A stretch of 48,829 nt of DNA. It comes from Streptomyces albidus (ex Kaewkla and Franco 2022) (GTDB lineage Bacteria > Actinomycetota > Actinomycetes > Streptomycetales > Streptomycetaceae). The notes under the pieces were generated by a model that saw only the letters and a program-made list of their open reading frames with translations, searched no databases and was not told where the DNA came from. This document shows positions 1 through 48,829 of the stretch, piece after piece; positions within the stretch are counted from its first letter, which is position 1; every line of letters starts with the position of its first letter. The stretch lies in assembly GCF_013870515.1 (NCBI RefSeq), contig NZ_JACBXA010000018.1, positions 1 to 48,829 of the forward strand, in the 5' to 3' direction. The position numbers and the translations under genes were made by a program.

Positions 1-905
1 CAGCGACAGGCTGTTGGACTGCACTGCGGAACGGGAGGGGCTGCCGCCTCGGCACGTCCACCGAGCAACTGACGCATCGCCGCCTCCGCCGCACCGGCCT
101 CGCCCGAGCCGAGTGCCTCGACGACCCGCTGGTGGTGACCGATTGAAGCCTCGGTCGCACGTTCGCATCCGATGGAAGGGCCACCGGAGACCTGGAGTGC
201 GGCGGAGACGATGCCCGAGAGATGTTCGAGCATGCGGTTCCCGGCTGCCTGCAGCAGCAGACCGTGGAACTCGGCGTCGGCCCTGGAGAAGGTGAGCGTG
301 TCGCCCTGAGCGAGGGCGTGCGTCATGATCTCGACCATGTCCGCCAGGCGCTGCTGCACCTCGTCCCGTACGTGACCCGCGGCGAGGCGAGCGGCCAACG
401 GCTCGATGGTGCTGCGCAGTTCACGCAACTCCCGGCGCTGGTCCTCGCGCTGCGGACCGAAGGCACGCCACTCGATGATGTCGGGGTCGAGCAGATTCCA
501 GTCACTGACGGGACGCACCCTGGTACCGACGTTGGGCCTCGCACTGACGAGGCCCTTGGCCTCCAGGACGCGGAGGGATTCGCGGACGACGGTGCGGGAG
601 ACCTCGAACCGGTGGCCGATCTCCTCCGGCACCAGCGGACGGTCGGCTCCGAGGTCACCGGAAACGATCATCTGGCCGAGCTGCTGGACGAGTTGGCCGT
701 GCAGACCGCGTCCGCGATTGCCGGCCGTGCGCCGGCCGACGCGGTTGATGTCGGCCTCCGAGCCCTGCCAGGCGGGGACGTTGCTGGTCGTGCGTGCCGT
801 TCCTGAGGACTCGGCGTACGTGTAACGGTCGAGTTCGCCCGGGCCGGCGAGGCCGGAGTCGGCTGAGCGGGCCGCGGTCATCATGGTGTGCGCAAGGGTA
901 GTCAC
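1..905 (-). CDS. whiH: WhiH-like GntR/FadR-family regulator, 3' end cut by window edge
   Basis: The frame opens at a GTG (905) preceded by AAAGGA and stays open to the window edge, giving about 301 residues without a stop. After an N-terminal tail of about 65 residues comes a GntR winged helix (RGLHGQLVQQLGQMIVSGDL, then EIGHRFEVSRTVVRESLRVL) and an FCD-type all-helical effector domain with LRELRSTIEPLAARLAAGH and DAEFHGLLLQAAGNRMLEHL. FCD regulators bind small carboxylates and repress or activate through dimeric operators. The long N-terminal tail and the position beside this ABC gene on the lexA side match whiH of S. coelicolor, a sporulation regulator expressed under sigma-WhiG; the name rests on remembered sequence and synteny. 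A gluconate-type GntR paralogue is the main alternative. ATG codons at residues 8 and 9 are possible starts. Confidence 0.8.
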   Translation of the reverse strand, partial: MTTLAHTMMTAARSADSGLAGPGELDRYTYAESSGTARTTSNVPAWQGSEADINRVGRRTAGNRGRGLHGQLVQQLGQMIVSGDLGADRPLVPEEIGHRFEVSRTVVRESLRVLEAKGLVSARPNVGTRVRPVSDWNLLDPDIIEWRAFGPQREDQRRELRELRSTIEPLAARLAAGHVRDEVQQRLADMVEIMTHALAQGDTLTFSRADAEFHGLLLQAAGNRMLEHLSGIVSAALQVSGGPSIGCERATEASIGHHQRVVEALGSGEAGAAEAAMRQLLGGRAEAAAPPVPQCSPTACR

Positions 906-979
906 GCATCCTTTGTCGGCGGCGCTCCGCACGGCCTTGAGGGCTTTGGTGAAAAGCACACGAAAGGGTGATCGCTGAC

Positions 980-1006
980 TTCCGGATAATTGACGCCTTA
1001 TCGGAA
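980..1006 (-). promoter_or_regulatory. imperfect inverted repeat with sigma-WhiG-like -10, upstream of whiH
   Basis: TTCCGGATAA (980-989) and TTATCGGAA (998-1006) form an imperfect inverted repeat (GATAA/TTATC arms plus TTCC/GGAA, one extra G) with an 8-nt centre. Read on the - strand, one arm is TTCCGATAA, which contains CCGATAA of the FliA/WhiG-type -10 (GCCGATAA). A TAAA-type -35 is not present at the expected distance, so the promoter call is weak. It lies 75-100 nt upstream of the whiH start, a suitable place for autoregulation. Confidence 0.35.
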
Positions 1007-1091
1007 GGAATGCGACACCCGGGGATCATCTCCCTGTCATATGCGGTGCGTTGACGGCCCGCGACCGCTCACGAAGTGACCTGCGTCTTGA

Positions 1092-3635
1092 TCACCGGGT
1101 CCTGCTGCGCACCGCGATGACGAGGTACGCGAACAGCAGGGCGGTCAGCGACAACACCAGTGCGGGGCCCACCGGTTGGGAAGCGAGCTGGAAGGCGGCC
1201 GAGAACCAGCGCTGTGCGCCGGAAGGCCACGGCACGAGCAGCAAGGACTCCAGCCGGTCCGGCATTCCGTCGAGGGACCGGCCCGAGGAACCGCCGAGCA
1301 ACATCCGTACCGCCGGGGCGATCAGCACCGGCACCGCGACGACCATCGCCGTGCCGAGGGCCGCCGACCTGACGATTCCGGCGGCCAGGAGACCGGTCCA
1401 GGCGCAGCCGACGGAAAGGGCGAGCCCCGCCACGAAGTGGAGTTGCCAGGGATCCGCTCCCCCGAGGGAGCCCGAGACCGGGGAGGCCCAGGAACTCGAA
1501 GCGGAGGTCTCGGACGGCAGTGCGAGCACATCGCCGCCGAAGAGGAGGGTCAGTCCCGCCGCGTTGACGGCGGCGACCACGAGAGTGAGCACGACAGCGA
1601 CGCCAGCCGACACCGCCAGCTTGGCCGCGAGATGGCTGATTCTGCGCGGCACGGGCGAACGGGCGGGCGTGAGCGCCGGGTAGCGGAACTCCTCGTCGAA
1701 TGCCAGTGCTCCCAGCAGTCCGACGGCGACGGCAACGGGAGGAAGCAGGAAGACACTTCCCGACGGCCACCCCGTGAGCAGGCGAACCGCAGGCGCGACC
1801 GAACTGCCGGTGCTGGGCAGACCGATGCCGGTGCGGGCGAGCACGAGCGCGATGCCCAGTGCCGACACGACCGCGGCGGCCATGGTGATCCAGGTGATTC
1901 TCAGGCTCATCAGACGGCACAGCTCGTAGCGCAACGGTGCGGCCGGTCCGGGACGCGGGACTGCGTGCAGTCGTGGGGGGAGCTCGGCGACGGCGCGTGC
2001 GGGAATGCGCGTCGGACTCCAGGCAAGCGGCGACTTCCGTGAGACAGCGTCCCTGGGCGGGGGTTGAGAAGTCGTGACTCGGGTGGCGGAGGAGTCCACG
2101 AGGGGGCGGTCGCTGATCTTGAGAGTCGTGGCTTCCGGGGGCGTGCCGGTGGCGGAAGCAGTTGCAGAGTCGTGGTCGGGGGCGCTCGAGAACGTCGTGT
2201 GCGCGGGTGCAGAACCGGTCCCGGCAGCGGAAGCCGGGGCGTCTTCGGTGGCGGGCGTGGCCGTGGATGAAGACGCGGAGGCGGATTCGGGTGTGTGCGC
2301 AGTCGACGTGGCGGCGGCTACGGAGGCGTTGACAAGGGCCGGAACAGGCTCGGTGTCGGGGTCAGTTGCGGCGGTCGCCGATTCCTCGGCCGGAATCGCC
2401 GGCTCCTCGTGGAGCTCCTGTGCAGCCGACGCTGAGCTCTCTTCGACCTGCAGCGCCTCGGTTGCCGGATCCGTCGCAGACGTCGCGGGAGCACACACGG
2501 CCGGCTCTGAAGTCCCTGACTCCGGTGGGAGATCGGGCGCCGTCGCAGCGTCGCCGGTCTCCGAAGCGGCGGGTTCGGCGACCCCGCGTCCGAGCAGGTC
2601 CTCCGGCTTCTGCTCTGTCGGCAGAGGCATCGTTTCCTGTGTCGCGGAGTCGGCCGGGGTGGGGTCCGGTGAAGGCTCCGACGAAGGATGCGTGGAGGGA
2701 CGTCCGTCAGCACGGTCGAGTGGCGCAGGTGTCTCCAGGTCCCCTGCATCCCCTCTCTCGTCAGTGAGTTGGTGAACGAGGATGCCGTGCCGGTGGGCGT
2801 ACTCACCGACTTCGGCGCAACTGCTTCCGTACACCGAGACTCGGCTGCCGCCTTCGCGGACGACCTTGAGCGGTCCGGCGTCACGTCCCGCGTGACCGGC
2901 CTTGCGGGCTTCCTGAGTGAGCACCGCCGTGAGGCGCTGGGCGTGCGGAGTGCGAACTGCCACTCGTGGCCGGAGCCGGGTGCGTACGTAGTCGGTCACG
3001 TCCTGATCAGCCATGAGGCGTCCGGAGGCGATGCTCACCACGCGGTCGGCGAGTTCGGCTGCTTCTTCGGCCAGGTGCGAGGTGACCAGCACGGTGCCGC
3101 CCTGCTTCGCGTATCCACGAAGCAGCGAGAAGAGCCACTTCGTCTCGCGGGGGGAGAGACCCAGGGCGGGTTCGTCCATGACCAACGTGTGCGGGTCTCC
3201 CAGCAGTGCGCAGGCGACGCCGAGACGGCGGTCCATTCCGCGCGAGAGGGTGCCCAATCGCTGGTCGGCGAGGCCGCTGAGGCCGACGACGTCGAGCACG
3301 TCGTCCGCTCGGTCGGCGGGAACTCCGGCAACCGCAGCGAGCATACGCAGATGGCCACGTGCGGTACGCCCTGGATGCCCCGGGACCTCGCCCAGCAACA
3401 CGCCCACCTCACGGGCGAGGTGGGCGACCCGTTGCACAGGGCGGCCACGGAACAGGGCGATACCGCGCCCAGGCTGGAGCTGGAGCATGAGACGCAGGGC
3501 GCTTGTCTTGCCCGAACCCTCAGACCCCAGAAGCACGGTGACACGGCCGGGACGAGCCTCGAAGGTGAGGTCGTCGACGGTCGGCTTCAGTTGGTGACGG
3601 CGGGGCAAGGTGGTGAGGCCGATGGCCTGGATCAT
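1092..3635 (-). CDS. single-chain ABC transporter: ATPase, long linker, membrane domain
   Basis: An 847-residue protein. Residues 1-300 form an ABC ATPase: Walker A GSEGSGKT near 37-44, signature LSRGM near 130, Walker B VMDEP with the catalytic Glu near 155, and H-loop TSHL. The signature departs from LSGGQ. Residues about 310-570 are a low-complexity stretch rich in Ala, Ser, Thr, Pro and Glu. Residues about 590-847 hold about six hydrophobic segments typical of an ABC-2-like permease. The likely role is export or remodelling at the cell membrane; the substrate is unknown. ATG at 3635 was chosen because GGGAGAA precedes it; a start 12 codons upstream has no better site. The gene ends 186 bp before whiH, on the same strand. 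Confidence 0.85.
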   Translation of the reverse strand: MIQAIGLTTLPRRHQLKPTVDDLTFEARPGRVTVLLGSEGSGKTSALRLMLQLQPGRGIALFRGRPVQRVAHLAREVGVLLGEVPGHPGRTARGHLRMLAAVAGVPADRADDVLDVVGLSGLADQRLGTLSRGMDRRLGVACALLGDPHTLVMDEPALGLSPRETKWLFSLLRGYAKQGGTVLVTSHLAEEAAELADRVVSIASGRLMADQDVTDYVRTRLRPRVAVRTPHAQRLTAVLTQEARKAGHAGRDAGPLKVVREGGSRVSVYGSSCAEVGEYAHRHGILVHQLTDERGDAGDLETPAPLDRADGRPSTHPSSEPSPDPTPADSATQETMPLPTEQKPEDLLGRGVAEPAASETGDAATAPDLPPESGTSEPAVCAPATSATDPATEALQVEESSASAAQELHEEPAIPAEESATAATDPDTEPVPALVNASVAAATSTAHTPESASASSSTATPATEDAPASAAGTGSAPAHTTFSSAPDHDSATASATGTPPEATTLKISDRPLVDSSATRVTTSQPPPRDAVSRKSPLAWSPTRIPARAVAELPPRLHAVPRPGPAAPLRYELCRLMSLRITWITMAAAVVSALGIALVLARTGIGLPSTGSSVAPAVRLLTGWPSGSVFLLPPVAVAVGLLGALAFDEEFRYPALTPARSPVPRRISHLAAKLAVSAGVAVVLTLVVAAVNAAGLTLLFGGDVLALPSETSASSSWASPVSGSLGGADPWQLHFVAGLALSVGCAWTGLLAAGIVRSAALGTAMVVAVPVLIAPAVRMLLGGSSGRSLDGMPDRLESLLLVPWPSGAQRWFSAAFQLASQPVGPALVLSLTALLFAYLVIAVRSRTR

Positions 3636-3752
3636 CGCTTCTCCCGCGGAAAGCGTGGGGGACGCATCCACGCAAGATAACGCGACATGTCGGGCTTTCC
3701 GGGCAATATGCCCTGCCCGGCCAAGTCCCCTTCCGGGGCAGCTCCCGGCCCC

Positions 3753-4499
3753 TCAGGCCTCGGGACGCAACATCGGGGGGTTCAGCAGCGTGGCGCCGCC
3801 GGCGCGGAACAGCTGCGCCGGGCGGCCTCCCTGACGCGTGGTCGTCCCGCCGCTGGGGACCAGGAAGCCAGGGGTGCCCGTCACTTTGCGGTGGAAGTTG
3901 CGCGGGTCGAGAGCCACGCCCCACACCGCCTCATAGACCCTGCGCAGTTCCCCCACGGTGAATTCCGGCGGGCAGAAGGCGGTGGCGAGCGAGGAGTATT
4001 CGATCTTTGAACGGGCCCGCTCAACACCTGCGGCCAGGATCTCGTCGTGGTCGAAAGCCAGCGGCGTCTTTGATTCCCCGTCCGAGTCTCCGAAACCGAG
4101 CAGGGCGTCCGCCTGCGCCCACCGGGCACTGCGAGCGTCCCCACCTGGGGTGGGGGAAGGCAGGTCGGGTGCGAGCGCCAGGTGGGCCACGCTGACGACC
4201 CGCATCCGCGGGTCCCGGTCGGGATCGCCATAGGTGGCGAGTTGTTCGAGGTGGGCTCCCGGTGTCCTGTTGTCCTGCTCGTGGGCCCGCAGTCCTGTTT
4301 CCTCCGTGAGTTCCCGCGCGGCAGCGGATGCGAGATCCTCGTCCGCGCGGACGAAGCCCCCCGGCAACGCCCACATTCCCTGGTACGGGGCTTCGCCTCG
4401 ACGTACGACAAGTGCGCAGAGCGCATGTCTGCGCACTGTGAGCACCACGAGGTCGACGGTGACGGCAAAGGGAGGGAAGGCCGACGGATCGTAGGGCAT
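3753..4499 (-). CDS. Nudix hydrolase with C-terminal winged-helix domain (NrtR-like layout)
   Basis: A 248-residue protein. The N-terminal half is a Nudix domain with a complete catalytic box: G, five residues, E, seven residues, REL, T, EE, T, GL at about 48-70. Nudix enzymes cleave nucleoside diphosphates linked to another group. The C-terminal third (FCPPEFTVGELRRVYEAVWG, then FHRKV) resembles the winged helix of NrtR-type Nudix regulators of NAD metabolism. True NrtR repressors often have a degenerate Nudix box; this one looks catalytically intact, so it may be an enzyme, a regulator or both. A TAAGAT hexamer lies 6 nt before the ATG and no ribosome binding site is visible, suggesting a leaderless transcript. 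It is followed on the same strand by the ABC gene. Confidence 0.8.
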   Translation of the reverse strand: MPYDPSAFPPFAVTVDLVVLTVRRHALCALVVRRGEAPYQGMWALPGGFVRADEDLASAAARELTEETGLRAHEQDNRTPGAHLEQLATYGDPDRDPRMRVVSVAHLALAPDLPSPTPGGDARSARWAQADALLGFGDSDGESKTPLAFDHDEILAAGVERARSKIEYSSLATAFCPPEFTVGELRRVYEAVWGVALDPRNFHRKVTGTPGFLVPSGGTTTRQGGRPAQLFRAGGATLLNPPMLRPEA

Positions 4500-4505
4500 G
4501 ACGTG

Positions 4506-4511
4506 ATCTTA
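4506..4511 (-). promoter_or_regulatory. -10 TAAGAT for a leaderless Nudix gene
   Basis: TAAGAT on the - strand ends 6 nt before the ATG at 4499. No purine-rich ribosome binding site lies between. No good -35 is seen (GTGTTT at 17 nt). Confidence 0.5.
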
Positions 4512-4593
4512 GTCGTCTCCCTGACGATAAACACGCTGTTCTCAGGCACCTCGCCGACCACAACTCCCGTTCGTCAGAGCGTTTCCGGAGTGG

Positions 4594-6744
4594 TCAGCCG
4601 ACGGGTCGCAAAGCCCTGGCAGCTCCCCCGACGCTTCCAGTGCCGTCACTGCTCACCCGGACGGAGAACGGCCCTCCGGCAATCCGTAGCCCGGTGAACT
4701 CGACGGCGCCCAGGGGCGCAGGCGCCAAGGGGCGCACGCAGACCGCACCTCCTGGAACATCGGGGCGTACCCCGGCGAGCGTGATGAGCAACTGGATGAC
4801 GCCGGCAGCCGCGACCGCGGCGGGCCTGCAGGCCGCTGGATGCGGAAGAGGCACTCGCGTCGCGGCGCCCGGCTCGACGGCGTACATCTCTGGCAGCCGC
4901 AGGCCGAACACTCCCGCCGCGTCCAGCACGCCGCGCAGCAGCGACGCCGCCTCCTGCTCATGGCCGGCTGCGGCAAGCCCGGCCACCGCCGTCACGGATT
5001 CCTGGGCCCGTACGGCACCGCTGCGATGCCCGAACGGATTGTGTCTCTCCTCGCGGTCGTCGAGGCTCCGCAGCCCCCAACCGGAGTCCAGATGAGGCCC
5101 TGAGAGCAGTCGGCAGAGCTGCTCGGTCTGGGGTGTGGTGAGCAAGCCGTCGCCCGGACGTCCGCCTCCGGCCAGGCCCGTGTCGAGCAGTTCCACTGCG
5201 GCGCAGCCCAGATACGTCTTCGCAGCTCCGCTCGGGGTGATCAAGGCCAGGGGCCTGCCTACCCTGCCGTCCTCATGCCAGAACTCCTTCTGGAATCGGC
5301 CTCGCATTGTCGCCGCCCAGTCCCTCAACTCGCCTCCCCCGTCGCCTCCGCAGGCGTCGAGAAGCTCAGCACCGATCAGCGCCGCCCTGTGAGCGCCGGC
5401 CTGCACCTCGCACCGGAACGGGCCGTCCGGCGCGGGGTCGGCAACGTAGATGTCGTCCTCTGCCGTGCGGAGCAGCCACTGGAGGCAGCGTTCGGCCGCA
5501 GGCAGCAGTTGCTCGGTTTCGCTTTCGGGCAGTCCCCAACGCCAGGCTTCTGCCAGCACCGTAGGAAAGAGCAGCGTGGCCTCCGTACCGGTGCAGCTGG
5601 GAGGTGCGTACGGTCCGGCGTCACGAAGAGATCCGGGCAGACGTCCGAAGTCCCGGCCCGGCTCCGTGTGCTGGCTGCGGGCGAGTGTGCGCAAGGTTCC
5701 CGCAGCGAGGCGGGTGCCGAGAGGAAGCAGCATCCGCGCCGCGCGCAGTGAATCAGCTGGAGCGAGAGCGCAGCGCCAGGGGACCCCGGCCGCCATGTGC
5801 AGGTCGGAGGGGACGGTCTCGTCGACCATCAGCAGCGCGTTCGCGTCATCGAGGGCCGCACGGAACAGGGCTGCAACTCTCCGGTCCTCGCCTCCCGCGC
5901 GGGCTCCGTGCCAGACGCGTGGCGGTCTTCGGACTTCACGGGGATCGGGGGCTCGGCTCCTTCCGGCGCGCTTGCCGCCGGGGGCCGTGTCGGTGGGAGG
6001 CTGGGCGAGTTCGGTGCTGAGGACGATGGTGCGGTTGGCGCCAGGTTCGAGTTCCCAGTCCCACTTCATCAGCCCCAGTCCCGCCCAAACGGTGTCGGGC
6101 TGAGGCTCCACCGCAACGCTTGCACGGAGGCCCTCCGCGGTCCACGACAGACCTGAACCATGGACGGAGGCGGTGAGTTCAGGTCCGGTCTTCCCGACGG
6201 CGATGGCGGAGAGCTCTGCGAGGTCCGTGCCCATCCGCAGCTCGACCGGCAGTCTCACCGGCCGTCCGCCGGCGTTGCGGACGCTGATCCGTTCACCCCC
6301 GTCGGCTGAGCGCAGTCGTTCGACGACGATTTCCGGGTCGGGGCCGTGGCCGACGATGGTCCGCGCCGAGGAGATGAAGCGAGCTTGGGCGGCATTGATC
6401 ATGCGGCCCTGGAGAGGCACCGGCTCCAGACCGCCGATGAGCAACTGGCAGCGTGAGACCACCCGCCGCCCGGCGCAGTAGATGCCCTCCATACCGGAAC
6501 CGGTCAGCTGACCGTGCTCGCTCGAGACCGCGAGGTGAGGCGCGGCGACACAGATCAGCGCCGTGTGCGCGTACTGATGTTCCGCCGCTCTGGGAATCGG
6601 CGCCGACCGTGAGCGGCCCCGCTCACGCGCGGTGGCCGCGGCCAATCCCCCGCCCTGCTCTGAATGGCCTCGGGCCATCGTGTCCTGCCTGCTCGGCTCC
6701 GGGGAGCTCGACTTGGACGAAGTCGACTGCGACGTCGTGGACAT
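4594..6744 (-). CDS. glycogen-debranching-enzyme-like protein
   Basis: A 716-residue protein with a Ser/Thr-rich, probably disordered first 60 residues. A beta-sandwich of the glycogen debranching N-terminal type follows (GMEGIYCAGRRVVSRCQLLI, NAGGRPVRLPVELRMGTDLA). Residues about 290-620 fit an alpha/alpha toroid of the amylo-alpha-1,6-glucosidase class. Family members act on alpha-glucan branch points or related glycosides, but I could not place the catalytic acids, so activity is inferred. No signal peptide is visible, so it is probably cytoplasmic. ATG 6744 was chosen because GGAGGAA lies 7 nt upstream; a TTG 25 codons earlier has no such site. The Nudix gene follows after 94 bp, but that gene appears to have its own promoter. 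Confidence 0.75.
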   Translation of the reverse strand: MSTTSQSTSSKSSSPEPSRQDTMARGHSEQGGGLAAATARERGRSRSAPIPRAAEHQYAHTALICVAAPHLAVSSEHGQLTGSGMEGIYCAGRRVVSRCQLLIGGLEPVPLQGRMINAAQARFISSARTIVGHGPDPEIVVERLRSADGGERISVRNAGGRPVRLPVELRMGTDLAELSAIAVGKTGPELTASVHGSGLSWTAEGLRASVAVEPQPDTVWAGLGLMKWDWELEPGANRTIVLSTELAQPPTDTAPGGKRAGRSRAPDPREVRRPPRVWHGARAGGEDRRVAALFRAALDDANALLMVDETVPSDLHMAAGVPWRCALAPADSLRAARMLLPLGTRLAAGTLRTLARSQHTEPGRDFGRLPGSLRDAGPYAPPSCTGTEATLLFPTVLAEAWRWGLPESETEQLLPAAERCLQWLLRTAEDDIYVADPAPDGPFRCEVQAGAHRAALIGAELLDACGGDGGGELRDWAATMRGRFQKEFWHEDGRVGRPLALITPSGAAKTYLGCAAVELLDTGLAGGGRPGDGLLTTPQTEQLCRLLSGPHLDSGWGLRSLDDREERHNPFGHRSGAVRAQESVTAVAGLAAAGHEQEAASLLRGVLDAAGVFGLRLPEMYAVEPGAATRVPLPHPAACRPAAVAAAGVIQLLITLAGVRPDVPGGAVCVRPLAPAPLGAVEFTGLRIAGGPFSVRVSSDGTGSVGGAARALRPVG

Positions 6745-6843
6745 GTGGGCGTTCCTCCGCTTCCGGTCTGTGGTCCCGGCCGCGGCCGGGTTCGTGGGAT
6801 GAGCGGCGTCTGCACTCAATGAACGTGCTGACAGGCGTGCAGG

Positions 6844-8094
6844 TCACGGGGCTGTTCGCGGCGCCGGCACCGTGCCCCCGCGCTTCGGCTCCGCCCCACG
6901 GGCGGCACGCTCCTTGCGCATGCACCGACGCAGAGGCTCCGGATCCATGCCGTCGTTGAACGCCCGGTGGAGGAGCTGAGCGAAGACGTAGTCGGGGTCG
7001 CTTCGCAGCGCGCGGTCCAGAGCGACCCGGGCGGCGGGCTCGTCTCCGGCGGACCATGCGACCCATCCCGCAAGCGTCAGTGGGGCGGCGGCGTGCTCGG
7101 TGTAAGGCCCGACGCAGCGTCGAGCCAGGGCCCGCCACAACCGCAGGGCCGGGCCCGCATCGGAGCCTTCCATCCACTCTGCTGCACGGTCGCGAGTCCT
7201 TCGGTCCTGAAGCCCCAGAATCATCGTCGCCGCGTCCTCATGGCTCACGAGGCTGTCGTCGTGAGCGTCCGCGATGGCTTCTTCGAGCTCCTTCGGCTCG
7301 GTCCTCCGGAACCGGGCCAGAAGCTTTTCCGCGAGGAGAAGCGTCTCCCGCCCCACCACGTCACGACCGTCCGACGCGAGCATGCGGGGGACGAGGGCCG
7401 TGCTCGCGGAGTCCAGCGCTTGCTCCTGGGCCTCAGCAGCCTTCGCTCCGAGAGCTGTCAGCCTGCCCTCCATCTGCCGCAGGGAGCCCCGCACTTGAAT
7501 TCCCGCGTACGTGGCGGCCGCGGCCATCGCCGACGTGCCGGGAGGCCCGAGAGGCCGGCCTTCGGCCGGACAACAAGCGCCATCGGGGCAGCAGTAGGAC
7601 CAATAGGCGCCGGCAGAGAGACACAACGCCTCATAGACCGGCATCTCGCGCTTGCCGCAGGCCCTGCGCAGCGCCTGGGCCAAGGGACGCAGACGTTCCA
7701 TCACTGCGTTGCCGCTCTCCCCGTCGGCCGGGTCCTTGCAGAGGAAGACGATGGCGCCGTCCGGGCGCCCGCCTTTCGACTTCACGTCGTCCTCGAGGCA
7801 CGCTGCGATCTGAGCGGAGACGGAGCACCACTCGTCGGGGGCCGCGGGGATTCCGATTCTGATCCGCCCGCCGAAGCGGCCGCGGGCTCCGTGCAGAGCG
7901 ACGACCACGATGGAGTCGTCGGGATAGAAACCGAGCAGGTACGGCAGGGCGTCTGCCAGTTCGGCCGGGCCCCGAAGGGCGATCTCAGTCCGTGCCCTTG
8001 CTGAGGAACCGCCAGGAGAGTGTGTGCTTCCGCCCTGCTCGCCGTGACCGGACTCATCGCCGTGACCGCGCTGTTCGCTCTCTCGCTGTGTCAT
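6844..8094 (-). CDS. DUF4192 domain protein
   Basis: About 416 residues. A Gly/His/Glu-rich N-terminal stretch is followed by the DUF4192 hallmark LRGPAELADALPYLLGFYPD and DSIVVVALHGARGRFGGRIR. A Cys-rich segment (YCCPDGACC near residue 185) could bind metal. The C-terminal half is helical, with a TPR-like end (AWSAGDEPAARVALDRALRS). The function of this actinobacterial family is unknown to me. Starts are uncertain: GTG 8142, ATG 8124 and ATG 8094 are all in frame; 8094 avoids a basic extension. The gene diverges from recQ, and the shared interval holds two DnaA-box matches. Confidence 0.75.
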   Translation of the reverse strand: MTQRESEQRGHGDESGHGEQGGSTHSPGGSSARARTEIALRGPAELADALPYLLGFYPDDSIVVVALHGARGRFGGRIRIGIPAAPDEWCSVSAQIAACLEDDVKSKGGRPDGAIVFLCKDPADGESGNAVMERLRPLAQALRRACGKREMPVYEALCLSAGAYWSYCCPDGACCPAEGRPLGPPGTSAMAAAATYAGIQVRGSLRQMEGRLTALGAKAAEAQEQALDSASTALVPRMLASDGRDVVGRETLLLAEKLLARFRRTEPKELEEAIADAHDDSLVSHEDAATMILGLQDRRTRDRAAEWMEGSDAGPALRLWRALARRCVGPYTEHAAAPLTLAGWVAWSAGDEPAARVALDRALRSDPDYVFAQLLHRAFNDGMDPEPLRRCMRKERAARGAEPKRGGTVPAPRTAP

Positions 8095-8134
8095 GCCACG
8101 ACCGTGCCGGACTCGGCGGGACATCCGTCCGCAG

Positions 8135-8143
8135 TTATCCACA
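8135..8143 (+). promoter_or_regulatory. DnaA-box match TTATCCACA
   Basis: Exact 9-mer TTATCCACA in the interval between the DUF4192 gene and recQ, 91 nt before the recQ start. It is the canonical bacterial DnaA box. A second match on the same strand lies 48 nt downstream. Confidence 0.45.
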
Positions 8144-8154
8144 GCTGGCGCCGT

Positions 8155-8184
8155 TTGTACTTCTTGTACTACAGACGGCTACTT
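8155..8184 (+). promoter_or_regulatory. possible recQ promoter
   Basis: TTGTAC at 8155 (repeated at 8164) can serve as a -35, with CTACTT at 8179-8184 as an 18-bp-spaced -10. The second DnaA-box match overlaps the -10. The start codon is 50 nt downstream. The match to consensus is moderate. Confidence 0.35.
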
Positions 8185-8191
8185 GTCCACA
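8183..8191 (+). promoter_or_regulatory. DnaA-box match TTGTCCACA
   Basis: Exact 9-mer TTGTCCACA, the form favoured in Streptomyces origins. It overlaps the predicted recQ -10 region and lies 43 nt before the recQ start codon. Confidence 0.45.
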
Positions 8192-8233
8192 GGCCTGTTC
8201 GTCGGACACCGCGCCATCCGGTTGCATGGGGGC

Positions 8234-10426
8234 ATGAACGACACAGAGCTGCGCTTCGAGGCCGACGCCGTCCTCTCCCGTCTGGTCAGTAACACCACTG
8301 GCGATGCCCGGCTGCGCGAGGACCAGTGGCGGGCGATCGAGGCGTTGGTCGCCGAGCGGCGGCGCGCTCTGGTGGTCCAGCGCACCGGATGGGGCAAGTC
8401 GGCGGTGTACTTCGTGGCGACGGCACTGCTGCGAGCGCGGGGCAGCGGCCCCACCGTCATCGTCTCGCCGCTGCTTGCTCTGATGCGCAACCAGGTGGCG
8501 GCGGCAGAGCGGGCCGGCATCCGCGCCCGCACCATCAACTCCGCCAACACCGAGGAGTGGGAGGCCGTCCAGGCCGAGATCACCGAGGGCTCCGTCGACG
8601 TGCTTCTCGTGAGTCCGGAGCGGCTCAACAACCCCGACTTCCGCGACCAGGTCCTGCCGGAACTCACCGCCGCCACAGGGCTGCTCGTCGTGGACGAGGC
8701 GCACTGCATCTCCGACTGGGGCCACGATTTCCGCCCGGACTATCGGCGGCTTCGCACCATGCTCGCCGAGCTGCCGCGAGGAGTGCCCGTGCTGGCGACC
8801 ACGGCCACCGCCAACGCCCGCGTCACCGCTGACGTCGCCGAACAACTCGGTACGGGTGCCGCACCGGAAGAGGGCGGCTCGACCGAGAGCGACGGCGCCG
8901 CGCTCGTGCTGCGGGGCCCGCTGGACCGGAAGAGTCTCAGCCTCGGTGTTCTTCAACTGCCCGACGCGGGCCATCGCATGGCATGGCTCGCGGACCACCT
9001 GGAGAAGCTGCCGGGCTCCGGCATCGTCTACACGCTCACCGTCGCTGCCGCGGAGGAAGTGACCGCGTTCCTCCGCGGGCAGGGACACAAGGTCGCCTCC
9101 TACACGGGCAAGACGGAGAACACCGAGCGGGAAGCTGCCGAGACCGATCTTCTGGAGAACCGGGTCAAGGCCCTGGTCGCCACCTCTGCTCTGGGCATGG
9201 GCTTCGACAAGTCCGACCTGGGGTTCGTCGTCCATCTCGGATCGCCCTCCTCCCCCATCGCCTACTACCAGCAGGTGGGCCGGGCGGGCCGCGGCGTGGA
9301 GCATGCGGAGGTCCTGCTGCTGCCGGGGCCGGAGGACGAGGCGATCTGGCGTTACTTCGCCTCGCTCGCATTCCCAGGGGAAGAACAGGTGCGAAGGACG
9401 CTCGAGGTGCTGGGAGCGGCCGACCGGCCGTTGTCCCTCCAGGCACTCGAGCCACAGGTCGAGCTGCGCCGTTCACGGCTGGAGACCATGCTCAAGGTCC
9501 TCGACGTGGACGGCGCTGTGCGACGGGTGCGCGGCGGCTGGACGGTCACGGGCCGGCCTTGGTCCTACGACGCGGAGCGGTACGCATGGGTGGCGCGGCA
9601 ACGGGAGTCCGAGCAGCAGGCCATGAGGGAGTACGCAGCGACGACGAAGTGCCGGATGGAGTTTCTGCGCCTCCAGCTCGACGACGATGACGCAGCTCCA
9701 TGCGGACGCTGCGACAACTGCTCGGGAGCCCGCTTCGCACCCGAGGTCGCCGGTGCGACGCTGGACGCGGCGCGGGGAGAGCTGGCCCGGCCCGGAGTGG
9801 GCGTGGAGCCACGGAAGATGTGGCCGACCGGGCTGCCCTCGATCGGCGTCCAGTTGAAGGGGCGGATCCCACCCGGCCAGCAGGCAGCCACGGGCCGGGC
9901 GCTCGGACGGCTCTCGGACATCGGCTGGGGCAACAGGCTCCGGCCGCTGCTCGCCCCGCAGGCCGAGGACGGGCCGGTGCCCGATGACGTCGCGGGGGCC
10001 GCCGTCGAGGTGCTGGCCGACTGGGCCAAGGGCCCGGGAGGTTGGGCCCCGGGGGTCACGGATGCGAGCGCCCGTCCCGTCGGCGTGGTCACCGTCGACT
10101 CCAGGGCGCGCCCACGGCTGGTGCGCTCACTCGGTGAACGGATCTCGGAAGTCGGCCGCATCCCGCTCCTGGGCACGGTGACGTACGCGGAGGGCACACC
10201 TCCTGTCGCACCAGCCCGCAGCAACGGAGCCCAGCGCCTCCGCGCGCTCCACGGGACGCTGACGCTTCCGGCACCGCTCGCTCAGTCCGTCGCGGAAGCA
10301 GGCGGCCCGGTGCTGCTGGTGGACGACTTCACCGAGACCGGGTGGACGCTCGCAGTCGCGGCTCGACTGCTGCGTGAGGCCGGGGCGGAGCAGGTGCTGC
10401 CGCTTGTTCTCGCAGTCCAGGCTTGA
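8234..10426 (+). CDS. RecQ-family DNA helicase with phosphoribosyltransferase-like C-terminal tail
   Basis: A 730-residue protein. Superfamily 2 helicase motifs: Walker A TGWGKS (51-56, in place of the usual GGGKS), DEAH (154-157) followed by CISDWGHDFRPDY, motif III TTATAN, and a second RecA domain with ATSALGMGFDKSDL and QQVGRAGRG. A RecQ zinc module follows (C-R-M-E-F-L and CGRCDNC). The remaining 200 residues end in VLLVDDFTETGWTL, the PRPP-binding signature of class I phosphoribosyltransferases, near 693-706. RecQ proteins unwind forked and recombining DNA 3'-5'; the role of the tail is unknown. Start 8234 follows GGGGG; a longer frame from 8093 would overlap the promoter region. It is convergent with the next gene, with only 40 bp between stops. 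Confidence 0.9.
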   Translation: MNDTELRFEADAVLSRLVSNTTGDARLREDQWRAIEALVAERRRALVVQRTGWGKSAVYFVATALLRARGSGPTVIVSPLLALMRNQVAAAERAGIRARTINSANTEEWEAVQAEITEGSVDVLLVSPERLNNPDFRDQVLPELTAATGLLVVDEAHCISDWGHDFRPDYRRLRTMLAELPRGVPVLATTATANARVTADVAEQLGTGAAPEEGGSTESDGAALVLRGPLDRKSLSLGVLQLPDAGHRMAWLADHLEKLPGSGIVYTLTVAAAEEVTAFLRGQGHKVASYTGKTENTEREAAETDLLENRVKALVATSALGMGFDKSDLGFVVHLGSPSSPIAYYQQVGRAGRGVEHAEVLLLPGPEDEAIWRYFASLAFPGEEQVRRTLEVLGAADRPLSLQALEPQVELRRSRLETMLKVLDVDGAVRRVRGGWTVTGRPWSYDAERYAWVARQRESEQQAMREYAATTKCRMEFLRLQLDDDDAAPCGRCDNCSGARFAPEVAGATLDAARGELARPGVGVEPRKMWPTGLPSIGVQLKGRIPPGQQAATGRALGRLSDIGWGNRLRPLLAPQAEDGPVPDDVAGAAVEVLADWAKGPGGWAPGVTDASARPVGVVTVDSRARPRLVRSLGERISEVGRIPLLGTVTYAEGTPPVAPARSNGAQRLRALHGTLTLPAPLAQSVAEAGGPVLLVDDFTETGWTLAVAARLLREAGAEQVLPLVLAVQA

Positions 10427-10466
10427 CTGACCCGGGAGCGAGGCGCGGTCCGAGGAGGTCGCGGTC

Positions 10467-11087
10467 TCAGAGGAGGTTGCGCAGCCGCTGCGGATCGCCG
10501 CAGACGACCATACGCCGCTTCGCCTTCGCCAGCGCCGCGGGCAGAGCCTCGGCCACCTCGGCGTCCGTACCGCCGTTGACGGCGAGGACCACGACGGTCC
10601 TCTGCGGAACATGCGACAGCGCGGTGGTGTGTACGCAGAAGACATCACCACCCTCAGCAAGTTGACGCCAGTAGGCGTCCTCACCGAAGGAGAGTTCGTG
10701 CTGAGCCCATGGGTGCTGGTCGCCGGTGGTGGCAAGCAGGATGTCACCTGGCGCGGAGCCGTTGTCGAGAAGGTTGTCCACGGTCTCGTCCGCTACGTCC
10801 ACGGTTGTCGCGTCGGCGGCGGCGACCAGTTCGATCTGCGCGGTGGGAGCGGAAGACGCTCCGGTGGCGCGCGCCGCCGAGGACGGGCCACCACTGCGAA
10901 CTGTGCCGGGGCGGCCGGGCGTTGGTCCCTTGCTGTCCGAACGGGGCGGTGCAGGGCGCGATGCGGTTCGTGGGCCGGGAACGGGTGCTGCGGGGCGGGG
11001 AGCCTGCGGGGTCCGGGCCGTGGCCGTCGCGTTGCGGGGGCCTGGGACACTCTCGCGAATCTGTGGCTCCTCGGGGGTGAGAGGCAT
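10467..11087 (-). CDS. orphan UvrD-C-like domain protein
   Basis: A 206-residue protein. Residues 1-85 are Pro/Ala/Ser/Arg-rich and probably disordered. The rest (IELVAAADATTVDVADETVD, DVFCVHTTALSHVPQRTVVV, LAKAKRRMVVCGDPQRL) resembles the last RecA-like domain of UvrD/Rep-type helicases, where the equivalent segments read KGLERRAVVL and SRATDELIVVGD. The ATPase domain is absent and the motif VI Arg context is altered, so it cannot be a helicase alone. It may be a decayed or regulatory fragment. ATG 11087 was preferred to an upstream TTG; neither has a clear ribosome binding site. The similarity is recalled, not searched. Confidence 0.6.
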   Translation of the reverse strand: MPLTPEEPQIRESVPGPRNATATARTPQAPRPAAPVPGPRTASRPAPPRSDSKGPTPGRPGTVRSGGPSSAARATGASSAPTAQIELVAAADATTVDVADETVDNLLDNGSAPGDILLATTGDQHPWAQHELSFGEDAYWRQLAEGGDVFCVHTTALSHVPQRTVVVLAVNGGTDAEVAEALPAALAKAKRRMVVCGDPQRLRNLL

Positions 11088-11165
11088 GAGGTGATGTCTA
11101 TCAAACAATGGTGCGAGGCCCGTAAGCGGGTTCAGCTGCTCACTTCCGGAGACGGCCGCACCGGT

Positions 11166-11861
11166 TCAGAAGAACCCGATCTGCTCGGCCAGAGGGTTCT
11201 GTTCGGCCGGATCGACCCGAACGCGCTTGAGATGGTGCCAGCGAGGCAGCGCGTCCATGAATGCCCAGGACAGCCGGTGATAGGGCGTGGGCCCGAGCGC
11301 CCTCAGAGCGGTCTTGTGTACGGGCGAGGGGTACCCCGCGTTGTCCTGGAAGGCGAAGTCGGCGTGATCGGAGCCGAGTTCGGCCATCAGGGCGTCCCGG
11401 CGCACCTTCGCCAGGACGGAAGCCGCCGCCACGGAGATGCAGGACTGGTCGCCCTTGATCACGGTCCGCACGCGCCAAGGCGGGCCGAGGTAGTCGTGGT
11501 TGCCGTCGAGAATGACCGCGTCAGGCTGCACCGGAAGGGCTTCGAGTGCGCGCCCCGCCGCCAGACGCAGCGACGCCGTCATGCCCAACTCGTCAATCTC
11601 CTCCGAGGACGCGTGACCGAGAGCGTGCGCCGAGACCCATCCGTTGAGCACCTGCGCAAGTGCCGTACGCCTCTTGACGGTGAGGAGCTTGGAGTCGGTG
11701 AGTCCCTCGGGAGGGCGCCGCAGCCCGGTGACGGCAGCGCACACGGTCACCGGCCCCGCCCAGGCACCACGGCCCACTTCGTCGATTCCGGCGATGATTT
11801 TGGCACCCGTGGTGGCGCGGATCGACCGCTCGACACGGTGCGTGGGAGGTTCGAAGGGCAT
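11166..11861 (-). CDS. rnhB: ribonuclease HII
   Basis: A 231-residue protein. RNase HII removes ribonucleotides and RNA primers from RNA/DNA hybrids in the cytoplasm. The active-site acids are visible in [24 protein letters not shown] and [21 protein letters not shown], and the C-terminal [18 protein letters not shown] region is typical. The frame stays open 62 codons further upstream, but that stretch is Gly/Asp/Glu-rich and unlike the family, so ATG 11861 is used. TACGCT ends 9 nt before it, giving a short or absent leader. The upstream histidine phosphatase gene ends 210 bp away. Confidence 0.93.
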
Positions 11862-12071
11862 GGCGGGCTCAGCGTAGCGCGAGCTCTCCGCGACGGGCCG
11901 GTCAGGGATGCCATCACCGTGTGCGCTGCCGTCACCGGTCGGTGGTTCCGTGGGGCCGCCCCGTTCGACCTCGCCATGACCGTCCGAACCGAGGCTCGAA
12001 GTGCTCAACGGGCCGTCGGATTCAAGGGCTTGAGGTCGATCGTTCATGATTCGGCGTTCACTGGGGCGACT

Positions 12072-12731
12072 TCAGATCTCGGGGCCGTACGGGCGCGGGA
12101 TGCACCATTGCTCGAAGGGACGGTCGAGGTGGTAGCGCCCGTCCTTCCCCAGTTCAAGCGTACGCGTCTCCGCGTTGCCGGGATTCGACAGCGACTCGAA
12201 TTCCGCCACCGACCAGTGGAGCCATCGCATGCAGAACAGCCGCATGGTCAGTCCGTGGGTGACGATCAGGACGTTCGGCGGGTGGTCCGGCCGCTCGAAG
12301 CTGCGCCACAGGCTCTCCAGGAAGGCACCGGCTCTGTCGTAGACGTCCGCCCCGGACTCGCCCTGCGCGAAGCGGTAGAAGAAGTGACCGTAGGCGTCCC
12401 TGTAGGCCTTCTGCTTCCGCACGTCCTCGCGGTCCTGCCAGTTGCCCCAGTCCTGCTCCCGGAGCCGCGGCTCTTCCTGGACGCGCAGGAGGGCGGGGTC
12501 GAGGCCGAAGGCCGTAAGAGTCTGGTGGGTGCGCCGGTACGGCGAGACGTAGGCGGAGACGCGCTCCTGCCCGAAGAGCTTGCGAATCCGCTCCCCCGTC
12601 TCCTCCGCCTGACGGACACCCCGGGCGGTCAGAGCCAGAGCATGATCGGGCACACGCTCATAGATGGTGTCGTCGTCGTTCCCCTCCGACTCACCGTGCC
12701 GGACCAGGACAATGCGACGCGGTCGTGCCAT
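12072..12731 (-). CDS. histidine phosphatase family protein
   Basis: A 219-residue protein of the phosphoglycerate mutase-like superfamily. The phosphohistidine motif VRHGESEGN is at 10-18, a second basic motif is SPYRRTHQT, the acid region is REQDWGNW, and the second catalytic His is in VTHGLTMRLF. The sequence resembles broad phosphatases more than the glycolytic mutase, and the substrate is not evident. TAGAGT ends 6 nt before the ATG and there is no Shine-Dalgarno sequence, so the mRNA is probably leaderless. Confidence 0.85.
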   Translation of the reverse strand: MARPRRIVLVRHGESEGNDDDTIYERVPDHALALTARGVRQAEETGERIRKLFGQERVSAYVSPYRRTHQTLTAFGLDPALLRVQEEPRLREQDWGNWQDREDVRKQKAYRDAYGHFFYRFAQGESGADVYDRAGAFLESLWRSFERPDHPPNVLIVTHGLTMRLFCMRWLHWSVAEFESLSNPGNAETRTLELGKDGRYHLDRPFEQWCIPRPYGPEI

Positions 12732-12737
12732 GTGGCC

Positions 12738-12743
12738 ACTCTA
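12738..12743 (-). promoter_or_regulatory. -10 TAGAGT for a leaderless histidine phosphatase gene
   Basis: TAGAGT on the - strand ends 6 nt before the ATG at 12731. No ribosome binding site is present in the 6-nt gap. Confidence 0.45.
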
Positions 12744-12758
12744 GGGTCCCCGGAAACG

Positions 12759-13367
12759 TCAGACCGTCCAGGACGGCTCAAGGTCGATCACATCTCCGGC
12801 AATTCCGGTCACATCCGCGCCGAGCTGCGCACGCAGCGCGAGTCGTTCGACGCGTTCCGTGCGGTATTTGCCGTGCTCCGCCGCGGAGTCCCACATGGAG
12901 AGCACCATGAACTCGTCCTCGGCCTGAGCCTGCGTGAAGACCCCGCGCAGCATGCCCGGCGACCCCGCCATCGCGGGATTCCAGACCTTCTCCTGCATCA
13001 GCGTGTAGTGCTCGATCCGGTCGCCGCGAACGCGGCAGTGGGCGACCCGGAGCAGGTCCGCGTCCGCGAACACGGGGCGGAAGCCCGTCTTCACGTCGAA
13101 GCGGTACTCGAAGAGCCGCACTCGCATGTCCTTGTAGGTGCCGACTTGGGCGGCGTGCAGCCGGTCGTGGGAGCGGGCCATGAAGGAGTCGTAGAAGGCA
13201 CGGCTCTCCCAGAACCCGAAGAGGTGTGCCACACCGTCACGGGCACGGCTCCAGCCGCCGCCCTGCCCCCGGAATCCCGGCTCGCCGAGCAGCCCCGCCC
13301 ACTTCCGCTGCCCCCGCTCGAACCCCCGACGGTCCACCACGGTGCAGCGCATCCACTTGACCAGCAC
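12759..13367 (-). CDS. YdbC-like (DUF4937) protein
   Basis: About 202 residues from GTG 13367. It is Trp- and Arg-rich with two repeated ferredoxin-like halves, each with a phrase typical of antibiotic-monooxygenase-like dimeric alpha/beta barrels: HLFGFWESRAFYDSFM in the first and EFMVLSMWDSAAEHGKYRTE in the second. I recall these proteins as YdbC-like or DUF4937; the function is not established. The frame is open 26 codons further upstream, but TACGAT ends 6 nt before this GTG, which suggests a leaderless transcript beginning at the GTG. Confidence 0.75.
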   Translation of the reverse strand: MLVKWMRCTVVDRRGFERGQRKWAGLLGEPGFRGQGGGWSRARDGVAHLFGFWESRAFYDSFMARSHDRLHAAQVGTYKDMRVRLFEYRFDVKTGFRPVFADADLLRVAHCRVRGDRIEHYTLMQEKVWNPAMAGSPGMLRGVFTQAQAEDEFMVLSMWDSAAEHGKYRTERVERLALRAQLGADVTGIAGDVIDLEPSWTV

Positions 13368-13373
13368 CGCGCT

Positions 13374-13379
13374 ATCGTA
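13374..13379 (-). promoter_or_regulatory. -10 TACGAT for a leaderless YdbC-like gene
   Basis: TACGAT on the - strand ends 6 nt before GTG 13367. No ribosome binding site lies between. This hexamer helps decide the start codon. Confidence 0.5.
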
Positions 13380-13441
13380 CGGCCAACGGAGTGACGAGCC
13401 GTACGCATATGGTGCTGCGGCGAGCCGCGCTGCGTGCCGGA

Positions 13442-14269
13442 TCACTGCCAGGCCGGGCGGGCGGCCTTGTCCTTCAGATACTGCGCGTAAGCGATGCGCC
13501 CCACTGCGTGCTCAGGGGTCATGTGGTGCCCCGCCCGGTAGGCGCGAGCCGCCTTGCCGGGCAGCGGCACCGGCACGACTGGGCGCCGCAACCCGTAGGC
13601 GTGCAGTGTGAGCTGCGCAAGCTCGCGGGCAGTGCGTACCTCCGGACCGCCCATGTCGGCCACCCGCCCCGCGGCCGGGCCGGACGCCAGCTCGATCAGC
13701 CGGCCAGCCACCTCGCTCACGTCGACCGGCTGGAAGGAGAACCCCCGCGGACAGAGCGTGACCGGCAGCAAGCGCTGGACCGTGGTGAGCCGCGCGATCA
13801 GATCGTGGAACTGGGTGGCGCGCAGCACCGTCCACGGAAGCCCGCTCTCCTGGACGACCTCTTCCGTCGCGAGCTTCGCCCGGTAGTAGAAGAAGGGCAC
13901 GCGATCGACTCCGACGATGGAGATGTAGACCAGATGCGGGCTGACACCCGCCTCCCGTACGGCCTCGATCAGGCGTCGCGCTTCTTGGACGTCCTTCTGC
14001 GATCCGCTCGTGGCGCAGTGAATGATGCTGCCGACACCGGTCACCGCTGCCACGAGTCCGTCACCGGTGTTGAGATCCCCGGTGACCCACTCCGGGGCGG
14101 CCGGGGCTTCCGTCCCGTCAACCGCGATTCCTCCGCCCGTCTCCGGACGCTCGCGGCGGCTGAGCACCCGCACCGTCTTCCCCTCCCGCTGCAGCCGCGC
14201 CACGACGACGCGGCCGAGGGTGCCCGTGCCGCCGGTGACCAGTACAGGCAGACCGTCTCCGACACTCAT
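13442..14269 (-). CDS. NmrA-like atypical SDR, NAD(P)-binding
   Basis: A 275-residue Rossmann protein with the dinucleotide motif VTGGTGTLGR near residue 10 and an NmrA-type layout: Arg-Arg after the second strand (VRVLSRRERPE) and no YxxxK catalytic pair, but FYYRAKLATEEVVQ in the equivalent place. LPWTVLRATQFHDL and the C-terminal RTARELAQLTLHAYG are typical of NmrA/azoreductase-like proteins, some of which sense NAD(P) rather than catalyse. GGAGG lies 9 nt before ATG 14269; the ATG at 14278 would overlap that site. It lies downstream of nrdJ on the same strand, 153 bp away. Confidence 0.8.
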   Translation of the reverse strand: MSVGDGLPVLVTGGTGTLGRVVVARLQREGKTVRVLSRRERPETGGGIAVDGTEAPAAPEWVTGDLNTGDGLVAAVTGVGSIIHCATSGSQKDVQEARRLIEAVREAGVSPHLVYISIVGVDRVPFFYYRAKLATEEVVQESGLPWTVLRATQFHDLIARLTTVQRLLPVTLCPRGFSFQPVDVSEVAGRLIELASGPAAGRVADMGGPEVRTARELAQLTLHAYGLRRPVVPVPLPGKAARAYRAGHHMTPEHAVGRIAYAQYLKDKAARPAWQ

Positions 14270-14422
14270 CCCGCTCATCCTCCGCTTCTGCCTCGGCCGG
14301 CGCGCACCGCACCGGTGGAACGAGACGAGGCGGGGGCCGGCGCTGTGCCGGTCCCCGCCTCGTCGGCGTCACTCCTCAGCGGTCAGCCGCTGCCTCTCGG
14401 CAGTGCCGACCGCGTTGCCGAA

Positions 14423-17311
14423 TCAGCTGCACCCGCTGGTCGAGCCGCAGCCCTCGCAGAGGTAGCAGCTGCCCGCACGGCGCATCTTCGTACCGCAGGA
14501 GAAGCACAGAGGCGCGTCCGCGCTCAGACCGAGCTGCATCTCCATCAGCTCCGTGGAGTTGTGCGCTCCGCCGGGCGCCGGAGTCGCCGCCTGGGATTCG
14601 CTGATCCCCTCTGCCTTGGCTTCCTCCTTGGCCTTCTGCTTGGCTTCCTTCACCGTCTCGGCCTTCGGCGCGGACTGGGCGAGGCCCTCCACGTCGAGTT
14701 CGTCCTCGGACGGTTCGTAGGACCCCGTCTCCAGGTGGCGCTGCCGCTCGCCGGCGGAGTGGATGCCCAGAGCCGAGCGGGTCTCGAAGGGCAGGAAGTC
14801 CAGGGCCAGTCGACGGAAGATGTAGTCGACGATGGACTGCGCCATGCGCACGTCCGGGTCGTCCGTCATCCCCGCCGGCTCGAAGCGCATGTTGGTGAAC
14901 TTCGAGACGTACGTCTCCAGCGGCACCCCGTACTGGAGGCCGACCGAGACGGCGATCGAGAAGGCGTCCATCATGCCCGCGAGGGTCGAACCCTGCTTGG
15001 ACATCTTCAGGAAGACCTCGCCGAGACCGTCGTCCGGGTAGGAGTTCGCGGTCATGTAGCCCTCGGCGCCGCCCACCGTGAAGGAGGTGGTGATGCCGGG
15101 ACGGCCCTTGGGCAGCCGATGCCGCACGGGCCGGTACTCGATGACCTTCTCCGGCTCGGCCTCTGCCTTCTCCTCCTTGCGCTTGGCGGAGAGCGGCTGA
15201 CCCACCTTGGAGTTCTCGACGTAGACGGCGAGCGCCTTGGTGCCGAGCTTCCAGCCCTGGAGATAGATCTCCTCGACGTCCTCGACGCTGGAGGACGCAG
15301 GCATGTTCACGGTCTTGGAGATGGCCCCGGAGAGGAACGGCTGTGCCGCCGCCATCATCCGTACGTGTCCCATCGGCGAGATGGACCGCTCGCCCATGGC
15401 GCAGTCGAACACGTCGTAGTGCTCGGGCCGCAGCCCAGGCGCGTCGATGATGTTGCCGTGGTCGGCGATGTACTCGACGATCGCCTCCACCTGCTCCGGC
15501 TGGTACCCGAGCCGCTTGAGGGCCTTGGGCACCGTGTTGTTCACGATCTGCATCGACCCGCCGCCGACCAGCTTCTTGAACTTGACCAGGGCCAGGTCGG
15601 GTTCGACGCCGGTGGTGTCGCAGTCCATCATCAGGCCGATGGTGCCGGTCGGGGCCAGCACCGACGCCTGGGCGTTGCGGAAGCCGTTCTTCTTCCCCAG
15701 CCGCAGCACGTCCTGCCAAGCCTCGGTGGCCGCGGCCCAGACCGGGCTGTCCAGGTCGTCCATGCGCTTGGCGGCGGCGTTGGCGTCCGAGTGCTGCCGC
15801 ATGACGCGGGCGTGTGCGTCGGCATTGCGCGCGTGGCCCTCGTACGGACCGACGACGGCGGCCAGTTCGGCGGAGCGCCGGTAGGAGGTGCCGGTCATCA
15901 GGGAGGTGATCCCCCCGGCGAGGGCACGACCGCCGTCGGAGTCGTAGGCGTGCCCGGTCGCCATGAGGAGCGCGCCGAGGTTGGCGTAGCCGATGCCCAA
16001 CTGGCGGAAGGCCCGGGTGGTTTCGCCGATCTTCTGCGTCGGGAAGTCGGCGAAGCAGATGGAGATGTCCATCGCCGTGATGACCAGTTCGACGACCTTG
16101 GCGAAGCGCTCGGCGTCGAAGGACTGGTTGCCCGCGTCGTCGTCACGCAGGAACTTCATCAGGTTCAAAGAAGCGAGGTTGCAGGACGAGTTGTCCAGGT
16201 GCATGTACTCGCTGCACGGGTTGGAGGCGGTGATCCGGCCCGACTCCGGCGACGTGTGCCAGTGGTTGATTGCGTCGTCGTACTGGATGCCGGGGTCGGC
16301 GCAGACGTGTGCGGCCTCGGCCATCTTGCGGAAGAGCGACTTGGCGTCCACCTCCTCGACGACCTCGCCAGTCATGCGGCCGCGCAACGCGAACTTCGAG
16401 CCGGTCTCGACGGCCTTCATGAACTCGTCGGTCACACGCACCGAGTTGTTGGCGTTCTGGTACTGGACGGAGGTGATGTCGTCCCCGCCCAGGTCCATGT
16501 CGAAGCCCGCGTCGCGCAGCGCGCGGATCTTCTCCTCCTCCTTCACCTTCGTCTCGATGAAGGCCTCGACGTCCGGGTGGTCGACGTCCAGCACGACCAT
16601 CTTGGCGGCACGGCGTGTGGCGCCACCGGACTTGATGGTGCCGGCCGAGGCGTCGGCGCCGCGCATGAAGGAGACGGGGCCGGAGGCGTTGCCGCCGGAG
16701 GACAGCAGCTCCTTGGAGGAGCGGATACGGGAGAGGTTGAGCCCCGCGCCGGACCCGCCCTTGAAGATCATCCCCTCTTCCTTGTACCAGTCGAGGATCG
16801 ACTCCATGGAGTCGTCGACGGAGAGGATGAAGCAGGCCGAGACCTGCTGGGGCTGGGTCGTGCCGACGTTGAACCAGACAGGGGAGTTGAAGCTGAAGAC
16901 CTGGTGCAGCACCGCGTAGGCAAGTTCGTGCTCGAAGATCTCCGCGTCCTCGGGTGAGGCGAAGTAACCGTTCTCCTCACCGCCGCGCCGGTAGGTCTTC
17001 ACCACGCGGTCGATCAGCTGCTTCAGGCTGTACTCCCGCTGCGGAGTCCCCACAGCGCCGCGGAAGTACTTGCTGGTGACGATGTTGGCCGCGTTCACCG
17101 ACCAGAACTCGGGGAATTCGACCCCTCGCTGCTCGAAGTTGACCGAGCCGTCACGCCAGTTGGTCATGACGACGTCCCGGCGCTCCCAGGTCACCTCGTC
17201 GTACGGATGCACTCCGGGAGTCGTGTGGATGCGCTCGATACGCAGCCCCGTCTTCACCTTGCCGCCCTTCGCGCGAGCGCCGCGTGCTGGGCCGCTGGCC
17301 GTCTCTGTCAT
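14423..17311 (-). CDS. nrdJ: adenosylcobalamin-dependent ribonucleotide reductase (class II)
   Basis: A 962-residue enzyme that reduces ribonucleotides to deoxyribonucleotides with a cobalamin radical, independent of oxygen. Recognisable blocks are FKGGSGAGLNLSRIRSS, NPCSEYMHLDNSSCNLASLN with an active-site Cys, VLAPTGTIGLMMDCDTTGVE and GGSMQIVNNTVPKAL. A charged Lys/Glu/Ala-rich linker leads to a C-terminal Cys cluster (CFSCGTKMRRAGSCYLCEGC), thought to pass reducing equivalents or bind zinc. ATG 17311 follows a strong AGGGAGG; a frame extension of 31 codons upstream is rejected. It lies 138 bp downstream of nrdR, probably one operon controlled by the NrdR boxes upstream of nrdR. No B12 riboswitch was recognised. 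Confidence 0.96.
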   Translation of the reverse strand: MTETASGPARGARAKGGKVKTGLRIERIHTTPGVHPYDEVTWERRDVVMTNWRDGSVNFEQRGVEFPEFWSVNAANIVTSKYFRGAVGTPQREYSLKQLIDRVVKTYRRGGEENGYFASPEDAEIFEHELAYAVLHQVFSFNSPVWFNVGTTQPQQVSACFILSVDDSMESILDWYKEEGMIFKGGSGAGLNLSRIRSSKELLSSGGNASGPVSFMRGADASAGTIKSGGATRRAAKMVVLDVDHPDVEAFIETKVKEEEKIRALRDAGFDMDLGGDDITSVQYQNANNSVRVTDEFMKAVETGSKFALRGRMTGEVVEEVDAKSLFRKMAEAAHVCADPGIQYDDAINHWHTSPESGRITASNPCSEYMHLDNSSCNLASLNLMKFLRDDDAGNQSFDAERFAKVVELVITAMDISICFADFPTQKIGETTRAFRQLGIGYANLGALLMATGHAYDSDGGRALAGGITSLMTGTSYRRSAELAAVVGPYEGHARNADAHARVMRQHSDANAAAKRMDDLDSPVWAAATEAWQDVLRLGKKNGFRNAQASVLAPTGTIGLMMDCDTTGVEPDLALVKFKKLVGGGSMQIVNNTVPKALKRLGYQPEQVEAIVEYIADHGNIIDAPGLRPEHYDVFDCAMGERSISPMGHVRMMAAAQPFLSGAISKTVNMPASSSVEDVEEIYLQGWKLGTKALAVYVENSKVGQPLSAKRKEEKAEAEPEKVIEYRPVRHRLPKGRPGITTSFTVGGAEGYMTANSYPDDGLGEVFLKMSKQGSTLAGMMDAFSIAVSVGLQYGVPLETYVSKFTNMRFEPAGMTDDPDVRMAQSIVDYIFRRLALDFLPFETRSALGIHSAGERQRHLETGSYEPSEDELDVEGLAQSAPKAETVKEAKQKAKEEAKAEGISESQAATPAPGGAHNSTELMEMQLGLSADAPLCFSCGTKMRRAGSCYLCEGCGSTSGCS

Positions 17312-17449
17312 TCCGCCTCCCTGTACCGGGCATAACGCCCCGATGCGCCCCGTGTCTTCCCGGGGCACCTTGCTTGTCCGATGGCTCTGCGTCGGCCGGC
17401 GCACGCTGCTCGCGCCCGGCCGTGTCCGAAGGCTTCGGCGGGCCGCCGC

Positions 17450-18007
17450 TCAGTCGGCGGCCGGCACCGAAACCGGCGCTCCGGGGCTCTCGCCCGCGCC
17501 ATCCGCCCCACTTCCCCCACGGGTCTTGCCGCCCTCGCCGTGCACGCCTTCTCCGGCGCTCGTACGGGCTCCGCGCAGCTCCTCCACGGCGTCCTCGAAG
17601 TCCTCGATGGACTCGAAGGCGCGGTAGACGGAGGCGAAGCGCAGGTAAGCCACAAGATCAAGGTCCTGGAGCGGGCCGAGTATCGCGAGGCCGACGTCGT
17701 GCGCCGACAGCTCGGCACTCCCGGTGGCCCGCACCGCCTCCTCGACCCGCTGGCCGAGCTGGGCGAGGGCGTCCTCGGTGACGGGGCGGCCCTGGCACGC
17801 CTTGCGGACGCCCGCGATCACCTTGTCCCGGCTGAAGGGCTCGGTGACGCCACTGCGCTTGATCACCATGAGGGACGCGCTCTCGACCGTCGTGAAGCGG
17901 CGGGAGCAGTCAGGGCACTGGCGGCGCCTCCTGATCGCGGTGCCGTCGTCGGCCGTACGGCTGTCGACCACGCGACTGTCGGGGTGCCGGCAGAAGGGAC
18001 AGTGCAT
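17450..18007 (-). CDS. nrdR: NrdR, ATP/dATP-sensing repressor of ribonucleotide reductase genes
   Basis: A 185-residue protein. The zinc ribbon is MHCPFC then CPDC (Cys3, 6, 31, 34), followed by an ATP-cone ([20 protein letters not shown], then [27 protein letters not shown]). NrdR senses ATP versus dATP and represses RNR operons through paired palindromes. It carries a Gly/Glu-rich tail of about 30 residues beyond the usual family length. ATG 18007 follows GGAGGGTGGGGGAA; the 106-codon upstream extension of the open frame runs through the promoter and is rejected. It heads the nrdR-nrdJ pair. Confidence 0.95.
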
Positions 18008-18136
18008 TTCCCCCACCCTCCTCGAGCCTGCGGAAGCCCGCGTCGTGCATGACTGATACGCCCTCGGCGGACCCCTGGAGGAGTCCGTGAAGTTGCCACA
18101 AGCATAATCGACGAAGTCGCTACCGGACCCCCGGGG

Positions 18137-18152
18137 ACCACAACTTGTGGTG
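18137..18152. promoter_or_regulatory. NrdR box 1
   Basis: ACCACAACTTGTGGTG. The first 15 bases are a perfect palindrome around a central C. It starts exactly 31 bp before a second similar 16-mer, the three-helical-turn spacing typical of paired NrdR boxes. It lies 130 bp upstream of the nrdR start. Confidence 0.8.
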
Positions 18153-18167
18153 GCGCACGCCAATCTA

Positions 18168-18183
18168 ACCACTAGATCTGGTG
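18168..18183. promoter_or_regulatory. NrdR box 2
   Basis: ACCACTAGATCTGGTG, sharing ACCAC at the left and TGGTG at the right with box 1, 31 bp start to start. Together the two fit the tandem NrdR operator upstream of nrdR-nrdJ. Confidence 0.8.
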
Positions 18184-18371
18184 TCGGTGCGTCAGATGCC
18201 ACGACGCGTGTCGCATCCGTGCGGCAGGCCACGAGCCTACGTGAGGAGAGGTCCGGCAGAGGCCACGGGGGGCACGGTTGAGACACTCGGCGAGCCGGTG
18301 CGGAACCTGGGAAACGGGCAGACATCTACACCGTCGACTCTGATCGAGCCAGAGGAACCAGGAATTTTCAC

Positions 18372-18387
18372 TCGAACGTGTGTTTGG
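18372..18387. promoter_or_regulatory. LexA (SOS) box upstream of lexA
   Basis: TCGAACGTGTGTTTGG fits the Gram-positive/actinobacterial LexA box (CGAAC, four bases, GTTCG) with one mismatch in the right half. It lies 63 nt upstream of the lexA start and just upstream of a TACCGT -10 candidate (18408-18413), consistent with autorepression. Confidence 0.75.
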
Positions 18388-18449
18388 CGCAACCTTTCGA
18401 AACCAACTACCGTTGTCCTACTAGGGAGAACCGCTCGAGAGGGGCCGAC

Positions 18450-19244
18450 GTGACCACCACCGCAGACAGTGCCACCATCACCTCCCAGAACCGTTCCGCG
18501 CAGTCACTCGACCACATTCAGCCGCTGAATGAGGCCATGGACGCGGAGGCTCAGGAGGATCAACAAGTCAAGCGCTCGCTGCCGGGTCGACCTCCGGGCA
18601 TCCGGGCGGACAGCTCGGGGCTGACCGACCGGCAACGCCGGGTGATCGAGGTGATCAGGGACTCCGTGCAACGACGTGGTTACCCACCGTCGATGCGCGA
18701 GATCGGCCAGGCCGTCGGCCTCTCCAGCACCTCCTCCGTCGCGCACCAGCTGATGGCTCTGGAGCGCAAGGGCTTCCTGCGCCGCGACCCTCACCGGCCG
18801 CGTGCGTACGAGGTCAGGGGCTCGGACACCTCCAGCGCACAGACCGCCACCGACACCACGGGCAAGCCTTCCGCGTCCTACGTTCCGCTCGTCGGCCGTA
18901 TCGCCGCCGGCGGGCCGATCCTCGCGGAGGAGTCGGTCGAGGACGTGTTCCCGCTGCCGCGCCAACTGGTCGGTGACGGCGACCTGTTCGTGCTGAGGGT
19001 CGTCGGTGACTCGATGATCGAGGCAGCTATCTGCGACGGCGACTGGGTGACCGTACGCCGCCAGCCGGTCGCCGAGAACGGCGACATCGTCGCTGCGATG
19101 CTGGACGGCGAGGCCACCGTCAAGCGCTTCAAGCGCGAGGACGGCCACGTGTGGCTGCTGCCGCACAACGCCGCCTACCAGCCGATCCCGGGTGACGACG
19201 CGACGATTCTCGGCAAGGTCGTAGCGGTGCTGCGCAGGGTGTGA
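18450..19244 (+). CDS. lexA: LexA, SOS response repressor
   Basis: A 264-residue protein from GTG 18450, preceded by GAGAGGGG. A 55-residue N-terminal tail is followed by a winged helix ([35 protein letters not shown]) and an S24 self-cleavage domain. The scissile bond is Ala153-Gly154 in RIAAGGP, with catalytic Ser188 (GDSMIEAAI) and Lys225 (ATVKRF). The spacings 153-188 and 188-225 equal those in E. coli LexA (84-119-156). It represses DNA-damage genes and is cleaved when RecA filaments form. A LexA box lies in its own promoter. The frame opens earlier, at 18378, but that would cover the promoter. Confidence 0.96.
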
Positions 19245-19272
19245 GGCACGCGCACCCGGCCCCTCACGGGTC

Positions 19273-19310
19273 AGAGCCGTCGGTTCCACTGCGCCGGAGC
19301 CGGCGGCTCT
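19273..19310. terminator. inverted repeat after lexA
   Basis: AGAGCCGTCGG (19273-19283) pairs with CCGGCGGCTCT (19300-19310) at 10 of 11 positions, 28 nt after the lexA stop. No T-run. Likely part of a two-hairpin termination zone between convergent genes. Confidence 0.45.
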
Positions 19311-19424
19311 GCAGTTTGTCCGCGGGGCGCCAGACACTCAGGGCCGCGCTGCGGACCTGAGGCGTCTCAACGGTGCCGGCGAGACCCTCTTCCCGCCAGC
19401 CGGACCTCGTCAGGCCGGAGAAGC

Positions 19425-19462
19425 GCTCCAGGCGCCGGACGAGAATGCCCGGCGCCTGGAGC
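19425..19462. terminator. 14-bp perfect hairpin between convergent genes
   Basis: GCTCCAGGCGCCGG (19425-19438) and CCGGCGCCTGGAGC (19449-19462) are perfect complements with a 10-nt loop. It lies between the lexA stop and the stop of the convergent AhpD-like gene, so it probably works in both directions. Confidence 0.7.
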
Positions 19463-19510
19463 ATGTGCTGCTACGCGACGGAACCCACGGCCCCGTCCAC
19501 GCACTCTTCG

Positions 19511-19984
19511 TCATCCGAACTGGCCGGGCTGGTAGTCGCCGGCGGGCTGCTTGATGATGACGTTCATCCGGTTGAAGGCGTTGATGAGAGCGATCAGGGA
19601 GACCAGGGCGCCGAGTTGGTCCTCGTCGTAGTGCTTGGCGGCATCCTCCCAGGCCTGGTCCGTGACGCCACCGGCCCCGTCCGCGATGCGGGTGCCCTGC
19701 TCGGTCAACTCCAGCGCGGCGCGCTCCTCCTCGGAGAAGACCGTGGCCTCCCGCCACGCTGCGACCAGGTTGAGGCGCAGCGACGACTCACCGGCGGCGA
19801 TGGCGTCCTTGCTGTGCATGTCGGTGCAGAAGCCACACCCGTTGATCTGACTCGCGCGGAGCGTGACCAGATGCTGCGTCGCGATCGGAAGCGTCGAGTC
19901 CGAGACGACCTTGTTCGCCGCGATGATGTGCTTCAGGAGCTTGCCTGTGGTCGGGCTGTCGAAGACGTTCAAACGGGCATCCAT
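19511..19984 (-). CDS. carboxymuconolactone decarboxylase / AhpD-like protein
   Basis: A 157-residue all-helical protein with the AhpD-type redox pair CGFCTDMH near residue 55, preceded by HLVTLRASQIN, a strong family signature. AhpD-like proteins act as peroxidase partners or thiol reductases in oxidative defence; real decarboxylases of the family lack the CxxC pair. ATG 19984 follows AGGGGAGA; the frame is open 80 codons further upstream but loses family character. It lies downstream of dinG on the same strand after 193 bp. Confidence 0.88.
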   Translation of the reverse strand: MDARLNVFDSPTTGKLLKHIIAANKVVSDSTLPIATQHLVTLRASQINGCGFCTDMHSKDAIAAGESSLRLNLVAAWREATVFSEEERAALELTEQGTRIADGAGGVTDQAWEDAAKHYDEDQLGALVSLIALINAFNRMNVIIKQPAGDYQPGQFG

Positions 19985-20177
19985 GCGGGTCTCCCCTGCC
20001 GTTGTCGGTGGCTTACACACCTGAGACGGGACGGCTCGGCAGGATGTGACACGAAGGAATGTGCCGTGCGTCTCGCCCTGCCGCGCCACGGAGGGCCACC
20101 TGCGACGACACTCATGTGGGCTGCAGAGACGGCGCTCCAGAGGTCGTAGGGAGACCGGTGCCCGCGGCCGAAGCGGG

Positions 20178-22190
20178 CTAGCGGGCCGCGTCGGCCTTCT
20201 TGGCCACCTCGTCGATGGCGGCAAGGGAGCGTCGCACCTGGTTGCGGTCTGTCGTGTACCAGAAGTCCGGCATCGACGCCCGGAGGAAGCCGCCGTAGCG
20301 GGCCCGCTCCAGACGCGGGTCCAGGACGGCGACCACGCCCTTGTCGCCCGCCGCCCGGACGAGCCGCCCCGATCCCTGAGCCATCAGCAGTGCCGCGTGT
20401 GTGGCCGCCACCGCCATGAAGCCGTTCCCCCCGTGCTCCTCCACGGCCTTCTGCCTGGCGCTCATCAGCGGGTCGTCCGGACGAGGGAAGGGAATGCGGT
20501 CCATGACCACCAACTGGCAGTTGGTTCCCGGCACATCGACGCCCTGCCAGAGCGAGAGGGTGCCGAAAAGGCAGGTCGACGCATCCTCGGCGAAGCGGCG
20601 GATCAGCTCGCCGAGCGTCTCCTCCCCCTGCAGCAGGATGGGGACGTCGAGCCGCCCGCGCAGGTCTTCGGCTGCGGACTGGGCTGCGCGCATGGAGGAG
20701 AACAGGCCGAGCGTGCGGCCGCCTGCGGCACCCACGAGCTCGGCGAGTTCGTCGAGCATGTCCTGGCGGGAGCCCTCACGACCGGGCGGCGCCAAGTGCC
20801 CCGCCACGTACAGGATTCCCTGCTTGCGGTAGTCGAAGGGCGAGCCGGCGTCCAGGCCGCGCCACTGCGGGGTCTCCTCCGCTGCGACCTCGCCCTTGCC
20901 GCCGGGCGAGTCGTCTTCCAGGACGCGCTCGGGGGCGAGGCCGAGTGAGGCGCCGACCCCGTTGAAGTCGCCGCCGAGCTTGAGCGTGGCGGATGTGAGA
21001 ACCACCGAGCGGTCGGCGAAGAGCTTCTCACGCAACAGCCCGGAGACCGACAATGGCGCGACCCTCAGCGAGGCTCCGTACCGGTCGTGCCGCTCGTACC
21101 AGATCACGTCGAACTCGGAGCCCTCGACGACCCGTTCGGCGACCTCGTGCACGTTCTCCATGGAGGCCAGGGCCTGTTTGCGCACCGCGTCCTCGTCCTG
21201 GACGGACCTGTCGCGGGTGTTCCCGATGGCAGTGATGCATGCACGGGCCGCATCGCGGAGAGCCATCAGAACGTGTCCCAGGTCTTCCGGGACCACTTCC
21301 AGGCGGCCGGGAAGGGCCAGCTCCATCAGCCGCTCGAAGCTCTCCGCCGCGGTCTGCAGCCTGTCGGCCGTCTTCTCGTCGGCGAGCCGGGCGGCGCGGC
21401 GCACCGCCCGGTTGACGCCGCCCGGAGCCAGCTCGCCCGTGGCCACGCCTGTGACCCTCGAGACCAACTCGTGGGCCTCGTCGACGATCAGCACATCGTG
21501 GGGCGGAAGCACGGCGGCACCCTCGATCGCGTCGATCGCGAGCAGGGCGTGGTTGGTGACGATGACCTCCGCGAGCTTGGCGCGCTCGCGGGCGGCCTCG
21601 GCGAAGCACTCCGCTCCGTATGCGCACTTGGAGGCGCCGAGGCATTCGCGGGCGGAGACCGAGACCTGGGACCAGGCCCGGTCGGAGACGCCGGGCCGCA
21701 GGTCGTCCCGGTCGCCGGTCTCGGTGTCGTCCGACCAGTCGCGCAGGCGGAGGAGGTCCTTGCCGAGCCGAGAGGTGGGGGCGGCGGCCTCGAACGGGTC
21801 GAAGAGCCCGTCCTCCTCTTCCTGCGGCACTCCTTCGTGCAGGCGGTGCAGACACAGGTAGTTGGACCGGCCCTTGAGCATGGCGAACTCGGCGCGGCGG
21901 CGCAGCAGCGGGTGCAGCGCCTCGACGGTGCGGGGCAGGTCCCGCTCGACGAGCTGCCTCTGGAGGGCGAGCGTCGCCGTCGCGACGACGACGTGCTCGC
22001 CGTGAGCCAGGGCGGGAACCAGATATCCGAGGGACTTCCCCGTGCCGGTGCCCGCCTGGACAAGCAGATGCGTGCCGCCGTCGACGGCTTCCGCCACGGC
22101 CTCGGCCATGGCGACCTGACCAGGACGTTCCGTGCCGCCGACGGCGGTCACAGCGGCATTGAGGAGATCGGTGAGGGCGGGCTTGCTCAT
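20178..22190 (-). CDS. dinG: DinG-type ATP-dependent DNA helicase
   Basis: A 670-residue protein of the XPD/DinG group. Walker A is QAGTGTGKSLGYLVPALAHG (residues about 44-56), DEAH is in LIVDEAHELVSRV, and four Cys between the Walker motifs (YLCLHRL, then CLGASKCAYGAEC) fit the Fe-S cluster. Motifs V/VI are LWQGVDVPG and AQGSGRLVRAAGDKG. DinG unwinds DNA 5'-3' and resolves R-loops and G-quadruplexes. ATG 22190 gives the family-like N-terminus; a GTG two codons earlier is possible. It starts only 40 bp after the second siderophore synthetase gene, with a possible own -10 (TAGGGT, 9 nt before the ATG). No LexA box was found nearby. Confidence 0.93.
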   Translation of the reverse strand: MSKPALTDLLNAAVTAVGGTERPGQVAMAEAVAEAVDGGTHLLVQAGTGTGKSLGYLVPALAHGEHVVVATATLALQRQLVERDLPRTVEALHPLLRRRAEFAMLKGRSNYLCLHRLHEGVPQEEEDGLFDPFEAAAPTSRLGKDLLRLRDWSDDTETGDRDDLRPGVSDRAWSQVSVSARECLGASKCAYGAECFAEAARERAKLAEVIVTNHALLAIDAIEGAAVLPPHDVLIVDEAHELVSRVTGVATGELAPGGVNRAVRRAARLADEKTADRLQTAAESFERLMELALPGRLEVVPEDLGHVLMALRDAARACITAIGNTRDRSVQDEDAVRKQALASMENVHEVAERVVEGSEFDVIWYERHDRYGASLRVAPLSVSGLLREKLFADRSVVLTSATLKLGGDFNGVGASLGLAPERVLEDDSPGGKGEVAAEETPQWRGLDAGSPFDYRKQGILYVAGHLAPPGREGSRQDMLDELAELVGAAGGRTLGLFSSMRAAQSAAEDLRGRLDVPILLQGEETLGELIRRFAEDASTCLFGTLSLWQGVDVPGTNCQLVVMDRIPFPRPDDPLMSARQKAVEEHGGNGFMAVAATHAALLMAQGSGRLVRAAGDKGVVAVLDPRLERARYGGFLRASMPDFWYTTDRNQVRRSLAAIDEVAKKADAAR

Positions 22191-22230
22191 AGACACCGCA
22201 CCCTACGCGGCCCCTCTGACAACACGTCGG

Positions 22231-24081
22231 TCACACCGGGTGAAGGGGGTTGGCGACGGTCCCGTGCACGGCGGCGTGCGGGCGTTCGGAACGGTCGCGG
22301 TAGCCGTCCATGTGCAGACGGTTGCGGTTGAGGCAGAGGCGGTCGATGCGCGGGGCGAGCAGGTCGAAGGTCCGGAAGCGGTCCTTCAGTTCGGGGAAGC
22401 GCCCGTGGTAGCGCTCGATCTCCGCCCGTACGAGTGACCAGAACTCCGCTTCCGGCACGTGTAGTTGCTCCTCGCACAGGGGTGCCAGGTAGCGGAAGAC
22501 GCCGATGAAGAGACCGGAGTGGATGAACTGGGTGAGGAAGTCCGGACGCTCCCGCAGCAGCACCTCACTCACCTCCTGGGGCATGTCTGCCAGCTCGGGC
22601 ACGGGCTCGGAGGTGACGTTGACGTCGTCGACGAAGTCCTTGATCGCCAGTCGTACGGGCACGTCGTGCTCGTCGAAGACGACGATCGCGTTCTCGCCGT
22701 GCGGGGAGAAGACCGTTCCGTAGCGGTAGAGGAAGTGCAGCAGGGGAGGGAGCAGAGCGGCGAAGAGGTGGCGCAGCCACACGCGCGGCTTCAGCCCCGA
22801 CCGCTTGACCAGCTCCGCCGTGAGCGACTTCTCCCGTGCGTCGGTGTGGATGAGGGACGCCAGGGTGCGCGCTCGTTCCCCGGAGTCCAGCTGTCCGGCC
22901 AGGGGCTCCCGCCAGATGCAGCCGAGCAGTTCGCGGTACTGGTACGGCACTTGGGGCATCCGGTCGTACAGGGGGTGCGTGACGGTGACGGACGCGACCT
23001 CGCCGAGGAGGATCACGCGGCAGTCGTCACGAAGGTAGGAATCGCCCTCGCGCAGCCCGTGGATCCACTGCGTGACGGCGGGAGCGGCGAGTGTCCGTTC
23101 GGTCGGCAGCCCCCGCCACACGAGGGTGTTGAGCACGGACAGCGGGAGTTTGACGGTGTGCCGCTCGGGACGGCTGGTGTTGAGGAAGGTACGGATCGAC
23201 TGCTGCGGGAGCCGCAGATCACCGTCCGAGCCCAGCGGAACGATGTCGCCTGCGGCGATCGAGGCCGCGAAGAGCGGAACGATCGTCTCGTCCCACTGCC
23301 AGGGGTGGACGGGGAGGAAGAGGTAGTCCTCGGAGGGCAGCCCGCGCGAGCGAAGGGTGTGCCGGAAGTCGCGCAGGGTGTCCGGGCTGAGCTCGCGCGC
23401 GTAGAGCCGGTGCGGTTCGGTGAGTGTCCGCACGCCGCGGTAGGCGGCGAGGCCGGCTCGTACCGCGATCCACGGCAGACAGCGTGCGCGGCGCGCCTCG
23501 GGAGCCCAACGGGTCGCGTCGGAGGCGGAGAAGCCCAGCCGTCCCTTGTTCGCGACGAGCCAGGGGTGGCCCTTCTGGTGGCCCTCGAGCTCCGCGTAGT
23601 CGAGTTCGGCAAGCCGCTCGGCGGTCACCTCGCGGGTGGCCAGCTGCACGTCGGCTGTGAGGGTCGCGCTCAGTTCGCGGATGAGGTGGCCGGTGGTGTC
23701 TCCGGTGAGGCCGAGCAGCGTCTCGTGGCTGTGGGCGAGGAAGACGAACGGGTCCATGCCGGCGGGTGTGAGGGAGGCCGGATCGATGTTCCAGTGCCCG
23801 TACGCGCCGCAGCGTGCCCGGAAGCGGAGGGTGAGGTCGTCGCCGACGTGCAGACGGTACGGGCGCATCGTGCCCCGCGAGATGCGGTCGCCCGCCTCCG
23901 GGCCGGAAGCGGAGTCGGGCTCGGGACGGATGATCTCCTCGTACGCGAACTCGCTGATCATCTTCACCAGCAGCCTGAGCGACGCCCGTCGCCAGCTGTC
24001 CCGGTCGAGGCCGGGCGGAAGGTGGAGCGGAGCGGCTTCGCAGGAATCGTCCTGGCCGTCGTCAGCGGTCGGCAGGTGCAC
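22231..24081 (-). CDS. IucA/IucC-family NIS siderophore synthetase (second in operon)
   Basis: A 616-residue NRPS-independent siderophore synthetase, which adenylates a carboxylate (citrate, succinyl or similar) and condenses it with an amine or hydroxylamine. Motifs are GHQKGHPWLVANKGRLGFSA near 165-185, FLPVHPWQWDE, KLPLSVLN and FSPHGENAIVVFD. The layout is close to DesD/IucC-type (type C) enzymes, but substrate class cannot be assigned from sequence alone. It starts with GTG 24081 after AAAGGAG and follows the acetyltransferase gene by 94 bp. dinG follows at 40 bp. Confidence 0.9.
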   Translation of the reverse strand: MHLPTADDGQDDSCEAAPLHLPPGLDRDSWRRASLRLLVKMISEFAYEEIIRPEPDSASGPEAGDRISRGTMRPYRLHVGDDLTLRFRARCGAYGHWNIDPASLTPAGMDPFVFLAHSHETLLGLTGDTTGHLIRELSATLTADVQLATREVTAERLAELDYAELEGHQKGHPWLVANKGRLGFSASDATRWAPEARRARCLPWIAVRAGLAAYRGVRTLTEPHRLYARELSPDTLRDFRHTLRSRGLPSEDYLFLPVHPWQWDETIVPLFAASIAAGDIVPLGSDGDLRLPQQSIRTFLNTSRPERHTVKLPLSVLNTLVWRGLPTERTLAAPAVTQWIHGLREGDSYLRDDCRVILLGEVASVTVTHPLYDRMPQVPYQYRELLGCIWREPLAGQLDSGERARTLASLIHTDAREKSLTAELVKRSGLKPRVWLRHLFAALLPPLLHFLYRYGTVFSPHGENAIVVFDEHDVPVRLAIKDFVDDVNVTSEPVPELADMPQEVSEVLLRERPDFLTQFIHSGLFIGVFRYLAPLCEEQLHVPEAEFWSLVRAEIERYHGRFPELKDRFRTFDLLAPRIDRLCLNRNRLHMDGYRDRSERPHAAVHGTVANPLHPV

Positions 24082-24175
24082 TGTTGATCTCCTTTGCTCG
24101 GGGACGAGGCAGGGGAGGGTCGGCCGTCGAGCCGGTGCGTCGTGGGAGACGCACCGGGCCTGGCCGTGACAGAAC

Positions 24176-24913
24176 TCAGAGCAGATCCCGCAACTCCCGG
24201 TCGCGGATCATCAGAGCCGCCCGTTTGCCGGGCAGGTCGACTTCTGCGGACAGGCGGAAGCCGGCGCTGAGGAACGCCGAAACCGAGGCGACGTTCCGGA
24301 TGTCCGGTTCGGCCAGCACCCGGCCGCAGTCGGGGCGTTGATCGAGGACGAGGTCGGCGACGGCGCGCAGGAGGGCGGTACCGAGACCGCGCCCGCGGTC
24401 GGGCACGCCGCCGATCAGCAGGTGCAGTCCGGTGTCGTGCGGCCGGGCCCGGCAGTGGCGCGCGATGGGGTCGAGGTCGGCGCGGTAGATCTCCCAGTAG
24501 CTCATCGGCACCCCGTCGAGGACGCCGAGGCAGGGCACGCTGCGGCCGTCGCCGTCCAGTTGTGCGCGCAGGTGAGCGGCGGTGACCTGCTCCGGTCCGG
24601 CAAGCCCCCAGAAGGCGGCGACCGCGGGGTCGTTCATCCACGCTGTGATCAGGCGCAGATCGCGCTCCAGCCGGACCGGCACGAGCCGCATCGTGCCCGC
24701 AGGCGTACGGCAGGGCGGCCAGTCGTGGACCGAGTCGAGCAGACCGGGCTCCACCGGCCGCCTCGGCTCGGCCGAGTAGCGGGCCCTGCCTGGCCGGCCG
24801 GCGTCGGCGTTCTCGTGCTCGGCGAGCAAGGCGGCCAGTTCGTCGGCCAGTTGAAGGTCGAGTGTGTCGTCGCTGCTGGACGCGCCGGGAGCGGGGTGTC
24901 TCGGCTCGTGCAC
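24176..24913 (-). CDS. siderophore-type N-acyltransferase (GNAT, IucB/MbtK-like)
   Basis: A 245-residue protein. After a 75-residue N-terminal stretch comes a GNAT fold with MRLVPVRLERDLRLITAWMN, SYWEIYRADLDPIARHCRAR (the WExYR-type block of siderophore acyltransferases) and the acyl-CoA loop GGVPDRGRGLGTALLRAVAD. Such enzymes acylate a hydroxylated lysine, ornithine or diamine to give the hydroxamate ligand. GTG 24913 follows GAGGAGG at 7 nt. It sits between two NIS synthetase genes and is almost surely in one operon with them. Confidence 0.87.
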   Translation of the reverse strand: MHEPRHPAPGASSSDDTLDLQLADELAALLAEHENADAGRPGRARYSAEPRRPVEPGLLDSVHDWPPCRTPAGTMRLVPVRLERDLRLITAWMNDPAVAAFWGLAGPEQVTAAHLRAQLDGDGRSVPCLGVLDGVPMSYWEIYRADLDPIARHCRARPHDTGLHLLIGGVPDRGRGLGTALLRAVADLVLDQRPDCGRVLAEPDIRNVASVSAFLSAGFRLSAEVDLPGKRAALMIRDRELRDLL

Positions 24914-24977
24914 GGCGGCGCCTCCTCTTCTCTCGGTGCTCGGTCGCGTGGGACGGGGGTGCCGGACTCCCGGCAGC

Positions 24978-27023
24978 TCAGGCGGCCAGCGGGTTGGTGA
25001 TGGTGACGTAGACGGACTGGGTGTCGACGGGGCCGACGAGTTCGTCCAGGCCGTGCAGACGCGTGAGCAGGTTGGCCTTGCAGCGCAGCCTCGGCGACTC
25101 CAGCAGCAGGGAGGGCAGCGGCGACGCGGGCGCGCCCGAGACCTCCTTCGTCTGCGTACGCAGGAAGCGGCGCAGACCGGCGAGCAGGAGCCGCTCGTCG
25201 GCGAGGTTCTGTTCGCCGAACGCGCCGATCAGACCGAGGATGTTGTTGATGCCGAGGTAGTACGCGAAGCGTTCGTCGGCCACCGCGTCGGGGACGAAGG
25301 AGTCGCTGGCGATGCCGAGGCGGGCACCGGGCAGCCGCGCCTCCAGGCCTTCGCGGTGCGAAGTTCGGAAGTAGTAGCCCTGGTTGTCGCGGTAGCGTCC
25401 GCCGGCCGGCCAGCCGGCCTCGTCCAGCAGCACCAGCGTGTTCTGCTGGTGCGCCTCCAGGGCGATGCCGGCGTGTGCGTCGAGCCAGAGCACGGGCCGT
25501 ACGACGGCGTCGAGGTAACGCAGGAACCACTCCGTGGCGACAGCCGCCGCAGGCCGGTCGGTACGCCTGGCCAGACGCTCGACGATGTCGGTCAGCCGTG
25601 AGCGCAGCACCCCGCGCCGCCCTCCCGGCCAGGGCCGCGGCGAGGTCAGCCCGGCGATGCACACCGCGTCCTCGGTGACCCCGAACGGGTTGTGCCGGAC
25701 GACCGTCTCGAGGCCGGGGACCGGTTCCCCGTCGGGGCCGTCCACGCCGAGCCACGCCGGATCACGGACGATGTCGAAACCCGGGTGCGCGGCCCGCCAT
25801 TGGGCGCCGAGGCCGGAGCGCAGCAGCCGGTGCACTTCGAGGCCGCGCAGCAGCTCCTTGCGCAGGTTCTCCCTGCGGGAGTTGGTGATGGGCAGGCCCA
25901 GGGACAGCTTGAGCATCACCGATCCGTCGGGCTGGGCGACGGTGCGCACGGACGATGTGGGATGCCAGAGGTCACCTGACGGGCCGAGGTCGTGGAGGAG
26001 CCCGTCGGCGAGGAGCCGGGCCGCTGCGGGCTGGTGCTGCACCTGCCGGGCCTGCCAGGGATGCATCGGCAACGGGACGGTGCCGGAGGGGAGTCGTGCG
26101 GCGAGCGCGTCTCCCCCGAGGCGCTTTGCGAGCTGTTCGCCGGTGACGGTCCGGCCCCGTTCCGTCCAGGCGGAGTCGCACGCGAACACCGAACGGTCCA
26201 CCGCCATCCAGTGCAGCGGGAACGCGGCGCGGAGTTCGGGCGAGTACGCGAAGGACTCGGCTTCGGACAGCCCTTGACGGCTCTTGGGCGCGGGGTGCAG
26301 CGGATGGCCCAGGACGAGTGACTGCTCGGCGTCCAGGAACGGGCTTGTCCCCAGGGGGGTTTCGGGGTTGGCGTCCCGTCCGGTGAGGAAGTCGGTCGTG
26401 CGCTGCACGGAGTCGAAGACGCGGGCGACCAGCCCGGCGGCCTCCGCGAGGCCCGTGCCGTCGCGGACGGCGCCGGATGCGGCGTCGTCCGCGGGATCGG
26501 CTGCCCCGGACGGCGCGGGCGCCGCTCCGGCTTCGGAATTCCGGTACGCCGCTTCCCGGACGATGAGCGCCGCCAGCGTCACGGCGTCGAGCGGGGGTGC
26601 GCCCGTGGGGGCGCCTTGGAGCAGCGGCTGTCCGAAACGGTGCAGGCCGGTGAGCGACCAGTAGTGCACGGGGACGTGCAGGACGGCCCCGGTGGCGTCG
26701 AGGGCGATGCGGAGCAGGTCCTGGGCGGGCCGTGGGACGTCGTGCTCCCTGACCCAGCAGCGGAGCAGATTCCGTACGGCCGAGGCGTCCGCGGTGCGGG
26801 CGGAGTCCCACGGCTGGGCGGGTGCGGACCGCTGGCGCCCCGCATCGTCGCGTGGCATGGGGAGTTCGGTGTCCGCCGCGCGTGCCGCGCCGGTGTCCGC
26901 GAGCGACTCGCGCGCCGGGTCGAGCACCTGTCCCGGTACGGCGGCTGAACGAACGGGGGGACCGAACTCCTCGCGCACCGGGTCCCGCTGGATGCTCTGG
27001 GCTGATCCGGTACGGGCGTTCAC
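24978..27023 (-). CDS. IucA/IucC-family NIS siderophore synthetase (first in operon)
   Basis: A 681-residue protein of the same superfamily as the gene at 22231-24081 but distinct. It has a variable N-terminus, VLGHPLHPAPKSRQGLSEAE near 242, LPMHPWQARQVQ, SVRTVAQ, KLSLGLPITNSRRENLRKEL, LEAHQQNTLVLLDEAG and YRDNQGYYFRTSH. It probably carries out one of two successive condensations of the assembly line. GTG 27023 follows GGAGGAG at 7 nt; the 29 codons upstream in frame are rejected. It is first in the operon, and a degenerate iron-box-like 19-mer lies 106 nt upstream. Confidence 0.9.
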   Translation of the reverse strand: MNARTGSAQSIQRDPVREEFGPPVRSAAVPGQVLDPARESLADTGAARAADTELPMPRDDAGRQRSAPAQPWDSARTADASAVRNLLRCWVREHDVPRPAQDLLRIALDATGAVLHVPVHYWSLTGLHRFGQPLLQGAPTGAPPLDAVTLAALIVREAAYRNSEAGAAPAPSGAADPADDAASGAVRDGTGLAEAAGLVARVFDSVQRTTDFLTGRDANPETPLGTSPFLDAEQSLVLGHPLHPAPKSRQGLSEAESFAYSPELRAAFPLHWMAVDRSVFACDSAWTERGRTVTGEQLAKRLGGDALAARLPSGTVPLPMHPWQARQVQHQPAAARLLADGLLHDLGPSGDLWHPTSSVRTVAQPDGSVMLKLSLGLPITNSRRENLRKELLRGLEVHRLLRSGLGAQWRAAHPGFDIVRDPAWLGVDGPDGEPVPGLETVVRHNPFGVTEDAVCIAGLTSPRPWPGGRRGVLRSRLTDIVERLARRTDRPAAAVATEWFLRYLDAVVRPVLWLDAHAGIALEAHQQNTLVLLDEAGWPAGGRYRDNQGYYFRTSHREGLEARLPGARLGIASDSFVPDAVADERFAYYLGINNILGLIGAFGEQNLADERLLLAGLRRFLRTQTKEVSGAPASPLPSLLLESPRLRCKANLLTRLHGLDELVGPVDTQSVYVTITNPLAA

Positions 27024-27128
27024 AGAGATCTCCTCCGCCGTCGGCTCGGCGCGCAGAAGAGCGAGCCGTGTCCCCCGTCCGTACCAACGAAGCCGGAGCC
27101 CCCGGATCACGGGCGAAGTGAAGATCTG

Positions 27129-27147
27129 TCAGGTGAACCGGTCGGAA
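27129..27147. promoter_or_regulatory. degenerate iron-box (DmdR/IdeR-type) candidate
   Basis: TCAGGTGAACCGGTCGGAA matches the actinobacterial iron-box consensus (TTAGGTnAGnCTnACCTAA type) at about 12 of 19 positions. The left half AGGTGA is good and the right half is poor. It lies between the divergent siderophore operon and the first protease gene. Confidence 0.3.
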
Positions 27148-27264
27148 CCGTGGACCCTGCCGGGCCCGTCCCCCACCTCACCGGGCATAGTGGGTGCCCG
27201 CCTCGTTCGCGCGGGGTTCATGACAATTCAAGAGGCAGCACGACACTTCAGGGGGAGTTCATTC

Positions 27265-28482
27265 ATGTCAGCCAACCTCCGGCCTCCGCGGCGACGTCCC
27301 GCGCTGGCCGTGGCAGCGGTCGTCGCCGCGCTGGCCCTCACGGCCACCGCTTGCGGCCCGGAAGACGACAACGCGGGCGGCGATCCCGGCGCTTCGGATT
27401 CGGCACAGCCGGACAAGAAGGAGAAGCGGGATCTGGGACTGCCGGAGGAGCTGCCCAAGGACCTCCCCAGCTCGCTCGAGGACCTCGACAAGTGGCGTAA
27501 CGGCGCATGGAAGAACTGGGACCGGGACGAATGGCTCCGCAGGGCCAAGGAGTTCGTCAACCCGATCATCGACGACCTCTGGGACCCGGACCGGATGAAG
27601 GACGCCGACGGGAACGACCGCAAGGTCGACGAGGACGAGATCGACGACGGCGAGAGCGGCGGCGACAACGGCACCGGTGAGGACGAAGGCGTCACCGACC
27701 CCACGCCTTCGCGAGTGGCGGCCAAGCCGGTCAAGCTGCCCTACACCAAGGCCACTCCGCCCGTCGGCAAGGTCTTCATGGACACCCCGCAAGGCTCCAT
27801 GGTCTGCTCCGGCACCGTCGTGACGGACCCGGCGCACCCGGGCAAGTCCAACCTCGTCGCCACCGCCGGGCACTGCGTGCACGCGGGGAAGACCGGGGGC
27901 TGGTTCCGCAACGTGGTCTTCGTGCCGCGGTACAACCCGAAGGGCCTCTCCAACGCCGAGCTGGGGAAGGCCTCCAAGAAGGACGTCGCCCCCGACGGGG
28001 TCTGGTGGGCGAAGTACGCCGGGACGACCGACCACTGGATCAAGGAGGGTTCGAAGACCGGCGGCCGCGGCGCCCCTCAAGACTTCGCCGTGCTCAAGGT
28101 CCAGCCCGAGGACAAGAAGTCCGGGCCGTCCCTGCAGGAGATCGTGGGCAAGGCCGCGAAGGTCAACTTCAACACGCCCCGGGTGAAGGCGATTCCGAGC
28201 CTCACCCCGCACGGCTACCCGGCAGCTCCTCCGTACGACGGATCGAAGATGCTGACGTGCAAGGACAAGCCGGGCCGTCTGACGATCGACCCGAGCGAGC
28301 CGACCATGTACCGCGTCGGCTGCAGCATGACGGGCGGCTCCTCGGGCGGCGGCTGGCTCAGCCCGAGCGGCAGGCAGCTGCTCTCCGTCACCTCGATCGG
28401 TCCGGTGGGGGGCGGTTGGCTCGCCGGTGCGCGCATCGGCAAGGAGTCCAAGGACGTCTTCGACTCGATCGCGAAGAAGTAG
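27265..28482 (+). CDS. lipoprotein trypsin-like serine protease, copy 1
   Basis: A 405-residue protein. Residues 1-29 are a signal peptide ending in a lipobox-like LTATAC, so Cys30 would be lipidated and the protein anchored outside the membrane. A conserved stalk segment (PKDLPSSLEDLDKWRNG, WKNWDRDEW) and an acidic linker precede the protease domain. The catalytic triad is His203 (ATAGHC), Asp273 (QDFAVL) and Ser360 (GSSGGGW). Cys181/204 and 332/353 could form disulfides. The domain resembles glutamyl-endopeptidase/V8-like secreted proteases. ATG 27265 follows GGGGGAG; the much longer open frame upstream is antisense to the siderophore gene. A paralogue follows directly. Confidence 0.88.
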   Translation: MSANLRPPRRRPALAVAAVVAALALTATACGPEDDNAGGDPGASDSAQPDKKEKRDLGLPEELPKDLPSSLEDLDKWRNGAWKNWDRDEWLRRAKEFVNPIIDDLWDPDRMKDADGNDRKVDEDEIDDGESGGDNGTGEDEGVTDPTPSRVAAKPVKLPYTKATPPVGKVFMDTPQGSMVCSGTVVTDPAHPGKSNLVATAGHCVHAGKTGGWFRNVVFVPRYNPKGLSNAELGKASKKDVAPDGVWWAKYAGTTDHWIKEGSKTGGRGAPQDFAVLKVQPEDKKSGPSLQEIVGKAAKVNFNTPRVKAIPSLTPHGYPAAPPYDGSKMLTCKDKPGRLTIDPSEPTMYRVGCSMTGGSSGGGWLSPSGRQLLSVTSIGPVGGGWLAGARIGKESKDVFDSIAKK

Positions 28483-28569
28483 CAACGGCCGTACGCCCCG
28501 GGTGAGTCGGGCGGCCGCGTCGCGCTGAGCCGCGATCAGGGCCGTCCGCTCACCCTGGCCGGTACGCCG

Positions 28570-28594
28570 GCCGGTGCCGTCCGAAGGCACCGGC
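28570..28594. terminator. 9-bp hairpin between the two protease genes
   Basis: GCCGGTGCC (28570-28578) and GGCACCGGC (28586-28594) pair perfectly around a 7-nt loop, 88 nt after the first protease stop. No T-run. Confidence 0.5.
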
Positions 28595-28676
28595 TGCTCA
28601 GCGACACCCAGTTCAAACAGCGTTCCAGCAGCACAGCACTGAGTTCACACGAGCCCGCCCAGGGGGATTTTCTTCG

Positions 28677-29876
28677 ATGTCATCGACAAGCAGGCCGGGA
28701 CACCGGCGTCCGATCGTGGCCGCCGCCGCGATCGCCGCGACTCTCGTCCTGACCGCCACCGCCTGCCAGTCCGGCGACGACGGTAAGACCGACGCACAGG
28801 CCAAGCCCTCCGCGAAGCCGTCCTCGACCGAGGACCTCGGCATTCCGAAGGAGCTGCCCAAGGACCTTCCCAGCTCGCTGAAGGACCTGGAGAAGTGGCG
28901 CAACGGCGAGTGGAAGAACTGGGACCGCGACCAGTGGGTCCGTGAGGGCTCCGACTTCGTCAACCCGTACATCAAGGACCACTGGAAGCCCGGCCGGATG
29001 GACAAGGCCGAGGACAACGGAAAGCGCGTCCCCGCCGACGTCGAGTCCGCCTCCGGTGCGAGCGCCACCGGGCCCGAGCCGCGTGCGGTGAAGGCGCGGA
29101 ACGTGAAGACGCCGTACACCCGCAACGCCGCGCCCGCCGGCAAGGTCTTCATGGACACCCCGAAGGGCCCGATGGTCTGCTCCGGCACGGTCGTCAAGGA
29201 CCCGCGCAACCCGGGCAAGTCCAACCTCGTCGCCACCGCCGGGCACTGCGTGCACTCCGGCAGGAGCGGCGGCTGGCTGCGCAACATCATGTTCGTGCCC
29301 GCGTACAACAACCGCGGCCTCTCCCCCGCGCAGGTGCAGAGCGCCCAGCCGCAGGACGTCGCACCGTACGGGCAGTGGTGGGGCGAGTGGGCCCAGACGA
29401 GCGACTACTGGATCCAGAAAGGCGCGCAGTCGGGCGGCGGAGGCGCCCAGCAGGACTTCGCGGTGCTGCACGTGCGGCCCGAACGGCCCGCCGGCAAGTC
29501 CCTCGAGGAGACCGTCGGAGCGGCCGTGAAGATCAACTTCCGGGCTCCGCGTACCGAGCGCTTCTCCGGGCTCAGCTCCTACGGCTACCCGGCTGCGCCC
29601 CCGTACGACGGGGCGAAGATGTACAGCTGCACCGACAAGCCGGGCCGCCTGACGATCGACCCGTCAGAGCCCGCCCTGTACCGCATCGGGTGCACCATGA
29701 CCGGCGGTTCCTCCGGCGGCGGCTGGTTCATGAAGGGCAAGGGCGGCAAGGCCGAGCTGGTCTCGGTGAACTCGATCGGCCCGCAGCCCGCCACCTGGCT
29801 CGCGGGGCCGCGCCTCGGGCCGACCGCGAAGAACGTCTTCGACGGGATCAGCAAGAAGTACGCGGGCAAGAACTGA
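28677..29876 (+). CDS. lipoprotein trypsin-like serine protease, copy 2
   Basis: A 399-residue tandem paralogue of the upstream gene. It has a lipobox-like LTATAC at 25-30, the same stalk motif (KWRNGEWKNWDRDQW near 73-87), and the triad His190, Asp260 and Ser346. Long identical runs such as KSNLVATAGHCVH and DKPGRLTIDPSEP show duplication, while the linker between stalk and protease has diverged. The ATG follows CAGGGGGA at about 10 nt. A strong bidirectional terminator follows. Substrates are unknown. Confidence 0.88.
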   Translation: MSSTSRPGHRRPIVAAAAIAATLVLTATACQSGDDGKTDAQAKPSAKPSSTEDLGIPKELPKDLPSSLKDLEKWRNGEWKNWDRDQWVREGSDFVNPYIKDHWKPGRMDKAEDNGKRVPADVESASGASATGPEPRAVKARNVKTPYTRNAAPAGKVFMDTPKGPMVCSGTVVKDPRNPGKSNLVATAGHCVHSGRSGGWLRNIMFVPAYNNRGLSPAQVQSAQPQDVAPYGQWWGEWAQTSDYWIQKGAQSGGGGAQQDFAVLHVRPERPAGKSLEETVGAAVKINFRAPRTERFSGLSSYGYPAAPPYDGAKMYSCTDKPGRLTIDPSEPALYRIGCTMTGGSSGGGWFMKGKGGKAELVSVNSIGPQPATWLAGPRLGPTAKNVFDGISKKYAGKN

Positions 29877-29904
29877 CACCACCCGCAAGTTCAGCGCTCA
29901 CGCA

Positions 29905-29944
29905 GCAGGGCCCGCCCCTCCGCAGAGGAAGGGGCGGGCCCTGC
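29905..29944. terminator. 14-bp perfect hairpin between protease and hflX
   Basis: GCAGGGCCCGCCCC (29905-29918) and GGGGCGGGCCCTGC (29931-29944) are perfect complements with a 12-nt loop, between convergent stops at 29876 and 29958. Probably bidirectional. Confidence 0.75.
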
Positions 29945-29957
29945 GCCGTGAAACCGG

Positions 29958-31475
29958 TCAGATCCGCTCGACGGCGGCCGGAGCCGGCTCGTACCTGCGC
30001 AGCTCGGCTGCCAGCTCCGCGTGCACCCTGGCCTTGAGCAGCGTGCCGTCCTCGGTGTGCATCTCGGACAGCACCTCGCCCTCGGTGTGCACGCGCGAGA
30101 CCAGCTGGCCCGCAGTGTAGGGCACGAGCACCTCTAGCTCGACGGAGGGGCGCGGCAGCTCCTCGTCGATGAGGGCACGCAGCTCCTCGATGCCCTGCCC
30201 CGTACGGGCGGACACCGCGAGCGCACGGCTCTCCGCACGCAACAGCCGCTGCAGCACGAGCGGTTCGGCCGCGTCCGCCTTGTTGACGACGACGATCTCC
30301 GGCACCTCGGAGGCACCCACGTCACGGATCACTCCGCGCACCGCGGCCAGCTGCTCCTCGGGAGCCGGATGTGCGCCGTCCACGACGTGCACGATGAGAT
30401 CGGCGTCGCCGACCTCCTCCATCGTGGATCGGAAGGCGTCCACCAGGTGGTGCGGAAGGTGCCGCACGAATCCGACGGTGTCGACCAGCGTGTGCAGCCT
30501 GCCGCTCGGCGTCTCGGCCTTGCGCACGGTCGGGTCCAGAGTGGCGAACAGGGAGTTGTCCACGAGGACGCCGGCGCCGGTGAGGCGGTTGAGCAGCGAG
30601 GACTTGCCCGCGTTGGTGTATCCGGCGATGGCCACCGAGGGCACCTTGTTGCGGCGGCGTTCCTGCCGCTTGATCTCGCGGCCGGTCTTCATCTCCGCGA
30701 TCTCGCGGCGCATCTTCGCCATCTTCTCGCGGATGCGGCGACGGTCCGTCTCGATCTTGGTCTCACCGGGACCACGCGTCGCCATGCCGCCGCCCGCGGA
30801 ACCGGAGCCACCGCCACCCATCTGCCGGGAGAGCGACTGGCCCCAGCCGCGCAGCCTCGGCAGCATGTACTGCATCTGTGCCAGCGACACCTGCGCCTTG
30901 CCCTCACGGGACTTGGCGTGCTGGGCGAAGATGTCGAGGATCAGAGCCGTACGGTCGACGACCTTCACCTTGACGACGTCCTCGAGGTGGATCAGCTGGC
31001 CGGGGCTGAGCTCACCGTCGCAGACGACGGTGTCGGCGCCGGTGCCGAGGACGATCTCGCGGAGCTCCTCGGCCTTGCCGGAGCCGATGTACGTGGCCGG
31101 GTCCGGCTTGTCCCGCCGCTGGACGAGGCCGTCGAGGACGTGCGCTCCGGCCGTCTCGGCCAGGGCGGCAAGCTCCGCGAGGGAGTTCTCCGCATCCTGG
31201 GCGGTGCCGGAGGTCCAGACGCCGACCAGCACGACGCGCTCCAGGCGCAGCTGCCGGTACTCGACCTCTGTGACGTCCTCGAGCTCCGTGGAGAGGCCGC
31301 CGACGCGACGCAGCGCCGCGCGCTCGGTACGGTCCAGCTGATCACCGTCACGCTCGCCGTCGACCTCGTCACTCCAAGCAACGTCCTCTTCCATCAGGGC
31401 GTCAGCTCGGCGGTCGGATTCGGCGACTCGCGGGCCATTGTGCGGAAGGGAAGAAGAACGGGAGGAGGAGGTCAT
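29958..31475 (-). CDS. hflX: HflX, ribosome-associated GTPase
   Basis: A 505-residue protein. HflX splits and rescues stalled 70S ribosomes. The N-terminal ND1 domain has NSLAELAALAETAGA and PATYIGSGKAEELRE; a Gly-rich loop (MGGGGSGSAGGG) precedes TRGPGETKIETDRRRI. The G domain has G1 GYTNAGKSSLLNRL, G3 DTVGFV and G4 NKAD. The C-terminal domain ends EPAPAAVERI. ATG 31475 follows AAGGA. The open frame runs 410 codons further upstream only as an empty frame of the next gene. The first 60 residues form an acidic extension. Confidence 0.95.
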   Translation of the reverse strand: MTSSSRSSSLPHNGPRVAESDRRADALMEEDVAWSDEVDGERDGDQLDRTERAALRRVGGLSTELEDVTEVEYRQLRLERVVLVGVWTSGTAQDAENSLAELAALAETAGAHVLDGLVQRRDKPDPATYIGSGKAEELREIVLGTGADTVVCDGELSPGQLIHLEDVVKVKVVDRTALILDIFAQHAKSREGKAQVSLAQMQYMLPRLRGWGQSLSRQMGGGGSGSAGGGMATRGPGETKIETDRRRIREKMAKMRREIAEMKTGREIKRQERRRNKVPSVAIAGYTNAGKSSLLNRLTGAGVLVDNSLFATLDPTVRKAETPSGRLHTLVDTVGFVRHLPHHLVDAFRSTMEEVGDADLIVHVVDGAHPAPEEQLAAVRGVIRDVGASEVPEIVVVNKADAAEPLVLQRLLRAESRALAVSARTGQGIEELRALIDEELPRPSVELEVLVPYTAGQLVSRVHTEGEVLSEMHTEDGTLLKARVHAELAAELRRYEPAPAAVERI

Positions 31476-31660
31476 TGGGTCCTTACGTCGAAGTGAAGAG
31501 TGCGCGGGAGAGCCGGACATGCAAAGAACGAAAGCATTCACAGCTCTGACTCGACAACGCTCACCCGGCCGCTTTGATTCCCGGCCCGGGCCCCGCGGAG
31601 CGCTTTGTGCGCCTGCCGAAATGGTGGCACGACGCCTTCGTCCCGTCACCCGGATTTGGG

Positions 31661-31688
31661 GCACCCGGCGCGCACGGGCGCCGGGTGC
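31661..31688. terminator. 11-bp perfect hairpin after the M1 peptidase gene
   Basis: GCACCCGGCGC (31661-31671) and GCGCCGGGTGC (31678-31688) pair perfectly with a 6-nt loop, starting 6 nt after the peptidase stop on the - strand. It separates the peptidase from hflX. Confidence 0.7.
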
Positions 31689-31693
31689 GTGTC

Positions 31694-33160
31694 TCACTTG
31701 CTTCGCCAGCCCGGCCGACCTGGCATCGGCGGGGTCTTGGTGCCGTAGAGCCAGTCCTTCATGAACCGCGTCAGATCCTTCCCGGAGATCCTGTTGACCA
31801 GCGCGATGTAGTCGTCCGTGGAGGCGTTGTCGTCGCGGAAGCGCGAGACCCATTCGCGTTGCAGACGGTCGAAGGCGGCGGCACCGATCTTCTCGCGGAG
31901 GGCGTAGAGGACCACTGCCGAACCGTCGTAGACGCTCTTGCGGAAGATGTCGATCTTGTTGCCGGGGCGGGCCGGGTGCAGTCGCGCCGGCGGTCCGAAC
32001 TCGGTGCGCCAGGTGTCCGAGGTCCGGTAGGCCTCGCGCACCCGCGAGACCAGCGAGGGTCCGCCCCGCTCCGCTCCGTAGAGCCACTCGTACCAGGTGG
32101 CGTTGCCCTCGTTCAGCCACAGGTCGTCCCACTGCTCCGGGGTGACGCTGTCGCCGAACCACTGGTGCGCGAGCTCGTGCACCATGATCGATTCCTTGTA
32201 CCAGTCGGGGACCGCCGGCACGGTGAACAGCCGCTTCTCGAAGAGGGAGAGCGTCTGCGTCTCCAGTTCGAAGCCGGTCTCGGCGTCGGCCATCAGGAGC
32301 CCGTAGGTCTCGAACGGATAGCGTCCGACCCGCTTTTCCATCCACTTCACCTGTCCCGGCGTCTTCGCCAGCCAGGGCTCCAGCGCGGCCCGGTCGCTGC
32401 GGGGCAGCACGTCGCGCAACGGCAGACCGTGCGGGCCCTTCGTGTGCCGCACGTGCGAGCGGCCGATCGAGACCTGCGCGAGCTCGGTGGCCATCGGGTG
32501 GGCCATCCGGTAGGTCCACACCGTCCTGGCGCCCTTGCGCGACTTTCCTGCCGGCCTTCCGCCTGCGGTCACCGAGAGCGCGTTCGGTGCGGTGACGTGG
32601 AAGGTGAAGGCCGCCTTGTCGGAGGGGTGGTCGTTGGCGGGGAAGACGCGATGCGCGGCGTCCGCCTGGTTTGCCATGGCCAGCCCGTCCTTGGTCCGGA
32701 GCCACCCTCCCTTACCGGGGTCGCCCGTGGGGCTGGTGTGCCGGACGTCGACGCGCAGCCGGTCGCCGCGCTTCGCGGGCCGGGCCGGGGTGACGACCAG
32801 GTCTTCCTTGACGCTCCGGTAACGGGCGGTCCGGCCGTTGACGCTGAGGGACTTCACCTTCCCCGAGGCGAAGTCGAGGTTGAAGCTCTTGAGCCCTGCC
32901 GGCGAGGTGACGACGGCGTCGATGACCGTACGTGCCTGGAGCGCCCGGGTGTTGACGCCCGAGTAGTCGAAGGAGATGTCGTAGGCGCGCACCTCGTATC
33001 CGGGGTTGCCGAGCTCGGGGAAGAGCCGGTCGCCCACGCCGAGTGCTTCCGGGGACGGCAGTCCGGCACCGACGAGTACGAGGACGGTGGCGGCGGCGGA
33101 GGCGCACGTGAGGGCACGGCGGCGGACCTGCCGCGCCGCTGCGGGGGGTGAGAGGGCCAT
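31694..33160 (-). CDS. secreted M1-family metallopeptidase
   Basis: A 488-residue protein with a basic N-terminus and a hydrophobic stretch (TCASAAATVLVLVGAGL, about 18-34), a likely signal peptide. The N-terminal beta domain has YEVRAYDISFDYSG. The zinc site is HELAHQWFGD with a distal Glu in LWLNEGNATWYEW, and the usual GxMEN region is replaced by TGFELETQ. Such enzymes are aminopeptidases. The protein is shorter than PepN and lacks its C-terminal helical domain, as in other secreted short M1 enzymes. No strong ribosome binding site precedes ATG 33160. Confidence 0.9.
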   Translation of the reverse strand: MALSPPAAARQVRRRALTCASAAATVLVLVGAGLPSPEALGVGDRLFPELGNPGYEVRAYDISFDYSGVNTRALQARTVIDAVVTSPAGLKSFNLDFASGKVKSLSVNGRTARYRSVKEDLVVTPARPAKRGDRLRVDVRHTSPTGDPGKGGWLRTKDGLAMANQADAAHRVFPANDHPSDKAAFTFHVTAPNALSVTAGGRPAGKSRKGARTVWTYRMAHPMATELAQVSIGRSHVRHTKGPHGLPLRDVLPRSDRAALEPWLAKTPGQVKWMEKRVGRYPFETYGLLMADAETGFELETQTLSLFEKRLFTVPAVPDWYKESIMVHELAHQWFGDSVTPEQWDDLWLNEGNATWYEWLYGAERGGPSLVSRVREAYRTSDTWRTEFGPPARLHPARPGNKIDIFRKSVYDGSAVVLYALREKIGAAAFDRLQREWVSRFRDDNASTDDYIALVNRISGKDLTRFMKDWLYGTKTPPMPGRPGWRSK

Positions 33161-33181
33161 GAAGCGTGCATATCAGCACAT

Positions 33182-33206
33182 CTGCGGCGCCATGGGGGTG
33201 CCGCAG
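33182..33206. terminator. hairpin 2 between rshA and the M1 peptidase
   Basis: CTGCGGCGCC (33182-33191) and GGTGCCGCAG (33197-33206) pair over 10 bp with one G-T wobble and a 5-nt loop. It is downstream of the rshA stop on the - strand. Confidence 0.5.
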
Positions 33207-33236
33207 CAGCGGCACACTCGAAAGAAGTCAGCCTGC

Positions 33237-33257
33237 ATCGGCTGCGGTGCAGCCGAT
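33237..33257. terminator. hairpin 1 between rshA and the M1 peptidase
   Basis: ATCGGCTGC (33237-33245) and GCAGCCGAT (33249-33257) pair perfectly over 9 bp with a 3-nt loop, 37 nt after the rshA stop. It stands in tandem with a second hairpin 30 nt further on. Confidence 0.55.
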
Positions 33258-33294
33258 CCGCCGACCCCCCGGACAGGGCGGCGAAAGGCTCAGC

Positions 33295-35457
33295 TCAGCG
33301 TGCGGGCAGGGGGCGCGTGGCGCGGGTGACGTCGTAGACGCCGGGGACGCGGCGCATGGCGCGCATCAGGTCCGGCAGCCCTGCCGCGTCCGGGAGTTGC
33401 AGCGTGTACGTGTGGAGGACGCGCTGCTCACGGGGCGGCTCGACATCGGCTGAGACGACCGCCGCGCCCTGCGCCGCGATGATCTCGGTCAGATCGGCGA
33501 GCAGGTGCGGGCGGCCCAGCGCCTCGGCGCGCAGCGTCACCCGGCATCCCGCGGCGCCCTGTTCCCAGCGCACAGGCACGGGGCGCCGCCCCGTGGACGT
33601 CATGCGGGTCACCGACTGGCAGCCGTCGCGGTGGACGGTGACGGTGCCGCCGCGGACCGCGAATCCGGTCACGGAGTCGGGCGGGACGGGCGTACAGCAT
33701 CGTGCGAGCCGCACGACGGCGTGCGGGTCGTCGGCCACGACGGAGGCGGCCGAGTGCGGGACGCTCGCCTCGTGGGCGGCACGCGGGACGGTGCTCACGC
33801 TCGCCTCCGCACGCCCGTCAGCGACATTGGCGGCCGCCGACGCCGCCGGGGCGAAGGCCCGGTGCGGGCCCTCGCCGATCAAGGCGGTGCCCGCGCCGAC
33901 TGTGGTCAACTCCGCCTCGGAAACGGGGGGATTGGCCGCAAGCCAGTGCCGGATGGCGATGCGGGCGGCCGGGGTACGGGCGTGCTGCAGCCACTCCGGC
34001 GAGGGGCCGGAGGGCGCGCTCGCGGCGGGCTCCAGGAACAGCTGGAGGGCGTCGCCGTCGCGCAGCACCGTGCTGAGGGCGGTCAGCCGCCCGTTGACGC
34101 GAGCGCCGATGCAGCGGTGGGCCGCCTCCCCGTAGCGCGCGTAGGCCGCGTCCACGCATGTCGCTCCGGCGGGCAGCGGGAGTGCGCCGCCGCTGGGCGC
34201 GGACGCGACTCCTGGCGAGGCGCAGTAGACGGTGATCTCGCGGTCCTGAGCGAGCTCGTCGCGCAGCTCCGCCCAGAAGGTCTCCGTGTCGGTGGCGTGG
34301 CTCTGCCACTCCAGGAGGCGCGAGAGCCAGCCGGGCCCGCCCGGCTCGGCGGCGCCCTCGTTCTCCGCGGCCTGGGCTCCGTGCGGATCGCCGAGCGCGA
34401 TGACTCCGGCCTCCGCGATGCGGTGCATCTGCCTTGTACGTACGAGGACTTCGGCCACCCTGCCCTCTTCGTCCGCGAAAGCGGTGTGCAGGGACTGGTA
34501 GAGGTTGAACTTCGGTGCGGCGATGAAGTCCTTGAACTCGGCCACGATCGGCGTGAAGCAGGTGTGCAGCTCCCCCAGGACGGCGTAGCAGTCCGCGTCC
34601 TCCTCGACCATGATCAGCAGTCGCCCGAAGTCGCAGGGCCCCAACTCGCCGCGTTTCAGGCGCAGTCGGTGGACGGAGACGGTGTGCCGCGGCCGGATGA
34701 GGACCTGCGCGACGATTCCCGCCTCGCGCAGCACGTGCCGTACGGACGTCGCCACGCCGGTGAGGGGGTCGGGCTGCTCGACGTGCTCGGCGATCAACTC
34801 GCGGGCGAGCGCGTGCTCTTCGGGGTGGAGGATGGCGAAGACCAGATCCTCCAGCTCGGACTTGAGCGCCTGTACGCCCAGGCGCTCCGCGAGCGGAATC
34901 AGGACGTCCCGTGTCACCTTGGCGATGCGGACCTGCTTCTCGGGGCGCATGACGCCGAGGGTGCGCATGTTGTGCAGCCGGTCGGCGAGCTTGATCGACA
35001 TCACGCGGACGTCGTTGCCGGTGGCCACGAGCATCTTGCGGAAGGTCTCGGGCTCCGCCGCGGCGCCGTAGTCGACCTTCTCCAGCTTGGTGACGCCGTC
35101 GACCAGGTAGCTGACCTCTTCGCCGAACTCCTTGCGCACCTGCTCAAGCGTGACGTCCGTGTCCTCGACGGTGTCGTGGAGCAGGGATGCCGTCAACGTG
35201 GTGGTCTCCGCGCCCAGTTGGGCGAGCAGCAGGGTGACGGCCAGGGGGTGCGTGATGTAGGGGTCGCCGCTTTTGCGCATCTGGCCGCGGTGCGAGGACT
35301 CGGCCAGGACGTAGGCCCGGCGCAGCGCAGCAAGATCAGCCTGCGGGTGGTGCGCCCGGTGGACCTTCGCGACGTGCTCCATGGCGTCGGGGAGGCCGTC
35401 GCGCCGGGGCGCCTGCCCCAGCAGGGCCGCGTGACTGAGCCTTCGCAGACTCCTCAT
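33295..35457 (-). CDS. rshA: RelA/SpoT homologue, second long RSH (RshA type)
   Basis: A 720-residue protein with the long RSH layout. The HD hydrolase (HRGQMRKSGDPYITHPLA, then LLHDTVEDTD) looks intact. The synthetase region has FKDFIAAPKFNLYQSLHT but weaker flanks: IRPRHTVSVHRL, CDFGRLLIMVEE, and EVLVRTRQMHRIAEAG where RelA has ELQIRT and an HW pair. A TGS-like segment (ITVYCASPG), the ARCCTPVP.D conserved-Cys motif and a C-terminal ACT domain (LADLTEIIAAQGAAVVSAD) follow. It should degrade (p)ppGpp and may synthesise it weakly. The main Streptomyces relA lies elsewhere, next to apt. ATG 35457 follows GGGAGG at 5 nt. Confidence 0.88.
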   Translation of the reverse strand: MRSLRRLSHAALLGQAPRRDGLPDAMEHVAKVHRAHHPQADLAALRRAYVLAESSHRGQMRKSGDPYITHPLAVTLLLAQLGAETTTLTASLLHDTVEDTDVTLEQVRKEFGEEVSYLVDGVTKLEKVDYGAAAEPETFRKMLVATGNDVRVMSIKLADRLHNMRTLGVMRPEKQVRIAKVTRDVLIPLAERLGVQALKSELEDLVFAILHPEEHALARELIAEHVEQPDPLTGVATSVRHVLREAGIVAQVLIRPRHTVSVHRLRLKRGELGPCDFGRLLIMVEEDADCYAVLGELHTCFTPIVAEFKDFIAAPKFNLYQSLHTAFADEEGRVAEVLVRTRQMHRIAEAGVIALGDPHGAQAAENEGAAEPGGPGWLSRLLEWQSHATDTETFWAELRDELAQDREITVYCASPGVASAPSGGALPLPAGATCVDAAYARYGEAAHRCIGARVNGRLTALSTVLRDGDALQLFLEPAASAPSGPSPEWLQHARTPAARIAIRHWLAANPPVSEAELTTVGAGTALIGEGPHRAFAPAASAAANVADGRAEASVSTVPRAAHEASVPHSAASVVADDPHAVVRLARCCTPVPPDSVTGFAVRGGTVTVHRDGCQSVTRMTSTGRRPVPVRWEQGAAGCRVTLRAEALGRPHLLADLTEIIAAQGAAVVSADVEPPREQRVLHTYTLQLPDAAGLPDLMRAMRRVPGVYDVTRATRPLPAR

Positions 35458-35690
35458 GGGCACCTCCCGCTGACGCGATCCCCCGGCTGGGGCCCGGGTC
35501 TGCGATGGTACCGATCTCAGGACACGCTGATGACCGGGTCCCGCCCAGCGTGAAACGGATCACCTGATCGAGGGACGTTTGAGCGCACGGGAGTTCGCGA
35601 GGTTGCGCATGCGCCGACTGTTCTGACGGGACGTCCGGCCGGTGTTCGAGCCCTCGGGTCGAAGGCTCCGCCGTACTTACGCGTGCAGGG

Positions 35691-36560
35691 TTACGCGTGC
35701 AGCCAGACGGGGTCGACGACGCCTTCGGCGACGATCACGGCCGGTCCGGTCATCTCGACATCGCCGTCGGTCCGTTCGGTGATCACCAGCCGGCCGCCGG
35801 GCACATCGACGGTGTACGTCGCGGGAGCACCGTCGACCGCCGGGTCGAGGCCGTCGCGCCGCGCCGCCGCGACCATCACCGCACAGGCTCCCGTACCGCA
35901 GGAGCGGGTCTCACCGGAACCTCGCTCGTGCACCCGCATGGCGACGTGGCCAGGGCCGCGGTCGACGACGAACTCGACGTTCGTGCCATGCGGATAGGCC
36001 GCCGCCGGCTCCACCTCAGGAGCGTCCAAGAGGCGGCCGGCGTGGGCGAGTTCACCGACGAAGACGACTGCGTGGGGGTTGCCCATGCCGACGTGGAGCG
36101 CCGGCCAGTTGCGTTCGCCGACGCGCACGGTGACGTCGCCGCCGGGGATCTCGGCGGGCCCCATCGCGACGGTGATCTCTCCGCTGTCCTCGGCCAGATG
36201 CGTACGCCGCACTCCCGCCCTGGTGGCGACGGCCACCTCTCCGGCCTTGGCCAGCCCCGCGCGCTCGAGATAGCGCACGAAGACGCGCACGCCGTTGCCG
36301 CACATCTCCGCGACCGAGCCGTCCGCGTTGCGGTAGTCCATGAACCACTCGGCGTCCCCGGCCATGTGCCGCGCCTCCGGGTGAGCCGCCGAGCGCACCA
36401 CGCGCAGCAGCCCGTCCCCGCCGATGCCCGCCCGCCGGTCGCACAGCCGCGCGACGGTCTCCCGGGACAGCTCGAGCAGGCCGTCCGGGTCGGGGAGGAT
36501 CACGAAGTCGTTCTCGGTGCCGTGCCCCTTGAGGAACGGCACGGGCTGTGCGCTGGTCAT
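35691..36560 (-). CDS. dapF: diaminopimelate epimerase
   Basis: A 289-residue protein. DapF converts LL- to meso-diaminopimelate for lysine synthesis and peptidoglycan. The two catalytic Cys are visible as Cys87 (EMCGNGVRV) and Cys221 (RSCGTGAC), with GIGGDG, GNPHAVVF and HGTNVEFV in the expected places. TACGAT ends 7 nt before ATG 36560, with GAGGG inside the gap, so the mRNA is probably leaderless or has a very short leader. rshA is upstream of the 227-bp gap at its 3' side. Confidence 0.95.
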   Translation of the reverse strand: MTSAQPVPFLKGHGTENDFVILPDPDGLLELSRETVARLCDRRAGIGGDGLLRVVRSAAHPEARHMAGDAEWFMDYRNADGSVAEMCGNGVRVFVRYLERAGLAKAGEVAVATRAGVRRTHLAEDSGEITVAMGPAEIPGGDVTVRVGERNWPALHVGMGNPHAVVFVGELAHAGRLLDAPEVEPAAAYPHGTNVEFVVDRGPGHVAMRVHERGSGETRSCGTGACAVMVAAARRDGLDPAVDGAPATYTVDVPGGRLVITERTDGDVEMTGPAVIVAEGVVDPVWLHA

Positions 36561-36567
36561 GCCCTCG

Positions 36568-36573
36568 ATCGTA
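36568..36573 (-). promoter_or_regulatory. -10 TACGAT for a leaderless dapF
   Basis: TACGAT on the - strand ends 7 nt before ATG 36560. No good -35 is seen at 17-18 bp. Confidence 0.45.
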
Positions 36574-36612
36574 CGGGAGCGGGGGCGAGCCCCACCCGTC
36601 GAGCCCTCTGCG

Positions 36613-37254
36613 TCAGCGCAGCCTGGCGACGCGCCAGATCGCGAGGAGGGCGACGGTGCCGACGATCACCGCGTAGAGCAGGACCACCCGCCAGTCCGGG
36701 CGCTCGCCCGAGCCCCGGGCGGGCAGCCCCGGCCAGGTCAGACCCACTCGCCGGGCGGCCATCACGCCCCAGCCCGCCGCGCAGCTGCAGATCAGCAGGC
36801 CCAGCATCGAGACGACCGCGCCCGTGCCGCCGCCGGGCTCGAAGGCCAGGGGGAAGGCGAACATGAGCGAGCCGAGCGTGCCCAGCCCCACGATGGGGGC
36901 GAGCTGCCACAGCCGCAGCTTTCGCGGGGGGCGCAGTTCGTGTGGCTCGACGGAGCTCTCGTCGTCGGAGACGGAGGACGGATTCCCGTCCTCGGAGACC
37001 TCGGCCGGGTCCTCGTCGTCGGAGAAGTCGGCTGCGCTCACATCGTCCGCAGGGGGCTCGTCGAAATCTGTGGCGCCGTCGCCGTCGCCGCCGGTGTCCG
37101 GGCTGCCGTCGGCCACGGCTCCGCCGTTGCCGTTGGGGACGCGCCCCGCGGGATCGTCAAGATCCGCGAAGTCCTCGATGCGCCCGACGGACCCGCCGAG
37201 ACGCTCGACTTCGTCGACTGCGGTCTCGTCATTGTCACGAGGGCCGGCCTCCAT
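36613..37254 (-). CDS. membrane protein with long acidic N-terminal domain
   Basis: A 213-residue protein. Residues 1-100 are Asp/Glu/Gly/Ser-rich and probably disordered. Three hydrophobic segments follow: LAPIVGLGTLGSLMFAFPLA, VVSMLGLLICSCAAGWGVM and VVLLYAVIVGTVALLAIW. The cytoplasmic loop holds basic residues. I do not recognise a function; similar proteins lie between dapF and miaA in other Streptomyces, from memory. ATG 37254 lies about 10 nt after GGGAGG; a GTG two codons earlier is possible. dapF follows after 52 bp and may be read through. Confidence 0.7.
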   Translation of the reverse strand: MEAGPRDNDETAVDEVERLGGSVGRIEDFADLDDPAGRVPNGNGGAVADGSPDTGGDGDGATDFDEPPADDVSAADFSDDEDPAEVSEDGNPSSVSDDESSVEPHELRPPRKLRLWQLAPIVGLGTLGSLMFAFPLAFEPGGGTGAVVSMLGLLICSCAAGWGVMAARRVGLTWPGLPARGSGERPDWRVVLLYAVIVGTVALLAIWRVARLR

Positions 37255-37631
37255 CGCCACCCGCCCTCCCAACTACGCCTGCAGGCTCCGAACGATGGTC
37301 GATGATGGCATGCCGGACTACCCGCGACCGACGCGCAGGGCGTCCCGATGCCATCACGTGATCAGGCTGTGACCGGCCGTTCCGCCCTCCAGAACGAACC
37401 TGGCGATCACCAGCACGGCAGCGTTTCGGTGCGGTCGCCAATGGGTGTCATCGGTCGTTTCCGGTCACCCTCTCACGGCCCGGAGACGGCCCTGAACAGC
37501 GGGAGTCCCCCGGGCCCCGGGCGTGCCGGGTGCGGGGTGGTGGCTCGATGACGCCTGTTCTCTTCGACAGACAACCCAGCACTCGCTCGTGGCCCTGTGG
37601 CTCCAGCCTGCCGTCCGTGATCAGGGCGAGT
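37255..37631. other. 377-bp intergenic stretch, little recognised
   Basis: No credible gene. It contains the 10-bp palindrome ATCACGTGAT (37353-37362) and a G+C-rich run with CCCGGG repeats (37506-37530) that could fold. The 12-mer TCACGTGATCAG here (37354-37365) recurs once at the miaA start (40890-40901). Confidence 0.5.
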
Positions 37632-38777
37632 TCAGACGTCGGAGCGGGAGCGTCGGCTCCGGCGGGCTTCCCGGAGGGGTGCGCCGGCACGGTGCAGGCT
37701 CCCGAGCGCCTGCCGGTAGGACGTGAGGAGCCCCGTCTCCAGATACTCCACGCCCGCCTCTGCGCAGTACTGTCGGACGATGGGTTGCGCCTTGCGCAGC
37801 TGCGGACTCGGCATGCTCGGGAAGAGGTGGTGCTCGATCTGGTGGTTGAGCCCGCCCAGTGCGATGTCCGTGAACCACCCGCCGCGTACGTTGCGTGAGG
37901 TGAGCACCTGACGGCGCAGGAAGTCCGGGCGGCTCGTGCCCGTGATCGTCGGCATGCCTTTGTGGTTGGGGGCGAAGATGGAGCCCAGGTACAGACCGAA
38001 GAGGCACTGGTGGACCGCCAGGAAGAGCAGAGCCATGCTCGGGGGAAGCACCAGGAACAGCGCCGTCAGGTAGAGACCGAAGTGCGCGAACAGCATGGTC
38101 CCTTCGACTCCCCGCCGTTTCACTGACCGGTTCCGAAGGGCCCTGACTCCGGAGACGTGCAGGTTGAAGCCCTCCAGGGCGAGCAGCGGGAAGAACAGGG
38201 CGGCCTGTGAGCGCCCGATGAGTCGTGGCAGGCCCCTGGCGGTACGTGCCTGGTCCTGGGTCCACACCAGCAGGTCGGGGACGACGTCCGGGTCCAGCTC
38301 CTCGTGGTTGGGGTTGGCGTGGTGACGGGTGTGCTTGTCCTGCCACCAGCCGTAGCCCATTCCGATGCCCAGATTCCCGGCGATCCGTCCCACGCGGTCG
38401 CTCGCCCGGCGCCGGCGGAAGACCTGGCGGTGTGCCACGTCGTGTGCCACGAGGGCGGTTTGACCGAACACGAGCGCCAAGTACCCCGCCACCGCCAGGC
38501 TCCACCAGCTCTCGCCGACCACCAGGAAGGCTGCCCAGCCCAAGGTGTAGAGCGTGGCCACGAGCGTGATCCGCAGGGTGTAGTAGCCGGTCCGCCGGCG
38601 CATGAGACCCGCCGCCACGATCTGTTTCGACAACCGGGCGAAGTCACTGCCACCGGTGCGCGAGGCGGTGGCCGCCGCGGCGGGTGCCGCGACGGCGTGC
38701 GAAGTACGGGCGGACGGGTGCTCGGCACTGTCCAGGAGCCGGAAATCCTCAGGGGGGATGGACGGGTGAGCACTCAT
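37632..38777 (-). CDS. membrane fatty-acid desaturase
   Basis: A 381-residue integral membrane di-iron desaturase. The three His boxes are HDVAH (112-116), HTRHH (149-153) and HQIEHH near 306. Hydrophobic segments about 68-88, 92-110, 186-205 and 228-260 frame them. It inserts a double bond into acyl chains of membrane lipids, often in response to cold; the regiospecificity is unknown. A front-end-type HQIEHH box is present but no cytochrome b5 domain. ATG 38777 follows GAGGAGG at 6 nt. The last 25 residues are Arg-rich. Confidence 0.92.
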   Translation of the reverse strand: MSAHPSIPPEDFRLLDSAEHPSARTSHAVAAPAAAATASRTGGSDFARLSKQIVAAGLMRRRTGYYTLRITLVATLYTLGWAAFLVVGESWWSLAVAGYLALVFGQTALVAHDVAHRQVFRRRRASDRVGRIAGNLGIGMGYGWWQDKHTRHHANPNHEELDPDVVPDLLVWTQDQARTARGLPRLIGRSQAALFFPLLALEGFNLHVSGVRALRNRSVKRRGVEGTMLFAHFGLYLTALFLVLPPSMALLFLAVHQCLFGLYLGSIFAPNHKGMPTITGTSRPDFLRRQVLTSRNVRGGWFTDIALGGLNHQIEHHLFPSMPSPQLRKAQPIVRQYCAEAGVEYLETGLLTSYRQALGSLHRAGAPLREARRSRRSRSDV

Positions 38778-38860
38778 CAGATGCCTCCTCGGAGGAGGAA
38801 GGGGTCAGGGTCCGGGACGCCCTCCTGTGGGTTCAACAGTTGATCACGGGCAGCGTGCCG

Positions 38861-39127
38861 TCACTGGGAGCGGCTACGGCGCCGCCGCGCCGGGTGGCGG
38901 CCGCGACCGCCGTCACGGTTGTCGCGGCGAGCCCGTCCGCGCAGGACCGGAACGCGTACGGGGCGGATGCGACGGCCCTCCGTGGTCGGGCGCTCCTCGC
39001 CCGGCTGGTGATGTCCGTAGCGCATCGTCGCGAGCCGGCCCGCCTGTCTGTGGTGGAGCCGGCGGATGAAGATTGCTCCCAGGGCGCTCATCGCGAGGAT
39101 GATGCCCACGGTGATGAGCGTGTCCAT
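38861..39127 (-). CDS. small basic membrane protein
   Basis: An 88-residue protein with one N-terminal hydrophobic helix (MDTLITVGIILAMSALGAIF) followed by a strongly basic Arg-rich tail, giving a type-I-like topology with the tail probably cytoplasmic. The ATG lies 5 nt after the stop of the upstream DUF5994-like gene, so translation is probably coupled. GAGAG before the ATG may serve as ribosome binding site. I do not recognise the family. The basic tail could be partly a by-product of base composition. Confidence 0.55.
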   Translation of the reverse strand: MDTLITVGIILAMSALGAIFIRRLHHRQAGRLATMRYGHHQPGEERPTTEGRRIRPVRVPVLRGRARRDNRDGGRGRHPARRRRSRSQ

Positions 39128-39132
39128 GGCTC

Positions 39133-39708
39133 TCACACCTCGCAGGCGTGGGCAGGGACGGGAGCGCTCCGCGAAGTGGCTGGGGCCACCGGAGCGGGTC
39201 CGCCGTCGGACTCCCACCGCTCTTCCCGGGTCCGCTGCTCCGCGCTCCGGATCCGGGCGGTGTCGTCGGCTGCGACGAGCGCGCTCGCGGTGAGGCGGAG
39301 CCCGCTGTCGGTTGCGGCGGCCATCAGTCGGGCAGCCGTGGCGGCGTTCGCCTGCGGAGGTATCACCAGCAGGTCCCAGCGGCCGATGCGGTAGGACAGG
39401 AGCACAAGCTTGTGCGGGTCCTGCTCCTCCTTGAACCAGCCGATCTTGACCACATGGCCGGTGACCGGTACCTCGCGGGGGATGACCGGCCAGTGAGTGG
39501 GGTTCACTGAAACTCGCGTGATGCGTCCCCAACGGCGGTCCAACACGTCTGTGAGTGCGGGGAGTTCACGCAGAAGATTGCGGGAGCGGGGCCACCAGGC
39601 ACCGTCCAGGAGACCCCTCGGGGCGTCCTCTGCCTTCAGCGCGAGACGGACCGACGGCGTGGAATACGACTCGTGAATGAGCTGAGTGCGATCTGCGGTC
39701 ACGTGCAT
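39133..39708 (-). CDS. DUF5994-like protein
   Basis: About 191 residues from ATG 39708; starts at 39783 and 39849 are also in frame. The core LLDGAWWPRSRNLLRELPAL, DVLDRRWGRITRVSVNPTHW, GHVVKIGWFKEEQDPHKLVL and GRWDLLVIPP is characteristic of a Streptomyces family I recall as DUF5994. No signal peptide or membrane segment is visible; the C-terminal 40 residues are low-complexity. Function unknown. No convincing ribosome binding site precedes any start. It is coupled to the small membrane protein gene downstream. Confidence 0.75.
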   Translation of the reverse strand: MHVTADRTQLIHESYSTPSVRLALKAEDAPRGLLDGAWWPRSRNLLRELPALTDVLDRRWGRITRVSVNPTHWPVIPREVPVTGHVVKIGWFKEEQDPHKLVLLSYRIGRWDLLVIPPQANAATAARLMAAATDSGLRLTASALVAADDTARIRSAEQRTREERWESDGGPAPVAPATSRSAPVPAHACEV

Positions 39709-39936
39709 GACGCGTACCTGACTCGGGCCGGGGAGCGGCCCGGTGTCTTCAATCGCCAAGAACGGCACCGGCATGAGAACCGGTGCGCGGAATGCCCTCG
39801 GTGTCGCCAGTCTACCCACCGCGAGGCTCAACCGGCCTGCCGCCGTCAACGCCAGGAGCAGAGCGAGCTGTTGACGGATCCAAGGGTGTCGATTCCCACC
39901 CTGACCGTCATCCGCCCACGCACTTGCAGCACTTGG

Positions 39937-40893
39937 TCAGGCTGTGACCGCTTCTTCCAGCAAGGCCAGGGCCTTCCCGGTCAGTTCCGCCCGGTCGGCT
40001 TCCGCGCCACTGAGCCAGTGCACGCGGGGGTCGCGACGGAACCACGAGTCCTGCCGGCGGGCGAAGCGCTTCGTGGCGCGCACGGTCTCCTCGCGCGCTT
40101 CCTGATCGGTGCACTCCCCCGCGAGCATCGCAAGCACCTGCTGGTAACCCAGCGCACGCGATGCCGTACGGCCCGTGCGCAGCCCGGCCGCCTCCAGGGC
40201 GCGCACCTCCCCCACCAGTCCCGCCTCCCACATGCGGTCGACGCGAGCGGCGATCCGCTCGTCCAGCTCGGGGCGGGCGACGTCGACTCCGATCTGGACC
40301 GTCTCGTAGACCGCCTCGTGCCCCGGCAGGTTCGCCGTGAAGGGGCGGCCCGTGATCTCGATGACCTCCAGCGCGCGGACGATGCGCCGGCCGTTGCTGG
40401 GCAGGATGGCGCGGGCGGCCCCCGGATCGGCCTCCGCCAGGCGCATGTGCAGAACCCCCGAGCCGTGCTCTGCGAGCTCCTCCTCCAGGCGTGCGCGTAC
40501 GGAAGGGTCGGTGCCCGGGAAATCCATGGCGTCGATGGCGCCCCGCACGTAGAGCCCCGAGCCGCCCACGAGGACGGGCACCCTGCCCTCGGCGAGGAGC
40601 CTGTCGATCTCGGCGCGGGCGAGCCGCTGGTACTCGGCGACGCTGGCGGCGACGGTGACGTCCCAGATGTCCAGCATCTGGTGCGGGACGCCCTCACGCT
40701 CCTCGGGCGTGAGTTTCGCCGTACCGATGTCCATGCCGCGGTAGAGCTGCATCGAGTCCGCGTTGATCACCTCACCGCCCAGGTGCCGGGCGAGAGCGAC
40801 GCCGAGATCGGACTTCCCGGCAGCGGTGGGACCGACGACGGCGACGACCGGAGGGGCACTGCGGGGGGGCGGGGAGGGGGATGCGGCGTTCAC
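39937..40893 (-). CDS. miaA: tRNA dimethylallyltransferase
   Basis: A 318-residue protein. MiaA transfers a dimethylallyl group to A37 of tRNAs reading UNN codons; MiaB then methylthiolates it. The P-loop is GPTAAGKSD (about 21-29), followed by INADSMQLYRGMDIGTAK, VLVGGSGLYVRG, LPSNGRRIVRALEV and the C-terminal ATKRFARRQDSWFRRD. The best start is GTG 40893, with a GACACT -10-like hexamer 6 nt upstream and no ribosome binding site; the longer frame to 41304 runs into the divergent gene. miaB lies 2 kb away, outside the operon. Confidence 0.94.
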   Translation of the reverse strand: MNAASPSPPPRSAPPVVAVVGPTAAGKSDLGVALARHLGGEVINADSMQLYRGMDIGTAKLTPEEREGVPHQMLDIWDVTVAASVAEYQRLARAEIDRLLAEGRVPVLVGGSGLYVRGAIDAMDFPGTDPSVRARLEEELAEHGSGVLHMRLAEADPGAARAILPSNGRRIVRALEVIEITGRPFTANLPGHEAVYETVQIGVDVARPELDERIAARVDRMWEAGLVGEVRALEAAGLRTGRTASRALGYQQVLAMLAGECTDQEAREETVRATKRFARRQDSWFRRDPRVHWLSGAEADRAELTGKALALLEEAVTA

Positions 40894-40899
40894 GTGATC

Positions 40900-40905
40900 A
40901 GTGTC
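40900..40905 (-). promoter_or_regulatory. possible -10 GACACT for a leaderless miaA
   Basis: GACACT with an upstream TG (extended -10 form) ends 6 nt before GTG 40893. Weaker match than the other leaderless candidates here. Confidence 0.3.
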
Positions 40906-41074
40906 GCAAACCTCCCGCAGGCCCTCGAACCCCGAATGAGCGACGTGACGCTCACCCTCCGGGGTCGTTGCCTGTTGCGAGGGTTCCAGAGCCGATTTCC
41001 GGGACGGTGCGGGGAGGCGCTGCTTCCCCAGGGCGCCGGATCGCGGCCGCGTTAGTAAGGTCAGGAGTGTAGAT

Positions 41075-41308
41075 ATGGGCGTCTTTGCAAGACTTCTGCG
41101 CCGTTCTTCCGGCACACCGCGGGAGCCGGCCGCCGGCGCCGCCACGGCCCCTGAGGCCGCGGCGGGCGAGAAGGCGAAGGAAGAGGAGGGCAAGGCGGCG
41201 ACAGCCGGTACCGGGGACGGTTCCGAGGCTGAGGACGTCGGCATTCCGAAGCAGCAGTCCGCCGAGGAAGCAGCCGACAGCGAGGCCGCGGACGACGCCC
41301 GCAAGTGA
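41075..41308 (+). CDS. small acidic hypothetical protein
   Basis: A 77-residue protein with a basic, amphipathic N-terminus (MGVFARLLRRSS) and an Ala/Glu/Gly-rich acidic remainder including DVGIPKQQSAEEAADSEA. The N-terminus could touch membrane or RNA. Similar short proteins with an IPKQQS phrase near miaA are remembered from other Streptomyces. AGGAG lies 7 nt before the ATG. Function unknown. It is divergent from miaA and 41 bp upstream of the next small gene. Confidence 0.7.
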   Translation: MGVFARLLRRSSGTPREPAAGAATAPEAAAGEKAKEEEGKAATAGTGDGSEAEDVGIPKQQSAEEAADSEAADDARK

Positions 41309-41349
41309 ATGCCGCATCAGGCACACCGGACAGAAGGAAGGTGGCCACC

Positions 41350-41580
41350 ATGGGCTTCATGGACAAGGTCAAAGGGATGCTGAGCCAGCACAGCGACAAG
41401 ATGACCAAGGGTCTCGACAAGGCCGGTGAGATGGCCGATACGAAGACCAAGGGCAAGTACAGCAACCAGATCAAGACCGGTACCCAGAAGGCCAAGGATC
41501 AGGCCGACAAGCTCAGCGGCAAGGAAGGCGGCGAAGGCCGCGGAGGCAAGGGCCACGGGAAGGGCCCCGGCGGGTCCTGA
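41350..41580 (+). CDS. MT0933/Rv0909-type antitoxin-like small protein
   Basis: A 76-residue protein: GFMDKVKGMLSQHSDK, then GLDKAGEMADTKTKGKYSNQ and TQKAKDQADKLSG, followed by a Gly/Lys tail. This helical Lys/Asp pattern is that of the MT0933 antitoxin family. No toxin-like gene adjoins it, and many Streptomyces carry such orphans, so an antitoxin role is only by family name. ATG 41350 lies 8 nt after GAAGGAAGG; an in-frame start at 41305 is less likely. Confidence 0.8.
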   Translation: MGFMDKVKGMLSQHSDKMTKGLDKAGEMADTKTKGKYSNQIKTGTQKAKDQADKLSGKEGGEGRGGKGHGKGPGGS

Positions 41581-41632
41581 CGCTCCGCCCGGAGTACCTC
41601 CGCGACCGGCCTGAAGGCCGTGCGTCGCACAA

Positions 41633-41674
41633 GAGGGCGTGTGCCCACCGGATCACCGGTGGGTACACGCCCTC
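41633..41674. terminator. 19-bp hairpin with 4-nt loop
   Basis: Arms 41633-41651 and 41656-41674 pair over 19 bp with one G-T wobble and loop ATCA. It sits between the antitoxin-like gene (+) and the convergent dioxygenase-like gene (-). The strongest hairpin in the window. Confidence 0.85.
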
Positions 41675-41732
41675 AGGCGTCTCGCACCCGGGGAAGGTTC
41701 AACAGCCTTGCGTCACAGGCGGGTTCGTCGGG

Positions 41733-42452
41733 TCAGGACCAGCTCGCGACGAGATAGCCCACGCCGTACGGGGCCTCGTCGTAGAGGAGGCGCCCCTGGA
41801 GGCCGCCCGTCGTCGCGGACGCCGCTCCCGCAAGCACCTGCCAGCAGGAGCGGCCGGACGCGCCGAGTTCGTACGCCAACTCCTCGTCCAGCGCCAGGAG
41901 TCCGCCCGCGTCGGCGGCGGCGAGGGCACGGGCGGCCTGCCGGTCGAAGGCCACCGCGCGGTCGTCGAAGTAGCCCGGGGCCTTGAGGGTGCGGCAGTTG
42001 GTGCCGTCCCCCATCACCAGCAGGGCCACCCGTTCGGCACCGGCGGCGAGTTGACCACCGGTCTCCTCGCAGCGCTCCCTGCTCAGCGGCTCGCCGACGC
42101 CGAGACCCTCGACGGGGGCGGCGGTCCAGTCGGCACGGGTCAGCAGCCATGCTCCGACGGTCAGGGACGAGGGCAGCGGATGCGCGTCAGGCGGTGCGTC
42201 GCCCTTGCCGAGGCTGACCTCCAGATCGACCCCGTAACCCAGCAGGGAGCCCCGCGCGCCCTGCGGATGCGTACCGCGGGCGGCTTGATCGGCGGGACCG
42301 ATGACGACGAGGCGGTCGGGGCGGGCGTCGGCGAGGGCACCGAGTGCGTCGTCACAGGCGGCGCGGGCGGCGTCCATCTCATGGGCCGCCCCTCCCGCGA
42401 CCTCGGGTACGAGCAACGGCGGGCTGGGGCATACGGCGGCGGCGACAAGCAT
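41733..42452 (-). CDS. class III extradiol dioxygenase-like protein
   Basis: A 239-residue protein. The N-terminal VAAAVCPSPPLLVPEVAGGA, PDRLVVIGPADQAA, and the later VALLVMGDGTNCRTLKAPGY and FDRQAARALAAAD fit the LigB-like (class III extradiol) fold. The iron ligands usual in this fold (His-His-Glu) are not obvious: the N-terminal HPP-type motif reads CPSPP and the mid-chain His is absent. The activity is therefore doubtful, and it may be a structural homologue. TAAGCT ends 7 nt before ATG 42452 and there is no ribosome binding site, so the mRNA may be leaderless. Confidence 0.75.
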   Translation of the reverse strand: MLVAAAVCPSPPLLVPEVAGGAAHEMDAARAACDDALGALADARPDRLVVIGPADQAARGTHPQGARGSLLGYGVDLEVSLGKGDAPPDAHPLPSSLTVGAWLLTRADWTAAPVEGLGVGEPLSRERCEETGGQLAAGAERVALLVMGDGTNCRTLKAPGYFDDRAVAFDRQAARALAAADAGGLLALDEELAYELGASGRSCWQVLAGAASATTGGLQGRLLYDEAPYGVGYLVASWS

Positions 42453-42459
42453 GGCGCGC

Positions 42460-42465
42460 AGCTTA
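42460..42465 (-). promoter_or_regulatory. -10 TAAGCT for a leaderless dioxygenase-like gene
   Basis: TAAGCT on the - strand ends 7 nt before ATG 42452. No ribosome binding site in the gap. Confidence 0.4.
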
Positions 42466-42564
42466 ACGCCGCAAGTCGCTCTGCGTAACCGCGCGATGCA
42501 CACTCTCTTCGGCTCGTGCCCGGGTCCCGGCGGAGCGAGTGGCCGAGATCGGCCGGAGAGCGGT

Positions 42565-42879
42565 TCAGCGCTTCTGCGAGGCGCTGTCGTGCACGAGTTC
42601 GGCCACGGAGAAGCGCAGGTGGAACGTCTCGGTCGCGCCCTTGACGAACACGATGTAGCCGTCGATCGTCTCGTAGATCGTCCGCCGCTTCGCGATGCGG
42701 GGATGCTCGGGACGGTGGGTCTTCGCCCGCTCCAGGAGCCGGGCCATGGCCTCCTCGCGGGTGCCCTCGAAGTCACCCAGCGGGAAGGCCTCCCAGCGGC
42801 GGTCCCGAAGCCCTCCGGTCTCCTCGACTATCAGCCCCCACGTCGGCACACGCGCCCCCTCATCGTCCGTCGGGTACAT
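42565..42879 (-). CDS. conserved small hypothetical protein
   Basis: A 104-residue protein: VPTWGLIVEETGG, RWEAFPLGDFEGTREEAMAR, RRTIYETIDGYIVFVKGATE and HLRFSVAELVHDS. The alternating pattern suggests a small alpha/beta fold. I do not recognise the family. Similar proteins are remembered beside miaB in Streptomyces. ATG 42879 was preferred to a start 10 codons upstream. It starts 43 bp after the miaB stop and may be read from the miaB transcript. Confidence 0.75.
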   Translation of the reverse strand: MYPTDDEGARVPTWGLIVEETGGLRDRRWEAFPLGDFEGTREEAMARLLERAKTHRPEHPRIAKRRTIYETIDGYIVFVKGATETFHLRFSVAELVHDSASQKR

Positions 42880-42922
42880 CGCGTGCCGGCGCCGTGCTGG
42901 CCTGCGCACCCCTGTTCACGCG

Positions 42923-44416
42923 TCAGCAGACGCTACAGCCACCCGCGTCGGCGGGCACCGGTTCGGGTGCGCCGACGGTCGGCAGCCCCAGCATCACGCC
43001 CTGCTGCGGCGCGCTCGGCGCGGCCTGCCGCGCCTCCCACGCGTCGCCCGCGCGGGTGCGGCGCACGCTGGTCGGGGGGCCCTCCGCGAGCAGGTGGTGC
43101 GGGGCGGCGTACGTCACCTCGACGGTGACGGTGTCCCCGGGCCGTACCGGCTCCTCGGGACGGGCGAAGTGCACCAGCCGGTTGTCGGGGGCGCGGCCGG
43201 ACAGGCGCCTGGTGGCGTCGTCCTTGCGGCCCTCCCCCTCGGCGACCAGCAGCTCCAGGGTGCGGCCGACCTGCTTCTTGTTCTCCTCCCAGGAGATCTC
43301 CTCCTGGAGGGCGACGAGGCGTTCGTAGCGTTCCTGGACGACCTTCTTCGGGATCTGCCCGTCCATCTCGGCGGCGGGCGTCCCGGGGCGCTTGCTGTAC
43401 TGGAAGGTGAACGCCTGGGTGAAGCGCGCCTCGCGCACCACGTGCAGCGTCTCCTGGAAGTCCTCCTCGGTCTCGCCGGGGAAGCCCACGATGATGTCGG
43501 TCGAGATGGCGGCCTCCGGCATCGCGGCGCGCACGTTCTCGATGATTCCGAGGAACCGCTCCTGCCGGTAGGAGCGCCGCATCGCCTTCAGCACCCGTGA
43601 CGAACCGGACTGGAGCGGCATGTGCAGCTGCGGCATCACGTTCGGCGTCTCGGCCATGGCAGCGATCACGTCGTCGGTGAAGTCCCGCGGGTGCGGTGAG
43701 GTGAAGCGGACCCGCTCCAGTCCCTCGATGCGTCCGCAGGCGCGCAGCAGCTTGCTGAACGCCTCCCGGTCGCCGATGTCCGAGCCGTAGGCGTTGACGT
43801 TCTGACCGAGCAGCGTGATCTCGGTGACGCCCTCGGCGACGAGCGCCTCGACCTCGGCGAGGATGTCGCCGGGCCGGCGGTCCTTCTCCTTGCCGCGCAG
43901 CTGCGGAACGATGCAGAACGTGCAGGTGTTGTTGCATCCGACCGAGACGGACACCCACGCGGCATAGGCGCTCTCGCGCCGCGTCGGAAGCGTCGAGGGG
44001 AACGCCTCGAGCGACTCCACGACCTCGACCTGCGCCTCCTCCTGGATGCGCGCACGCTCCAGAAGGACGGGCAGCTTGCCCACGTTGTGGGTGCCGAAGA
44101 CCACGTCGACCCAGGGGGCCTTCTTCACGATCGTCTCGCGGTCCTTCTGCGCGAGGCAGCCGCCCACAGCGATCTGCATGCCGGGGTGGGCGGCCTTCTT
44201 CGGCGCCAGCTGCCCGAGGTTGCCGTACAGCCGGTTGTCCGCGTTCTCCCGCACCGCACAGGTGTTGAAGACGACGAGATCCGCGGTGGCCCCGCCGTCC
44301 TTGTCCCCGGGCGCGCGCACGTAGCCCGCGTCCTCCAGCAGGCCCGCCATCCGCTCGCTGTCGTGGACGTTCATCTGGCAGCCGAACGTCCGCAGCTCAT
44401 AAGTCTTCGCAGTCAT
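42923..44416 (-). CDS. miaB: tRNA-2-methylthio-N6-dimethylallyladenosine synthase
   Basis: A 497-residue radical-SAM methylthiotransferase acting on A37 of tRNA after MiaA. The N-terminal UPF0004 domain has Cys13 (TFGCQMN), Cys53 (NTCAVRE) and Cys87 (VGGCLAQKD) for the auxiliary cluster. The radical-SAM motif is Cys161, 165 and 168 (GCNNTCTFC). A TRAM domain follows ([23 protein letters not shown]) and a C-terminal extension ends GGCSVC. That extension is typical of actinobacterial MiaB as I recall it. TACCCT lies 11 nt before the ATG, giving a very short leader. Confidence 0.96.
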
Positions 44417-44498
44417 CTCAGTCGACCAGGGTACGCGCTCACCGGTGGCGTTCGCGCCCCGCTCGCACCGGGCTCCGGCCCTCTGCCGGCGCCCCGGG

Positions 44499-45419
44499 TC
44501 AGCGGTCCTCGGAGCGGTTCCGGTCCGCCCTGGCGAGAGCCAGGGGGAAGGTGACTCCGGTCAGTTCCTCGGAGAGCGTCCACAGGCGCCTGGCGGCGTC
44601 CGCGTCGCGGGCGGCGGCGCTCTTGGCGGCAGGTGCGGGGTGACCGCGGCTTTCCATGGGACCGCCCGGCCCGGTGTAACTCGCGCCCGGCAGCTGCTGA
44701 GTCGCCGCGAAGAGCGTCGGCAGGGCGCCCATGTCGTCCCGCTGTGCGACCAGGCGGTTCGCGACGGCCATCACGGCCTTCTCGGCCTTGTTGGTCGTGT
44801 GCCCCTGCAAGTTGGTGGCCGCGTAGCCGGGATGGGCGGCGTGGGCGCCGATCTGCGTGCCCGCGTCCTCCAGACGACGGGAGAGTTCGAGGACGAAGAG
44901 GAGGTTGGCGAGCTTCGACTGCCCGTACGCACGCCAGCGGCCGTACCCCTTGCGGGAGTTGAGGTCGTCGAAGGAGATCCGCCCGAAGCGGTGCGCGGAG
45001 GAGGCGACGCTCACCACGCGGCCGGTGATGTGCGGCAGCAGGAGATTCGTCAGGGCGAAGTGGCCGAGGTGGTTCGTTCCGATCTGCATCTCGAAGCCGT
45101 CGGCTGTGCGGCGCTCGGGTATCGCCATCACGCCCGCGTTGTTGATCAGGATGTCGATGGGCCCCTGCCACTGCTCGGCGAAGGCGCGTACGGAGGCCAG
45201 GTCCGCCAGGTCGAGCCGGCGTACCTCGGTGCTGCCGCGCACCGTCGAGGCCGCTGTCTCGCCGCGGGTCACGTCACGTACGGCGAGTACGACGTGGGCG
45301 CCGGCGCCGGCGAGCTCGCGTGCGGTGACCAGGCCGAGTCCACTGTTGGCGCCGGTGACGACGACCGTCCGGCCCGACAGGTCGGGCAGTTCTTGCGCTG
45401 TCCATGCGGGAGTGTTCAT
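44499..45419 (-). CDS. short-chain dehydrogenase/reductase
   Basis: A 306-residue classical [13 protein letters not shown] (cofactor), NNAG(VM), Ser in SVASSAH, and YGQSKLAN (YxxxK). LDLADL after strand 3 favours NAD(P) of the retinol-dehydrogenase-like subgroup. The substrate is unknown. The ATG at 45419 lies 7 nt after TACATT, itself 17 bp after TTGACA, so the transcript is almost surely leaderless; a start 6 codons upstream is rejected. It diverges from a TetR gene with a shared inverted repeat over this promoter, so repression by that regulator is likely. Confidence 0.9.
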
Positions 45420-45426
45420 GACCCGG

Positions 45427-45455
45427 AATGTAGTCACTGCCTACAATGCTGTCAA
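45427..45455 (-). promoter_or_regulatory. consensus promoter of the SDR gene
   Basis: On the - strand TTGACA (45455-45450) and TACATT (45432-45427) are 17 bp apart, and the ATG follows 7 nt later. This is the best sigma-70/HrdB-type match in the window and predicts a leaderless mRNA. Confidence 0.75.
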
Positions 45456-45465
45456 TGACTACATT
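45427..45465. promoter_or_regulatory. inverted-repeat operator candidate in the SDR/TetR interval
   Basis: AATGTAGTCA (45427-45436) and TGACTACATT (45456-45465) are perfect 10-bp inverted arms with a 19-bp centre. A tighter nested repeat, TGTAG, seven bases, CTACA (45429-45445), is the size of a usual TetR operator. The arms cover the SDR -10 and flank its -35. Confidence 0.7.
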
Positions 45466-45507
45466 GCCGAACGGGAACGCCCAGCCGCCTGACCTGGGAC
45501 GGTCGAG

Positions 45508-45513
45508 TAATCT
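45508..45513 (+). promoter_or_regulatory. -10 TAATCT for a leaderless TetR gene
   Basis: TAATCT ends 7 nt before ATG 45521; the intervening GCAGCCC is not a ribosome binding site. No good -35. Confidence 0.45.
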
Positions 45514-45520
45514 GCAGCCC

Positions 45521-46111
45521 ATGCCTGCTCGCCCCTACCACCACGGGAACCTGCGCTCCGCCCTGCTCGCGCGGGCCGAGCAGACCGTCCGCGAGCGCGG
45601 TACGCAGGCACTGTCCCTGCGTGAGCTGGCGCGCGAGATCGGCGTCAGCCACGGCGCCCCGCGGCGCCACTTCAACGACCGCCAGGCGCTTCTGGACGCC
45701 CTCGCCGAGGACGGCTTCGTACGGCTCGGCCGTGCCCTGGACGAGGCCGTACGGGACGCGGGGCCGGGATGCACCCCCCAGCTCCAGGCCCTCGCCCACA
45801 CCTACGTGGCCTTCGCGACGCAGCACGCCGCGCTGCTCGAGCTGATGTATGCCGGCAAGCACCGCGAGGGCGCCGAGCACGTGTACGCCGCGGCGGAGCA
45901 GGCCTTCGCCGTCTCGCTGACGGTCATCTCCGAAGCGCAGCAGTCCGGCGAGCTCGTCCCGGGCGACCCGGAGCCGCTCGCTCAGGTCTCCCTCGCGACG
46001 CTTCACGGGCTCGCCGCCATGGCGAACGGCGGGATGCTGGACGGCGAGGACCTACAGGTCGTGGTGACCGACGCCATGGAAATGCTGCTGTCCGGGCTGA
46101 GACGACGCTGA
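45521..46111 (+). CDS. TetR/AcrR-family repressor
   Basis: A 196-residue protein. The N-terminal HTH is YHHGNLRSALLARAEQ, LSLRELAREIGVSHGAPRRH and FNDRQALLDALAEDGF; the C-terminal helical domain (ALAHTYVAFATQHAALLELM, LHGLAAMANGGML) would bind an inducer. It is divergent from the SDR gene and presumably controls it through the inverted repeat. ATG 45521 gives a normal TetR start; ATG 45455 lies inside the operator and adds 22 unusual residues. Confidence 0.88.
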   Translation: MPARPYHHGNLRSALLARAEQTVRERGTQALSLRELAREIGVSHGAPRRHFNDRQALLDALAEDGFVRLGRALDEAVRDAGPGCTPQLQALAHTYVAFATQHAALLELMYAGKHREGAEHVYAAAEQAFAVSLTVISEAQQSGELVPGDPEPLAQVSLATLHGLAAMANGGMLDGEDLQVVVTDAMEMLLSGLRRR

Positions 46112-46151
46112 GCCGCAGCCCTCGCCCCTCGCGTCCAGGGCTCCGGACTGG

Positions 46152-46157
46152 CACGAT
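46152..46157 (+). promoter_or_regulatory. -10-like CACGAT for a leaderless TAXI gene
   Basis: CACGAT ends 7 nt before ATG 46165, with no ribosome binding site between. The first base departs from TANNNT. Confidence 0.3.
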
Positions 46158-46164
46158 CACCGCC

Positions 46165-47178
46165 ATGTTCAGCTTCCGCCGATTCGCCCACAGCCTCGGC
46201 GCCCGCCCCCGGCGGTCCGTCGTGCGCGCCGCCGCAGCAGTGGCAGTCGTGCTCGGGCTGCTGGCGTGGTGGCTCGTGCCGGGCGGCAGCTCCTCCCCCA
46301 GCGGCACGGTCTCCTTCGCCACCGGTGTGCCCACGGGGGTGTACGCCCGCTACGGCAGTCTCCTCAAGGAGCGGCTGCATCGCGAGATGCCCGATGTCGA
46401 CCTGCGCCTGCTCCCGAGCCAGGGCTCCGTGCAGAACCTGGACATGGTCTCCTCCGGCAAGGCCTCCTTCACCATCGCGGCGGCGGACGCGGTCGCCACC
46501 TTCCGCGACGACAAGGAGCCGGGCGCGAAGCAGCTGCGCGCGTGCGCGCGGCTCTACGACGACTACATTCAGCTCGTCGTTCCGGCCGGGTCGAGCGTGC
46601 GCAGCGCGAAGGACCTGAAGGGCCTCCGGGTGGGCGTCGGGCAGGAACGCTCGGGCGTGAACCTCATCGCAGGCCGCCTGCTGCGCGCCGCCGGACTCGA
46701 CCCCGACAAGGACGTGCGTCCCGTACGCGCCGGCATCGACCGCATGCCGGACCTGCTGGAGAAGGGAAAGCTTGACGCCTTCTTCTGGTCCGGCGGACTG
46801 CCGACGACGGCGATCGAGCGGCTGGCCGGGAAGACCAACATCCAGCTCGTCCAGCTCGGCGACCTCGTGGAGAAACTCCACGCCCTGGACCCCGAGACGC
46901 GCTACTACCGCGCCGCCGTGATGCCGCCCGACGCCTATCCGGCCGTGCAGCAGGGCGAACCCGTCAAGACCGTCGCGGTGGCCAACCTGCTGGTGACGAC
47001 CGACCGTACGGACACGGCCCTGACGGAAGGCATGACGCGGGCGGTGCTCAACAGCCGCGACCAGATCGGCGACAAGGTGCACGCGGCGCAGAAGGTCGAC
47101 CTGCGTACGGCGATCTACACGGCGCCGCTGCCGCTGCACACCGGCGCCAGCCACTACTACCGGTCGGTCAAACCCTGA
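46165..47178 (+). CDS. TAXI-family TRAP-type solute-binding protein
   Basis: A 337-residue exported protein. A basic N-terminus and hydrophobic segment (VVRAAAAVAVVLGLLAWWLV, about 19-38) form an uncleaved anchor or signal. The body is a periplasmic-binding fold: VSFATGVPTGVYARYGSLLK, SFTIAAADAVATFRD, ARLYDDYIQLVVPAGS, RVGVGQERSGVNLIAGRLL and LDAFFWSGGLPTTAIERL, which is the TAXI pattern. TAXI proteins feed fused DctQM permeases or act as sensors for kinases. No permease or kinase lies inside the window after it. No Shine-Dalgarno precedes the ATG. Confidence 0.85.
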   Translation: MFSFRRFAHSLGARPRRSVVRAAAAVAVVLGLLAWWLVPGGSSSPSGTVSFATGVPTGVYARYGSLLKERLHREMPDVDLRLLPSQGSVQNLDMVSSGKASFTIAAADAVATFRDDKEPGAKQLRACARLYDDYIQLVVPAGSSVRSAKDLKGLRVGVGQERSGVNLIAGRLLRAAGLDPDKDVRPVRAGIDRMPDLLEKGKLDAFFWSGGLPTTAIERLAGKTNIQLVQLGDLVEKLHALDPETRYYRAAVMPPDAYPAVQQGEPVKTVAVANLLVTTDRTDTALTEGMTRAVLNSRDQIGDKVHAAQKVDLRTAIYTAPLPLHTGASHYYRSVKP

Positions 47179-47372
47179 GCGTGGCCTGCCGGTTGAGCAG
47201 CAGCCGGACGGCTGTCGACAACCTGAGAAGGACCCGTTACACGCAAGTGTCCAACTCTTCCCGACCGTTGCCGGTCCCACTGTGTGCAGACCTGACCTCT
47301 CGCACATCCACTCGGCCCGAGCACTGCTCGGAGCCGGAGGCCGGGCGCAACGAACCGGAAAGGGACACACAC

Positions 47373-48829
47373 ATGCGGAGACACATCCTGCCGTTGGGAG
47401 TCGTGGCGGCGGTGGCGACAGTGGTCGCGCTGACGAGCACGTCCTCGTACGCCGCACCGGCGAAGCCCGGCGCCGCGAAGACCACCGCGCAGGGCGCTGC
47501 CGCGAAGGCGGCCGCGGGGAAGACCGCCGACGTGGACGGCGACGGCTTCGAGGACCTGACCGTCGGTGCGCCCGAAGCCACCGTCAAGGGCCACGCGAAG
47601 GCCGGCTACGGCTCGCTGACCTTCGGCTCCAAGTCCGGTATGAGCGTGGGCCGTCACCAGGGGTTCACCCAGTCCCGTCCGGGAGTGCCCGGAACACCGG
47701 AGGCGGGTGACAAGTTCGGCTCGTCCATCGCGGCCGGCGACATGGACGGCGACGGCTACGCCGATGTCGTCGTGGGCGCCAGCGGCGAGGCCATAGGCGA
47801 CGTCAAGGGCGCCGGATCGGTGACGATCATCTTCGGCTCCGCGACGGGACTCTCCAGCAAGGCCATCGCCTTCCACGCCCCGTCCGTGAACGCACGGGAG
47901 GGCTTCGGACGGCGGCTGAGCCTCGGCGACTTCAACAAGGACGGGCTCCAGGACCTGGCCACCGTCGAGGGAACGAAGATCGACGTCGTCCACGGGGCCA
48001 AGAACCTGCGCTCCACCCCGACGCCGAAGATCAAGGCGTACACCCCGCCCGGCGGCGGCGCGGGCACCGGCCGCTTCTCCGCGGGCGACGTCGACGGCGA
48101 CGGCTACGCGGACCTCGTCACCGTCGCCTACTTCGACGACCCGGCAGACGAGGGCACCCTCGGCGTGCTGCGCGGTTCCAAGGACGGGCTCGACGGCGCC
48201 CTCGGCAAAGGCATCGGACTCCCCTTCGCCGGCTACAACGCGGTCGTGGGCGACGTGAACGGCGACGGCAAGGACGACGTCGTCATCGACACCGGCTTCT
48301 CCGACGGCCCCGACGACCACCAGCTCCGCACCTTCCCCGGCACCACGGACGGCCTGGACGCCGCCGGAGCCGTGGCCTGGCAGGGCGAGCCGCAGAACGG
48401 CACCGCCGAAGAGCTCGCCGACATCGACGGCGACGGCTTCGACGACGTCCTGATCGCCGACAGCTCCGCCCCGGACAGCGACGGCATCAACAACGCCGGC
48501 GCACTCTCCGTCGTGCGCGGCAGCAAGAGCTGGCTCACCGAAACCGGTGCGCAGAACATCTCGCTCGACACCGAGGGCGTCATGGGAGTCGCCGAGGGGA
48601 ACGACCAGTTCGGCTCCGCTCTCGCACCGGCCGACTTCAACGGCGACGGAACCGCGGACCTGGCCGTGGGCGCCCAGGGGAAGTGGCTCGGCACGGGTGC
48701 CGTCAGCACCGTCTACGGCAGTGCGGACGGACTCACGGGCGACGGCTCGATCCTCTTCGGGCCGGACTCCTTCGACTATCCGTCGGTCAAGTCCCGCTTC
48801 GGCGCCGCGCTTTCGACGCGCCCTGCTTC
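47373..48829 (+). CDS. secreted FG-GAP (integrin-alpha-like) repeat protein, 3' end cut by window edge
   Basis: It starts at ATG 47373, after GGAAAGGGA, and reads about 485 codons to the window edge without a stop. Residues 1-27 are a signal peptide (HILPLGVVAAVATVVALTST, then SSYAAPAKP). At least seven calcium-binding DxDGDG-type loops occur: DVDGDGFEDL, DMDGDGYADV, DFNKDGLQDL, DVDGDGYADL, DVNGDGKDDV, DIDGDGFDDV and DFNGDGTADL, each in a blade with FGS or RGS phrases, so a seven-or-more-bladed beta-propeller is expected. Such Streptomyces proteins are extracellular with unknown ligands; esterase or lectin-like roles have been suggested for relatives. The spacing before the ATG holds no clear promoter. 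Confidence 0.9.
   Translation, partial: MRRHILPLGVVAAVATVVALTSTSSYAAPAKPGAAKTTAQGAAAKAAAGKTADVDGDGFEDLTVGAPEATVKGHAKAGYGSLTFGSKSGMSVGRHQGFTQSRPGVPGTPEAGDKFGSSIAAGDMDGDGYADVVVGASGEAIGDVKGAGSVTIIFGSATGLSSKAIAFHAPSVNAREGFGRRLSLGDFNKDGLQDLATVEGTKIDVVHGAKNLRSTPTPKIKAYTPPGGGAGTGRFSAGDVDGDGYADLVTVAYFDDPADEGTLGVLRGSKDGLDGALGKGIGLPFAGYNAVVGDVNGDGKDDVVIDTGFSDGPDDHQLRTFPGTTDGLDAAGAVAWQGEPQNGTAEELADIDGDGFDDVLIADSSAPDSDGINNAGALSVVRGSKSWLTETGAQNISLDTEGVMGVAEGNDQFGSALAPADFNGDGTADLAVGAQGKWLGTGAVSTVYGSADGLTGDGSILFGPDSFDYPSVKSRFGAALSTRPA

Follow-up and report, generated by a model that had tools for sequence, protein, structure and literature searches.

The siderophore locus described here can be set beside several known systems. 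Rhizobactin 1021 is made by the products of rhbABCDEF, and our proposed pathway shares the same six activities with rhizobactin 1021 and schizokinen; the best decarboxylase match is RhbB, and the six genes stand together in three relatives of the same order. It differs in that here the pathway is spread over two loci, a dedicated aminotransferase was not found and no iron box precedes the synthetase genes. The aerobactin genes iucABCD follow the same logic of combining type A and type C synthetases with a GNAT acyltransferase, and IucA is nearest to our type A enzyme. Aerobactin is built on N-hydroxylysine and is encoded by a single operon with no decarboxylase. The desferrioxamine genes desABCD share the decarboxylase, hydroxylase, GNAT and type C activities, but they are contiguous, include no type A enzyme and have an iron box (17 of 19).

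The SCO5799-SCO5801 locus of Streptomyces coelicolor resembles the operon studied here. In the portions of the literature available to us, SCO5799 is listed as an aminotransferase, and clusters of this type have so far been called only a putative siderophore set, with no product named. The open-access text available revealed no tie between SCO5799-SCO5801 and a distant decarboxylase-hydroxylase pair.

An incomplete synthetase operon next to dinG and lexA

The window, a stretch of 48,829 nucleotides from Streptomyces albidus, carries an incomplete NIS operon at positions 22231 to 27023. Its features and neighbors are as follows.

18378 to 19244, plus strand: lexA, a usual neighbor (Pfam LexA_DNA_bind and Peptidase_S24)
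20178 to 22190, minus strand: dinG-like helicase, a usual neighbor, 40 bp downstream of the operon (Pfam, NCBIfam and synteny)
22231 to 24081, minus strand: type C (DesD/IucC-like) NIS synthetase, 616 aa (Pfam IucA_IucC and FhuF; best PDB matches DesD and DfoC)
24176 to 24913, minus strand: GNAT acyltransferase (IucB/MbtK/RhbD-like), 245 aa (Pfam Acetyltransf_8, PF13523; MbtK alignment)
24978 to 27023, minus strand: type A (IucA-like) NIS synthetase, start GTG at 27023 (Pfam; best PDB match IucA)
27084 to 27111, minus strand: conserved ECF-type promoter CGTGAT-N16-CGTTGG (-35 at 27111-27106, -10 at 27089-27084)
27265 to 28482, plus strand: divergent lipoprotein, serine-protease-like by eye, a conserved neighbor

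The type A synthetase, whose best solved relative is IucA (E 2.7e-47), would presumably perform the first condensation with citrate as the substrate. A ribosome site, GGAGGAG, lies upstream of its GTG; the start of a longer open reading frame, at 27110, falls within the -35 box of the conserved promoter. The GNAT matches Acetyltransf_8 with an E value of 3.5e-46, has the siderophore acyltransferase MbtK as its best solved relative and would acylate a hydroxylamine. Its assignment as an aminoglycoside acetyltransferase is not favored, the NCBIfam AAC(6') matches lying far under their cut-offs. For the type C synthetase (IucA_IucC, 247.6 bits, plus FhuF), DesD and DfoC rank first among solved relatives, followed by IucC and an alcaligin synthetase, and a role in the second condensation is predicted. 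It is 36% identical to the DesD-like gene that the genome carries on contig C484 and is therefore not DesD itself.

Among 30 distinct open reading frames of the window scanned against Pfam (31 queries), none was recognized as an N-hydroxylase or a pyridoxal phosphate (PLP) decarboxylase, nor as a class III aminotransferase or a siderophore transporter. The preliminary description, which had noted two distinct synthetases flanking an IucB/MbtK-like acyltransferase and none of these other functions nearby, is thus borne out. The genes closest to the missing functions encode a member of the carboxymuconolactone decarboxylase family (at 19511-20224), a fatty-acid desaturase (at 37632-38777) and a binding protein of the TAXI type (at 45769-47178).

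A homologue of the divergent lipoprotein adjoins the operon at 65 of 68 loci; the protein itself gave no match in the Pfam search and is probably not part of the pathway. The numbering of SCO5799-SCO5801 beside lexA and nrdRJ presumably puts that locus at this same address, where by numbering it would comprise an aminotransferase, a type A synthetase and a GNAT without a type C gene. The type C gene is likewise absent at 26 of the 68 loci, one of which (G051) also lacks the GNAT. Twenty of these genomes contain only DesD-like type C matches (35 to 39%), so crosstalk with desferrioxamine may occur there, and DesD may take part in relatives without a type C gene.

Such absences, together with 8 of 68 loci where no aminotransferase could be found, a whole synthetase set gone at 8 checked loci and a broken-up G012, could mean that the window operon is the decaying vestige of an old siderophore operon. 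Against this, the frames are open, the promoter is conserved and synthetases occur in 286 of 294 genomes. Moreover, the dN/dS of the three operon genes versus the nearest relative is 0.20 to 0.31 (0.18 to 0.31 across the four genes tested), which argues against a chance set of reading frames and, for this pair at any rate, against a remnant in decay. We consider decay very improbable.

A decarboxylase-hydroxylase pair beside pyruvate kinase

A second contig of the same genome, C210, carries in order the C-terminal part of a decarboxylase (cut by the contig end), a hydroxylase, a VOC gene, a SIMPL gene and pyruvate kinase. The pair lies at the same place beside pyruvate kinase in relatives, and this position is found in almost all of the Streptomyces genomes covered. 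Among the 80 best named loci listed, the decarboxylase was present at 74 and pyruvate kinase at 77, and a synthetase, GNAT or aminotransferase match was found at none in the flank examined. Long open frames had raised the possibility of a decarboxylase-hydroxylase fusion, but gene calls show separate genes with a 4-base overlap in several relatives, and C210 has an ATG for the hydroxylase that likewise overlaps the stop of the decarboxylase; a gene call starting at 1158 is probably too short. By eye, the gene between the aminopeptidase and the decarboxylase in the nearest named relatives seems unrelated.

The top NCBIfam model for the decarboxylase is RhbB, with scores (286 in G004 and 197.8 bits for the partial gene of this genome) far below the cut-off of 900. 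The hydroxylase (P0006) matches Pfam Lys_Orn_oxgnase at 366 bits, and its nearest solved relatives are two monooxygenases, one of them from the desferrioxamine pathway, and a putrescine N-hydroxylase. We propose, with a probability of roughly 0.7, that the window operon provides the assembly half of an NIS pathway divided between two loci, that it is transcribed from an ECF-type promoter and that the pair beside pyruvate kinase supplies its precursor. Part of the pathway would then indeed come from elsewhere, as the preliminary description had supposed. Missing genes just outside a mis-drawn operon, which it had named as a counterindication, were not seen: four genomes (G004, G015, G031 and G064) carry the two halves on a single contig, and there they lie 4.1 to 4.9 Mb apart.

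The same description had suggested that N-hydroxylated precursors are borrowed from desferrioxamine, and a search for des genes did find a des-like cluster on C484. The operon might thus use N-hydroxycadaverine from DesA and DesB to make a citrate-cadaverine hydroxamate, and both the 20 genomes with only DesD-like type C matches and a sixth same-type operon (L057), whose hydroxylase shares slightly more identity with DesB (45%) than with that of C210 (43%), agree with this. However, the C210 hydroxylase is 48 to 56% identical to the hydroxylases of five same-type operons in relatives (L052-L056), compared with 41% to the genome's own DesB-like hydroxylase. Furthermore, the dedicated pair tends to vanish with the synthetases, and a DesB-level hydroxylase match (41 to 43%) persists in four genomes that lost both halves (G027, G173, G175 and G185). 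Borrowing is therefore unlikely in our view.

Joint presence of the halves was scored in 294 genomes: 283 have both and 5 have neither, the synthetase half alone is missing in 3 and the hydroxylase alone is missing in 3 (Fisher 1.7e-7, kinship ignored). Among the 188 genomes with at most 100 contigs, 185 have both and 3 have neither (Fisher 9.2e-7, kinship ignored), the halves agreeing except in one genome with a broken hydroxylase. When fragmentary or broken hydroxylases were scored as absent, the P values became 1.4e-6 and 3.7e-6. Joint loss thus exceeds chance by a wide margin. Counted within the 283 genomes are G012, whose hydroxylase is broken, fragments like those of G127 and G144, six genomes whose only hydroxylase is of a second type (52 to 57%) and three (G305, G326 and G327) with a more distant type A enzyme (54 to 58%). 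G028 and G247, whose type C gene is at the contig start, were counted as present, and G182 and G315, whose contigs end at dinG, were omitted. A hydroxylase without synthetases occurs in G014, which has no decarboxylase match either, in G032 and in G258; in G008, G243 and G282, assemblies of 690 contigs or more, the synthetases are kept but no hydroxylase match exceeds the DesB level. The G032 hydroxylase sits at the end of a short contig, and an aminotransferase-like gene (54%) survives at the locus in G137, one of the double losses. On the dinG tree, a single-gene tree, there are approximately three separate co-losses.

Ancestry of the halves and their promoters

Three same-order relatives (G074, G082 and G081) have an intact six-gene operon at the same address before dinG-lexA, comprising a diaminobutyrate aminotransferase, a decarboxylase, a type A synthetase, a GNAT, a diamine hydroxylase and a type C synthetase. 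G094 has five of the six genes there, with no aminotransferase in the 15 kb examined. The ancestral state at this address was probably a single operon. In the type C tree, Streptomyces groups with the dinG-linked operons (1.00). In the decarboxylase tree it groups with the operons of G305, G326 and G327 (0.94), and in the hydroxylase tree with G305 and G327 (0.82), the G326 hydroxylase being elsewhere. The type A tree, which has no outgroup, places Streptomyces in its own clade and settles nothing. These trees suggest that each Streptomyces half is what remained of a different operon after complementary gene loss.

It could also be that the two loci serve unrelated pathways, the operon making a hydroxamate-free siderophore and the pair something else. 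In keeping with this, the halves are physically linked at none of the 68 loci, no promoter motif common to both was found and the only NCBIfam match of the hydroxylase is named "putative histamine N-monooxygenase," although its score (391) is below the cut-off (700). Yet one operon unites both halves in several lineages, the halves are lost jointly and a GNAT related to MbtK is retained. We judge separate pathways improbable and favor the two-locus reading.

Of 69 same-genus NIS operons, 52 are preceded by a relaxed form of the promoter motif, against 0.14 expected from shuffles, and its single match in the window compares with 0.05 expected. A tighter form gave 53 matches in 2.2 Mb, all upstream of this operon. 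The motif of sigma-BldN is given, in the text accessible to us, as CGTAAC-N16-CGTTGA (PMC2375139). The window promoter has exactly this spacing and shares 9 of 12 bases, suggesting that sigma-BldN may read it.

Iron boxes were scored with the 19-bp DmdR1 consensus. None was found upstream of the 69 synthetase operons at 15/19 or above, and the best score in the window, 12/19, was as in shuffles. A conserved motif before the decarboxylase seemed to belong to the sequence coding for its N terminus, so the iron-box test there was widened to 700 bases. Among 58 upstream regions, one scored 15 and three scored 14 (about 0.8 expected at 14 or above); these belong to G031, G037, G047 and G273, which branch deeply in the dinG tree. 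Four named near relatives have a site of 14 to 15/19 before the decarboxylase, such a site being common to the closest named relatives, S. abyssalis, WMMB 322 and HNM0575; in our genome this region lies beyond the end of C210. These weak iron sites weaken the idea that the whole pathway is out of iron control. The 700-base test gave one BldN-like match in 58 (G273). Boxes for Zur, LexA, PhoP and DasR were no more frequent before either half than in shuffles, apart from one PhoP-like match in 69 and a single LexA-like match. Only tentatively do we suggest that the assembly half moved from iron control to the developmental sigma-BldN, that in deep branches a weak iron site still precedes the precursor half and that complementary loss from two ancestral operons split a pathway near-universal in Streptomyces.

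Predicted pathway and implications

A dedicated diaminobutyrate aminotransferase is present in most Streptomyces examined (detected by tblastn in G015 and G018), and the relatives' enzyme scores over the NCBIfam dat cut-off. It was not found in this assembly, in which gaps are possible, nor in its near relatives. The best match here (41%) is EctB, which is above its own NCBIfam cut-off and sits in an ectABCD-like cluster, and EctB is the likely 2,4-diaminobutyrate source in this genome and its near relatives. From 2,4-diaminobutyrate, the RhbB-like decarboxylase at the distant locus would make 1,3-diaminopropane, which the DesB/RhbE-type flavin monooxygenase encoded by the adjoining gene would N-hydroxylate. 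The GNAT of the window would acylate the resulting hydroxylamine, the type A synthetase would join one such unit to citrate and the type C synthetase would add a second, giving a citrate dihydroxamate like schizokinen or rhizobactin 1021. The earlier view that the product is not predictable holds only in part: the decarboxylase and aminotransferase families do point to 1,3-diaminopropane from 2,4-diaminobutyrate. Schizokinen has been reported, partly tentatively, from three Streptomyces isolates by LC-MS (PMC13136089, PMC11865988); no published schizokinen cluster was matched to this locus.

With its probable missing enzymes assigned to another conserved locus, a putative siderophore locus becomes a pathway that can be tested, for which a product is predicted and two knock-out targets are named. 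As each half is incomplete by itself, mining one cluster at a time can miss such a pathway. If the promoter reading is true, the Streptomyces developmental program would include a metal chelator, and its production might coincide with the formation of aerial hyphae, in some species requiring iron shortage as well.

Synthetase operon and the probable site of the missing genes

The preliminary description had noted that the operon lacks hydroxylase and decarboxylase genes, and this gap was borne out. On contig G000:C90 (48,829 bases, from a 6.66-Mb genome), the operon consists of three genes, preceded by a promoter motif match:

27111-27084, minus strand, promoter motif match
24978-27023, minus strand, type A synthetase
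24176-24913, minus strand, GNAT
22231-24081, minus strand, type C synthetase

A dinG-like helicase gene lies 40 bases past the type C gene, with lexA, nrdR and a class II ribonucleotide reductase gene beyond. In G074, G081 and G082, genomes of the same order, aminotransferase, decarboxylase, type A, GNAT, hydroxylase and type C genes form one run ahead of dinG and lexA, with one extra called gene separating type C from dinG in G081 and G082. Five of these six genes are present in G094, of the same class, where no aminotransferase was found in the 15 kb covered; all six occur in G105, where neither dinG nor lexA was matched alongside.

The synthetase locus was present in 67 of 72 same-genus relatives, giving 68 loci with that of the window. 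Their common layout is aminotransferase, type A, GNAT, type C and dinG, with the aminotransferase and type C genes variable; GNAT is missing from the locus in G051, and dinG is absent from the stretch covered in G008, G012 and G048. No decarboxylase or hydroxylase match was detected at any of the 68 loci. The aminotransferase was not found at eight (G000, the window's own genome, G012, G013, G031, G037, G043, G044 and G047), nor at the synthetase locus of the nearest relative, G273. Compared with G273, dN/dS was 0.18 to 0.31 for the window type A, GNAT and type C genes and the genome's own hydroxylase, and 0.10 to 0.20 for four neighbor genes.

Elsewhere in the window, a tandem pair of divergent lipoproteins (27265-29876), serine-protease-like by eye and without a match in a Pfam search, has homologues adjoining the synthetase operon at 65 of the 68 loci. 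A TAXI/NMT1-type substrate-binding protein (45769-47178) adjoins a TetR-type regulator, and an FG-GAP repeat protein (47373-48827) is truncated at the contig end.

An operon-kind hydroxylase of this genome was located on contig C210, in the order decarboxylase C-terminal part (cut by the contig end), hydroxylase, VOC protein, SIMPL protein (both identified by eye) and pyruvate kinase. The usual site of the pair in relatives has an aminopeptidase on one side and a nucleotidase, SIMPL and pyruvate kinase on the other. Among the best 80 named hydroxylase records, 79 carry the name Streptomyces; a decarboxylase was present at 74 loci and pyruvate kinase at 77, and at none of the 80 did the flank covered show a match to a synthetase, GNAT or aminotransferase. 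SCO2014 of S. coelicolor is pyk1 and SCO2015 encodes a putative secreted nucleotidase (PMC3293853); therefore, the pair is expected alongside. The desferrioxamine pathway, to which the preliminary description had tentatively looked for precursors, is the less likely supplier.

Joint loss and proposed origin of the two halves

We searched 296 genomes of the genus, including the window's own, for type A synthetase and hydroxylase, searching ambiguous genomes again. Inspection of 12 apparent synthetase losses at the dinG locus identified eight as real, two as contig breaks (G028 and G247) and two as not judgeable (G182 and G315); excluding the last two left 294. Both halves were present in 283 and absent from five (G027, G137, G173, G175 and G185), while three had synthetases without hydroxylase (G008, G243 and G282, each an assembly of at least 690 contigs) and three the reverse (G014, G032 and G258), giving a Fisher value of 1.7e-7 for co-loss with kinship ignored. 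Among the 283 are genomes whose hydroxylase is fragmentary (e.g., G127 and G144) or broken (G012), six whose hydroxylase is of the second type alone and three in which the type A match is more distant; scoring G127, G144 and G012 as hydroxylase-absent gave 1.4e-6. Among the 188 assemblies of at most 100 contigs, 185 had both halves and three neither (P = 9.2e-7), with one doubtful case, G012. The double losses map to about three places on the dinG tree, a single-gene tree covering 80 of 84 loci. In the one-contig genome G012, the hydroxylase is split, its two pieces separated by 4.6 Mb, and a fragment of type C sits at a distance from type A (loci L192, L193 and L125), reflecting either rearrangement or assembly error.

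A second operon type (L052, L074, L077, L200 and L201) comprises aminotransferase, decarboxylase, type A, hydroxylase and type C genes, with transporter-like genes, by eye, in three of the five. None had a match to the GNAT of the window kind, and this type may rely on the GNAT encoded by the dinG-linked operon. Additional decarboxylase-hydroxylase copies in G066 and G005 (L075 and L076) have strong iron boxes (16 to 17 of 19) and no pyruvate kinase match nearby. Another NIS system of the window's genome (L039; G000:C190:14367-16802), with two PF04183 matches and, by eye, a neighboring ATP-grasp enzyme and PLP decarboxylase, differs from the window operon.

Streptomyces sequences grouped with dinG-linked operons in the type C tree and with second-type operons in the aminotransferase tree (support of 1.00 in each). 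Pyruvate-kinase-linked decarboxylases formed a group with the G305, G326 and G327 operons, the extra pair copies and an operon of the second type (0.94); the corresponding hydroxylases clustered with G305 and G327 (0.82). In G326, a decarboxylase-type A-GNAT run lies between aminopeptidase and pyruvate kinase, and the hydroxylase, located elsewhere, clusters with the second type. The type A tree, lacking an outgroup, does not decide between origins. On the simplest reading of these sequences, the Streptomyces halves would be the remains of two ancestral operons after complementary gene loss.

Promoter motif and iron control

Iron-box scores of 15 to 19 of 19 were observed upstream of 6 of 12 operons tested (the other six scored 10 to 12), the genome's own des-like cluster and the two extra decarboxylase-hydroxylase copies. 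No Streptomyces synthetase operon, of 69 examined, had a box scoring at least 15. In some deep branches, the window's clade among them, the decarboxylase is preceded by weak sites resembling the box, which counts against a complete break from iron control.

The motif CGTRAY-N15-17-SGTTG was present upstream of 52 of the 69 synthetase operons (0.14 expected in shuffles). It was absent from 58 decarboxylase loci, 11 operons and the upstream regions of dinG (0/66), lexA (0/64), pyruvate kinase (0/63) and the divergent lipoprotein gene (0/65), and occurred upstream of hflX in 4 of 59 cases (0.38 expected). All 53 matches to a tighter form, in 2.2 Mb covering both strands of the 69 loci, were upstream of the synthetase operon on the same strand. 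The published sigma-BldN motif is CGTAAC-N16-CGTTGA (PMC2375139). In S. coelicolor solid cultures, log2 changes at 24, 48 and 72 h versus 16 h were 0.4, 1.3 and 1.8 for SCO5799, 0.8, 1.8 and 1.3 for SCO5801, 1.1, -3.7 and -3.2 for the des decarboxylase SCO2782, and 4.6, 4.3 and 4.2 for bldN; many secondary-metabolite genes also go up (PMC3610822). The main text of a DmdR1 regulon paper yielded no SCO57xx names (PMC12161575).

Predicted product

The decarboxylase matched the NCBIfam family RhbB (diaminobutyrate decarboxylase) best, scoring 286 bits in G004 and 198 for the genome's own partial gene against a cut-off of 900. Diaminobutyrate decarboxylase activity is among those annotated for the enzyme's best solved relative. 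The aminotransferase of relatives scores above the NCBIfam dat cut-off. A dedicated aminotransferase was not found in the window's assembly; the best match (41%) is EctB of an ectABCD-like cluster, above the EctB cut-off, which could be the diaminobutyrate source. Because of these matches and the GNAT, IucA-type and type C enzymes, we predict a citrate dihydroxamate, schizokinen- or rhizobactin-like. The NCBIfam name of the hydroxylase, histamine monooxygenase, matched under cut-off, counts against a firm assignment. LC-MS studies have reported schizokinen, in part tentatively, from Streptomyces SL03, S. mutomycini SL02 and S. anulatus RLA103 (PMC13136089 and PMC11865988); the cluster numbers assigned in those papers could not be tied to a locus.

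The type C gene was missing at 28 of the 68 loci, in two of which (G008 and G048) it lay on another contig. Of the remaining 26 genomes, 4 carry a second-type type C (50 to 51%), G012 has a fragment elsewhere, G051 has no match and 20 show DesD-like matches only (35 to 39%). Such genomes may make a mono-condensed citrate product, or DesD may complete assembly. The window genome keeps type A, GNAT and type C, and its pathway is probably of a known kind, split in two and apparently re-wired.
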